From NCBI GenBank assembly GCA_947034885.2, contig OZ019759.1:1552501-1616500 (forward strand): DNA of 64,000 nucleotides, read 5' to 3'. This DNA comes from Thuidium tamariscinum (taxonomy: Eukaryota; Streptophyta; Bryopsida; Hypnales; Thuidiaceae). Of the stretch, positions 1-64,000 are shown in pieces (within the stretch, counting starts at the first letter, position 1; the number at the start of each line of letters is the position of its first letter). A model generated the notes under the pieces. That model was not told where the DNA came from. It searched no databases and worked only from the letters and a program-made list of their open reading frames with translations. The position numbers and the translations under genes were made by a program.

Positions 1-1583
1 TTGTGGTGTTCTTAGTGCTCCTCAATCGGGTTAGCATGGCTGCCATTCCTCCAAAGTAATCGAGATCTATTGAAGGGTACAAATTGTTGACAAGTAAATT
101 CTGTCACCCTTGATGATTTTTGCGGTAGTTTCTTCTTCTCTGTCGGATGTCTCTTTCGTCAATTGGACTAGAATTCAACAGAACTGTGTTTGAACCCTAA
201 TAACATGTATCTTTGAGGAAATGATAGAAATCACTGACGATTACAAACTCTTACAGTTTTTTGTGAAATGTACTTGTTTTTTTTTAAAGAAACCGCATGA
301 TGATAATTAAAATGACTTCTTACTGTGACGAGATCATTCAAAAACCGGAAGCCAAAGAAGATAATAACGAAATTATGTAAGATGCAAACAAAGGTGGAAT
401 GTGAATGAGAGGATTGGAGGTTGCGGCTGAAAAGATGGTGTCATCGTCCATTTTCATTTCTCTTTGCACTGTACACCGTCCCTTCCTGCATTTCGAAGAG
501 ACATCAAGTTGGAAAAGTCAACGCCGAAGGTGAAAGGCGGAAGAAGTCTATATATGAATTGGTAATAATTTTCAATGTTGAGCTTATGTAATTAGTTATG
601 TGCGGGCAGCTTCTAGGCTTTCATTAAGTTTCCCTGCTTGAATCATTGACGGTATGGTTGTAAGCATTTCTTTAGAACGAAGTATTAGTATAGGCTGAAC
701 TAACCAGGATAGCCTGACGTATTAAGCTAAATTACTTTCTAGGAATTACACTTCTCTTCAGATTGTACTCTTTCATTCAAGTGAAATTTTGTACGCAGAG
801 AGCACTGTGCAGCGGGGTGAATGCAATGGAATGGAAATAGAGGTGTAGGAAACGTCGGGAGTGAAGCACTCGCGACATAGTGAATATAGCTTTGAAGGGA
901 ACCCTAGCAGTTGCTCTGTCAATGTATGCGAAGGACTTTTGTTCGGACTTGTGGAGAACATTCGAATTCTTTTTCAGAGAAAGACGGCAGTTCGTACTTA
1001 CTGTAAGTCATCTCCTAAATAAACTGTAGTGGTATGTGAACAATGTGGCACTGTCGACTTTTTTTGCATCATACTCATGAAGTCCTTACGACCGAGTTAT
1101 ATGGATTTCCTTTAACATTGTTACAAGTAGTGAGTCGTATTCAAGCAGACTAACCAGTGCCCTCATATTTGTTTTTCGTGTTCGTTTTCGGTGTGGTGTA
1201 GTGCCTATAGGATAGTGAAATGCATTTGCAAGGAACAGGGTGGCAGAAGTTTTGAGAAGAGAAGAGTTTCGTGGCATGAAATTGGATAACACGTGCGCTT
1301 AATAGTAGTTAGCATTGTCTTGGAATGCTCAATTTGTGAACTGAAGACTTCAAAGAAATTGTGAAGGTGGGTCGATTTGAACAACATTTTAATGGGACGT
1401 TGTAATTCGAAGGCTAGAGGGCGAATGACGTATGCATTTCAGTATTTGGCCTCAGTTAATTGAATCATGTAATTTTTTTGCAGGTGGTGAGTATATACAA
1501 TCATAGTGTAATGTACGAGCAGTCTATGACAGTGTATCTCAAAGCGTAATTTCACGGATTCAGTTGCAAATGAATTCCTAGAA
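1..1583. other. AT-rich stretch, no recognisable feature
   Basis: Read on both strands. Only short chance open frames are present, with no recognisable domain, RNA gene, terminal repeat or tandem array. Probably decayed repeat sequence. Confidence 0.5.
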
Positions 1584-1952
1584 ATGTCCACAACATTCTT
1601 AGAAGAAGAGGTCTACTTATTGGCGAACAAGTCTGTGGGTGAAAGAAGTACCCATGCTACAGTGATAGACATCTCACAGCGATGTAGTCAAAGTTCAGAG
1701 GACAAAAGTTTCGAAGATTTTGAGGCATCAAAGGAGCAGTATCTGCATAATCTTACATTTTTGCATAAAGATCACAGTGAATGGTGTGCTAAAGGTTTCA
1801 CCAAAGAAAAACAATTTTGGACAGACACGGTAGACGATGTTTATAGCAAGAACACATATACCATGTCCTGTTTATATGACGGCGAGTACCCTTTTGACAT
1901 TTGGGAGGAATTATACGAGAACTTTTTATATGTGCAAGTTTGTGGAGCTTAA
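1584..1952 (+). CDS. hypothetical small ORF, 122 codons
   Basis: The frame opens with ATG at 1584 and predicts an acidic protein rich in Glu, Asp, Tyr and Phe. I recognise no domain, signal peptide or membrane segment. It lies about 760 bp upstream of the CACTA transposase remnant on the same strand and could be a leftover exon of that element or of a decayed gene. No obvious splice site or promoter fixes its ends. The length is only slightly more than expected by chance in such sequence, so the call is weak. Confidence 0.2.
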   Translation: MSTTFLEEEVYLLANKSVGERSTHATVIDISQRCSQSSEDKSFEDFEASKEQYLHNLTFLHKDHSEWCAKGFTKEKQFWTDTVDDVYSKNTYTMSCLYDGEYPFDIWEELYENFLYVQVCGA

Positions 1953-2715
1953 GAAGAGGAAGAGCGAGATGGTACTAGCTATATGAATTATTAGCAGATA
2001 GTCACGGTCTCCCAGATGTTTTCTTAGAGGTATGAATAAGATGGAGACCATTTAGTGCTTATGTCATAGCATTTCCAAATTTCTCGAAGTTAATCCTTTT
2101 CATCTGCAGACAATTATAATTTACTTGTGCGTACTATGAAAAGTAGGTAGACTTGAAGACATGACAATAACGTATATGACGGAGTTTTCCGAAGGTAGTA
2201 AGTACAAGAAATTTGTGTCATGCAAGAATAGTAAGTATTGTCCATCAGTGACCATGGATTGGGATTTCTCATGTATTGTAAGGCAACTGTGCATTTGTTT
2301 GGTACATGTGTAAGATTAAGACGCTGTAGCTTTATGTTTTATGAAATTAATGTTGACAACCACTGAGATGATGATAGTGTTGGTGAAGTTGTGGCTAGTA
2401 GATGACAGGATGCATGGTGGTTTAACATTAGCTTTATTAAGAAGGTGTGTCCAATATATTTTTTACTGTGTATACTAGAATTGTCTTTAATTGTTTATTC
2501 CAACGAAGGATAAATACATTTTTACTTGCTTGCATTTGTGGGAACTTCAATTCCATCTTGTTTCCAGTGTTATGAAGATAAGCAGTTTACATGTGCAACA
2601 GAGCAGCATGACAAATTGTAATGGTAGATTGCAGACTTGACATTTTATTCGGTATTAGCATATAATTTGCATCCGCTTCCCGTCGTCCAACAAGAAGAGT
2701 CTTTTTGAATAAAAA
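1953..2715. other. no recognisable feature
   Basis: AT-rich spacer between a small ORF and the CACTA transposase remnant. No CACTA terminus with a 3-bp duplication was found here, so the left end of the autonomous element is unknown. Confidence 0.4.
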
Positions 2716-3958
2716 ATGGAAGGGGAGGATTGCCAAAGATTGCCTTTGACTCATCCAGAGCACATTAGAGCCAGAGACTTGAAACTGTTCAGGAGGGACG
2801 AAGACAGAGCAACGAAGGAAGGCATTACCAGATATAGGTGCCCATGCAACCTTTGTGGCGGTCAAAGGAAAGCATGTAGTAGAAGAACTATTGTGAGTCA
2901 TTTGAAGATCAGAGGAAGACATGGCGCTCTTTGAGGATGTAGACTTGTAAGTTATTTTCCTAACACTGTCAGTGAAAACATCAGACATGCAAAACATGTA
3001 AATGCCATTTTGTGAAGTGATTGTATATTTGCTCATGATCTTTTCTGCATGGCTATGACAGGAAGAGGAATGTGATTCTTTAGATGAGGAATGGGAAGCT
3101 AGCATTGGTGACAATGCCAGGGCATTTCTCGGATTACAAGAGCCCATTCAAGAAATTCTACTAGATGAAGACCTAGGAGTTGCCTGCATGGTAAGACATG
3201 CTTTTGTGAGAGCAGACGAAATTCATCGTGCGGCTATGGAGGCTACAGAAAATGAGTTGTTGAGCAATGAAGATGAAGGACAGAATTCCAATGCAGGAGA
3301 CCCTTCGCACTTGATAGTAGCCACGCAGGTTCCAACGGAATCAAAAGAGGTACTTGTGGAAAATGACGAACATGAGTTTTTTGAGGATGCACATGAAAAT
3401 TTGTACCCAAAATTTGAAGAGCCATCGTCATCTAGTAGTGACGAAGGTTCAAACTTGAGGAACGAAGAAGATGACCTGGAGGAATTCTTGGCGCAAATTC
3501 CCAATGGCCATATTGGTGAGAATCCAGAGATTGAAATGGCAGCCACTTTGCCTTTGTTTGAGGGTGCATCGCTATCTATGCTTAGTGCATGTCTTTTGAT
3601 TATGAATTGTTGCAGAACACATAACGTTTCAAATGCTTTTGTTAATGAGCTCCTCATGTTGTTGCGTATGAGTAATATTTTACCAGTGCAGAATGTGTTA
3701 CCAAAATCAAAGTACGAAGCTAGCAAAATGTTAAAAAATTTCGGATTGTCTTATGACATAATTCACACGTGCCCGAAAGGTTGTGTTCTTTTCCGTGGCT
3801 TGTTGGAGGAGGAGGACTCTTGCCCCGAATGTGGAAGCAGCCGTTACAAACAGAGTGGTCAATCAGTGGTCCCCTCTTTGGTACTTAGACATTTCCCTCT
3901 GATATCTAGATTGCAAAGAATGTTTGCTTCAAAGAAGTTGTTAGAATTGAATATTTAG
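2716..3958 (+). pseudogene. tnp2 gene, N-terminal exons
   Basis: A first exon opens at ATG 2716 and contains a CPCNLCGG Cys cluster and a basic SHLKIRGRH segment, as in the amino end of plant CACTA transposases. The frame slips just before a good donor (GTAAGT at about 2949). The acceptor at 3059-3061 leads into a long acidic exon from 3062 that runs in frame to 3958. That exon carries the CPECG zinc-binding pair and the FPLISRLQRMFASKK block at its end, where the canonical tnp2 core begins. It then hits a stop where the family continues, so the core is entered in other frames downstream. Confidence 0.75.
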
Positions 3959-4096
3959 CACCTTGTGAATTGTAGTACGAATGGGAAAATGTGACACACC
4001 GTTGATTCACCTCAATGGAAATTTGTAGACACACAGCTAGAACCAGAGAGCACGGAGAACAGATTTAGGTCAGACCCTAGACACATTCATTTAGGG

Positions 4097-4801
4097 ATGG
4101 CAACATATGGCTTCAATCCATGGTCTGAGAAAAGATCCACAGATAGTATCTGGCCAATAATGTTTTTAAATTACAACTTGCCACCGTGGTTAGTCACCAA
4201 GAAATATTTTGAAATGCTTATTTTACTAATTCCCTCCAAATTGAGTGTCACTGGACAGAACTTTGACGTTTTTTTGCAGCCAGCTATTGATGAGCTCCAA
4301 CAGCTGTGGAAACCCCAGGGAGTGTGAACTAAGGATGCTAGGGCAGAAGGATGCGCACAGTATTTTGGTCTTTGTGCTTGTCTGATATAGACCTTGCACG
4401 ACTTTCCAGGCTATGGTTTGGTCTCAAGTTTGACGACAAAGAGATATAAAGCGTGTCCAATCTATAGCCCAAATACAGTTGCACGATATTCAAGAGTGCT
4501 GAGGAAGATGGTATACTGTAATTGTCATAGACATTTTCTACAACCAGACTATTATTTTAGAGGTGACTTTGCTGCATTTGATTATCGAGCAGAATTGGAG
4601 ACAAAAATGAATGCTATGTCAGGGAATGATACTATTTGGAACGAGCAACAAAGTGAGCAGTTTATTTGCAATGGAAGTACAGAGCGACATCCTGATTTTC
4701 CAGGGACAGAACATGGTGTAAAACGTGTTTTCACTTTAAACCAACTTGAATATTGGCGGGTGAGTTTCAATGTCCATAATTATTTTTTGATAAGAGATTG
4801 A
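4097..4801 (+). pseudogene. tnp2 transposase core, first half
   Basis: Two open segments (4097-4327 and 4394-4801) in different frames match consecutive parts of the tnp2 core. The first has LGMATYGFNPW just upstream and at its start, then NLPPW and VFLQPAIDELQQLW. The second has HDFPGYG, then SSLTTKRYKACPI in place of the usual Ser-Thr-Lys-Gly-Ala-Cys-Pro segment, and a Cys-His pair (CNCHRHFL). A frameshift and stops around 4327-4394 separate them. The order and spacing agree with one ancestral coding sequence. Confidence 0.75.
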
Positions 4802-4941
4802 TTTAGTTTTTTTTATTGTTGTATTCTTTTCTCTGAATATTTTAATCAACTATGAATTTTTTAGCAATAATTATAGTTAGGTTGTGTTGAAAAGACTATG
4901 GCTAAGAGTTAAAGATTTTTATATAAGATGTTCCCTTTGTA

Positions 4942-5850
4942 ATGCAAAAATTGCCTCGTCGAAATTTATTGGATGTTATGCACATTGAAAGAAATATATG
5001 TGAAAGCTTGGTGAAGTTACTGATGGACATTACAGACACTGCAGTGAGCCGTAGAGACATGGAGGAAGAACAGATAAAACCTCACCTATGGGTAAGACGG
5101 GACGCTAGGGAAGAAGGTCAGTTTGTAAAGCCACCAGCCCCTTATGTGTTGACAAAAGATGAACAGAAAATTTTATTAGATCAAATCGCATCAATTACTG
5201 TTCCAACAGGCTACTGTAGAGACTTAAAAAAACATATCCTAAAAAACAAACTAGGTAATATGAAGTCTCACGACTACCATATTCTTTTACAATTCATACT
5301 ACCAGTGTGCCTCAAGCATCTCATACATCCTAAACCGAGGACAGCTATTATTAGACTTGGTCATTTATTCACGATGTTATGTAAGAAGGTTTTAAACATT
5401 GAAGAGTTAGAGAGGTTGGAGGTGTATGCGGCTAAAACTATGTGTTTGTTGGAGGTTTGGTTTCCTCCCTCCGCATTCGATATTATGTGGCATTTGCCAG
5501 TTCACCTATCCAAACAAATAAAACAATGCGGTCCTGTAGCCAATATTTGGTGTTATCCTATTGAAAGACACATGGGATTTAAAAAAAAATCCATTCGCAA
5601 AAGGTCACGGCCCGAGGCTTATATAGCCAATGCCTACATGTATGAAGAGGCATTAGGCTTTTGTATTGAATATTTCAAGCTATATCTTCATACCAAAAGG
5701 AGAGTTTTGGATGAGGATGAAGAACTTGCCAATTGTGGAGAGGTGCTGATGGGGAGTGCAGAAAATAAGGTGTTGACAAATGAGGAACGACGAACAATTC
5801 ATTCATGGATCATTTGTAATTCAACTTCAATAGCTGAACCTTGGAGGTAA
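4942..5850 (+). pseudogene. tnp2 transposase core, second half
   Basis: This is the longest uninterrupted piece of the CACTA transposase, 302 codons. It begins with NLLDVMHIERNICESLVK, the most conserved tnp2 block, followed by MKSHDYHILLQ, an alpha-helical stretch, FPPSAFDIMWHLPVHL, GPVANIWCYPIERHMG and a Tyr-Glu-Glu-Ala segment. In intact family members this part holds the end of the catalytic domain. An intron or a degenerate stretch separates it from the 4801 end of the previous piece. The absence of stops over 900 bp suggests the element died fairly recently compared with its flanks. Confidence 0.8.
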
Positions 5851-6098
5851 TTCACAAAATCATATTAGTCGTTTGAAGTTTTATGTCTTAAGCAGTTGGA
5901 TAAGGAAAGTATAGAGTCTTGCATTCAATAAATCTCTTGTTGCACTGTGGGAGTACTACAACCCTAAGGTTGATGTGAGTGATTATATTTCATTTTAAGA
6001 GCACAAAAATGAAGATGTTCTTGTTGTTTAATTTAGAGGAGACCTGAAGAAAATAATTACTGCATGTGAAGTACTACTTACTGAAGTCACTGGAATGA

Positions 6099-6790
6099 TT
6101 GTTTCTACTTTTTTATTTGAGAACATGTGCACAATGCAAGTTATACAACCAAGAGCAGGAATCCCTACAAACAGAGAGGGAATCTTATCGGAGAGAGGCC
6201 GCATTGAGAGGGATGTCGAGAAGGCAACAAATAGATTATCCTACGCATATTAGGGACAATCTACCTGATTTTGTGGACTGGCTCAGTGACTATACAACAT
6301 CGCTCATTCAAATGCATGGTATAGCAAATGTGGACGTTGAGTTGCAAACATTGTCACAAATGCCAAGCCAGCACGCTGAATCTTACAAGCATATGTGGGC
6401 TTATGGAAATCATTACCGCGTACATGAAGAAGAAGGTAATGAACTGGGATATGCAACCCAAGATTATGGAATTGCATGTGTGTTTGGTGCATATATGAGG
6501 AACGCTGTGTTGGTGTTAGCATGGTTGGGGTTCTAAAAGACATAATAGTCATTCAATATTCTGCAAGAAGAAGAGTTGTTATGCAGGGTTCATGGATTCG
6601 GAGCAGTGCAAGCGAGCACCCATCAACAAAAATAGATGAGTATGGATTCACAATTGTCCTTTTCAATGACAGAGTTGCAAGCGCTCGGGAGCCATATGTC
6701 CTTTCAGCAACAATGCGACATGTTTGTTGTAAAGTAACGTTCCAATATATTCCGTTGCTACAGAAATATAAGAAGCATTCAATGAAGTAA
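6099..6790 (+). pseudogene. DUF4216-like C-terminal region of the CACTA transposase
   Basis: Two overlapping frames (6099-6536 and 6476-6790) make one ancestral region. The first has a basic helical segment and HMWAYGNHYRVHEEE. The second begins with CVSVSMVGVLKDII-like sequence (here CVGVSMVGVLKDII), then a strand-rich part ending IDEYGFTIVLFNDR and EPYVLSATMRHV. That pattern is the DUF4216 domain found after the tnp2 core in plant CACTA proteins. A +1 shift near 6480-6536 separates the two frames. Confidence 0.65.
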
Positions 6791-7095
6791 GAGTCATAAG
6801 AGAGAATAGGGCGTTGCAATTATTCTTTTATCAAATGTGCAAAGTGTAATGAGGGAACCTATCATTCTCGTTGATGATGTAGTTACATTTGGATATTGGT
6901 CGATTAATGAACGGGGACAAAATTTCATGACTTATTCATAGAGAAAATGATAAGGAACGACTTTAAGAATTAAAAAAAAATTGTTTTTGGAATAGAAGAG
7001 CAATAGTGCAAAGTGACCTCACCTTCTTGAAGTGAATGGATAGGACGTAAATTGAATAGTTTCAGTTCACCAGGTTTTTTTCATAGATGATTGGA

Positions 7096-7311
7096 AACTA
7101 GTAGAAACCCCCGTTTAATGTGACAAGGCCTAATTTTTCTTGACAAATTTTGCTAGGCATCAAAAATAACAACCCGTGTTTTTATGTCAACACTGATGTG
7201 GTGTTCAATGTTTTTGTTGACATAAAAACACGGGTTGTTACTTTTGATGCCTAGCAATATCCGTCAAGAAAAATTAGGCCTTGTCACATTAAACGGGGGT
7301 TTCTACTAGTG
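7096..7311. mobile_element. CACTA-type foldback MITE, copy 1 (216 bp)
   Basis: Nearly the whole element is two inverted arms. The right end reads as CACTAGTAGAAACCCCC on the opposite strand. The left end is the same except that its first C is A. A 3-bp duplication GGA flanks it at 7093-7095 and 7312-7314, the CACTA signature. The arms share AATGTGACAAGGCCTAA and a GCATCAAAA segment. It sits inside the coding region of the CACTA transposase: GWKIVFQK, the continuation of the DUF4216 part, resumes right after it. Confidence 0.9.
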
Positions 7312-7595
7312 GGAGGCATCCTGGATGGAAGATTGTATTTCAGAAGGAACCTCGATCAAGAAGGGTGCTGGATATCGAGGACGAACAAATCCTTGGCATT
7401 TCTGGTACCCATGTAGGATTGAATTTGCCGGAAAACTTGAACAATGCAAAGTTTAGACCAAGAATCAGAATATTCAGCGAGGCTGTCCTAGAAGCTGAGG
7501 TAGCTCGCTTGAATGCACTAGTGAATGGAGAGCAGCCACCACATGTGGAGGGACGTCGCAGACAAAGGCATGGAAGAGTAAACAAACGTCGTTGA
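7312..7595 (+). pseudogene. tail of the CACTA transposase, cut off by a MITE
   Basis: The frame directly after the foldback element encodes GWKIVFQKEPRSRRVLDIED and ends in a very basic tail (RRRQRHGRVNKRR) before a TGA at 7593-7595. Plant CACTA proteins have this kind of segment just after DUF4216, and the basic tail could be a nuclear localisation signal. The foldback element separates it from its upstream half. Confidence 0.55.
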
Positions 7596-8602
7596 TAGGT
7601 ATGTGTGTCATAGAAATGCTTGTGTTCTAGTTGCTCGATTTAAGTTCTGGAAAATGATTTGAAATGTGACAGAGAATTTTTCATATTACATCGTATAATG
7701 TACAGTGAGCAATGCAAGAACAAGAATGTGAGTGCAGATACATGAGCAGGTGTAGCTGAAGCAGGCGGTTGAAGAAGTTGGAACAGTGGGAAGATTTACT
7801 ACATCTAAAAAACATAAAAGTGAAATACACAGATTGTGGATGGAAACATGGTCTTATGTTTTTTAAAATATTTACCTCATTTTCTGTGAGCAATGTAAAT
7901 TGTTACTCTGTTGACTGAAATATGAAAAATAGAACAGAGAGGAAGTGTAGATGTATGTCTCCATCAACATATAACAGGAAATTAAGTTTGAAAGTTCGTC
8001 ATGTAAAAATAAGGAATGCAACATGTTGTCAGTGGGTCTGGAAGGGAGTGTCCTGATCGACAAACGAAAATTCCATATGTGCATGACAGAAATTTCCGTA
8101 AAGAGTATGCCAAATTTTGAGTGGGCACTAAACGACTCTTTCCATTCCAAACAATGTGTTTGCAAAGCTGTGGAATGGTGAAAGTGGGAAGAGCACGTAT
8201 ACTGTGATGTTGAAATATTATAGTGGATTCAATGAAGAGGATTTACGTGTAAGAATTACATATGTCATATGTGGTTAAGGTTCTTCAGAATTGTGGAAGC
8301 GTAGTTTAGGAGACTGAACATTGTTTACATGAAGCACGGAAGATACTGCATGTGAAAGACCATTTAGAATCCCTGACAAAGTTCCGCGGACTTGTCTGAC
8401 CGTGTAAATGGTTTCTTAACCAACTTTTTTAGTGTTTTTCATCTTCCTCTGCATATGTACGTTATCTCCAATAATGCTAACCTTAGCAGCAGAATGTTGT
8501 ACTTCAGTGCATTGTCAATAGTAGATGTAGAAACTGCAGTTCTTGGTGGTTCACGACTAGGACAATAACATATCAAATCAGGTTGACAGAAAAAATTATT
8601 GG
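7596..8602. other. no recognisable feature
   Basis: AT-rich spacer with no domain-bearing frame and no clear repeat. It may hold the decayed 3' part of the CACTA element, but no CACTA terminus was found. Confidence 0.4.
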
Positions 8603-8912
8603 CCCTAGAAGAAAAGTGTGTTGGAAGCCCCCAAAACGTGTCAAAAACTGCGTTGCAAGCTACACAACACATCATATGGATTTTGTTGAATTCTGCGTTT
8701 TCAACGCAACATTCTATAGACATCTACATTGGATTGCATTTTTGCGTTAGAGTTCTACAGAATTCTAACGTAGAAATGCAATCTAGCATAGATGTCTACA
8801 GAATGTTGTATTAAAAACATGGAATTCAACAAAATCCATATGATGTGTTGTGTAGCTTCCAACGTAGTTTTTGACACGTTTTGGAGGCTTCCAGTACACT
8901 TTTCTTCTAGTG
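8603..8912. mobile_element. CACTA-type foldback MITE, second family (310 bp)
   Basis: This is a palindromic element whose arms pair along most of its length. The right end reads as CACTAGAAGAAAAGTGT on the opposite strand; the left end is CCCTAGAAGAAAAGTGT with one change. The 3-bp duplication TGG is perfect at 8600-8602 and 8913-8915. The arms share ACGTGTCAAAAAC and CACATCATATGGATTTTG motifs. The sequence differs from the 7096 and 9747 family apart from the CACTA start, so it is a separate family. Confidence 0.88.
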
Positions 8913-9746
8913 TGGATAGTGGTTAGAATTGGAAAATTCATAGCACTAACATGTGTTTTATTGTGGGTAGAGGTATGGTGCGTGAGTGAGAAGAGGAAAC
9001 TCTATAGGTATGACTTCACTATCATGGAGTGTGATTACCTTAGTTTGTGAATCTTTGAAATGAATAATGCGAGGGGAAGAGGGAAGAAATGAATGTTTGT
9101 AAGCGCAGTGTACTTAGAATGATGTAAACGGAATTCAAGGTCACTAAGGATGACCATGTTGAAGTGCTTGTTATTATTTTCTGGGTGACAGTGCAATACC
9201 TGAAGCGTGTGGAAGTCAATGTAGTGAAGTAGCGGAAATGCTCCTGAGTTGTGTTGCACAGTACAGTACTTGTTGTACTGTGAAGAGGCAAAAAAGATTC
9301 AGCAAGTAAGAGAATATGCTAGAGTGGACAACTTCGTTAAGTTCTTAGCATATATGTCGTCAGCAAATATCATTCCGGAATTGGATCTTAGAGAAGGGAA
9401 GAATTCTATGGAGTTATTAGCAACGGCACTAAACCCTATTCAGGTTATATTCTAATCATGGAAAGCTTTATGAAATGTAGGGTAGGAAATGATTGATTTG
9501 CTTCTTTAAGTAAAGCCAAATGCCAAATGGCGTTTCTCACAAAGAGCGCAGAAGTGAAGGAAGATGGCAGAGGATGTAGCAATGGATGTCATGATGACCA
9601 ATAAAAGACAGTAAGCCTACAAGCAATGTTCTGAAATTAGTATTATTTTGTTTGTAGTGAATTTTTTATTTGTGAATGATTTCTTTGTGCATGTCAATGA
9701 CTATAGAATTTTGTGAATTGTAATAGCCGTAATTGTTACGATGAAC
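8913..9746. other. spacer with one possible orphan exon
   Basis: Mostly featureless. A stretch at about 9292-9442 is open, encodes a helical segment (VREYARVDNFVKFLAYMSS) and lies between an AG at its left and a CAG/GT at its right, so it could be an orphan exon. I do not recognise the protein and would not call a gene on this. Confidence 0.3.
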
Positions 9747-9962
9747 CACTAATAGAAACCCCCGTTAAATGTGACAAGGCCTAATTTTTCTTGACGGATT
9801 TTGCTAGGCATCAAAAGTAACAACGCGTGTTTTTATGTCAGCATTGATGTTGTATTCAATGTTTTTGTTGACATAAAAACACGAGTTGTTACTTTTGATG
9901 CCTAGCAAAATTTGTCAAGAAAAATTAGGCCTTGTCACATTAAACGGGGGTTTCTAATAGTG
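9747..9962. mobile_element. CACTA-type foldback MITE, copy 2 (216 bp)
   Basis: This has the same length and family as the 7096-7311 copy. It starts CACTAATAGAAACCCCC and ends with the inverse of that motif. The flanking trinucleotides are AAC (9744-9746) and AAT (9963-9965), a target duplication with one change. Differences from copy 1 are scattered substitutions, so the two copies are independent insertions of one family. Confidence 0.88.
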
Positions 9963-11050
9963 AATGATGAGGCACTGTTGAGGTCCGCGTAAAAAAACGG
10001 AATCGCTTCTTGTTTTGTGGGTGGCAGTGACTATGGAGAATAACTGAAATGCGTTCATTTAGAGTGTTTTTTTAAGTAATTTCTTCATAGGGAATTTGGA
10101 AACAGATATGAAGGAAAGGACGTCTTGATTGGGCTATTTATTAGAAGAAGTACAAGAGCAGGACTTATGATATGTGCTGAGCGTATGTAGTGTGAAGTAA
10201 TATTATACAAAAAGTGCGTTTTAGTATCTTAAGTTTTTCTGCTTCGTTATTTTGTTACTTAAATACTGAATTCATGTCAAAATGAGTAGTAGAATTGGAT
10301 AAAACTGTGAACCCACTAAATCATATATGTCTGGAAGTATAGACTGCAACATGGTAGTAATGCATTCAGAAAGGTTGCGGTGAATCATAGTGTAGAGTAT
10401 GGAATTATGCATCGGAACGTGCATGGTGAAAGTGGACATTATTTAGTCGGCATATTGTATTCTTTCTCTTGCAAATTCTTTGGAGTGTGGCATTCAAGCA
10501 TTAGTAGAAAAGGATAATTAGTCATACCCTTAGTGAATTGAACAAGATTGGGCAGTGCAGTTTGTGCTGAAGTACTCCATGTACAATACGTAGGGAAGAG
10601 GATGTTCAAACTCTAACAAATTGGTGGTCACAATGAGTTCAGCAGGACTAGGCATGCCTTCATCTCCAAAACAGGTGAGAAGTCAAACAATGGAGATCAC
10701 CCTGCGCACTCCCCTTTCAGCAATGATTAAGTGATGCTGGGCAGACGTATAGTGAAGGAAACATATGTCAGTGGAGGAGTTGTGTAGTTGAGGACGTTTA
10801 TGTTGACAAGGATTTATATTTCTTAATTAAAATTTCGTGGATGAGTTGTTTTCTGAAGTTAAAATATCAAATGAGAGAGGCTGTGGAGGACAGATGGGAA
10901 TGACGAGATGCATATTTTCATTGCAAAGATGAGCTTACTATTGATAGATGTAAATATAGCAGTCAGATAGAGTTTTGTAGGACGGTTGAGATGAAAGTAG
11001 GTAATGACAAAGAAACATGAGAAGGGGGAACGCATTGTTGGTGAACACTG
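9963..11050. other. no recognisable feature
   Basis: AT-rich sequence with no open frame of note, no terminal repeats and no RNA gene that I can see. Confidence 0.4.
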
Positions 11051-12879
11051 TGTCACAATCCGAAAATGTCCAAAATATAGTGTTATATTATATCTTGCTA
11101 GAATAATCCGATTCTTTGATTTTTTTTTAAGCTTAAACATAGGAGTAGGACATATTAGAGCATTTCATTGTTTAAGGGGTTCCGAAACTAGAAATTCCGA
11201 AACTATGATCCATATTCCGGAAAATCCGGAAACAATCCGGATTCCGGAAATTTAGGGATTCCGGCTTTGAATGTTCTAGATATGGATTAGCAAACCATAG
11301 GGTCTCTTTATTGAGACAAAATGGTTAAGGAGGAAGATTACATTCTTTGTCCTTACCGGAAACTAGAACCCAGATAGTAGTCCAAAAGTATTTTGGTACT
11401 ATCGGCACTGGACCCGAAAATATTTAGGAACAGAAATGTTCCGTAAATATTGAAGATCCATCCAGGAATGATTGTGATCCGGAATGTTCCGGATAGGTTA
11501 AAGGATCTGGAATCAATCCGGAATGGATACGGATTAAGAGATCCGGAATCCGGAAATTGACCCGGAACGGGAGATTTGGACCCAAGCGGCAATCAAGACT
11601 ACTCTAGTTCACAAAGGCTTTTGCGAAGACACCAGGGAGTCAAAGTGGGAGCAGTTTGAAGATGGCGCATTGGGAGAGGTAGCTTAAAGGCTATCTCCAC
11701 TTAGTTAAATTTTATTTCTAGAATCTGAATCCGATTTTCAGAATGTGGATCCGGATTCTGGATTTTTAGGAGATCCAAATTTTTAGGGACAACTGGTTGT
11801 AACCATTTCGGATATCTTGGGGTGTTCACTGATTGATTGCCCTGATTTCCGTGGTGCCTTTTTGGCTTGTTAAGGCGTTGACTTTTGTTTTGATTTGGGC
11901 TTTTAAGGGGCAGACAAGTTAGTTGGCCTGTCATTCCTTCCTAGTGCATATTCCATTGTATTTCATTCCCTTCTTTAATCTGAGCCGGCGGATGGACATT
12001 CCAACTCTGACTTATGTTTGAGTCTCTCTTGGTGTGTTTGTTGGAGCGTTGAGAGGCAAGAAGGACGGGTGAGGAGGAATCCAGATACTTAGACAACTAA
12101 GGTCTGAATTGAGTGACTAGTTTCTTAGAACTTGGGTTTAGAGTTGTGCGTTTGTGCGTGGAGCCTTTAATTCGCCAGAACGGTGATCCGGTGTGAGCGT
12201 GGAGGAGGTTCCGGAACCACGGGGGTGGATCCGTGCGGAGCTAAGCAACCGCCAAGAGGAAAGTTTCCGTCCACTGGAAGGTCTGCCAACCACTGAGTCG
12301 ATCCGTGGAACTAGGAAAATACATCCTTTTGGGCTTAGATATCTTTGGATCTATTGTTGTGGTAAGGGTGAGTGAAAGTAGTCCTGAGTGACCTACTAAC
12401 CAGATTGGCCAAGATCCATCCGGGAAGTTGTGAGGATCCGGATCCACCCCTAATGCAACATCAGATATATTTGGGTGTCTTTGTGTGTTTTGTTTGAGAG
12501 GAGAGAGCGTGAGGTTTACGAGTGGTAAGTCCCTACACCTCTAAAGATCAAGAGAGGACCCCCTGAGGGTAAAACAAGGGTATCTAAAACCGATTATTGA
12601 GTGACGGAACCGGAATCCGGATTGAGACGGATCTCGGAAAGATATAATCCGGATCCAAAGCGGATCCGAAAAGAGTGGAGAGACGGATCCGGATTGGAAT
12701 CTGGACACAAGGTTGTGTTTCGGAAGAAAGTAATAACTTGGGGGTTTTGGGCTGGGAAACTTAGAAACCGGAAAACGCAACTAATAGTAACGTTTGGAAT
12801 CTCTTGGGACGATATTCCGTGTCATATTATCACGTTTGGGTGTGATAAAGGTTCTTTCTGCTTGACCGCGCGTACGACA
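11051..12879 (+). mobile_element. TGT...ACA element without ORF (LTR-like, 1.8 kb)
   Basis: It starts TGTCACAATCC and ends CGCGTACGACA. The 5-bp flanks are CACTG (11046-11050) and CACTA (12880-12884), a probable duplication with one change. The right half, from about 11880, closely matches 37700-38704, the 3' part of the ORF-bearing element at 31.3-38.7 kb, including the block TTGGGTGTGATAAAGG near the end. The left end shares TGTCACA.TCC with the same element. The left arm is dense in the palindrome TCCGGA. No coding frame is present. TG...CA ends and a 5-bp duplication are hallmarks of integrase-mediated LTR insertion, so this is best read as a solo LTR or an internally deleted copy. Confidence 0.7.
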
Positions 12880-14321
12880 CACTACAAGGTGAACCTTACA
12901 GAACTGGTGCATTAGAGTTGAAGTGCTGTTAACGCCATAGTCAAATAGATATTATAATGTTTCTGAATAAGATATAGAAGGTGTTAAAATATTTCGCAAT
13001 TGGCAGGGGAAATCGTGAAAGGCCGCATAGAAACTGACTACATGACGCGGATGACGAAAAAGACTACAGTCCTATAGGTAGCGTTGACAAATGCATAACT
13101 ATGCCATTGCGGTAATGTGCGTAAGCGGTTCCTAAAGCGGGATGGAAAAATGCGAATTAGGAAATGAACGCACAGTACTTTGGCATTCCCGTTTGTAGAT
13201 TACTAAGAAGGTCGTAGTAGGAGACAAAATTGAAAGAATGTCAGGTACGCATTTGGTTGGGATGGGAGTTAGAATTGTTTAGGATGGTGTGTTGTAGGTA
13301 TGGAACTGTCTTTTTGGAAGTGAAGTATTCTGTGAGAGTGGACTTCAATTGAGACGGAGTGGGGTCTTATTACCTTACGTCCCTCCTTTATGTTCTATAG
13401 GGTCATTTCCGCACACATGGAACATGTGATTGTGAGTCCGTCATGGTGTACTAACAGTCTCAATGTATGTATTTCTGAATGAGGCAGTTGAAATCACTGT
13501 CGTTAGTGAAAAGGAGTTGGTCATAATGCTGGTGTGCCTCGCTTTCAAGTTTTGTCTTGTTGGACACCCTTGGGTGCATTGAAGTTCGTGGTTATCTGTG
13601 GTTCTTGACAACATTCTTTCATCGTATGGGGGTAGAGAACGTACTGCAGAGGTAGAAGAAGTAGTTGCTGTTGTTAGCACTTGTAGTGCATCTTACAATT
13701 ACGTTGTAGCCTCGAAATGCTGATGAATTGTGTGGCTACATAGAGCGTTTAGACAAAATGGTTGTTGGAGGCACTTTTAGAAGCCAAACATGATGTGTGA
13801 GGGAACTTCTTTCTTTTGGAGGGTCTGGTAAAATAGTGTGGACAGAGGAAGCGAAGGAGCAATTTCGAAGCATAGAGGAATCTTGTGATGTGTCTTTCGA
13901 CTTGCATGCCAATGGACATGACGTATGTGATGGAGATTCATGAATGGCAGCAGACGGTCCACAACAAGATTTCGGTGCAAAAGACTACCTATTACAAGAA
14001 TCGCACGACGATGCAATGTATGAGGCGCAGACAAATGTAGGTGGACGCAAAGGCGGTCGGTGGTAAGTGCAATGGTATTTTTGGGGTCATGTTCTAAGGA
14101 GTGGACAAAATGGGAAGGTGATTTCAGTGGCAAAGGCATGATGGGGATAATGAATTGTTTAGTTTTGGGACGTTGGTATCGCTTTTATATGCCTAGTGTT
14201 AGGAGTCCATTATAGAAGGTCAGAGAGCGTGTGAAGTTTAAGAATGGTACCAAAAATTTGGTTAGGTATTTGGCAAAATAATACTCAATCTTTAACTAAA
14301 AAGGAAGATCGCACTTTATCA
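12880..14321. other. no recognisable feature
   Basis: Spacer between the ORF-less LTR-like element and the giant hAT element. Short open frames on the minus strand (for example near 13.4 and 13.8 kb) show no domain. The last 8 bases before 14330 are the target duplication of the hAT element. Confidence 0.4.
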
Positions 14322-14329
14322 TTATTTAC
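14322..14329. repeat. left 8-bp target site duplication (TTATTTAC)
   Basis: TTATTTAC directly precedes CAGGGTTG at 14330 and occurs again at 31224-31231 directly after CAACCCTG. An exact 8-bp match at both edges is the hAT superfamily signature and fixes the element ends to the base. Confidence 0.9.
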
Positions 14330-14344
14330 CAGGGTTGTCTATCC

Positions 14345-14880
14345 TGACGTGACGTGGGCTTTTCCCGTCAGGATGTCATGACGCGTCAGTCGTGACGCGG
14401 CAGGACGCGTCAGAGGCCGTCCCGAATGCTGACGGCGTCGTCGACAGCGCGGATGAAGTCCGTCGACAGCGCGCAGACGGCCTGTCGGCCGCCTCGACGA
14501 CTAGCCGTCGCGTGGACGGACAGAGCGTCCGCGGCTTTAGGGTTTAGGCGCGACGGCCAGGCCGTCGCCTTGACAGTTTTCTGTTCAGCGGACGGTCACG
14601 GCGTCCAGAGTCCGTCCACGCAGCGGGGACGGCCAGAGCGTCCGCGGCTTGTGCACTTTGACGGGACGGCCAGGCCGTCGCCTCGACAGTTTTCCGTTCA
14701 GCGGACGGTCACGGCATCCAGAGTCCGTCCACGCTGCGGAGACGGCCAGGCCGTCGTCTAGACAGCGGGACGTCCGCTGGACGGCCAGAGCGTCTGCGGG
14801 GACGGCCACGACGTCCCGTCCGCGGCTGTCCACAGTGCGCCAACGGACAGGCCGTCGACTGGACGACTGCTGCCAGGCCT
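14345..14880. repeat. GGCCGTC/GACGGCC array, left end and transposase promoter
   Basis: This GC-rich block holds many copies of GACGGCC and GGCCGTC in both orientations. The composite GACGGCCAGGCCGTCG occurs at about 14537, 14667 and 14740. The array stops just before a TATA box at 14887-14892. The subterminal position fits transposase-binding sites, as known for other hAT elements, and the position beside a TATA box fits a promoter element. Both roles are inferred. Confidence 0.75.
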
Positions 14881-14886
14881 TCACAG

Positions 14887-14892
14887 TATATA
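14887..14892 (+). promoter_or_regulatory. TATA box of the hAT transposase gene
   Basis: TATATA follows the motif array by a few bases and lies 220 bp before the likely ATG at 15107. A 58-bp intron (GTAAGT at 15023, acceptor CAG ending 15080) may sit in the leader. Two other genes of the element have a TATA box at nearly the same distance from ATG. Confidence 0.6.
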
Positions 14893-15163
14893 GCACAAGC
14901 CGTGTATTTGAAGGTCACTTTTCCTTGTTGATCTCTGCTCTTATGACCTGGTTGGCACATAGCCATTGCACTAGAGTGAAGTCCAAGATGAGTGTGTGGG
15001 AGGAACACTTGCTGTGAAAGCAGTAAGTGTTATTTCCACATCACATCCAAACAGAATACTAACCTGTTTTGTTTGTGCAGTTTCAAGTGAAGAACCAGTG
15101 GGAGTAATGGGAGGGGGGAGGACACAATGGGAACCCTAGTACAGGCTACAAGAGGATGGGAAA

Positions 15164-18100
15164 GTGGAATGCAAGTTCTGCAAAACGAAGAGTAGTTACC
15201 GCAAGGATCGCTTGCTTTTCCACTTGGGTTATACACGAAATGACACCCTCCCCGGAGTGAGAATGTGCAACAAGGCTAGTGCAGCAGTGAAGGCTATGTT
15301 TTTCAATTGTGGGGGGAATGTTCCTACGGTCTCCGAAGACGAAGAGGAACATGATGTGGAAGTGACATCACCGTCATCGAATCCAACGAGGGTGGTACGT
15401 GATCAAGAACTACCCAATGCTTCAATCTCAATTAGTGGAGGGGGAGGAAATACTTTGGGCCAAAATTCTCAAGTTCGATCATCAAAGGCGCCTGTCCCTT
15501 CTTCGACCCATAGTCGACCGCTGAGGCAATTATCCGTACAAGAAGGGATGGACACATCCAAAAAGCAAGTACTAGACAAGAAGTGGGCAAAGTTTTTCTA
15601 CGAAGCAAATATCCCATTCAATGTGGTGAGACACCCCGCTTTTGTGGATGCCGTGAAATCAACCTCCGAGTCCAGAGTTCTTTACAAACCTCCACCTTAC
15701 AATGCCATACGTACGAAGCTCATGACATCAACAAAGGAGGAAGTGGCTGCACTGGTAGCGGAGAATACAAGGGGGCCTATCCACAAGTACGGTGTCACTA
15801 TATGTTCTGACGGATGGGACAATGTCAGCCATCGGCCATTGATCAATGTAATGTTGTCGTGCACGAGTGGAGAAGTATTTTTGGGATCGGTGGACACTAC
15901 AGGCGAAAGCAAAGACGCTGTTTATGTGGCTAATCGCATGATCGATTACATTGACGCGGTGGGGGGACAGAATGTGGTGCAAGTTTGTACGGACAATGCG
16001 CCAAACATGCGTTTGGCTGGTACTCAAATTACTCGCGAATTCCCTCACCTATATTTCCAAGGTTGTTCCGCGCATGCACTTGACCTTCTACTTGAAGATT
16101 GGGGCAAGCAACTTTGGGTGGTCAAAATGGTGAAGAAAGCAAAATCAATCGTGAAATTCATTCGCACGCATCACATGCCACTCGCCATTTTCCGACGACA
16201 TTCTCCTAACCTCATGTTGAAGAATCCCATTGAGACACGTTTTGCGACCATATTCCTCATGATCAAGCGTTTGGCCGAGGTCAAGGAAGCCGTGGAATCT
16301 ACAGTCCATGATCCGCAGTGGAACGAATATGTGAGGTCCTCGAACGCTGCAATACACAATAAGGCAGAAAAGGTTCGACGTAGGGTTCGAAAGGACGAGT
16401 TCTGGAGGAGGTGTCTCAACTTTGTGCATATGGTAGAGCCTGTGTTGGTGGCTCTTCGAGAGTTTGATGGAAAACATCCGGTCATGGGCAAAGCATGGAT
16501 CGTGATGAAGAAGCTAGAAAAGCATGTTTTGGCTTTGAGGAATCGACCATTTTCATTGGAGGCAAATTATGCGGATCGTGCTGAATACGCGTTTTATGAA
16601 CGATGGGATTTGATGAAGACCGATTTGCACTACGCAGCTGCCCTGCTCAATCCATTCCTCCTTGATGAAATTGTACTAATAGACGATAACGAGGCAAAGG
16701 AGGCCATTCTTAGAGTACTACGCAAATTGGCAGTTGGAGGGTTGGGATATGCAGCCGCTTTGTTTGAGTACCAATCCTTTCGAGACCGTCGAGGCATGTT
16801 CGCTGGACTTCCCGATGTGAATACTTTGAATTTGGAGCCGCATGAATGGTGGGATCTTCTCGGAGCCGGTGCTCATACGCTTGCACCTATTGCAAGAAGG
16901 ATCCTCGCACAAGTATGTTCCGCATCATCATGCGAACGCAATTGGAGCATGTATTCATTTGTCCACAGCAAGTCTCGCAACAGATTGACATCTGAGCGCG
17001 CGGAGGAATTGGTTTACATTTATACCAATTCGAGGACTCTCAGGGAAAGGGGTGCGGCGGATGCAGCACGATGGTACACTGAGAACATGTTGTCCGAAGA
17101 TTCCATGACAACCGAATCAGATGGCTTGGATCGTGGTTCGGTTATGTCAGACGCTAACAACGATGACTCAGACGACAGTTCCAGTGGCGATGATGATCCA
17201 CCATTTCGGCCTTTGGGTGAAAGGCAAGAAAGGGGTCCCCTAATTGACGAGTCCGTATTTGACTTTGATGGCGCGGATAATGATGGAAATGACCACGGGG
17301 GAGATGAGGATGGAAATGACAACGGGGGAAATGATGGCAGTCCGTCATGGATGCCACGTACATCGATTGCGGGGTCAAGTGGTGGAAATCAAAACGAAGG
17401 GGTTGAAGCCCCACCTTCGCCGGTTATAGGGCCGATTGAAGAAGAAATGCGTACCCGGAGACATGAACATGTCGTTGTGGTAGAAAGACAAGGCGAAGAT
17501 GAGGTCGTTGCCACAGATCCCCCAGTGGCGCGGAACACTCGTAGCCACAGATCCCCCATTGGTGTCAAGATAGACTTTCGCACATTGCGTCGAGACACGA
17601 TCGGCGTGCGACCACAAGCGCCTAGCTTGGATGATCCACCCGTCCAAATTTCAGCACGGCCTTCATCTTCTAGAGTCCGCCCCAACCAAGAAACTCCATC
17701 AGTCGGTACACGATTGGCTGGTCTCTTCCCAACTCTAAATATGACCGAGCGAAGGAATGCACCTCCATCCTCAGAACAACCCGTTGCACTGCCTACACGC
17801 ACTACTAATCGACGCCCGCGGCCACGTGAAGAAGGCCCTACCAATGAACGAGTGAGTAGAAGAACACGTAGAAGGCTAAGAAGGGAAGAAGTGGCGAGTA
17901 TACCATTTCTCCGCGAAGGTCTTCACCCTGGACCGACGGGGCCTAGTGTGGATACCGCTGGAGATGGAGTAGGAGGGCGAACAATCCGCAGATTGGCTTC
18001 TATAGTAGGTGAAGGCTCAGACAGCCCTGACAACTCACCAAGCGAAGTCGGTAGGGCAACGTCCAATCATGATGATGAATCCATGGGTCCTAGTATAGGT

Positions 18101-18241
18101 GAAGATGGTGAAGTTCCGGGAGATAGTGATTATAGAGGGACTCGTAGAGGTCCTCCACCTGCACCTCAAGACAATCAAGCAACCACGCGAGAGGCTGCTG
18201 CAAGGAGCATGGCTCTTAATCGTACACGTGCAAGACGTTGA
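15164..18241 (+). CDS. hAT transposase (BED-like finger, DUF659, hAT dimerisation domain)
   Basis: This is the transposase that should mobilise the surrounding element by cut-and-paste in the nucleus. Residue numbers count from 15164. An N-terminal VECKFCK zinc-finger segment is followed by a DUF659 domain (about 150-320) with SDGWDN (Asp about 216) and VCTDNAPN (Asp about 277), and CSAHALDLLLEDWGK. The C-terminal hAT dimerisation domain holds SSCERNWS (Glu about 591). These fit the D-D-E triad. About 400 residues of acidic, Asn/Asp/Gly-rich, low-complexity tail follow. The frame is open upstream to 15140. An in-frame ATG at 15107 is cut off by TAG at 15137-15139, in a place where Gln (CAG) would fit. 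So 15164, a GTG, is not a real start: the gene either has one nonsense mutation at codon 11 or an upstream exon. Everything after that is intact. Confidence 0.9.
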   Translation: MECKFCKTKSSYRKDRLLFHLGYTRNDTLPGVRMCNKASAAVKAMFFNCGGNVPTVSEDEEEHDVEVTSPSSNPTRVVRDQELPNASISISGGGGNTLGQNSQVRSSKAPVPSSTHSRPLRQLSVQEGMDTSKKQVLDKKWAKFFYEANIPFNVVRHPAFVDAVKSTSESRVLYKPPPYNAIRTKLMTSTKEEVAALVAENTRGPIHKYGVTICSDGWDNVSHRPLINVMLSCTSGEVFLGSVDTTGESKDAVYVANRMIDYIDAVGGQNVVQVCTDNAPNMRLAGTQITREFPHLYFQGCSAHALDLLLEDWGKQLWVVKMVKKAKSIVKFIRTHHMPLAIFRRHSPNLMLKNPIETRFATIFLMIKRLAEVKEAVESTVHDPQWNEYVRSSNAAIHNKAEKVRRRVRKDEFWRRCLNFVHMVEPVLVALREFDGKHPVMGKAWIVMKKLEKHVLALRNRPFSLEANYADRAEYAFYERWDLMKTDLHYAAALLNPFLLDEIVLIDDNEAKEAILRVLRKLAVGGLGYAAALFEYQSFRDRRGMFAGLPDVNTLNLEPHEWWDLLGAGAHTLAPIARRILAQVCSASSCERNWSMYSFVHSKSRNRLTSERAEELVYIYTNSRTLRERGAADAARWYTENMLSEDSMTTESDGLDRGSVMSDANNDDSDDSSSGDDDPPFRPLGERQERGPLIDESVFDFDGADNDGNDHGGDEDGNDNGGNDGSPSWMPRTSIAGSSGGNQNEGVEAPPSPVIGPIEEEMRTRRHEHVVVVERQGEDEVVATDPPVARNTRSHRSPIGVKIDFRTLRRDTIGVRPQAPSLDDPPVQISARPSSSRVRPNQETPSVGTRLAGLFPTLNMTERRNAPPSSEQPVALPTRTTNRRPRPREEGPTNERVSRRTRRRLRREEVASIPFLREGLHPGPTGPSVDTAGDGVGGRTIRRLASIVGEGSDSPDNSPSEVGRATSNHDDESMGPSIGEDGEVPGDSDYRGTRRGPPPAPQDNQATTREAAARSMALNRTRARR

Positions 18242-18626
18242 GAGCATCTAGGGAAAAAAATGTCTCCATGTCATCTTATGTAATATTGTGTAAGGCTGAA
18301 TACCTTGCATGTGAAATTCGGCATAAATTATAAATACTACACATGCTTCCTGTGCTCATGTAGGGCGCATGGGTAGAAATTTTTTATCTTTACATGTCAC
18401 AAATTCTACAACGCAACAACGGATCCATTTATGCATATTTGTCCCAAGAAATGGAAATATTTGCTTTGTCGTTTGCCATGTGTTCTATACTCTTAAATTT
18501 GGATTCATTCTTCGAAGCTGGTTACCTACATGCTTGGATATTTTGAGATCATTATGGATTTTGCCATGTACAAGAAAACAAATGTAATCTGGAATATGGA
18601 GAAAATGATTGAAAGTACTGAATTAA

Positions 18627-19545
18627 CCCCTAAAGGACCAAGAGTCCCCTCGGGGAACTTTAAGAATTAGGGCAAGTACTTGTGACTTCAATTTTTAATG
18701 AATTTTATTGAAATTTTCACATAAGATAAAAAAACTGATTAGCTCCGTGGAAATATTCATTTTTTTTCAATTGGTGACTGGGAGCAAAAGTTATGCCATC
18801 ATAAACATTATTTTTATGTTGCCGGGCAGAAAAAAAATCTACAGAAACTTCAAAATTAAAAAAATAATTTTTTTTTCTTATAGATTATATTTTTGTCTAC
18901 AAGTAAAGCTTTGATTCATTCCATTTGGATTAGTAATGTGAAAGTTATGAACAATCTTGTTTTTCAGGCAATCTAAGCATCTTCTTGAAAAAATAACTTC
19001 TAGGATTCATTTGTGAATGCAATTTCCACAATTTTAAAAAAAAAATTGTTGGACAAGGTTGATTTTGTTTTCTAGAACAATCTCACCATTGGGATTATTG
19101 TGTTTCAATTCCATCTATGAGATATTTGCAATTTAGTTTTTCTTTCAATCTTGGACCTACATCTACTTGACAATTTTTTAAAGAATGACAAAAAGTCTTT
19201 ATTTTGTGAATTTTTTTTCCTAAGCTCTTAGCTCAATTTCTCAATAAAAAAATTTTAATTCAAGGTCTGTAGTGCAAAAAGATTACATAAATGGAGGACA
19301 AAGTCATTTGAAGTTGCAAACTAGTGTTTAAGAAAACTTTGTTTTCCAACTTTGAATGCTCATATCTTCCTATCTATACGGTCAAACTTCATGAAATTTT
19401 CACCACATCATCTTAGTTAAGTAAAGTTCAAGATCCTATGGTTAGATTCTAAAAATTTAGTTCAAATGTTTTTCATGGATGAATGGAACAAAAATGGCAA
19501 TTTTGAGTGGTTTTGGGTTGAAAAACGACCGTCGTCCTTTAGGGG
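18627..19545. mobile_element. TTAA-flanked MITE, piggyBac-like (919 bp)
   Basis: The ends are CCCCTAAAGGAC (18627) and its inverse GTCCTTTAGGGG (to 19545), each bordered by TTAA (18623-18626, 19546-19549). TTAA duplication and termini starting CCC are typical of piggyBac elements. The interior is AT-rich with no coding frame, so it is non-autonomous. It lies between the transposase and kinase genes and must have entered the giant element later, or travelled with it. Confidence 0.8.
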
Positions 19546-19890
19546 TTAACATGGCATTCAGTCCAAAATTTACGAAGGGACAGAACTACTCACAAATCCA
19601 CTCACCGGAATCATACTCGAATGGAACAAAAAGATTTACATATATTTATTTCAAAAAGGAGTTAGTACAAAATTCAGTGACGCAAAGTTCGTGGACTATA
19701 CTGTGGTAAAAGCAAGTACTAAGGTACGTCTACGATTACATTGCCACTAAAATACTATTCTCTAATCTTCATTCCTTGCTTGTTCTTGTAGAAGTGCTTG
19801 CTCCTTGCGGGCCTCGCGGTAGCAATCCACGGGTGGAGTCCAAAATAAGGGGGCGCCACTAATTCGTCCCACGGCGTATGTTACCGTGCG

Positions 19891-21423
19891 TCATTGTAGT
19901 GGGTCCTCTTTGCACAATTCGCCCAATGTGGCTTGAAATGTACCAAACGCTGTATGGTCGGGAAGCATTTGCGTATTTTCGCGGTCTTTCTTCCATATCT
20001 TCTCCGCAAGCTTCCCAACAGCATATCCGTCTGTATGTATACTAACACACGGTGCCCCATCTGCACGAGTGGGGGATACCGAAGTGCCCGCCTCTCCAGG
20101 AACATACATCAATTCAGGGGCCACCCACCAACGTTTCTGACGTGTAGCCCGCATTTGGCTTGCACATTGAAACTGGTACAAAGAATGGGTTTCTTCATTG
20201 ATACGACTAGCCATTCCCCAATCACATAGCCCAATCCACACTGTTCGCCCATCATCATTCGGAAAATGCAACATGATGTTTTCTGGCGTGATGTCGTTGT
20301 GGAGCACCGAAGATTGTTGCACCGCATCCACTATGCAAATTAACGCCCATGCAAGCTCGGTGCGGTTTCTACGATAAGCCAAGAGTCTTTTGGCTTCTTG
20401 CATCGTCTATGGAGTTGCATGGTAGGCAAGCTCCCCGATCTCAGCATAATCTCGGTTTTTCTGGTCCAATGCGAACATGGCTCCCAATGTTCCTCCATTC
20501 CACCATTGAGAATAACACTCCATGGTTATGTCATTTATAGCAAAAAATTTTATGACCCCTGGATGATTACATGGACAAACCAAAGCCTCGATGGACAACT
20601 TCTCCCGCGACTTCTTCAATTGATCCACATATAGGGCTGTCTTGCCCGCCAATTCCATCATGGGGGGAATGTGCCTTGAATTTTGGAGGCTCACTTTACG
20701 CACCCTCTCGTGCCCCCCTTGTTTGTTGTGGCTTGACAATGGAACCACCACCACTCCTCGTTCAAGAAATACCACTCCTCCCGCACCCGCTTGGCCTAGG
20801 GACAAGCTTTGGCTCTGCTGAAACCATGGGGCAGAGCGGATATTGCTGGAAGACAGCGCTCGCATTGCGTCATGCCACCAATACACCTTTTTGTGCAACA
20901 AATGCAATGCTTGTTGCTTCGGCGCTACATCTCGTTTGAAGCCCTTTACCGATGCGGCGACTTGGGCGATGTTGAAAACACAAGTTTGCACTTGTTCGTC
21001 AAGCCAACGACGGAAGTGTTCCTTTGTGCGATCTTCAAGCCACTCATCCTCGCCCATTGTTGTCCAAAACATGTGGGTGAATTTTTTTTTAATTGTCTCC
21101 ACCCCTTGCAATCCACGCGAGACGTAGGTCGTATTCAATTGAGCAATCGTATATTGCTCCAAAAAATCCAATGCCACTTCCTGCACTTTCCTGGTAGCAG
21201 CCTTCCTTCGCCAGTCGTCTGTATTCGTAACCTTGTGCCTCCGCCTGCTCTTTTTTTTCTTGGCCCCCGAAGATTCTCCTCCAACCGCACCACTGACCCC
21301 TTCTCCGGCCAATACTGCCTCTAATACGCAGTCAATGGATTCTGGAGACTGCTCACCAATAGGATCTCCGATGCCTGAAAACCACTCATCAACCTTGCGC
21401 TTCGACGCACCTCGCCCGTCCAT
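19891..21423 (-). pseudogene. Ser/Thr-type protein kinase gene with one in-frame TAG
   Basis: One frame runs from ATG 21421-21423 to TGA 19891-19893, about 510 codons, broken once by TAG at 20407-20409 (ATP-stop-TMQ; CAG would restore Gln). The first half has a basic N-terminal region (KKKKSRRRHK near residue 55, a possible nuclear signal). Then come a glycine-rich loop (LGQAGAGGVVFL) and an N-lobe ending near HPGVIKFF. The second half has the catalytic loop LHNDITPEN (HND for HRD, Asp about 377), CDWGMA for DFG (Asp about 401) and VAPELM for APE. The catalytic Asp and metal-binding Asp are kept, so an unbroken version could be active. A 52-bp intron with GT-AG ends (21425-21476) lies one base before ATG. 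It is cargo of the giant hAT element; substrate unknown. Readthrough of the TAG is possible but unproven. Confidence 0.8.
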
Positions 21424-21617
21424 TCTGAAAAAAAATATGCGATGGTAAAACCAAGGAATTAGGGTTCAGTACTCACAAATGTGAAAACTATCCCCCCTTC
21501 CTCAGCCGAGCCTCCTCGCAAGCACCCGCGCTCCCAAGCAAGGACTGCAACCAATCCAGGGCAAGAGAGCACCGTCAGAGCAGGAGAGACTCGTACAGAG
21601 TGGGGGACCTGGCCCAC

Positions 21618-21625
21618 CTTATATA
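21618..21625 (-). promoter_or_regulatory. TATA box of the kinase gene
   Basis: On the minus strand the sequence reads TATATAAG. It lies about 195 bp upstream of the kinase ATG and borders the GGCCGTC array that begins near 21640. The layout matches those of the transposase and RING genes. Confidence 0.65.
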
Positions 21626-21639
21626 GTCATTGGCGAGCC

Positions 21640-22075
21640 GTCGCATGGACGGCCGATCCGTCCAAGGAACTCGAAAGCTGTCGAGGGGTGTCGGGAACTC
21701 CGAGACCGTCGAGGGGACGCCCTGAAGCCGTCGAGGGGAATGTCGAGGACGATGAGGCCGTCGACGGGACGCACCCATCCGTCCCGGGAATTTCGAAGCC
21801 GTTGTGGGGACCGTCGAGGAACTGCGAGACCGTCGAGGGGACGCGCTTGCCGTCCTCAGAATTCGGAAGCCGTCGAGGGGAATGTCGAGGACGATGAGGC
21901 CGTCGACGGGACGCACCCATCCGTCCCGGGAATTTCGAAGCCGTCCAGGAAACCGTCGAGGAACTGCAAGACCGTCGACAGGACGCACAAGTTGTCCTGG
22001 GAATTCGGGGGTCCGTCGTGGAACGAGGCCGTCCACGCGACCCCACAGGGCGTCCCGGGAATTCTGAACCATTAA
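21640..22075. repeat. GGCCGTC/CCGTCGAGG array at the kinase promoter
   Basis: CCGTCGAGG and GGCCGTCGACGGGACG units recur in a dense block. A segment of about 75 bp around CCGTCGACGGGACGCACC occurs twice (about 21755 and 21900). It lies directly upstream of the minus-strand TATA box. Several long frames across it are by-products of its composition, not genes. Confidence 0.7.
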
Positions 22076-22258
22076 GGGGATCGTCGAGGAAGCACAGGGC
22101 GGTGAAGATGCCAGCGAAGACTTAATGGCAAGCCTCGTGCAACTGAAATTCCTCTACAAGGTAATAAGGTAACAGGCCAGAAACCGCCCATCTAAGGGCT
22201 GACACTGAATTTTGAGAAGGTCAAAAACCCAGCCTAAAGCCCTTGCCCAACCGAAGGT

Positions 22259-22300
22259 TTTAGGATTTAGGGTTTAGGGTTTAGGGTTTAGGGTTTAAGT
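22259..22300. repeat. telomere-like TTTAGGG tract (about 5 units)
   Basis: Consecutive TTTAGGG units, the Arabidopsis-type telomere repeat, with one variant unit (GATTTAGGG) at the left end. It lies inside the giant hAT element beside the kinase promoter array. Short interstitial tracts of this kind are common in plant promoters and also arise at repaired breaks. Confidence 0.8.
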
Positions 22301-23519
22301 TCCTTTTTACTTTTGCGTAAATGAGGGTAAAATGTCTAGTTTAGTAATTTAATAACTTAAGAAGTGCATTATAATTTGTATTCGGTAATTGATCTTTATT
22401 TTCCTAGCGTCAATCTAATTTTGCAAATTTTGAAGTAAATAAAAGAAATAACATGAAATGATTAAACTTATTGGTTCTAGTCTAAACACATACCTCTTCA
22501 GTTGATGCGTATCCGTTCTCAGTTGTGTCGTCAAAAAGCTCTACTTCCTCCCTTTCCATCTAATTTCATTCTCCCCCGTAAATTTAGGAAATAGGAGCTA
22601 ATTTTAATAATTTAATCCGGCTTAATTAGCATTTGCTATTTGATGGTCACACTATAACTCCTTGAGGAACTTAAATCATTTCCGTACAATGACTTTGCCT
22701 AAATCTAATTCAAGCGTACATACATCTATTTTACAAAATGGGGTCATATAAAATGCCTAATTGAATTCTTCAACCCAATTATATTGTTGTAACTTACTAG
22801 GAATCTAGGATGTTTTTTGGTATGAAAGATGTGCATATGGATGTTTCCTACATATCTCCTCTTTGCAAATTAATGCTAATTCATCACCAATGTTTTATAA
22901 TCAATTATCATGCTAAACCATGAGTTTTGAATGAAACAATTCACCAGATACTGAATTTGACTTATGTGAAATCCACATTTGGTATGCTTGATTATATTAT
23001 GCAAAATTCGTTTCAATGGCAGAATTGGATGATCCTAAACTTGTTGGTGGGTAGTGTATAATGTACACGGCTAAAATTTTACATTGCCTTCCAGTGCTTC
23101 ATCTCATATCGAGAATGGCTGAAGTGATGGACCCTAAATTTTAGAAGTTGCCCTACGGATATGTAGGGATTTAAACTTCTCAATTTTAAATTCGGGAGCC
23201 ATCCGACTAGGCATGTATTTTTTAGGAAATTAGATTAGTACTACATGTACATATTAGTATATTACTATATTGCATAATATTCTGGTCATGTAGTCATGTA
23301 CTCTACTTATGAGTTATGAAACTATGAGTTATGAAAGTATAAGTGAATGGCGAGCACTAATTAGGAGTTTAGGACGGGGGCACTAGCAAGCAAGACTCCG
23401 TTAGTGGGCACCAACCAATTTTCAGAATTCAGACTCTTCTGCGGAACCCTAAACCGCTCTAATCCTCTCTTTGCCGAAGTGTATGATAAACCCTAGAAGA
23501 AAGAGTTAGAATTCCGCAA
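22301..23519. other. AT-rich interior of the giant element, nothing recognised
   Basis: No coding frame, inverted repeat or tandem repeat of note. It separates the kinase promoter from the first minisatellite. Confidence 0.4.
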
Positions 23520-23985
23520 GTGTGTTAATGGTTTGAACCAAAAAAACACGTCAAAGGGTTAAAAAAGTTACCCCAAAAAAATATAGAAAGGGTTTGGAAA
23601 GAAATTGTCGAGCCCTGTTCGAATAAAAAAAATGTGGAAATGGGTTGGAAAAAAATGTGTTAATGGTTCAATTAAAAAAAATAGGGAAAAGGTTTGAATC
23701 CCCAAAATGGAAGTGGTGTGAATAAAGCAAAACGTTAATGGTTTCGGGTGTTGGGCAAAAATATATAGAAGGGATTTGGACCAAAAAGTGGGTTAATGGA
23801 TCGACTAAAAAAATATGGAAATGATTCGGTTTGGAAAAAAATGTGGAAATGGTTTGAATTAAAAAAATGGGAATGGTTTGAATAAAAAAAATGGGAAAGG
23901 TTTGAATTAAAAAAATGGGAATGGTTTGAATAAAAAAAATGGAAAAGGTTTGAATTAAAAAAATGGGAATGGTTTGAATAACAGA
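23520..23985. repeat. degenerate minisatellite, GGTTTGAATAAAAAAATGG type
   Basis: Units of about 20-45 bp built on GGTTTGAATAAAAAAATGGGAA repeat with variation; the last third is nearly regular. The same unit appears in the opposite orientation at 29.3-30.57 kb, on the other side of the RING gene. Confidence 0.8.
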
Positions 23986-25610
23986 CTCGGGGGTTCACCC
24001 CCTTTATCTTTTGGTAACCACGTGCGATAATGGGGTATTTAATGGGGGGGTATTTATGTCCTTCTCATGTTTTTTTCCCTCCCTATTAGTAGAAATAAAG
24101 CTACCGGAGTGTATTTTAGAGTACCCTATTTTCTTTTGTAAATTCTTTGAAGGACTATTTTTGAACACCCTATTTTTTTTCTACATTTCATAATTACAAA
24201 ATATTGAGAAGATCAAAAACATTGTATACAAGGAAACATGTGAGCTTCAAGGATTTTGATGAACTAAGAACATGGTGAAACGCACAGCATATGCTATCTA
24301 TATGCCACTAAAGAGTTTGAAAATCAAAAATCAAAGCTACAACTATTTATATTTCACCATTTATAAGAAAACAAAGCACACAATAGAGAAATTAAACTAT
24401 AGTATACAATCTTAATTAATGCAATATTTAAAACCAATTTAAAGGCACAAGAGCATATTCACATTCATTTATATAATAAGGAAAACTTAGGGAATTTAAT
24501 AAGCCGATTGTGTTTAAAAACACAAGTATCAGTAAGTCTGCAAATCCATTCTAACATCTAAAATGAAGAAGTTCAAGGACCTCTTGCTCTCAAATCAACT
24601 ATTATGGTAGGAAGCTCACACGGAGGTTAATAAACTATGCAGGCTTTTTTATCTGCTTAATAGGACTATAGGAGGGTCTGAAATCTGAATTGGAAAGCTC
24701 ATTGTGAGGAAACTAATTGTGGATTATATTGAAGCATGCTAAGATTTGATTTTTACTATATGAATGGATGGTTTTAGAGTTACAATGGATTCAATCGTAA
24801 CTAAGTGTACTTATAGGTGTCTACTAATTTTATTCAAAATAAAAAATGGTTGTTAAACTACCTTCTTTCAAATGTGAAATTGTTTTGAAATAATGATTAA
24901 TTGAAGAATTCATTTCAGTTTTTGAAAGGGACACATTTAGAAACCATTTCAAACCATTTTTTACATGTTGCATTACTAGTTTATTCACCAAACCAGATTC
25001 TTTTAGAAACTGTGCATGTATAGATTTTCAAGGCTTACTGATCACAAATAGGGTCCTATGACAAATTGTGTTTGAAAATTAATAATTAATTCAATTTTTC
25101 TTCCAAAAAATATGAAACAACTTGTATTAGATTCCTCATCTATTTCTCCTTGACTGAAAAATAAACTAAAAATATTTTCATCTAAAGACATACACGAAAA
25201 AGGCAAATCAACTCTTAATTTAAATAAGTGCAATCTTTGCCTCCTACCATGCATACATGGCTAACACACTTGTCACAATCATGAATCCCAAAAAAATTTA
25301 AAAAGAAATACAAGATCTGAATGAGTCACACACTTGTCACAACCATGAATGAATCCCAAATTTTTTTTAAAAGAAATGCAAGTTGTGAATGTTAACTCAC
25401 TGAGCTCCAATAAAAATTACAGTATACAGGTACTGCATTGGCAATCTTCACCAGTTCACCCACATTAAAATTCTGCTGTCTTACAGCTTATTGCATCTCA
25501 ACTGCCTAAATGAATACCAATTGCGTAATTGGATCCTGGCTGTCTAATTGGATTCCACCTGCCTAATTGAAATTCAGTATATATTGGGCCCACCTATTGG
25601 GCCCACCTAT
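23986..25610. other. AT-rich interior of the giant element, nothing recognised
   Basis: No domain-bearing frame on either strand. A short direct repeat around 25270-25360 (ACACTTGTCACAA.CATGAATCCCAAA) is the only structure seen. Confidence 0.4.
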
Positions 25611-25614
25611 TGGG

Positions 25615-26310
25615 CCCATCCAGGACCTGGGCAGGCCGTCACGGGGACGGAGGGCGTCCCTAAAACCGTCCAGGAAGACGAGCCTGTCGAGGACGGCCAG
25701 GGAGGACTGACCCCTCTATTGCCCCTTTTTTACCCTTGCAGAAAACTCTGGAATTTATTTTATTTTTCACACAAATTCTTTTTTGCAAATTCTGAATTCT
25801 TATTTGGAATCAGAGACCTCGATTTAGCTAGGGGACGTGTTGAAATCTAAAATTTAATCGGCACAAATTAGGGGGGAATTTTTTACATTTACCCTCCGGA
25901 GGGGCAATAGAGGGGTCAGTCCTCCCTGGCCGTCGAGGCCCTGGGCAGGCCGTCACGGGGACGGAGGGCGTCCAGAAAACCGTCCAGCAACACGGGCCCG
26001 TCCAGGACCTGGGCAGGCCGTCCGCAACGAATTTGGTTGCGGGCCGGAGCGTCGACCTGTCCGGGCAGGCTGTCCACAGCGGAACAGTGGCCGTCCAAGA
26101 CCACGGGCATGCCGTCACGAAGAGCCATTTTTGGCCATCGAATTTGCAATTCGGCGGAGTAATTATGGATTTTCGAACTCATGAGTGTTTTCGAACTCGT
26201 TGACGGCGCCGGACCTGTGGACGGCCTTTGTAACGTCATCCCGAAGCTGTCGACGGCCTCCCGAACCTCCGTCGACGCTCCTTGGACGCCCCAGCCGTCG
26301 ATGGCCGTCC
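25615..26310. repeat. GGCCGTC array at the RING gene promoter, split by an AT-rich insert
   Basis: Units such as CTGGGCAGGCCGTCACGGGG occur at both sides (25628 and 25940), with CCGTCCAGGA and GGACGGCC variants up to 26310. In the middle, arms of about 35 bp (25690-25725 and 25901-25935) are inverted copies around an AT-rich spacer of about 175 bp, as if a small fold-back had split the array. The array ends about 80 bp before the TATA box. Confidence 0.7.
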
Positions 26311-26389
26311 GCATCAACGGCTCCAGGTGGTGCATGGCGATGTGATTAGACACAAATTAACACTCCTAACGAGGCTTGGTAATGGGGAG

Positions 26390-26396
26390 TATAAAT
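26390..26396 (+). promoter_or_regulatory. TATA box of the RING gene
   Basis: TATAAAT lies 207 bp before the chosen ATG at 26597, after the GGCCGTC array. The distance is close to that of the other two cargo genes. Confidence 0.55.
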
Positions 26397-26596
26397 CCCA
26401 AATTCAGCCACAATTAACCTTGCTTTCTCTCTTGAGTTGCTCTGTCCTAGCTTGAAAAAAGCTTTGCATTGCAATTCGGGAGGAAGTCAAGCATTTGGCT
26501 ATTGCTTTGCCACATTCCAGTTGCCCTCACGCAACAGGAGGCAGAGCATAGTCATCTGTACATACATACCGTGTTGTGGCATTGTGTGCAGGTACT

Positions 26597-28960
26597 ATGG
26601 CCTTAAACCCTGGAGAGATGGTACTACATGTAGAGAACCCCCCCATGGCAGAGAACCAGGGGGTGGTAATTGCTGGAAATCACCCCCCAGTGGTAGAAAA
26701 CCAGGAGATGGTAACCCATGAAGGTGAACCCCCACACAGGAGGCGTCGTGGGAACAGGAGCACTGTAGACTGGGCGACTTTCAACACTGGAGAAGTTTTG
26801 GCCGGGCACGGGTGGGAACAGGCGCTTGAGCCATGGACCCGCACCACATGTCAGAGATACGTGGACTGGGCCCACATCAACCGCCATTTTCCACGGGAGA
26901 GAAATGAGACGCAAGTGCGATCTGGCGTTGCATTGATCAAGTATTGCGTACACCCAACGTTCAAGAAGCGGTTGACCGAGGTGGCATTGGCACTTTGGGG
27001 GACCCTCTCGAAGAAGGATGGGACCCTCGCATTGTGTCAAATGGCGTATGCGGAGGTTTTTTTGGGCAAGGACATGGATTGGAACACGTATCCGGCAAAA
27101 CAACGGGGCGGCCGTTTCCCTGCTAAAAGCCGTAGAATTCCATCAAATCCTGAAGTGCAATTGGAGGGCGAAGGAGTGGCTGGGGCACAAGGGGACGAAG
27201 CGGCGGCCGCGGACCCCATGGAGGTCGACAATGCACCTCAAGGCGCCAACGAACAAAATCCGGTGGCTCCCGAATTGGAGGCGCCCATTGCCGGTCCAAG
27301 CGAGCCCATGCCACTGGCCATTCACCCAATTCCCCCGTCCATGACAATTAATGAAGTATTTGGAGCAAATGGGGAATTAGAGGCATTACGTGCATTGGTG
27401 ATTAAGCTGCGTGAGGATGGTGCAGAAGCTGAGCGAAGGCACGAGATGGAGGTACAAGCCCACAACGCACGAGTGAAGGCTTTGGAGGAAACGAATGCTA
27501 AGTTACTAGCAAGTAACATTGACTTGCTTGAACGTGAACGTCGCCAAAGCACGGATGGCACTCCACCATTGGATGAGGTCGTGGAGCGGGCCACATATGG
27601 TCTAATTGAGCCAGCTGACCCATTGACGGTGCGCCGGGTGCGGCCTCATGGTATATTCCCAACACCACATTTTCGTGGTGAGAGTTCAAATGCGGCAACC
27701 CAATCAACAGATGCATTGGGCCAAGAGTTCATAAGCGTTGAGCGCGTGGCATACGATGCCCTTGTGGCACGAGCGGAGCGTGCAGAGGGCGAGTGCAATG
27801 AGGCCAAGGCCAACATGGAGACTGTATCAACGGCTTTGGAGGGACTACAGGACGAGTTGGCATTTGTAAATGCCATGAAGGATAGATTGTTGCAACAAAC
27901 GTCAACTACGAGGGAGCAAAAGTTGCTTGCCATGAGCAACATGAGATTGGCATGCACTTTGGCTATGAACGAGGTCGCACAACTGCAGCGTGAAGTCAGG
28001 AGAATAGCTGCACAATTTAGAGATGGTAGCCAACGTTATTTTGGCTTGACATCATGGGCCCGACTGGAGGATATGTTTCCAGTTACATTGCCCCAAAATC
28101 GCGATAATGCAAGCATTGATTGGGACGAGCATCCGCATCTAGACTTCCAATTCAACACCGCGAGATATCGATACGGGCCCGTGGATAGAGAAGGCAATGC
28201 CCCCTTACTGTGGCCCATAGTTCCCGAGTTTGTGAAGGATGGAACGACGTGCACGATTTGCATGGAACCATTTGGACCCGAGGGTGGATTTTGCCTTGGA
28301 CCGTGTGGACATATATACCACCCCGGATGTCTCATTCCGCACATGGTCACAAGAAAGCGGTGCGCACAATGCAAGGCTCCTTTGCACCGGTGGTTGTACG
28401 TCCAATTTGGGTTGGAGGATTACATGCCCCCACACTTCGAGTTGAACGAAGAAAACTTGCCTGGCGATGAGAATAGAGGGAGTTGGGGTAATGACATGAT
28501 ATGGATGTGGAAGTGGGGCCATGACAGTAGACACCTCGCCGTGCGCAGCGTGCAAGACATTCTGTGGAACGATGATGCGGAGATTACGGAGGTGTGCAAG
28601 AAGCTGATTAGTGCGGGCGATCCAGGGCGGCGAGTATTTTTTGGCCAACTTGCTGGTGGCCATTGGGACTTGGACCGACAGGAGTTCGTGCGCCGACCAC
28701 ATCCAGAGAATGTGGTTTTTGACTCCAGTGGAAATCCTATCGGAATACTCCAAGACATGGATCATGAGGCACAAATGAGGTTCATTGAAGACACTACGTT
28801 CAATGAGGTGCAAATGTTGTCAACCATTTCTTCCTACTTGCACGATCGATATGATCGGACCGTAGTGGCTACGTTGAATAGTTTGCAATCTAGAGAAGGA
28901 TTGCAAGATTTTTTGAGAAATAGTATAGGCAGAGGCATTGTAGAACCAGAACAAGGTTGA
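26597..28960 (+). CDS. coiled-coil RING-H2 protein, putative E3 ubiquitin ligase
   Basis: An intact frame of 787 codons from ATG 26597. An ATG 21 bp upstream in the same frame is less likely, because a good acceptor (TGTGTGCAG) lies between the two. The protein has an N-terminal region rich in Pro/Glu with a short basic RRRRGNR patch. A Trp-rich segment of unknown kind follows (about 60-170), then an acidic linker and two long heptad-rich regions (about 255-330 and 385-480) likely to form coiled coils. The RING (about 552-592) reads CTICMEPF, then CGHIYHPGC and CAQCKAP, that is Cys-Cys-Cys-His-His-Cys-Cys-Cys. About 195 residues follow without a known domain. RING-H2 domains usually recruit E2 enzymes for ubiquitin transfer; the target here is unknown. 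GC content is well above that of the flanks. It is cargo of the giant hAT element. Confidence 0.88.
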   Translation: MALNPGEMVLHVENPPMAENQGVVIAGNHPPVVENQEMVTHEGEPPHRRRRGNRSTVDWATFNTGEVLAGHGWEQALEPWTRTTCQRYVDWAHINRHFPRERNETQVRSGVALIKYCVHPTFKKRLTEVALALWGTLSKKDGTLALCQMAYAEVFLGKDMDWNTYPAKQRGGRFPAKSRRIPSNPEVQLEGEGVAGAQGDEAAAADPMEVDNAPQGANEQNPVAPELEAPIAGPSEPMPLAIHPIPPSMTINEVFGANGELEALRALVIKLREDGAEAERRHEMEVQAHNARVKALEETNAKLLASNIDLLERERRQSTDGTPPLDEVVERATYGLIEPADPLTVRRVRPHGIFPTPHFRGESSNAATQSTDALGQEFISVERVAYDALVARAERAEGECNEAKANMETVSTALEGLQDELAFVNAMKDRLLQQTSTTREQKLLAMSNMRLACTLAMNEVAQLQREVRRIAAQFRDGSQRYFGLTSWARLEDMFPVTLPQNRDNASIDWDEHPHLDFQFNTARYRYGPVDREGNAPLLWPIVPEFVKDGTTCTICMEPFGPEGGFCLGPCGHIYHPGCLIPHMVTRKRCAQCKAPLHRWLYVQFGLEDYMPPHFELNEENLPGDENRGSWGNDMIWMWKWGHDSRHLAVRSVQDILWNDDAEITEVCKKLISAGDPGRRVFFGQLAGGHWDLDRQEFVRRPHPENVVFDSSGNPIGILQDMDHEAQMRFIEDTTFNEVQMLSTISSYLHDRYDRTVVATLNSLQSREGLQDFLRNSIGRGIVEPEQG

Positions 28961-29325
28961 ATACCTTCTAGTGATGAGTTAGGCCATTAGACGGATGTAT
29001 AGTATATTAGTATTGTAAATAGTATTTGGCTATGATGACCATTTACGAGCGTTTGTTGCTCATGTTGCAAAAGTACATTTTTTGGTCAATGAAGCATTTT
29101 CATTTTTCTCGTACAACTGTATTGTCTGTTAAACACTTAAACTGAAAACTTAACCATGAACAAATGAAAAGAATACTCAATACGTTTGCTTGAAATGTAT
29201 GTGCAACAAGTTCATTTAAATCCAATGCCATACTTTCACTTAAAGTAGATTTTGTAAGTTCACTTTTAAAAATTGCCAAAATTCTATTTTTTACATATGC
29301 CACAAGTATATATGCTTTTGTTTTT
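28961..29325. other. 3' flank of the RING gene
   Basis: AT-rich sequence between the RING stop and the second minisatellite. No further feature seen. Confidence 0.4.
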
Positions 29326-30570
29326 GATTCCCACCATTTCGAATTTTTTTAATCAAACCATTAACCCAAGTTTTTCCCACCGCATTTTTCCACATTTTTT
29401 TTTCCACATGTCAAACCATAACCATTTTTTTACCCTAACCCATTTCCATTTGTTAGATTCAAACCCTTTCCATATTTTAGATTGAACCCATTTCCATATT
29501 TTTATTAGTCGAACCATGAACACATTTTTTTAAACCATTTCTATATTTTTTTGTCGCCCACATTTCAAACCATCAACGTTCTTTTTTATTCAAAGCATTC
29601 CCATTTTATTGATTCAAACTATTTCCAATTTGAGCCTTAACCATTAAGGCATTAACATTTTTTTTCCAAACCATTTCTAAATGTTTTTTATTCAACATTT
29701 CAAACCATGAAAGTTTTTTTTTTCAAACCATTTCCATATTATTTTTAATCAAACCCTGAACACATTTTCTTTCCAACTTATTTCCATATTGTTTTTAGTC
29801 AAACCATTAACACATTTTTTTTCACGACCCTTTCTATAAGTTTTTTTCCAACCTTTCAAACCATTGCCTTTTTTTTTATTCAACCCATTTCCATTTTTTT
29901 TTTTATTCGAAGCATTTTCATATATTTTTTAGTCGAAACATGAACACATTTTTTTTCCAAGCCATTTCTATATTTTTTTGTATTCAACATTTCAAATTAT
30001 TAACTTTTTTTTAATTCAAAGCATTTCCTTTTTCTTTTTCTTTGATTCAAACCATTTCCATATTTTTTTTAGTCGAACCATTAATCCATCTTTTTTCCAA
30101 ACCATTTCTATATTTTTCTTTCTAACACCCTATACCATTACCGTTTTTCTTTACTCAAAACTTAGCCATTTTTTTACCCTAAACCATTTCCATATTTATT
30201 CTAGTCAAACAATTAACACATTTTTTCTCCAAACCATTTCTAAATTTGTTTTTCCAACATTTCAACCCATTTCCATATTTCTTTTAGTCAAACCCTAATC
30301 ACATTTTTTTCCCAACCCATTTCCAAATTTTTTTGGTCGAGCCATTAACACATTTTTTTCCAAACCCTTTCTATATTTTTTTTTCATTCAACATTTCAAA
30401 CCATTAACGTTTTTTTTATTCAAACCATTTCCATAATTTTTTTATTCGAACAATTAACACATTTTTTTTCAAAACCAGTTTTACATTTTTTTTTATTCAC
30501 AATTCCAAACCATTAACGTTATTTTCATTCAAACCATTTCCTTTTTTTTGATTCAAACCACCAAAACCTT
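29326..30570. repeat. degenerate minisatellite, inverse of the 23.5-kb block
   Basis: Units based on TTCAAACCATTTCCATATTTT and AGTCGAACCATTAACACA repeat with much variation for 1.2 kb. Read on the other strand this is the unit of the 23.52-23.99 kb block. The two blocks face each other across the RING gene. Open frames here are low-complexity by-products. Confidence 0.8.
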
Positions 30571-30729
30571 TTTTTTAAATACAGAATATATATTATATTT
30601 AGACTATGGAAGGCCTAAAATACAAAACCATGGGAAATTATTTTTTGAGAGATGGTTAAACCTCATAGACTAATGAGAAAATTTTGATTGCGAATATGAA
30701 CTCAGACTTTTAAGTCTTACAAATAAAGA

Positions 30730-31200
30730 GTTCCAGTCCACGGAGCCCAGGCCGTCCATCCTGACCGTCGACGGCACGGCCAGGCCGTCCATCGAACCTA
30801 GGCCGTCCAACCTTCCTCTCAATCCAAGCCGTCCTTCCCAAGCGTAGACCGTACCCAGACCGTCGATCTGGAGGCGTCCGTCCAGGCCGTCCACTGGACG
30901 TCCTGTCCATTGGGGCCGTCCATACCCCGCGAGCGGGGCCATCCCCTAAAACCGTCCACCGGATCCAGACCGTCCGCAGAACCCAGAGTGTCCATCCAAG
31001 CCGTCCAGTCAGCCAGGACCGTCCATCGGAACTGTCCACTGAGCACGTCCTTCCAGGCCGTCCACGGAGGTCGTCCGTGAGGGCGTCCACGACCGCTGTC
31101 ACGATTTTTCATCCTCTGTCGCGGATTATGTCGTGAATTTCATCCTGACAAACGCTCGGCTCCCCGTCACGTCAGCGGACGGACATCCTGACGGACGGAC
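30730..31200. repeat. GGCCGTCC array, right end of the giant element
   Basis: Dense GGCCGTCC, ACCGTCC and AGGCCGTCCA units run up to the right terminus. This mirrors the left subterminal array. No gene starts beside it on either strand, so here the array looks like a terminal recognition region rather than a promoter. Confidence 0.75.
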
Positions 31201-31223
31201 GTGACGCGACGGAAGCAACCCTG

Positions 31224-31231
31224 TTATTTAC
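31224..31231. repeat. right 8-bp target site duplication (TTATTTAC)
   Basis: Exact copy of 14322-14329, directly after the CAACCCTG end of the giant hAT element. Confidence 0.9.
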
Positions 31232-31373
31232 CGAATTTAGCTGTTTTATGATATGGAGGATTTGAATACGATTCTGTATTAAAGTACAACAGATGATGTC
31301 ACAGTCCAAAAATATCAAGGGAGTGAAATAGGAAGATAGTTAGTAGATTAGTTCAAATTTTCAAAAATTTTAG

Positions 31374-34300
31374 TGTGGGAACCTAGAATACAGGTTTTTA
31401 ATATTTAGTATAGAATTAGGAATAAGGAAGCTAATCTTAGATAAATTTTTCGATTCTTTGATCAAGAGTAGGGAAAATTAGTAAGATTAGGAAGAGGTGG
31501 AAATTGGAGATATCCAATTGAGATAATTAGGTTAAGGAAGGGAAGTGGAAACCCTTACCTGACCGGAAAATCCGGAACCGAATATAGGATCTGGGGTTAG
31601 CCCTAGGATCATTGACGGGTCCAGATGTCATCCAAAGGCCACTATCAGTCGTCCAGGAGCCAATGAAATCCTAATCGGTGATGACGGCGCCGCCGGGAGG
31701 AAGTGGATGAAACCCTAACGACTAGAACCTCCGGAAATCGCGGAACTGTCAGTTAACGGCTAGTTCCGGGGTTCAAGGGGTCTTGGCTGATGGAGGGGTT
31801 GTCACTCTCATTTGGTGGCAATTGAGTTTGGTGTTGCTCGGATGTGTTTTGAGAGCTCTTCTGGTGTTGTGAGAGCAGGAGTTTTGAGAGCTTCAGAGTT
31901 TCCGGTTCCTACATCGCGGTAGTGCGCGCGGCCGATTTGAGGGAAGAGGGTTCTGAGTGAACGCCTCGTGTTTTCTTTGAGCGCCAATTGTGTTTTGAGG
32001 GTTTATAAGGAGATAATCTATCTGAAGTCTTGAGCGCTTATATGAGTGAGAGATGGGGAAGTCTGAGGAAGCGGAGGATCCGGTTTCCCTAAACCTGAAG
32101 TTTGTGACTCCGGGAGTGCCCAAGGACGCTAAGGAGCGCGCTTATTTGGAGGAGGACCTGACCCAGATTGGCTGCCTAGGATTGCTGCAGCGCCCATGGA
32201 ACCTCAAGGACAAAGAGATGGTCCGGGAGGTGATGGAGGATCAGTCCAGTGAGTGGAGCCGGACTGTTAGGGCGCTTTCTAACCGATGGACAGCGGAGCT
32301 TTGGAGGAAGGTGTATGGGTTTCCTAAGGAGGGAGAAAGATCAGCCTCAAGGACGGACAAGTTCTTGAAGGGTAAGTTCTCCAAACCGCCGCATCCTAAG
32401 GACGGGTATACAGTCGCGGAATGTGTTAGCAAGAGGGATAGGAGAGTGTTAGAGTTCCTTACTCCTATTTTGTATCCGGAAAGGCCAACTTGGATTACAA
32501 CCACCATAGTGAATACAATCTCTAGGGCACTATCCGGGGACCGGAAGATTAATTGGGGAATGGTAATCCGGGATCATGTAGGAAAATTGGTAACCGCGGC
32601 CGGAAAGTCTAAACCCACCATCCTCAGTCCTTTTCTCTTCCATCTGTATCACTCTCTAGATCTGCTGAGGGATAGGGAAGCCACAATGTACAAGTCGGCT
32701 TTAATGATGCTAAAGTATGACATCAGTCCTCCCCCGGAATCGAAAAGTGAGGAAGAGAGGGAAGAGAAGGGAGCCTCGTAAGGACCAGGGTCCTCAAAGA
32801 AGGAGAGAAAGAAGGAAAAGGTTCCTGTTTTAGAGAAGGGAAAGGAGCCAGTGGTAGAAAAAGTGAAAGAGGATCCGGTTTGGTCTAGTGACAGGAAGAA
32901 GGATCCGTTGGGAAGAGTTATCACAGATTTGGAGAGGATCTGAAAGGATCAGAGTGGGGAAAGAGAGGAAGTCCGGAAGTCATGTAGTCTGATGGGAAAC
33001 ATCAACACCTCTGTTTTGTGTGAGAAAATAGAGGAACTTCTCAAAAGTCAGGATGTTGGGAAGTGGGAGAGCCGGATTGCGGAATTGTCCACTCAGGTTA
33101 GGGATCTCCAACATCAGTTGAAAGAAGAAGTCTGAAGAGTCTAGGAGGCTGTCGGGTGAGTCCCAAGCAACCCTCATGCGGATCCGGGATTCTATTAAGA
33201 TTTCGGGCAATGTACTTAACAAAGCCAAATTATTTGATGAGGAAGTGCATAAGGTAGGGCCGGTAGTAGCTTCTAAGATGGTGAAGGTGCTAGTGGAGTT
33301 TGGCAAAAGGATGGAGAGAACTTTGTTTGAGATCAGGGAGGCTTTGCAAGGGGCTGGTCTGTATCCAGATCCGGAAACGGGGAAGGAAGCCAGCCAGGGT
33401 AAGGAAACTGTAATCCCGGTTCCCCAATTCAAAGTGGCTTCTCCACTTGACTTTGAGAAGTCCAAGGGCAAGGGTTCAGTGGAAGAGAAGACTCCATAGG
33501 CGCCCAAGGTAGCTTCCCGACTTAACCTTGACGCTAGAGAAGGGGTAACACCCGGATCCCAAATCAAGAAGCAAGTCCGGGCCGAAGACAAGGATTAAGA
33601 GACGCCTCCAAGCAAGGTATCCGAGAAGTCACCCAAGGTTCCTAGCACAGTGAAGAGGAAGGCTACATCGAAGAGGGCGAGGGAGAGTCCCATTGACCTG
33701 GAGTCGGAAGAGGACGAGTCCCCAGAGCAGACCGAGCACGAAGATGAGGAGTCGGATTCGGAATCCGGGTCGGAATCGGAACCAGAACCGTCAGAATCGG
33801 CGGAAATCATGCCTCCGAAATCTACAGGAAAGGGTAAGATAGCTGCCACGCCTTCCAAGGGAGCAGCTGCGTCGGCAAAGGTTTCCACCAGTAGGAAACA
33901 GCCAGCACGCAAGGAGGCTGCCAAGCATGCAGATTCCCCCAAAAAGCGGATGAAGAAGTAGTTAGGAATAGAAAGTAGAGTAGGTAGAGAATTTTGAGGA
34001 GCAGACTTAGTGGAGTAGGTGGAAAGAGTTGGTCTGAACAAGTCTCGACTCTGGATTGGTATGCCATGCAATGCTAGAACCATTGGATAGTGCGAGGTAG
34101 CTGGGTTTGCAGGTGTTTGGATGAAGTGGCTCCCCCAGACTTTGTCTAAATCCGGTTCCGGGAAATTGAAGTGATTTGGTTGAGGCTACTGGTGTATTAG
34201 GATTGAAGTCTAGTAGTTGCAGTCACTTGGAGGCTTATGTGTGGGAAAGCCGCTCTCAGATTGGGTGTGTTCTGCTAGGAGAGTAGGCGCATGCCAATTG

Positions 34301-35038
34301 ACGTGTTGTTGAGGTTCTGCTACAACTAGAAGTGAGGGATGTGCATGCAGTTAGGATCCCCTAGTTATTTGGCTCCTAGATGAAGCCTTGGGAACTGAGT
34401 TTGGGTGAGTCTGTCATTGTAGTAATGTGCGGTTTGTAGGGGTTTCCTGAGTGACCTGCTAGTTGGGATTGCAATCCAGATTAGTTGTGAGGAGGAACTT
34501 GCAGCCTATTTCTTTTATGTCTTTTGTTATTTTTCTCTTTTAGTAGAACTCCATTCACTATAATCCTGAGGAGGGTAGGATTCAACGCATCCTTCCTAAA
34601 TGCCAACCGCGGACCCTTCTAACATAGAGGCTAAACTTATTTGGTTACTTGATTGACGGGATCCGGAAACCGGATCCGGAAGAGGTACAGAGTTTGGGCA
34701 CTCCTTCCGGTTCCTAATCCGCCCAGTTGGATACTGTAAGTCCGGATAGGGAAAGGTACAGAGTTTGGGCACTCCTCCCTGTTTGGAAGATGTTGTGAGA
34801 GTTGTAAGGTTTGTGAGATTTATAAAAAAGGCAATCTATGAGAGTGCGGATGTTGTGAGGAAGTTTCCGGTTGTACACCCAGTTACTGTCGTCTTGGGGT
34901 TGTTTTCTGCACCCTGGTATTCCGGTTATCTTGAGGAAACTACGTAAAATCCTGTGGGAACGATACACGAGTCATTTGAACGGTGTTAACATCAAATTAG
35001 CACTTACAAACGGATTTGTGCTTCCTTGTGCTACGACA
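31374..35038 (+). mobile_element. ORF-bearing TGT...ACA element A (3.67 kb), nested in B
   Basis: It starts TGTGGGAACCTAG (31374) and ends GTGCTACGACA (35038). TTTAG is duplicated exactly at 31369-31373 and 35039-35043. It has the same plan as element B (left arm, one gag-like/coiled-coil gene, long 3' region with TCCGGA motifs). The DNA is clearly diverged from B, so it is a sister subfamily. No terminal repeat pair or reverse transcriptase lies within it. Confidence 0.78.
32053..33961 (+). pseudogene. gag-like / coiled-coil protein of element A, broken
   Basis: ATG at 32053 opens a 242-codon segment with the conserved domain shared with element B (CLGLLQRPWNLK, FSKPPHPKDGYTV, LEFLTPILYPERPTW, LFHLYHSLDLL). 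The frame continues past TAA 32779 and TGA 32941 through a helical region, shifts by one base near 33125, and goes on past TAG 33497 and TAA 33596. It ends with an acidic block (EDEESDSESGSE) and a basic tail (KKRMKK, stop 33959-33961). The first domain recalls the putative plant transposon protein domains found in retroelement polyproteins. I infer a gag-like or accessory role; no enzyme motif is visible. Confidence 0.6.
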
Positions 35039-35352
35039 TTTAGGTTTAGATATGGGGGAAGAAGACATTTAGAGTCTTTTACGCCCTAAGATTTGTCCAA
35101 CCGGATTGACCAAGGGTGCTTTCCGGATCAGATTCATGAGTTTTCGGATCGGATGCTCTCAGTGTTCGGAACGGATCTTTACAATGGGCAGAACGGATCT
35201 TGGACGGATCGGGTGCAATTTGGATCGGATCCGGATGAAGTTCCGGAAGAACAGTACCTACGAGTCTACACCGCCACCTACGAAAACTAGCGTAACGGTC
35301 CAGGAACGTCGCGCCATTCCGATTCGAATCGGGAATGCCGGGTACCGACTAG

Positions 35353-35360
35353 TATATAAA
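35353..35360 (+). promoter_or_regulatory. TATA box of element B
   Basis: TATATAAA followed by a C-rich start region, 181 bp upstream of the ATG at 35534. In the LTR reading this would be the U3/R promoter, with the gene lying downstream inside the same LTR. Confidence 0.6.
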
Positions 35361-35533
35361 CCCCTCCGCCCCACTTCATTTTCCCTTTTCAATTTGGCAA
35401 ATTGAGGTACGCTTGTATGCAGGTTTTGGAGTGTGTATAGAGAGAGAAAGAGTGGTGAGTAGTAGAGATCGGTTCCGAGTATAGTTTAGGATCGGTGCCG
35501 ACTGCACTGACAGGTTCCGGCTCAGATGGAGAG

Positions 35534-37504
35534 ATGGCTAGTTCCTCCAATCCAAGACGGATGGTGGTAACCGCCAAGGCCATCTCGCTAGTCATCCCTT
35601 CCGATCCGCAGCATCGGAAGGAGTTGGAGGATGATTTAGTGTTCCTAGGGTGTGAGGGTTTGATCCAGCGCCCTTGGAGCGTCAAGAGTGATGAGATGGT
35701 GCAGGAACTCCTCACGGGAGTTCCGAATCAGTACTTGCTGACGGTGAGAGGTAGACCCGCTACTTGGACGTCAGAAGTTTGGGCGGAAGTGTACCGGTTT
35801 GAGAGAACCGGATTAGGGATGGCTCCCCGGACGGATAAGTTTGGTGTCTCTAGGTTCCGGAACCCGCCCCACCCGGAGGACGGATATGCCGTCCCGGATT
35901 GTGAGAGTGACTAGCATAGGCGAATGTTGGAATTCCTGATTCCTATCCTCTATCCGGAAAAGCCTACCCACGTCACCATCACAATAGCGAACACCATTTT
36001 CAAGTGCTTCGAGAAACAGATAGTGAACTCGAGCCTAGTCATCTAGTACGTAGTCAATAGACTATCCGAACACGTTCAGAGGAACAAGACCAGTACTATC
36101 AGTACCTACTTGTTCCATCTGTACCACCAGAAGGACGTGTTGAACGTACCGGAACAGCTCACCTATGAAACTAGACTTCAAATCTTGAAGTACGACCTGA
36201 CTGGGGAGTTGAAGAAGGATCCGGATGATCTGGATGACGACCTGATGGAGGAAGAACCCCGGGAGCAACAACCAACCAGTCAATCGGAATGAAAGCCGGA
36301 GCGGAAGAAGGTGACTACCCCGGATAAGAGAGGAGTTCCAGAGCTAGATCGAACCGGATCCTCTCATGGGAGGGAGAAGAAGGCGGATCACTTCGACGTC
36401 ATCACTCGACACACTATGATGGCACACGCAGACTTCCAAGGTCTTGAGGGGCTGCTCGAGCAGATCTCCATCAAGCTGGGCGGAGTCAAAATCGAAGACA
36501 TTCCAGAAGCCCTAGACCACCTTCCGACTCCGGAGGTGTTACGGAAGAAAGAGGAGGAAATCCGGAAGTGGAAGCAGGAGGTCCGGATCTAGGAAGACCG
36601 GATCCAGAAAGAGGAAGAGCGGACTCGCGTGGCTGAGGTGAGTCAGAAGAAAGCGGAAGAAGCGAGGGACGGGCTTCAAGGTCAAGTAACTTGGCTAGAG
36701 AGTGACCTCAGCATTGCCAACGGTAAGGTGAGCAAAGCTACCACACTGGTCCACAACCTGCAAGGGTTAGTGCCCCAACTGGCGGATGCAGTGGTGAGAG
36801 CCCAACTCTTTTCCACTCTGTTGATGAAAGAGGGGAATGTCAACGGATCCAATCTCCTCACCATCTTGGTGGATTACTAGGCCAAGATGGAGGGAGTTCT
36901 AAAGGAGATGAGGGCCTTGGTCGGGTCCCTCAATCCAGAAATGGGCAAGGGTCTTCCGAACCTGCTCAACCAGCAGGTTTACACTGAGTTGAGCCCCGGA
37001 GCACAAGTGCGGATGTCGACGGATCGGAAACTGCTCGAAGACTCGCCGCTCATGAAAAACCTCGTCGAACTTGGACCGGATCTGACCACAGCCGGACCGT
37101 CAACCACACCGACAGATCCGCCCGCGAAGAAGACGACGCCCCAAATTGATCTGGAGATCCAGATGAAGGCTCTCCAGAATCCGGCCAGGGAGAAACCGGA
37201 TCAGTTCGCGCACATGAAGGAACCAGAGAAGGTTCCGCACAACACTCCAGTCATCATGGATGACTCCGACAAGGAAGACGATCCGCCTGCCATCATCCGC
37301 ATCGAAGGTGGGGAACCGAGCGGATTCAAGGGAATAGAGGAATCGAAAAGCTCGGAGGCAGAATCGGACGAGACTTCAACGGAAGAGGAAAGTGCAACGC
37401 CGCTAGCCCTGATTCAGAAGAGGCAGACCCAGTCCGCCACCAAGAAGACCCCAACCGCGAAGGCAACGGCGCGAAGGCATTCGGTTTCGTCCGCGGGTGC
37501 GTAA
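35534..37504 (+). pseudogene. gag-like / coiled-coil protein of element B, five in-frame stops
   Basis: One frame without any shift runs from ATG 35534 to TAA 37502-37504 (657 codons). It is broken by TAG at 35912, 36044, 36590 and 36878 and by TGA at 36290. The N-terminal domain (to about residue 235) is homologous to that of element A: CEGLIQRPWSVK, FRNPPHPEDGYAV, LEFLIPILYPEKPTH, LFHLYHQKDVL. An acidic linker, a long Lys/Glu-rich coiled-coil region (about 330-445) and a Ser/Thr/acidic region with basic end (TKKTPTAKATARR) follow. The stops fall where Gln or Arg would fit, suggesting cytosine deamination after methylation rather than random decay. Function not known; a structural (gag-like) role is inferred. 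Confidence 0.6.
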
Positions 37505-38704
37505 ATAGGGCAGGGTAGGGTAGTTAGTTGTTTTAAAATTTTGGACAGATGATTCCGGATCGGATTTCCCGCATGTGGGTCTTGATCCGGAACTTTAGGA
37601 ACAACTGGGCGGGACCTTTCCGGATATTCCGGTTGGGCCCTAGTTGGTTGTTTCGGATTTCCTTTTTGCCTTGTTGGCATTCCGTTTTCTGATTTTAGGC
37701 TTTGACTTTTGTTTTGATTTGGGTTTTTAAGGGGCCGACAAGTTAGTTGGCCTGGCATTCCTTCCTAGCGCATATTCATGTATTTCATTCCTTTCTTTAA
37801 TTTGAGCCGGCAGGTGGACATTCCAGTTCTAACTTTTGTGTGTAATTCTCTCTTGGTGTGTTTGTTTGGAGTGTTGAGAGGTAAGAGGGACGGGTGAGGA
37901 GGAATCCGGATACTTGGGCAACTGAGATCTGAACTAAGTGGCCAGTTTCTCAGGGCTCGGATTTTGAGTTGTGCGTTTGTGCGTGGAGCCTTTAATTCGC
38001 TGGAACGATGATCCGGTGTGAGCGTGGAGGAAGTTCCAGAACCATAGGGGTAGATCCGTGCAGAGTTAAGCAGCCACCCTGGGAAAGTTTTTGTCTACCG
38101 AAAGGTCTACCAACCACTGAGTCGATCCGTGGAACTAGGAAAATACATGCTTTTGGGCTTAGATATCTTTGGATCTATTGTTGTAGTAAGGGTAAGTGAA
38201 AGTAGTCGTGAGTGACCTGCTAACCGGATTGGCTGAGGTCCATCCGGAAAGTTGTGAGGATCCAGATCTGCCTCTACTGCAAAACTGGATATATTTTGGT
38301 GTCTTTGTATGTTTTGTTTGAGAGAAGAGAGTGTGAAGTTTACGAGTGGTAAGTCCCTACCCCTCTAAAGATCAAGAGAGGACCCCCTGAGGGTAAAACA
38401 GGGGTATCTAAAACTGATTATTGAGTGACGGAACCGGAATCCGGATTGAGACGGATCCGGGAGAGGAATCCGGAAATAGTTGAGACACGGATCCGGAGAG
38501 AGGTGACGGATCCGGAACGGAATCCGGAAATCAAGTAGTATTCCGGATTGTGAGTAGTAACTTGGGTGTTTTTGAGCTAGGAAACCTAAAAACCGGAAAA
38601 CGTAACTAGTAGTAATGTCCGGAATCTCCTGGGACGATATTCCGTGTCATATTATCACGTTTGGGTGTGATAAAGGTGCTTTCTGCTAGACTGCGTGTAC
38701 GACA
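37505..38704 (+). repeat. 3' region of element B, shared with 11.88-12.88 kb
   Basis: From about 37710 the sequence is collinear and very similar to 11890-12879, with long identical runs such as TTGTGCGTTTGTGCGTGGAG. A weaker relative lies at 34440-35038 in element A (GAGTGACCTGCTA and the terminal TACGACA). TCCGGA palindromes are dense between 38440 and 38560. The three copies define the right half of the terminal sequence of this retroelement group. Confidence 0.8.
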
Positions 38705-38709
38705 GATGA

Positions 38710-39917
38710 TGTAGGATACAACTTTGTAGCGAACTGAAGTATGGAAGGGGGTCGTGCTGTTTAAATGGACGGAGATTTCCATCGTCTCAGAGTGGATGTA
38801 CTGAAGTGGAAGAGGGTTATGTTGATTACGAATGTCTTAGGTCGCAAGTGAAATTAATGTAAATGGTTTTACATTTCTTTAAGAGGGATAGACAAAGAAA
38901 CCAATGGAACACGTGGACAGGGTTGGATGTTCAGAACTTTATATATGCAGGTAGTGTGAGGGAATAAGTAGTCGGTCAGAATGGAGACAAAAAAAGGGAA
39001 AATGTTTCTACAATTTTGTGAGCAAAGAAATTGTGAAGGATGCATTTAATTTTTAGTGGACAGAATAGTAATAAGTATCTGCTTGACCATTTGCAAATGT
39101 GGAGACCTGAGCAACGAAAGTGATCTTGTACACCAAATTTGTATGAGGTTAACTTGCAATTTTGAAAGTGATTTGTTCTGTTCGCGAGGTATAGTTTCTT
39201 TTTTTAAGCAGTGGCTCCATGTCTGTCATTGTTTAAATGTAATATCGACGTGTTTCTTTAAGTTCATTTTTTACAGCTTAGGAATTTGAGCTTCATTTCA
39301 TAGCGAAGTCGGTGAAATCAAGGTTTTGAGGGTGCTCTGAGTACAACGTGTTGTTCTGGAGAAAGATTGGAGTTTGTGAGGCTACAATTAGTGAAGCTTT
39401 TAGAATTCAAGGAACTATCGTTGAAAATGCAGTTCAAAATAATGAAGGCGATGATGTATGAAGTGCACAGAGTGTGTTCACGTATTTAGTGGATGAATGG
39501 GCACGTTGGCGCAGAGTGGTGGAGGCAGTGGGATCCCTTTTTTATGGTATTCATCACAGGGGAGAGTGTGTCGTAGTCATTCTAAATTTGTATGCAACCG
39601 CGAACATGTATAGGAAAATGTTAAGAACTGACAACGTCCAATTCGAAGAGAGACGAATGTAGAAGGAAAGCAAAGGAAAATCACATGGTTGAGTGATATA
39701 ATTTGTTGTCATCAATCAGAGTTGGACAGTTTTGGTCTCATGGAAGTCATTGCAACGGAATGGTGTCATATAGGAGTATGTACATGAGGAAGAGAACGTG
39801 TAGTACGTGCGAGGGTCACTCATAGTTTCATGCAAATATTCTTCAACTAAGTTGTTGAAGGAACAAAAAGTAGCCTATTGTAAGTAATGAAGGGATAGTT
39901 GGAAGTGGAAGTGCCAT
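38710..39917. other. no recognisable feature
   Basis: AT-rich spacer between element B and a CACTA element. Short frames (for example 39056-39289 and 39474-39662) have no recognisable domain. Confidence 0.4.
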
Positions 39918-40375
39918 TAACACTACTAGAAAATCTGTATCCAAATCAATAAAAAATCAGCAAAAAAGTGTTGATTTGGTCTAACACTTCTATGTTGATT
40001 TAGTGCAGTTGACTTGGACAGTATGTAGCAAAAACTTGTTGAATTTTTTATTAAATTTTTTGTTGATTTGGTCATGTTGTGAAATAATTTGAAAAAAATT
40101 TAAATTGTATAAACCAATCAACATTTGACACGTGGCAATCCATGTGGCACCAAAATGACACGTGTCATCCATACAAGTCCAACACCTAGGTCAATGTCCA
40201 CATGGCAGTCAACATTGATCACCACCTCAATGGGGAGTTGGCATGGAGGTTTGAACCCCCCACCTCACGGTCAGGAGAGAAGGATTCAAACCACCAAGCC
40301 TCCTCCAAGTACTTATGAACACTCTTGAAGTTATTTAGTATATAAATCTTCTTAAACCCGCCAATGTTCAATTTT

Positions 40376-40740
40376 TGTAAGTTCAGCTGACTTCAGATCT
40401 CATTTATGCATAGTAAATCAATTTTTTTATAAAAATTTAGAACTAATGAAAGTTGGAGGTTGAAGTTAAGTTTCACCTCCAAAAATCCGTTTGTCATTTA
40501 GAGCTTTTAATAGAAAGTTATGGCCAAAATTCAGAGACAGTGTTAAAAGATGTCAATTTTTTTTTTCAAAACACTGTCTCTGAATTTTGGCCATAACTCT
40601 CTATTAAAAGCTCCAAATGACGAACGGATTTTTGGAGGTGAAACTTAACTTCAACCTCCAACTTTCATTAGTTCTAAATTTTTATAAAAAAATTGATTTA
40701 CTATGCATAAATGAGCTCTGAAGTCAGCTGAACTTACAAA
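40376..40740. repeat. near-perfect 170-bp inverted repeat (hairpin) inside the CACTA element
   Basis: Arms at about 40376-40545 and 40569-40740 are inverted copies with only a few mismatches, around a spacer of about 23 bases that is T-rich. A transcript would fold into one long double-stranded stem of the size processed by Dicer-like enzymes. Matching segments include AATTCAGAGACAGTGTT and AACACTGTCTCTGAATT at the loop. Confidence 0.9.
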
Positions 40741-41187
40741 ATCCGAGTTGTGAATGTTTAATTCAATTAAAACTTTTCATTTTATAAAAAACTCAAACCA
40801 TATTGATTTAAACATATCTCTAATTTAAGACAAATTCTAATTTGAAAACTCTAATTACTCAAAATTAATCAAAAAAGTTTTTTTTTCTTAAATTGGACAT
40901 TGTTTTCTCAAGTCCACAAAAACATCCTATTAGGTTATAGAAAAATGAACTACGAAGAAGTCAAAGTGAAGTTTTAAATCAATAAGTTTTGTAAAATGTA
41001 AGTTTTGTTAAATGTAAGATTATAGCAACTTTGTTTATTTAAACACATTTTGACATAGTAATAATAAAATCTTCCTTAAATATACAAAGTATAGTACAAT
41101 TTTTTAGAAATATTGGACAAATTAGTTATTCCTTAAATTTAAAGATTTTGAAATCGGTGTCTCTAAATTTTAGTAAACTTTGGAGGC

Positions 41188-41530
41188 AATTTCAACATAG
41201 TAAAACATCTTTTTTGGAAAAAAGAAATTTTATGAAAATTTGAGAAATTAAATTAAATTAAATCTCTTAAAACCCGTTTGTAATTTTGAAATTTCAATAA
41301 AAATTCATGGACAAAATTCATAGTTGTAGCAAGGAACAATTTTTTTGAGATTTTCAAACACTCTCTGAATTTTGTTTATAACTTTTTATTGAAGACATAA
41401 AATCATAAAAGAGATTTTGGAGGTGAAAGTTTGTTTGATTTTACAACTTTTCTTAGTAAGAAGTTTTTCCAAAAAAGATATTTTACCATGCTTAAATTGC
41501 CTCCAAAGTCTGCTGAATTAACAAAACATT
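41188..41530. repeat. second, degenerate copy of the foldback module
   Basis: This resembles the 40376-40740 hairpin in order and motif (CTCCAAAGTCTGCTGAATTAAC versus CTCTGAAGTCAGCTGAACTTAC) but with many mismatches between arms. It implies that the module was duplicated inside the element or in its ancestor. Confidence 0.6.
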
Positions 41531-41877
41531 GAATTGTGAGGGATTAGTTTTATTTAAAAAGTTCATGATACAAAGATTTCAAACTATGATTATTTAATTA
41601 TTGCCTAAATAAATAAAAATTTACTTGAGAAAATTTTTAGTCAATTGCAACAAACATTTGTTAATTTTTTTGTTGATTTGAATACCATACTATCCAAATC
41701 AACAATTTCTTTTGTTGATTTGGACACTATACTATCCAAATCAACAAATTTTTTGTTGATTTGGATAATACAATGTCCAAATCAACATAAACTTGTAAAA
41801 ACGGTCGATACAGTACCCAATTCAACAAAAATTTATTGTTTTTTTGTTGACTTGGACATCATTTTCTAGTAGTGTAA

Positions 41878-44790
41878 AAAGTTATGTTCGAATATCTTGT
41901 TGCATAGAGTATCTGAAATGGTAATGTTCGTGGGGACAATTTGGCAGTGGATATTGGACAAAGTATGGGAAAGTTATGGAAGTCATAATCAGGAAAGTGT
42001 TTTGGCGGACTACACCAGTGCACAACGTAAAGCGAGAGTGAGGTAAATGTGAGTAGATTTAACCGTAGGGGACAACATACGTAGGAATGAAGTGGGACTT
42101 ACAGAATTTAGTACCAGACTGGACAGAGGTTTGTTTAAGTCAGGCCGAGCGTTGCAGCCGCTAAAATTCCAAATGCCTTTTTAATGTGGTAAGCGTACGT
42201 GGAGCGACCTAATTCTGCCCATTGAGGATAGCAAAAATAAATTCTCTGACAAAGACTTTGCACAAAGAAGTGACTCCGGCTGGAGATTAGATAATGAAGA
42301 ATACCTCTTGAGTGCAAGAGTTTTAGAGAGGGAAGTGTGATTGAAGTTCTGTTAGCAATTGGAAAGAGAAGTAGTCATTTTGCAATAGGGTAGAAGTTGA
42401 AGTGTGACAATGACCTCAAGAGACTAAAATGTAAAAATCGTTTTGTGAACTTGCAATTTTGACAGAAGTGTGTTTCGAGTTGCGTACTGGTAGAAGTGGT
42501 CATGGAGAGTACGACAGAGGAAGGCTACGACAACTGAGGTACGCTCTTTCAATTATAAGTAGGAGTTGTTTTGTTCTGAGCGTCATGGAGCATAAAGAAG
42601 TACAGGAGTTGCTTTGCTCTGTGTAGTCTAGGCGAATATGAGATTTCTGTAGGTTAACGTCGTGATTTTAACGATGCGGGAAATGAACAATGAAGGCATA
42701 GAGTTTTCAGGGAGTTCTAGTGCATGGATTTGGAGAGTTCGCGTCAACGGTTAGGTGGTAGGTGGTTTTCGGCATTGGTCGCGGATGCTTCTTCCGTAAC
42801 TGGTCTAACCAGAACGGAGGAGCACCAGGAAGTAGTCGTTGTGGAAGGTCAATGGAGATTACTGTTTCGGAATTTGGGGAGGTATTTGTCAATGCCAAGG
42901 AAAAGGTGCACAAACTTTGTTTGAAAAGTTGGTTTTGTTTCATTAACTTAATATTGAATAGTTCTAGACATTGGTAGTTGTGTTGTCAGCCTTGTACAAG
43001 TTCTGAAAGGAAATTGGGAAATGCTTGTGTAAGTCGCAGGTGACGTCAAAGATCTTCAGAGAAGGCATAGTACAACATGCAAAAGAAATAGAGAGAAATG
43101 CACTGGAAGGAAGCGGAGGGCTCAATACAGATGGAGAAGTCCAAAGTAGGCATTGACTTGTGAGTAAGAAGTAGATTTAATTGAACCGTAATGTCCTGTA
43201 AATCTAGTTGAGTAGAAGGTAAGAGGAGTCGAGGGCAATTGAAAGGATACAAAATAAGAAGTGTCCTCCAGCCCGCAGGTGGAGAACCGTAGTGTGCATG
43301 TCAGAGTCGTAAGAGTCCTGATGAGTGAAGAGTCCATGTCTACAAAATACCTTTCTATTGATATATGACACACTTCCTAACTCCAAAAATTGCAGTGGGA
43401 AATTGCTGCCAAAGTTGGCTGTTCACTACGCGCAACGCGCAAAGAAAACGCGCACAAAAACGTGGCAAAAAAAACCACAGAAAATTTTCTGCGCAGTTTT
43501 TTTCAACCATGTTTTGTTATAGTGGAAGGAACTATGACCACAGGGTTCCAAGTGCTTCAAGAAAGCAGCACAACAGTCAAATGTTTTGCAGTTTCATAGA
43601 CACATCATTGCTTGAACACTCCATCCTAGTGTTGTCCATGCGCTACTGGGAATGTGACTGTATTATACAAATCCTCTGACCACACATATTACATGAACGC
43701 CATTTCATGTGTTTCAATAGAAACTTGTCGAAAGTGTATACTAGAAGTTTTCTAAAGCATGTTGACGCCTACAGTGTTATTATATTATATTTACATAACA
43801 AAAATTTGAAATTCAGACATGGAAAATTATGGTTCTGGAATGCTTTCACTGCAAACGTCTTAACTACTTGCAAACAGTGTACTTAGCTTGGCACACAACG
43901 TTGCCCCTATGAACCTATCACATGTTTAAAACACATCTACAAAAACAAAAAGTTCTAACAACATACTTTAATTATAGTCCGCATGCGCTAGGAGGCCTAA
44001 GTGGACCACCGCACCCTTAGTTACCGCTAGATCTTCTGCACAATGTAGCCTATATCGACATCGTTGTCCATTGCCGAAACTGTCACAGTCAGTATTCACC
44101 TTCATTCACGAGAATGACATGTGTCTTCATTTCTACTTAGAGTTGTCTTATTTCTTTGCTGATGCAACTTGGAAGTCAGGAATCCAATTAGTCATAATAA
44201 TCACATAACCTTATAATGCTACAATTATAAAAGTATTTGTCATAGTTGACTGATGGTGATGTGGAGGCTTTTCATTAAACCAGTGCAGCAGTTCTAGAGG
44301 AACAATAAAGCTATTGTTTCTTTATTTCTAATGTGAGCTCTATTAGTTTTGTTTCAGACAAGCAACTTTGTTGTACCGCAAAACCTTATTACCTTTCCAA
44401 AAGGTGTCTTCGACATGGTTGACAAGCCGACTGATTTTGTGACTACTAACTTGAGAACATGACGACCCCGACGTCATGGCTACATTGACGACTCCCCTCC
44501 GTCACGAATGGACGGATTAGGCTGCAGTACTTCATGTCAATTTTTTACACCAAATTCAGTTGTAGCTTTGCAACAACTAAATTCGTTTTATTTGGAGTGT
44601 CATTAAGTTACAAACGGGCATGCGGGTTTTGGCTACTTTCGGATAATATATGATGTAACTCCGTGCTACCATTCTATTCTCTTTTATGTGAACAAACGCA
44701 ACAAAGCGCGTGAATTGCATTCAGGACTTGCTTCCTTAAATTTATCTATTTCAAACATCAAGGGCTTCCTTACAACAAGAGCATTCTAGT
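41878..44790. other. no recognisable feature
   Basis: Long AT-rich stretch. Frames of 60-104 codons on both strands show no domain. A CACTA...TAGTG pair at 43425-43523 lacks matching flanks and was not called. Confidence 0.4.
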
Positions 44791-44920
44791 TTTCTAATCA
44801 ACCGAGAGGTAAAATATGGTTACACTTCCAACATGACACATCTTAACACAACTTTGAAACTCAATTCTCGTGAATGCGATTGCAAATAACATAAACTTAC
44901 CTGGACAGGAGTAGGACTTC

Positions 44921-46640
44921 CTACACGTATAGGTGGTAGCTCGATGAATCGATGGCACCATTTTTGTCCACTGATGCATAGACGTCCGTGCCGTGCACGA
45001 CGTTGTTGCCGCTGCCATCAACAACATTTTGAATTGACTCCAAAGCTTTTTTTAAAGACTTAGGGGTAGGGTTGTTGGCTTTCTGCAAACCTAGCGGTGA
45101 ACCTTGTGCCGCCATCATTGAGGTGGGTCTCCTGTCGGGCTCGCTAGCTTCTTCAATAGGGGGAATAAAAGAGTTTGTCAGAGTTTGCACGACTGACTCA
45201 ACAAAAGCATTCACCTCTTCAGACGTGCATTTACTGTCTTCATGTATTACGGTAGGGACGCTGTTCTTCGTCTAGAAAATGGGGACCTGCTGATCTCGCT
45301 GCTCACTTGGAACGTTTTGATTTCTACCTCGGCCGCTCAGGAAATCCACAAATATAGCCTCCAAAGGCTCCTAGTAGGCGCCAATTCTGTTTTGATGCAT
45401 GAGCATGCTCTCCTCCATGGCAATCATGTGTATGCGCATATGTTCAATGTCAGCCAAATGGTCCACTAGAGCGCATCGTCTCTCCTCTTCTTGGCGAGCA
45501 AATTCTTGAGCCACCACAGCGTCCACTTCCATAGCAAATGGTGGCCGCTTGTTCAACAACGTCTGTACAAAGCCAACTACATTTAGTAGAGTAATTTCTA
45601 ATGTACACATTGTACACTTAAAAAATATGTACCCATGCCTTGGAAGACGCCAACATATGAACTGATTAGCTGCTCTATCAAACGTAGCACTGATGAGTGG
45701 CGTCTTTTGTAACGTGACAAAATGAATTGACTTTCAGAATATGGTCCTCCTCTAAAAATTTTCAATGAAAATGCAAACAAGGAACTAACCAGATGTACAA
45801 GCATGTCTTTCTTGATTGCCTGCAATTGCAATGCCTTGGACCCTTCTCCTTTGAAATTGAATGCATGTATTTGGATTTGATCTCGGCTGTAGGTGTTTGC
45901 TGTTTCGCCACTAAAATGTTCCACTGATCACAGTCTACCTCAGCTGATCATTTCTTTCCACCATCAATGAGTTGATTTACCTTCCAACAACTATGAATGA
46001 GTGCCTTTGTTATGAGAGGACCCAACCACTAATCACAGATCTTAGTGGATGGTCCCACAAATTGCCAATCTGCAAAGACAAGAGTTTAGTATAAATTCAT
46101 AAGTCTGCCTACGAAGACAGCATCCACTCAACGAATCTTTCATAGAAGGTTGTTCTGTTTAAGCGACTCGGAATTCAGTGATTGTCAGAGAAGTTATTGT
46201 ATTCTCAGACATTGTTGCACTTTATCTTTGCAATATACTAAAAACAAGACGGGTGCAATTGCAAAATATAAACAATAAGATATTTAGAACAAATGCAGGC
46301 ATAAACTACCATGTTATGCTGAACATTGTTTGTAACTGACCTGCATAGATTCGCTGAAAGAAATGGCATCGGTTTCCTTTCTCCTGCTAGTCCCAGCCCT
46401 TCGTGAGATCCAAATCTGCTAAAAACAGTCTCACATCTTGTCGCAAGGACTTCATCATGCGTCCATTTGGAAAGCCTATGTCATCAACCGTTATGGGTTT
46501 CTTCATCGATGAGCAACTCGCATCCACGAAACGCACCACCGATTCTTCTAAGTCATGGTCATCTAGACTATTATGAAGAGCGTCGTCATCTGAGTCGTCT
46601 ACCTTGCCCGATCCGACGCTGGAATTACATTGAACGTTTT
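44921..46640 (-). pseudogene. broken multi-exon gene, function not recognised
   Basis: Reading the minus strand, exon-like blocks lie at about 46640-46347 (acidic DDSDDDALH, then FFQRIYAG before a donor), 46079-45967 (GPLITKALIHSCWK, then GTAAAT), 45930-45793 (FNFKGEGSKALQLQ) and 45610-44921 (a long block with a Glu-rich helix ARQEEERR and later TNSFIPPIEEASE). The last block is one frame with TAG at 45371-45373 and 45272-45274; TAG also occurs at 46029 and 46387. I recognise no domain. The structure suggests an accessory gene of a DNA transposon or a decayed host gene. Exon limits are approximate. Confidence 0.4.
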
Positions 46641-46679
46641 AGAAAATCAATGAAAGACAATGAAAAAGTCTCAGAGATC

Positions 46680-49398
46680 ATGTAGGGTAAGTGCAAGGAA
46701 CACATGCAAAGTGAAGGTATGACCTTTGTATTGAATCCGAGCAAGTTGGTAGAGTAAACAACCATTCAAAAAGAAATATCTTGTGCTTGACTTCATGAAG
46801 CGGCCAGTCACCTTCTATGATGTGCACACATACGTCAATGTGGACACAAGTATGTTTATCTGAAATGTCACAAAGGCAATGTATTTATGCACAGATCCGT
46901 ACTTGTATATGTCATCTACGTTGTCAGGGGCTGTGAGCCCCCGATTTGTCACCAGGGACTCACGGGTTCTTTTTTCGAATTCCTACATAATCTAAGGCAT
47001 AATTAGGCTCGTAAAACCCACAAAAGGGCATTAGACCGGTATTGGCATTACACATACCAATATGCCATTTGGTCATTAGAGGGGGTTTAGGATAGTTTGC
47101 ATCCAAAACAGGCCTTGTCTTAGCTAAATAGACGCCAAATTGATAGTGATGTGCAGGATTAGGGTAAGAAGCCTAAAAAGGCCCTAGCTAGGTTAGAAAG
47201 TCCTCACGGGGGAATCTAGAAGGGATCCCCCACTCCCCATAGCATCGAAGAGAATATGGGCGGAATACTAACCTTGAAATGCAGGTACCAAGCGATTTCT
47301 TAATTCTAGGAGCATGCAGTAGGGATCAGGGTTTTCTCTGGCGACAACCAGACGTCACACGACGTCTAGTGGATACCCTCGTGACGTCCAATAGAGTCAA
47401 AGTTACCTTTGACTTTTAAAAATTTACCACACGATAAATAACGCCACTTGGATGCCATGTGGCATCCACATGTTACATTTTGGAGGTGCATGCGGATCTA
47501 AAAAAGATAGGGTGGAAGCACACTACCCCCCCTAAAAAGTACGTCAAAAAAGTACTTTCGGGGGAGGTACTGAAGTTTGAGTACTTTTTCAAATTGAAGA
47601 ATTAAACAATTTTGGCTTGTAATCATATGAATTGTATGAGTTACCTTGTGAAGTTTTGTAATCAATGGCCATCACAGATAGAAAATGGTTTTCCAGAGCT
47701 AGCGAAAGTACTTTTTGAGAATTAAAAGTACGTCAAATTTGTCAAAAAAATGGAAAGTACTTTGTCCAGGAAAATCAAACAATGAACTTCAAGGGGGTTT
47801 TATATACTTCAATATATAATTAGTTGTGCGAGGAATTCCTAGTCATACATAGAGCGTAGTTGCGTTTTATGCTGCAATTTTGGAGCTTATGTGGCATTCC
47901 CTTCTACATTAAAAAACGAATAGAAAATGAAGTGTTTATACTTATTCTTTGGTTCTGGAAGCATCATTCCCATGCACTCTAGGATGGCTAACGGTATAAT
48001 CCCTGAAAATAGGTATTTAGGAGAAGATATAAAATTCCCCGCCGCTACAGATAAAAGTATTATAATGTATTGTAAGTACATGGAGTACATTCTAAGTTAA
48101 TCTCTGCCGTTCATTCCATAGTTCTCTTAGATCTGAACCGTACATTATCGGATTAGATCCTATTATTGTGGATCTAATATCGCCGCCGCCGTCATTGTCA
48201 CTCTCATTTTGTCTGGACCTTGCGTAGACTGTGCTACCCCATGCAATCAGTTTTATTCCTTGTCTACAGCACTTGAGTATGGATGTAGAGCGTGGGCGTA
48301 TGTTTATGATTGTTGTGCACCGTTTGGATTTCTTGTGTGGGACTTAGTTCTGCACAATTCATAAGGTCGTGCGTACCAGTTCCTGACTTCCTAGTAATCT
48401 CATTCAAGATGGAACTGCACACAGTTAATTAGTAGCTTCAATGTTGAAGTTGATTTGGAGCAAAAGCGCGGTGCAAACTTCTTTCTACGGTGCACGTGAA
48501 AATCTTGCGAGTGAAGTTGGATCTGTTGATTTGGGAGACTCTAGGCCAGAGGATTCTACTTTCTACAGTGCACGGCAATTCCAGTCCAAGTGAGTTTGTG
48601 AATCACTGTGTTTTCTTTGTCGTTCTTCCGTTGTCAAGGAAGCAAAATAATCTGAAGGATGTATAAGGTTCCGATTACGTTATTGTCTCTTCTGGATCCT
48701 CTAATTCAAGACTAATATTGTCAATGTTAGTACAAGGAAGGTCATAATGCAAGCTCTTGAATACGTCGACCGGGCCTATTTTTTCAAACAACCTGATCTA
48801 AAAAGAACATCTAGACCTACTATTGGCGTGTCTTACTGTAGTCTCTAAGAATCCGTAGAACAATATGTTCATCTGTATGCTTTGGCCAGGTAGATAGATA
48901 TGACACTGAGGCTTAGGATCTTGAAGGCTTTCACATGTCACATGTGTTACAAGTTTTAAGAAAACTTTGGTCCTCTAGTCCTGATTTTGTAGGCACTTTC
49001 TTGTGAAACTTTTTTTTTCTGTGTTGTGATATTAGGTTTTCTGTCGTGGTATATCCTCTTAGAAGAAGGATGACACCATTCTCATTACTCTTGGCACAAA
49101 TGGTGCAGGTGTACGTACTTATGATCGATGTAGAACAAATTATCACGACACACAACCGAATATCACAACACAGAAAGCAAGAAGGTATTGCAGAAGACAC
49201 TCAACATTCTTGTTCTGAAGTAAGTTATTTTTGTGATGTGTATTTTTCAATTGGTTCGCACATGTGGTCATTCGTTCATGTGTCATGACAAATAATTGAA
49301 CTAGATGCACATTTGTAATGAAGTTGTGACTTTTACTTTTTTTATGAATATCCTTTCATTAATTTTTCATTACTTATTTTGAGTGTCTTGGTACGCAG
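46680..49398. other. no gene recognised; GTAC-rich patch near 47.5-47.8 kb
   Basis: Frames here are short and lack domains. Between 47529 and 47770 the motif AAGTACTTT and variants (AAAGTACGTCAAA) recur several times, like the GTAC-rich block at 51.0-51.6 kb. The block around 46930-47330 has LTR-like C/G runs, but no partner was found. Confidence 0.4.
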
Positions 49399-52300
49399 GG
49401 TTGCAGTGCCGTTTTCTCAACCTCTTGTATATTCTTCAACATTACACCTCAATGTCTATAGACAAAAGTTCTCCAAATTCTCCCTTTGTCCAGACACTTA
49501 TTACAGAATACTACCATGAAAAGCAACCTGCACCACTAATGCAGCAATTGATAACAAACTACTTTCCGTATTCTATCAGCTCTAGTGATACAGAGAGTTT
49601 GAATTCCCAGTTCAGTAGCTTGCATCCAAGTATTCCTACTGTCCACAACTCTCACATTTCAGGTACACCAACCTCAAAGGTTGGAAATATTTCTTGGTAC
49701 CTGAATTTCTCAAACACCGAAGCTCATTCGGGCCACAAACGTGTGGCCAAAGGTCCGGAGTCATTGTTTCCTGCCCCTGTCTCCCATCCACCTAAGGCAA
49801 TTGAGGAATCTACACAATCAAGAGTGGATTCTTCCAACTCGGTGAGTGTTTTGCACCCCCAATACATGACCTAATTGTCTTTCTTTTTAATCATGTTAGC
49901 ATCTACCTTGGTGTACTTTTTGAATTCTTATTACATTGTATTTACAATCTATCCAATCTCTACTTAAGGTCCTTACCTATGGTCTTCAAGGTTTTTGTAT
50001 ATATGTGTGGCATATCTGAGTACTAAGATATGATATTGTGTTTGTATTTATTCACTTTTTTCATGTAGGATGGGTAACACTGCCAAGCGAAAGAGAGCTA
50101 GGGATGGGGTCATTCGGCCTGGTCCTGCTCAGAGAGCCTCGCAAGCAAAGTTGTTGGAGGTGCAGAGGTGAGAGAAAATAGAGCGCGACCCTATATACCA
50201 ACGTACACATAGAGAACGACTTCGCATTCAAGAAGAGCAGCTGCCCTTTTGGCCAGAGAGAATGCTAAAGGAGAGGAAGATGTCATCTCCTTCAGGGATT
50301 CGTCCAGAATTTCACAAAGAATCTTACAATGCATACAAGGAGAGCTGAGTAATTGTCCTGGTCCACTAAGCAGGCAACATGTTATAGAGAAGGTCATCCG
50401 GCACAATACGGTTTCAACCCTCCTACCGTACTATTATCCCTGTCCTAGTGAGGCTAAGAGTATTCACATGTTCCTTAATAGTTTTAAGGCTGAGTTACAA
50501 GCCCTTGCTATTCCTTTCTCAAACCATATGCTTTCTAGAAAGGGTGCATTGTTGGATGCAGCAGTGAGGGAGGGGGTAGGTGGTGTCAGAGCATTGGCGA
50601 GGGTACTTGGAATAAAGCCAGACAACATTATGGCGGCTTTGGATAGACAATCTTCTGGAATATCAGAAGGGTCATCTAGATTCACTCTTCTCCAAAGGCA
50701 GAAAAGGGATGATGGTACAAGTGCATATACCATTTTAATGGTGCAAACTTGGTGGCATGAAAACACTAGAGTGAGCTCTAACAAGAAGGACGTGGTCAAC
50801 AAGGACGGGGGAGACAAGAAGGGAGGTCTGACCCATGCAAAACATTACCTTACTATCACATAGGTTCTTATTTCTCATCTCTTCTTCATGTCCTCTTCTT
50901 GTTTGGCATATTTTCAATGAACTTTTTTTTCTGAAATCTCTAATCAGTTTAGCAACAATATACATTAGTTTTTAAGATTAATTTCCCTTAGGTCCTTGAC
51001 TAATTGATTAATAGATGTACAACTACATTTTACACTACATTGTATAAAAGGTATGTGTACATTATGTACGATATTTCAACCTAGTCTGTACTTTAAGGGT
51101 GTATATTATGTATATGGAGTGAGTACATAACTTAATTCATTCAGTAAGATTGTATAAATATACTTTAAAAGTACTTTGGAATACTATTCGTTCCTAGTAC
51201 TAGTATCCAGAGTACTTAACAAACATACATGTTCTACACGAAATAAATGTTTGTTGTACAAGAACTATTAATTGAGGTTTTCAGGAATACTTAATATACT
51301 TTAGAGACTATTAAAATTAATAATGTAATGAGAAAATGTACTCTTGGGTGTCCAAGGTTTACTTTCCAGTATTTCATAGTAATACATCAAGTACTTCTAA
51401 TTGTACTCGATGTATTTCAAGTATGTTCACCTAGTATAATTAGTATTGATCTACATCTTAAGGTTCACTAGAAGTACTATTGTGACTTTCAAAATCACTT
51501 CTTCATTTAGAACTAGTACATATAATGGTAGAAGGCTTCAGTTGTGGTACAACAAGTTGTATTCAAAGTACAATGTGTACTTTGACTACCAAACTAGTTT
51601 TTGACAATTAGACTAACACTACGTTTGTTTGTGCATGTGCAATCAGACTACATTTTTCTTACAGTTCACTGAAAAGCATCCTGAATGCAAAATTGCTCAG
51701 AGGGCTTTTGAAAAAATCAAGCCTTGGTATGTCCGGCCATTGAAAGAACGCAATGTATGCTGTTGCATTTACCATGTTGAGATGGACCTGATGAGAGTTG
51801 GGTTGAACGCCCTTAGAGACTTGGTGAGAGGACTGCATGCAAAATTACAGTGTTCGTGTTCTTGCCCAATTTGTTTAGGGTCTAAAGAAGAAGAGGTGCA
51901 ACCACCGTGTTGTGTTCATACAAGGAGCTACAAGCGACTGACTTCGTTGTGGACAGAGTGCGTGTGTCCCAAAGGAGAACTTGATCAATGGCACCGGTTG
52001 GAATGTGTCATGGGAACATGCAAGAACTGTGGTGTTGACCATATCCCACTTTGTTCTCAGGAGCTCTCTACATCTATGGACCACAAAGTTCGTTGAAGGT
52101 GCATTGGCTAGACAGTGTTTAGGCAATAGTTTCCTTGTGTTCTGCCTTGATGAAGCACATGTATTTTGATTCTTAATTAACAAAATATATTAGGCCTGAT
52201 AATCCCTTTTTTTGTGGCTTGCTATGTTTCTTGAAGGTGCGTTGAAAATGTTTTGAGTACATTACAGTGGGTACGAACTCAGAGACTGGAAAACAGAAGA

Positions 52301-54201
52301 AAAGGATTGATGAAGTTTTCAAGGAGACCAGTCCGAGAGAATTCATTTCATATTTGAAGCCCAAAGTGGCGGCTTTCATAAAGCCCAACTTCATTGCAAA
52401 TTGGCAAGACCAACAATGCAAAGAGATGATGGCCAATGTTCCAGAAGGGGTGCTCATTTCACACATTGACTTTACTGAGAACTATGATTTCCAGATTCGA
52501 AACGAGGTACAATCTATGTATTACATGTCTCAATCTGTGTCTTTGCTTGTTCACATTACCTTGAAAAAAGAGCGATGTGATGAAGGTGAACTTGTGATTA
52601 CCAAGCACACTCATTACTATGTCTCTGACGACAAGAAGCACGATTCACTATTTGTTCAACATTGTCTCCTTCTCCATTGGCAATGGGTTGTGAATACTGG
52701 AGAGAGGCCATCTGAGCACTGAGTGTTCAGCGATGGATGTGCTGGTCAATTCAAAGGGGCTACAGCTCTGTATTTTGTAGCTCGATATCCAAGTTTGACA
52801 GGAGGGTGCATCATGATGTGGAATTTTTTTGCCTCTGGTCATGGAAAGGGTAAACATGTGTACTCCAATTGCAATCTCATATATTCTATAATTTTTTTCT
52901 TTGTTATGCTCACTTCACTGATTCGGTTTGTTATGGTTTAGGACTGTCATCAATAATTATGCAACTTCTGATAATCGATGCAGGGGAATGGGATGGCGCA
53001 GGGGCCGTTGTGAAGCGTGCACTTCGACAAGAACAAATTAGGAACCCTGACTGCCCTTTGCAAAACGCTTATCAATGTGTTGAGTTTTTGCAAGAAGGAT
53101 TCTCCACCAGGCCTCGTAGTTTCTATGCATGCACTACTACTACCAACGTGGAGCGAACATTCTGGCACATTGGAGACTCTGAGGTTGATAGGCGGCGCAG
53201 CTTTGCATGCAATACCCTTCCTGGTTCCCGTTCCCTACACTCAGTCATGGGAAATTCATCTTCCGACAGTACACGCTTATTGGTGAGGAAGCTTTCCTGT
53301 TTCTGTCTTCCATGTATAGAGAAGGACTGGGAGAAATGCGAGCAAAAGGCCCACGTACGAGCATGGCGTGCTGTGAAGATGCAACCCTGAAGTGCCGACG
53401 CAGGACCTGAAGATCCAGAAGATCTTGATGACTTTGAGTTTGCAGGTATGAGTCATTCATAGTTTATTTGATTGTTCAATCTCTATCTAAGGAATTGAAT
53501 TGCCGTGTGTCATGGTACTTTGTTGCCAAACCTCTCCAGCTTCTTTTAGGCTCACCAGACTCATTCACTGGAATTACAAATCTTGAACAACCAAGAAGTT
53601 GTGATTTGTCCATGAATGCCTTCAATTTTTTTAATATATTTTTTGACAACAGTAGCCATTCGGTTCTTTGTTTTAAACCTTACTGCTACTAATCTCACTG
53701 CTCATATGTGTTCAAAAAGAGGACTCTTTGTATGATAATGGTTGAAATAGTCTTGACTGTACTGTGTGGTGACAATCCACAGCTTCCGGAGGTACTGGTG
53801 GGGAACTAGGCGACCTCGTAGAGGTTGGAGACAACTTTGTCGTTCCTGCTGAGTTCGACAATGATGACGGCGTCGATTTCTACATTCTCCAATGCCAGAG
53901 ACGCAAGTATCAACTCACAAGTCCGCTTCATTGCCCATGGGGTGGCGAATATGAGGCAAGTGACTATGTTATAGAAGGGACTTACTACAAGAAGTTCGGC
54001 CGTGAAGAAGAGACATACAAGTATTTGGAGAATTCTGTAATTGCTCATGTTGGCGCTCATCTAGTTCGAGCCTGCAAGTTCACTATGAAGCAAGCTTCCT
54101 ACCGGGTGAAGGGAGGTGAACTAGTTTACAAGATTGCCTCCGAAGTAATTGAAGTCATAAAGCAATCGCTGAGAGAGTGGATGGAACAGAACGATGAGTG
54201 A
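49399..54201 (+). pseudogene. DDE transposase gene (DFTEN / SDGCAGQFK / HGKG type), six exons, broken
   Basis: Exons inferred from splice sites and domain continuity: 49399-49841, 50069-50863, 51665-52098, 52268-52849, 52984-53445 and 53783-54201. The protein has a DNA-binding-like N part. Next is WWHENTRVSSNKKD, then a Cys-rich FTEKHPECK...CCCIYHVEMDLM segment and a Cys/His block. The catalytic core reads IDFTENYDF (Asp), FSDGCAGQFKG (Asp) and NFFASGHGKGEWDGAGAVVKR, and a C-terminal PCIEKDWEKC and PWGGEYEASD region follows. Proteins with these motifs are widespread in animal genomes as presumed DDE transposases. I cannot assign the superfamily name with certainty (Sola-like is possible). Stops at 50170 (TGA), 50861 (TAG), 52094 (TGA), 52720 (TGA) and 53388 (TGA) make it a pseudogene. 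Termini not found. Confidence 0.7.
50990..51600. repeat. GTAC-dense block in an intron of the DDE transposase gene
   Basis: AGTACTTT, GTACATTATGTAC and related motifs with a GTAC core recur dozens of times in about 600 bp. The block lies between donor 50864 and acceptor 51664, so it is intronic. The motifs are irregularly spaced and face both ways. Confidence 0.55.
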
Positions 54202-55982
54202 AGATGATGGTGATTAGTGTTTTGAGTTTGGGGGTTCAGGTTTAGGGTAGTGGTTTGAAGAGTTTGGGCTTACAAGTTCATTGTCATTGGTAGCTTAACA
54301 GTTTGGATTGCTTTTTTCATCATTTTATGTGTGGCTAGAGAATTTCACGTTTGGATTTCCTATATAAATATATTTCTCTTTTGTTATTTCACAAGTGGTT
54401 TTAAACATAAAGCAGTGCATTAAAAATTTTGTTTGTTCCCCTCCTAGTCATGACTGTTTCAAAGGTTGTAGTCTACAACTTGTCAAGTGTGGAATACACA
54501 TATTAAAGGCAGTCAGTTGGTTGCGCGTCTGTAGCTTAGTGGAAATATTAATGTGAAAGATGAATTGAAGTTGACTAATTGTAAGAGGTGACAAGTTCCA
54601 TCTTTCATGCTTTTATAGGCTGATATACTTGTAGCTTGAACATTCTATAATAGTAAAATTTTTTACTTCTAAATTCTCAAAAAAAACACTTATTGAATGG
54701 AATGAAGGTGATAAGTATTGTATATGAAACACAGGTGGTACATTCATTCCAGTGGCCTTCTAGCATTAACACAGTTGAGTCTAAAACTAAAAAGCATTGA
54801 ACACATATTCGAAAATTAAAAAGGCTTTGCTGGCTTCTGAATTTATCAATTAATGATATTCATTTGAACTTCTCAGAATAGGATGGTGACATAAATTCTT
54901 TTCCATTAAAAATTCAAGGTGAAAGACACGTCTCGACTCTTGAGAATTTCATGAAAATTGTAATGAAGAGTGCCATCATTCCATTTTTAAAAAAGTGACA
55001 TGGAAGAGTCAATTTAGCATACATTTTGTGGCTATAAGCACCAAAAAAAGAATTAGCCACTTTATTCCATTGTAATAAAGTTAGATTTAACTGGCAGTCA
55101 TTGATTCCTTTATGACGGACTCCAATGCAAGCACTTCGGAAGCTTTTGTCATGATGCCGAAATCAACCACCGCATGTTCAGATTGGCATTGTTGCCCAAC
55201 AGTGCTATTGCCGGCAAGGAACGCTGACTTCTATTTAATACCTTCTTTTGATTCATATTCCTTCAATTTGCATCATGGGCATATAAAGCTGACTGAAAAT
55301 TTAACTCAAAGCAGATTCTCAACCCACTTTGACAAATGAGTCATCGATTTTTTTGGATAGGAAAACAAACCATTTCCGGGTAGTTTTTGATTTATTTTTT
55401 GGGAACAACTGGCAGAAGCCAACTACTTCCAATTTTTTTTTTTTTTGAACAAATGGGAAGAAACCATTGCATTACATTAGAAACCAAAAGAACCAATACA
55501 CGCCAAGCATGAATAGTTGGCAAACGAAGAGAAAAAGAGCAGAAGAGAAGAAAAAAGAGCAAAGAAACTACTCAAAGGACACCAAAGGAGGACCCTAAAC
55601 CCTAAACCCTAACTATCAAACCCCAAAAACTTTGGATGAAATCGCCAAAAAACTTCACATTAAAAAAAAATTGGATGAGAATTGCCAAATTTTGGATGAA
55701 AATCAAATGATAGACATGTAATATGTGTTAATGTAATATTTTGTATCCAATATGTGGATGAATGTTGAATTTTGGAGCACCACTATAACATTTTAAATCG
55801 CCATTGTGGCTATTCTCGAAAAATGAAAAAAAAAACCCTGCTGAAGACAATAATATGAAAAATTAAAATTAATTACATCAACCCCCTAGTAGACTCCAAT
55901 AAAACAAATTGTAGTAAATGTATATTTTTGACATAAGTGTAATTAGCTAGTTTATAATTTCTTTTCAAATTCTACTCACTAC
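54202..55982. other. no gene recognised
   Basis: AT-rich flank of the DDE transposase remnant. A T-run at about 55428-55445 and a short CCCTAAA tract at 55589-55612 are the only landmarks. The frame at 55112-55339 (75 codons) has no known domain. Confidence 0.4.
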
Positions 55983-56247
55983 ACTAACCTCCAAAATAGA
56001 GGTTAGTATTTGTTGGGGGAAAAAAAATGGGAAAAAAAATATGCCACATATCATGAACTACACTAACCTCTATTTTGGAGGTTAGTGTGGTTAGGGACAA
56101 AGGGTTTCTTTGCTCAAATATGCCACATGTTACTAATTGCACTAACCTCTATTTTGGATGTTAGTGTAGTTAGTGACAAATGATTTTCTTTTTCACAATA
56201 TGCCACATGTCACTAACAATACTAACTTCAAAAATGGATGTTACTAT
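55983..56247. repeat. four hairpin units, ACTAACCTCTATTTTGGAGGTTAGT type
   Basis: The palindrome with arms CTAACCTC / GAGGTTAG occurs at 55983-56007, 56061-56087, 56140-56166 and, degenerate, 56221-56247. The spacing is 74-81 bp, and each of the last three follows an ATGCCACAT motif. The arms are conserved better than the spacers. Confidence 0.75.
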
Positions 56248-56479
56248 GGTTAATGATTTAGTTTTCCGTAAATAATGCAATATGGAATAGGGCATACAAT
56301 TGTAATGGAATTAGGGTATGGTATTACAAATAAACTTTTCATCTAGCATTATGTCGTCTTATTAATTTGCATTATAAGCCTTTTTAGAAACTTGATAAAA
56401 AAATAGACTTAATGTAATTAAGACTTTGGAAATAAAATACATTAGGAATTTTTTTGAAAACTCGGCCAAACCTTTAGAG

Positions 56480-58030
56480 TGGTTTTTTTATTATTATAAA
56501 ATATGCAAATCGGAAACCATTTTGGTATTAGATCATATGATTTAACACAAAAAAAAGCAATTTAGAAATGGTTGTAGGTTATAGGGTATGATCTAGGTTA
56601 CACAAAAATATGCAATTTGGAAATGCTCTCAATGTTAGATCATATGATCTAATAGCAAAAAAATGCAATTTTGAAGTGTTTGTGTGTTACATTTAGAAAA
56701 ATAATTTTAGAAAAATTCATGAATTGTGTCATTAAAAAATCATAGATTTATGTAATAATTGGTTAGAAAATGTTCGTGATGAATTTTATTTTAATTCAAT
56801 TGCTTAGGTATATTACATATGGGTAACATCCATATATACATCTTTGACATAAAGAAGCGCCCTTGTAAGTAAAAAGAATAAACTCAAGGAAGAATTTAAT
56901 TTGATTGGTCACGTAACCAAGTTTTGTCAAATTTGACGTGACCAAGTTTTGTTAGTTCTTGTGAACCAAAGTTTATGGTCAATTTAACATTAGAAAAACA
57001 AGATTTTAAGTTGACACTTAGCATTATAAATGTGAGTAGATAAATCATAATCATTTATCTATTGCTCGTGGCATCCAATCGAAAGCCACAAGAGAAAGAA
57101 AGGAAATAGGGGACATAGTTTTTTAAATTTTTTTAGAGCCCCATTTTTTCTTAATAAATTGTAGGACTTCACATTGGCCCCTAAACCCAAAACCCTTAAA
57201 CCCTAAACCCTTAAACCCTAAACCCTAAACCCTAAACCTTAAACCCTTCTATTATTCCTTTGTATTCTTGTCTTCTATTTTTTAGGGCTAGAATTTCGTT
57301 TTAGCAAATTTAAAAAAAATCTTTGATGATAATTTTAAATTGTGAGTTTCGTTTTAGTATTTATTATTGTAAATACTAAACCCTAAGCCTGAAACCTTGA
57401 CCCTGAACCCTCTGCCTTGACCACTAAATGCTCAACAAAAGTGTGTTCTGACGGATCTAGCATTCGGTCCCAAAGAAAAAGTTGTATTCTGACCAATAAA
57501 TTGCCAGTTAAGCTGTATCTGGACCTCAGTCAACGATTCGCATGCCAAGCCAATTAATTGCATACCATGTTAAGTAATATTACACCAAGTCAACCAATTG
57601 GGATCAAAAAATTGAGATGAACTAATTAGGATCAAATATTTAAGGATAATACAAAATAGAAAATTAGAATGCAGTTTCACCAAGCCTTTCTAAATGATGA
57701 TATTTTCTTCTGAAGTTCTAAGGGTAGTGTTGTTAAAATATAAATTTTTTTAAAGATGAATGTTTAACACCAAAACTAACACCAGAACCATTTCCACATT
57801 GCATATTTTTTAATATGTTTAGTTATATGAGTTTTGGCTCCCAAACAAAATATGGAATATGACTTTCGTTTTGGTGTTTGTTCAATTTATGTAACACCAC
57901 CAAAAAATGAAAGTAGGAAATGGTTTAGGTGTTAAATCATATGGTGCAATATTATTATAAAATATGGAATTTGGAAATGGTTTTTGTGTTACATCATATG
58001 ATCTACCACCAAACACTTTTGCATATTCCA
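56480..58030. repeat. dispersed degenerate repeat with ATCATATGAT palindrome
   Basis: Units of roughly 70-80 bp (TATGCAATTTGGAAATGGT ... TTAGATCATATGATCTAA ... ACAAAAA) recur at about 56480-56720 and again at 57850-58030. They share the ATCATATGAT core. Between the two blocks lies ordinary AT-rich sequence with telomere-like tracts. Confidence 0.5.
57178..57246. repeat. telomere-like CCCTAAA tract
   Basis: Perfect and near-perfect CCCTAAA units (some CCCTTAAA) in a row. Weaker tracts follow at 57370-57420 and 58530-58610. The orientation is opposite to the tract at 22259. Confidence 0.75.
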
Positions 58031-58230
58031 TTTTTTTTGGGTGCCACATTTTATGAACTAAAATATGAACCATTTTCTAATTGCATAATTTGTTTCTGTG
58101 TTCGACCATATGATTTTAATTGCCAAAACCATTTCCTCATTGCATATTTCTTTTTAATTGGGTTAGACTTTAGAGTATGGTCTAACGCACAAATCATTCT
58201 CAAATTCTATGTTTTTTGTGTGTTAAATTA

Positions 58231-60023
58231 ATCTATTCTGTATACTATAATATATACCTAATATGGCTTAAGATTATAGTAAAATCTTACGATTTTAAGT
58301 AAATGGTGTAGTTGATTGGATTCATTCCTACGTATTCAACTAGAATGTGGACAATGAAGGTTATGTAAATTGAATTTTGTTCAATTAATATTCATCTAAG
58401 AAGCTATAAAAAATAAGTTTTTTTATAAATGGAAAAAAAATGTTTTACTAAAACCAAAAATACAATTGCCTTTGAAAAAGTCTCAATTATTTATTATAGG
58501 TTATAGGCAAAAACACTTTTTGGAATTATCCTAAACCGTATACCCTAAATCCTAAGCCTTGAACCCTGACCCTAAGCCCTCCACTTTGACTCCTAAACCC
58601 TAAGCCATATTATATTGAATAATCAAAGAGCCTTGGCGCCTTGCATGCTAGGTCAACTAATTGGGATCAGACATTGGGGTTACAAAATGCTTCATACATT
58701 GGATTGACTTAAAATGTAGTTCGACTTTGTAATTATAAAAGATTTTTTATCAAGATTTATAGCGCTTCTTTGCATTGTGCATTTGTGCTTCTTCGCACAA
58801 CGCTTTCATGTTTTTTGAATCCACAATTCTTATTGATATGGGAGTAGTCTAGAGACACTTTTAGGCCATGATGAACAATACATTTCAAAAGTTCATGATT
58901 TGGGATAGTTGTATTTATTTTTCATTATTTCAATCAATAATACAAAGTCTGACATGAAAAATATTTTAGAATAAATCATATTTTAACATATTCAATAAAT
59001 CACATTTTATACATATATTGAATTTGGTTTGAATATGTATACCCCTAAATTCTTAAAATATTTATTATTTGAATTAAATAAGCTCATCTATAGATCGACC
59101 CAAATCATATAGAGTACTTCTTTGTACCTAAGCCTTCGAATTTTTTTTACTTTTGGAGGACCTACGATTCCATTTTCGTTAAGTCTCAATTACATTACGA
59201 TTCCATTTTTCGTTAAGTCTCAAAAAGGATGAAAAATTAAATGGTCTAACTTGAATTCAAATTAAATTTCCAAAAACATATAAATACATAAATTACATAC
59301 CATCCAAGGGTAGTATTTCAACATCTACAGTTTCTTGTTCTTGAATCAAATGTCAAGTACCATTGCAAGAAATTGGAACAACAGCAAAGTCTACAGACCT
59401 GTCAAAGGAGAGAAAAAGCAGCCACTACAAACTGAAGAGAAGAACAAAGACGGAGACACCAAATTTCTGAAAAGGCCGACAACATATGGTCCAACTTTCA
59501 TCATATTTCGGTTCATTTACTCAATGTGTCAGGTTGGAATCAACTTGGCATTACTTGTAACCTTCTAATTCAATCACCAGTTTAGCTAGCAAAATAGAAA
59601 TGAAAAAGCAGCCCTGCACTGATTTAGAAGTGCCTCCCAAAGGACTTTGTAGGCAAAGGAAAGATATCCAGACTGAGCAAGACCCTAGACACAAATTAGA
59701 TCATCTAAGTCACTCAAATGAAAACAAAATTGAGATGTAAGAATCATTTATTTCATTGGTATATAAATATACCTTGTACAATTTCAAATTACTACAAAGC
59801 AACTTCTACAATTCCATTTATAGTTGCAAGTAACCTCTCTACTTCCCTCCATTTTTAAACCCTTTTAAAAAAAAGGATTGGCACTAAAGAAGAACGGGAA
59901 TATGGCAATTTGGAGGGAACTTGAATGTACATTGCTATTCCTGTACAGTAGCATCTCAAATATGCACTCCAATACTAAACTTCCTCAATCCTTCAGCAAT
60001 ACTCGTACTCCTAGTTCTTGCTT
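58231..60023. other. no gene recognised
   Basis: AT-rich sequence. The 77-codon frame at 59335-59568 starts with ATG and has a hydrophobic end, but I recognise nothing in it. Confidence 0.4.
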
Positions 60024-60177
60024 CCTTGCAGTCCAGTCCAATTCAAAATTAGTTTACTGAATCAAAGATGCGCTGTAAAAATTCAAGTTTGGCTTAGTAT
60101 CCTTGCAGTCCAGTCCGATTCAAAAGTAGTTTACTGAATCAAAGATGCGCTATAAAAATTCAAGTTTGGCTTAGTAG
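60024..60177. repeat. 77-bp tandem duplication
   Basis: Two copies (60024-60100, 60101-60177) both start CCTTGCAGTCCAGTCC and differ at a few positions only. The duplication is recent. Confidence 0.9.
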
Positions 60178-60344
60178 AATGTCTTACCTAGTTGGCAAGT
60201 AGTTGCTTCTGTCCTTGTTCATTCCTGCACATATGCAACAGTGAAAATTTCAATCTGAAATGCGGTAGTCTCCAGTGATTTGAACAATAAGTACTGAGTG
60301 ATTTGTACAGTAAGTACACTTATTGATCTGACTTGACCCTCTCA

Positions 60345-60490
60345 AAAAAATTCGACACAATTACAGACTTCCGCATTCAACACTTGACAAGCAATGATGA
60401 ATGATGATCGGCACAATTATAGACTTCCACATTCAACACTTGACAAGCAATGCTGAATGATGATGACAAGCAATGATGAATGATTGGATA
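60345..60490. repeat. tandem duplication, about 64-bp unit
   Basis: Two units containing ACTTCC.CATTCAACACTTG and ACAAGCAATG.TGAATGATGAT, followed by a third partial unit. Few differences between the copies. Confidence 0.8.
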
Positions 60491-60730
60491 CAGAGTATCT
60501 GACCTTGTTAGCTAGCTCTTCTCTTCAGAAATTGATTTCTTCAAAAACGCAATTGCAAGCTGGTTAAGCAAACTGTAATCCTAAACCTTGGAGACCTGAG
60601 GTTTTCAAAAGTAATGGTCCTTGAAAGCCGCTTCTTCATGTTCAGTCCACACAATGTGGCAAAGATCCCGTGTCACAGCTCGCAGCGGTCACTGTCGTTA
60701 AAATATTACCATTAATTAGACGTCCATTAA

Positions 60731-60971
60731 CCCTTGAGCGCCCAAGCGTCCCAAATCTGGCCTCTCTAATTTGAAAAACTTTCTTGTTTGACTATTATAA
60801 TCTTTTGAGTGGTACGGTCGAAGGACATGTCCTTTTCCCCAAACCTCTAGGTCTCTCTTGACTACCAATTGGTACGGTTGGATTATGTGGATTTCTTCTT
60901 AAAAGAAAGTGTAAGTGGAATGAGTTTGGAAAGGTTTGGATTTCAGTGAATTCGCTCTGGGCGCTCAGGGG
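60731..60971. mobile_element. TTAA-flanked MITE, 241 bp
   Basis: The ends are CCCTTGAGCGCCCA (60731) and the inverse of CCCCTGAGCGCCCA (to 60971), bordered by TTAA at 60727-60730 and 60972-60975. The inverted ends differ from those of the 18627-19545 element, so it is a second piggyBac-like family or another TTAA-targeting element. No coding capacity. Confidence 0.8.
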
Positions 60972-61450
60972 TTAAGTAAACTTCCATTAATTAGACTTTG
61001 ACATTATTACACTATGACATCATTACACTATCACATCTTTGAACATTTAAGTTCAACTTCTCCTAATTCCAAAACTTCAGATTTTAGACTACATGAAGAC
61101 AAAGACAATGATCAAATCCATAACTTCAAATTCTAGACTACATAAAGGCAAAGACAATGATTACCTCTAGGCGGCTCCATTCCACCTAAACACAAATTCC
61201 TAGAAGACAAACCATCAACAAACTTGCTGCAAAATATAAGTTCTAAACACCAATGTAAATGAGTTTGAAGAATCTGAGGTAACTTGGGCTTCAACTACAA
61301 ATTTGTAAGCCTTTGTAGTTCACCTACTTAGAATGTATGTATGCAATGCGTAAGGGAAGTTTTCTAATGTGCCTTATAATGTTTCAATGAAAAAACCTTC
61401 CCCCTAATTATGTACAACGTAATGTACATTATAAAAAATACAGCCTTCTT
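60972..61450. other. 3' flank of the SUVR gene
   Basis: Holds a small tandem duplication near 61080-61165 (ACTACAT.AAG.CAAAGACAATGAT). It probably contains the 3' untranslated region of the SUVR gene on the minus strand. No polyadenylation signal can be chosen with confidence. Confidence 0.35.
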
Positions 61451-64000
61451 TTAGGGTTTGTAACGGCAGTAAGCACTACCACATAAACATGCAAAAGAAG
61501 GTAGTTCAGCATCGGCAGTTCTAAAGTCCTCACCATAATCTTGTAAATGAACACAAAACTAAAAGTGAAAACAAAAATCTGGTTAACAAAAACCTCATGC
61601 ATGTCTATAAGGTGAACATATCAAGAAAACCATTACAGTGTTCTCTTCTGGTTGCTATTTCTAGAATCACAAAACAAATTTTTCCATCTTAATTGCCTTA
61701 TCTTCGAGCTCTCCTATATTCTCTCCTTTCCTTGACTGTCGTATCTTCCAATTGTCTACTCTAGCTATACTATGTTCTCTTATTTTTTGCAATGGATTCG
61801 GACTAGGTGTGTTCACAAATATAAAAGGAAAGAAAAAAGAAAAAAGTAACTAGTTCTAAAAAAAATAACCAAGATCAAACCGTCAATGGACTGGGCCAAG
61901 AGTGTTCAAAGAAATAAATGAAAAGAAGAAAAAAGAAAAAGTAATTAGTTCAAATACAAGTGACCAAGGTCAAATTGTCAATGGATTTGGGCCAAGAGTG
62001 TTCAAGGAAATAAAATAAAAGTAGACAAAGGAAAAAGGAACTAGTTATAAAAAAACTTACCCAGGTCAATTCGTCCCCTGCTGAAATGCCAATTTTTGCA
62101 AAAAAGGCAACATGATAGAATCTCTTGTCTCCTTCGTTGATTTTCACAGGCATGTCTATAACATTAGCATCTTCGCATCTGTATGAAAAATTGAAAATGT
62201 GAGTAACATATGTATTACTAAGTGAACTTCAATGGAAAAAAAGAGACAAAATTGCAGCAGAAGGGCAAGGATAACTTTACCTGTGATTCATGAATCTCGC
62301 AACATTCCCAAAAAACGTTGTATCGATACATAATGCAATATTATCTGTGGCTGTGCATTTCGATGGCCAGTGAGCATCCAATTGCAAAGAGTATGATTGC
62401 TTAAAACCCATTTCCTGATGCCATCTCTGATTCCGTTGCATCATCTCAGAATTTGTTAATATCTCCCCTGCCAATTCAAAAACAAACCTCCCAGCTTCCA
62501 AATTCACCTTCGTTCTTACTCCCCAACCCCGATCCCAGTGTGAAATACCTGCAATAGAAAAATGACCTAAAGAAATTAGTGAAGTAAAACAGCTTGACCT
62601 TTACGGGAAGCCGGAAACAAGAGGAGCAGCCACTCTAATATCATAAAATCAAAGTTCCTAAACTTGGCGAGGTACCGACCTATCACTGAAAATAAAACAA
62701 ACTAGTGCAACATGCCCCTTGGAGCAGGAAAGGGGTCGCCGTGGCAATCCAAGGACCCTATCTACATAGTTTTTTCTAAAAGAAAATTACCTAAATTTAT
62801 CTAAGGAATTGTCTCGTACCAAATGCTTGACAGACTCTATGTTTCATAGATCAAGGTCTTTAATTTTGGCTCACATTTCGGCGTAGCAGCTGCTTCTAAA
62901 TAAAAACAAAGCATTTTGGCATGCAGCAGCAGGCTCTAAATAGGGAGCTGCAGTTGGAGGATCTAATTTAAGATTTAAATTTATTTTATATTTCATTCGT
63001 TGCTTTTTATTTATTTAAAAAAAGTTCAAAAGAAAGCGTAATCCCCGCAGCTGCCCAATCTCAACTTGAGCGCTCTCCAATTCCTTGTCGTGACAGTCAA
63101 AAGTAAATGTAAAAGCTGAAGTTAGAATACTCACAATGATAAATTCATGGATTCTAAAACATGAATCACTACTATAATCCTGTAGGTTAGAATATGCACC
63201 TCAACCTTGCATTTCATGCCCTGCTGAACCACACGATTCCCACACAAAGCATGACATTGACATTTGATATTACATTCTTCAATAAAGAGACGTGACATAT
63301 GGCCATGACACATTGCTTCCTCAGAATTTGTTGTGTCTCCTTCATCCGGATGGAAGCATCCTTCTCCTTCGGCACAGTACAAGATTTCGCTGTGATTTGC
63401 CTACATGTAGTAGCAATTTACAAGCACATTAGAATATCTTGTGGGACCCCTACATGATTCTGATTAGTGTGTGTACCTGACAGACCATGCCCAAAATAGT
63501 TTTGAACAAGGAATTCTTTAAGTGAAAGTGATTTCGATTACATACTTTGTAGAAGGTGATTTACAGACAAGGACGATTACAACAAAATTAAGCACGTGAA
63601 ATTACTATGTCCAACTTCATGAACAGAAGTAGGAGTAATATATTGACTCACACGTCCACGTATATTATATCCAAGCACGCTGAAACTCTCATGAAAGCAC
63701 CAATTCATAAACTTCAGAAGTTATACTAAACTATCTCTTCATGACAACATTTTTTCCTTTGAACATTACCTGTTGAAGATACTTGGGCTTCAAGATTCCT
63801 CCCGGCAAGTAGGAAAATTCCTTAAGTTTTGCGTAACATGAGCATGATTTGCCAACGGCAAGACAAGAGTCTCCACAGTTACTACAACTGCATTCGATTT
63901 GATCCAAAGTTGATTTCACAGAAGCAGCTTTGGAAACTATACTTCTAGTCATATATTGGAAGTCTCTAGGGGGAGATGCCCCATTTGCAGACCTCAACAC
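61451..64000 (-). CDS. SUVR1/2-like SET-domain histone methyltransferase (C-terminal part)
   Basis: Six exons are visible (minus strand): 64000-63770 (continues beyond the window), 63400-63200, 62548-62281, 62178-62061 and 61539-61451, the last ending at TAA; the 63400-63200 exon may use a nearby donor. The pre-SET Cys cluster is IECSCSNCGDSCLAVGKSC, then FIEECNIKCQCHALCGNRVV. SET motifs are GWGVRT, FELAGEILTN, GNVARFMNHR + CEDAN, FYHVAFFA and GDELTW + DYG. The post-SET is CLCGSAYCR. SUVR proteins methylate or bind H3K9 chromatin and act in transposon silencing in Arabidopsis. Two one-base slips occur: in GGG at about 62535 (frame shifts between FHTG and DRGWG) and at the TGG/GTAAGT donor (62061), where DYG needs one more G. 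Both are G runs, so assembly error or recent decay is possible. Otherwise all catalytic motifs are kept. Five exons are listed with certainty; any further exon is outside the window. Confidence 0.88.
61840..62060. repeat. tandem repeat in the last SUVR intron, duplicating the 5' splice site
   Basis: Two degenerate copies (about 61843-61921 and 61931-62010) of the exon end/donor region lie in the intron. Minus-strand cores are GACGAATTGACCTGGGTAAG (real donor), GACAATTTGACCTTGGTCAC and GACGGTTTGATCTTGGTTAT. Each is followed by a T-rich stretch and ACTAGTT or a variant. The copies no longer have the donor GTAAGT. Confidence 0.7.

Follow-up and report, generated by a model that had tools for sequence, protein, structure and literature searches.

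The window, the whole 64,000-nucleotide stretch of Thuidium tamariscinum DNA analysed here, contains what we regard, with moderate confidence, as a degraded copy of a large hAT element with several genes. Its own gene set would comprise a transposase, a RING-H2 protein and, less firmly, a divergent protein kinase. The element is 16,894 bp long (window 14330-31223) and is bounded on both sides by an exact 8-bp duplication. This duplication, the inverted termini and a common inverted word 30 to 36 bp inside the ends had all been proposed in an earlier sequence-only reading, and each was recovered.

14322-14329, no strand: target-site duplication, left, TTATTTAC, 8 bp
14330-14337, plus strand: left terminal inverted repeat, CAGGGTTG, 8 bp
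14366-14377, plus strand: CGTCAGGATGTC, 36 bp inward of the left end
31182-31193, minus strand: inverted CGTCAGGATGTC, 30 bp inward of the right end
31216-31223, minus strand: right terminal inverted repeat, CAGGGTTG, reading CAACCCTG on the plus strand, 8 bp
31224-31231, no strand: target-site duplication, right, TTATTTAC, 8 bp

Taken alone, the CAGGGTTG 8-mer means little, since it occurs five times in the window (two of them the element ends) with 2.19 expected. CGTCAGGATGTC has only its two inverted copies in the window, with 0.02 expected. Three pairs of sites in the window combine an exact 8-bp duplication with 8-bp inverted ends 200 to 25,000 bp apart, and one of the three, the element's own, is of the CAGGG/TAGGG type. 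Across 100 dinucleotide shuffles such pairs averaged 0.59 per shuffle, and none was of this type. TTATTTAC has T as its second base and A as its seventh, a pattern frequent among hAT targets. The marks of the hAT superfamily, an 8-bp duplication, short 8-bp terminal inverted repeats and a transposase with a dimerisation domain, are all present, and we consider it almost certain that this is a true hAT element with these ends. The genes were also said to be GC-rich against an AT-rich background, which matches the 1-kb bins inside the element (47-56% GC where they bear genes, 28-41% GC in spacers).

On either side of the element, and not mentioned in the sequence-only reading, is one of a pair of 1.1-kb direct repeats with 84% identity (window 11782-12879 and 37594-38704). 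These may be the LTRs of an older insertion, and if so the hAT element inserted after them. The ranges scanned contained no TG...CA ends accompanied by matching duplications of 4-6 bp, and seven interior frames scanned gave no Pfam match above cut-off. Near-palindromic stretches of 214-374 bp, 87-93% self-complementary, lie at window 7097-7312, 9746-9962, 8605-8910 and 40373-40741 and look like foldback or MITE-type elements; those at 7097-7312 and 9746-9962 are 93% alike. An open frame at window 4942-5850 matches DUF4218 (E 4.2e-30), a domain usual in plant CACTA-type transposons. AT-rich tandem arrays of 24-26-bp units stand on either side of the RING gene (window 23527-23981 and 29313-30560), in opposite orientation and 66-74% alike over the longer matches. 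The plant telomere-type repeat AGGGTTT/CCCTAAA forms short arrays inside the element, at window 22255-22297, and at 57178-57247.

Three genes lie between the ends.

15107-18241, plus strand: hAT transposase gene, with likely ATG at 15107, in-frame TAG at 15137-15139, then an open frame 15164-18241
19762-21423, minus strand: divergent protein-kinase gene, a single frame with internal TAG (20409-20407) and TGA (19893-19891)
26597-28960, plus strand: RING-H2 gene, with likely ATG at 26597, a frame open to 28960 and long predicted helices

The transposase matches DUF659 (E 6.5e-36, 123.7 bits) and Dimer_Tnp_hAT (E 1.8e-9, 37.7 bits) in Pfam, both above cut-off. It had been described as a full DUF659/hAT transposase. 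The family assignment stands but the word full does not, as an in-frame TAG follows the likely start by ten codons. That start is the one matching the transposase relatives P0018, P0020 and P0022, which begin upstream of the window's open frame. A start downstream of the TAG, inside 15164-18241, is the alternative. Given the TAG after the likely start, the gene lacks the unbroken frame of an autonomous hAT element. Protein searches were made with the RING, kinase and transposase sequences, each scoring about 8,000 candidates that shared most words. For the transposase 66 relatives were found, and those with organism names include the moss Ceratodon purpureus (P0081) and Chara braunii (P0083), matched over 9% and 18% of the query. 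Together with the AAACCCT-type repeats in the window, these names suggest a green plant.

A protein kinase in the element had likewise been claimed. The domain is there (Pkinase, E 6e-9, Pfam), but the frame that holds it, 554 codons from 21423 to 19762 including the final stop, is interrupted by the two internal stops. All 12 kinase relatives found align over most of their length. Six of them cover 99-100% of the query at 56-75% identity without a stop, which is no measure of selection, protein databases being biased towards frames without stops. When seven relatives were combined into a profile, it had no match at E 1e-3 among solved structures. The Pkinase model matched 12 of 13 aligned family members; its scores are only 35-36 bits. 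These kinases form a family of their own, far from known kinases. The residues expected of a eukaryotic-type protein kinase are present in the alignment, in which the window row is a read-through across two stops: Lys and Glu in 13 of 13, the catalytic Asp in 11 of 13, and the DxG Asp and APE in 12 of the 12 rows with letters. HRD reads HND and DFG is mostly DWG. The predicted structure has a mean pLDDT of 55 and a best Foldseek E of 8.6e-4 with low TM-scores; all 50 matches listed are protein kinases, kinase-like proteins or complexes, which agrees with the fold class only. We think it likely that the kinase is native to the element lineage.

The third protein was correctly read as a coiled-coil RING-H2 protein. 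Its RING domain spans residues 558-600 of the frame counted from 26576 (RING, E 5e-7; zf-RING_2 above the Pfam cut-off), the frame is open in the window copy and long helices are predicted. The protein search found three relatives at 47-51% identity, aligned over most of their length. All eight zinc ligands (C3H2C3) are present in five of five RING proteins. A structural model of the protein was too poor for use (mean pLDDT 42). Because the zinc ligands are kept throughout, as are most of the kinase catalytic residues, ubiquitin-ligase and kinase activities are plausible from sequence. That the RING gene is native to the element lineage is very likely.

Stops in two of the three genes, the transposase and the kinase, make it probable that the window copy is dead or non-autonomous. 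It speaks for the existence of a family of elements rather than for a working member, and any function may exist at the level of the family.

A short word, whose arrays the sequence-only reading did not report, links the ends of the element to its genes. The word, CCGTC/GACGG, has 96 copies inside the element, against 48 in the 47,090 bases that make up the rest of the window. Four arrays, together 2,174 of the 16,894 bp, hold 81 of the 96.

14330-14870, no strand: left-end CCGTC/GACGG array (541 bp, 23 words), which also precedes the transposase gene
21631-22050, no strand: CCGTC/GACGG array preceding the kinase gene (420 bp, 20 words)
25601-26330, no strand: CCGTC/GACGG array preceding the RING gene (730 bp, 18 words)
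30741-31223, no strand: right CCGTC/GACGG array, 20 words in 483 bp, with the inverted CGTCAGGATGTC at 31182-31193

The word is the commonest 5-mer in three of the four arrays; in the right array CGTCC is ahead, 21 to 20. The two internal arrays are modestly unusual, with a fraction of 0.011 (kinase) or 0.040 (RING) of random interior positions scoring as high. Each gene has one TATA-like box, at 14887 for the transposase, 21625 for the kinase and 26390 for the RING gene, and these lie 220, 202 and 207 bp before the respective ATG. We do not favour the internal arrays being leftovers of separate two-ended elements; the cargo genes have an array on their upstream side only.

The gene set was then sought beyond the window. 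When the transposase alignment was run against genome contigs of bacteria and archaea, one of 37 candidates was confirmed, the 6,291-bp contig CADCWO010000266.1 (L001), filed under an uncultured cyanobacterium and taken here for a eukaryotic contaminant. The transposase relative P0075 is named as from a Bacilli MAG, and both placements are likely to reflect contamination of public MAGs. On L001 a transposase piece (41-2083) is followed after 744 bp, in the same orientation, by a gene for an 855-aa RING protein (2828-5395) in which Pfam finds the RING domain. The alignment of this protein with the window's RING protein spans 360 columns at 30% identity (E 1.3e-35), and an N-terminal stretch matches as well (E 1.9e-9). 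A transposase tree was built by a quick method from 58 rows (P0001, 56 of the 66 relatives and L001; P0074-P0083 were left out). The window's transposase falls in a 6-row clade and that of L001, whose letter make-up was flagged as unusual, in a 12-row clade, each fully supported. Transposase-RING pairs in two clades would be better explained by a common ancestral gene set than by two independent captures of homologous RING genes.

A kinase was not found on this 6.3-kb contig. No CCGTC array lies upstream of its RING gene, and its tail is a different GC-rich tandem repeat. On whether other copies enclose the cargo, a question raised by the sequence-only reading, L001 shows a distant transposase paired with a RING homologue, but the kinase was not found beside them. 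Elsewhere, two close relatives, kinase P0009 and transposase P0021, both list a longest contig of 6,480 bp. The expected number of such coincidences is 0.0015 over 28 close pairs and 0.04 over all 792 transposase-kinase pairs, and the two genes are perhaps on one contig. P0021 begins at residue 187 of the window transposase. In the window that residue and the kinase start are 5.7 kb apart, so one contig of 6,480 bp with both genes would fit. The central proposal of that reading, a hAT element with kinase and RING cargo, is upheld by the boundaries, the domains and the transposase-RING pair on L001, but the link of the kinase to the element outside the window is indirect.

How these parts might work together can be sketched. 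An element protein, most simply the BED-type transposase, would bind the CCGTC arrays, by analogy with the AAACGG hexamers bound by the Ac transposase; we give such binding an even chance. The same protein would bring the ends together and work at each of the three promoters. Ubiquitin ligation by the RING protein and modification by the kinase would be aimed at the transposase or at host silencing proteins on the arrays, so that the element stays expressed while its movement is checked. These two targets are leading guesses, which the evidence does not tell apart. Taken as a whole, the picture is of a lineage of large plant hAT elements that has long kept a transposase, a RING-H2 protein and a kinase. 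Its promoter array would double as its end-recognition sequence, with one DNA-binding protein controlling both movement and expression while the ligase and kinase shield or restrain. We hold this tentatively, at a little short of an even chance. Anti-silencing, rather than self-restraint, may be the main role of the pair, with the balance tilted against it.

Self-restraint, for its part, is possible but again on the doubtful side. The kinase and RING protein would mark the element's own transposase for turnover, making movement rare, and host silencing would not be a target. A kinase plus a ubiquitin ligase is a common turnover logic, and the transposase family carries a long acidic tail whose conserved C-terminal motif would be a possible recognition site. 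Among the 50 family sequences over 900 aa, 21 match this acidic motif strictly, as against 1 of 10,000 shuffled tails, but the remaining 29 do not match it strictly, which speaks against the idea. Self-restraint and anti-silencing are compatible and neither excludes the other.

The kinase and RING genes could instead be passengers, either unrelated genes enclosed by hAT ends through chance or parts of elements that inserted later into a small hAT element. At 16.9 kb the element is long for a hAT element, much of its interior is occupied by AT-rich tandem arrays and spacers, and the set of transposase, kinase and RING gene has been seen in one copy, the window's. The arrays at the kinase and RING genes are nevertheless of the same kind as those at the ends. 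No exact pair of 8-bp duplications and 8-bp inverted ends lies inside besides the element's own, although diverged ends would escape this count. The transposase-RING pair on L001, in another clade, also counts against passengers, and we judge this explanation improbable. A distant relative pairs its own transposase with the same RING gene, so the kinase and RING genes look like built-in helpers, not accidental passengers.

Capture of host genes without a role for the element is very improbable. DNA transposons in plants are well known to capture pieces of host genes, as Pack-type elements do. Against such an origin, the kinase is far from known kinases by its profile and Pkinase scores, the 12 kinase and three RING relatives align along most of their length (among the best-word candidates scored), and the RING gene again adjoins a distant transposase on L001. 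A viral origin was rejected, as six scans of viral contigs with the RING, kinase and transposase alignments confirmed no relatives. PHROGs gave one generic kinase match, to a 170-aa kinase piece. A plasmid search with the RING protein found no relatives, and the kinase alignment confirmed none of 14 candidates in bacterial and archaeal genome contigs.

The usual view of hAT elements is of transposons with a single gene. If the helper reading is true, a hAT lineage has retained a gene of the ubiquitin-ligase type, and probably one for a kinase as well, on both sides of a deep split. Among the literature matches listed (titles and abstract starts, few subscription journals), there was no description of a hAT element with a RING-H2 and a Pkinase-type gene.

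The window element resembles Ac/Ds and other plant hAT elements in its 8-bp duplication, short CAGGG-type ends, hAT transposase and repeated short word inside the ends. Ac is 4.6 kb long with one transcript, and AAACGG copies inside both of its ends bind the transposase (PMC3260210). The window element, unlike Ac as described there, is 16.9 kb long, has two more genes and carries its end word before those genes as well. A fungal element, ToxhAT, is also large (about 14 kb) and carries cargo; it was once filed as hAT and now stands with Tc1/Mariner, with TA duplications and 74-bp ends (PMC12506042), in contrast to the 8-bp duplication and 8-bp ends found here.

VANDAL elements of Arabidopsis, which are MuDR-type, resemble the window element in having accessory genes and, in their non-coding parts, arrays of a short motif; in VANDAL21 the motif has 9 bases and VANC binds its arrays (PMC5735166). 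The superfamily differs, as Pfam finds only DUF659/hAT here and no MuDR-type transposase. The accessory proteins are here a RING protein and a kinase, and binding, established for VANC at VANDAL arrays, is putative here.

Fungal TET/JBP transposons are DNA transposons, hAT among them (hAT7), with an added enzyme gene, and IS3EU carries an alpha-kinase gene opposite in direction to its transposase (PMC12730594). The window kinase likewise runs opposite to the transposase. It matches Pkinase, however, with no alpha-kinase model listed by Pfam, and TET/JBP gave no match in the four element frames scanned. The duplication of 8 bp also differs from the 7 bp of hAT7 and the 6 bp of IS3EU (PMC12730594). 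Accessory genes on DNA transposons are thus already known, from VANDAL/VANC, fungal TET+ transposons and IS3EU (PMC5735166, PMC12730594). If our reading is true, hAT elements too would evolve protein-level tools against the host or balanced with it, in parallel with VANC in Arabidopsis and TET/JBP in fungi.
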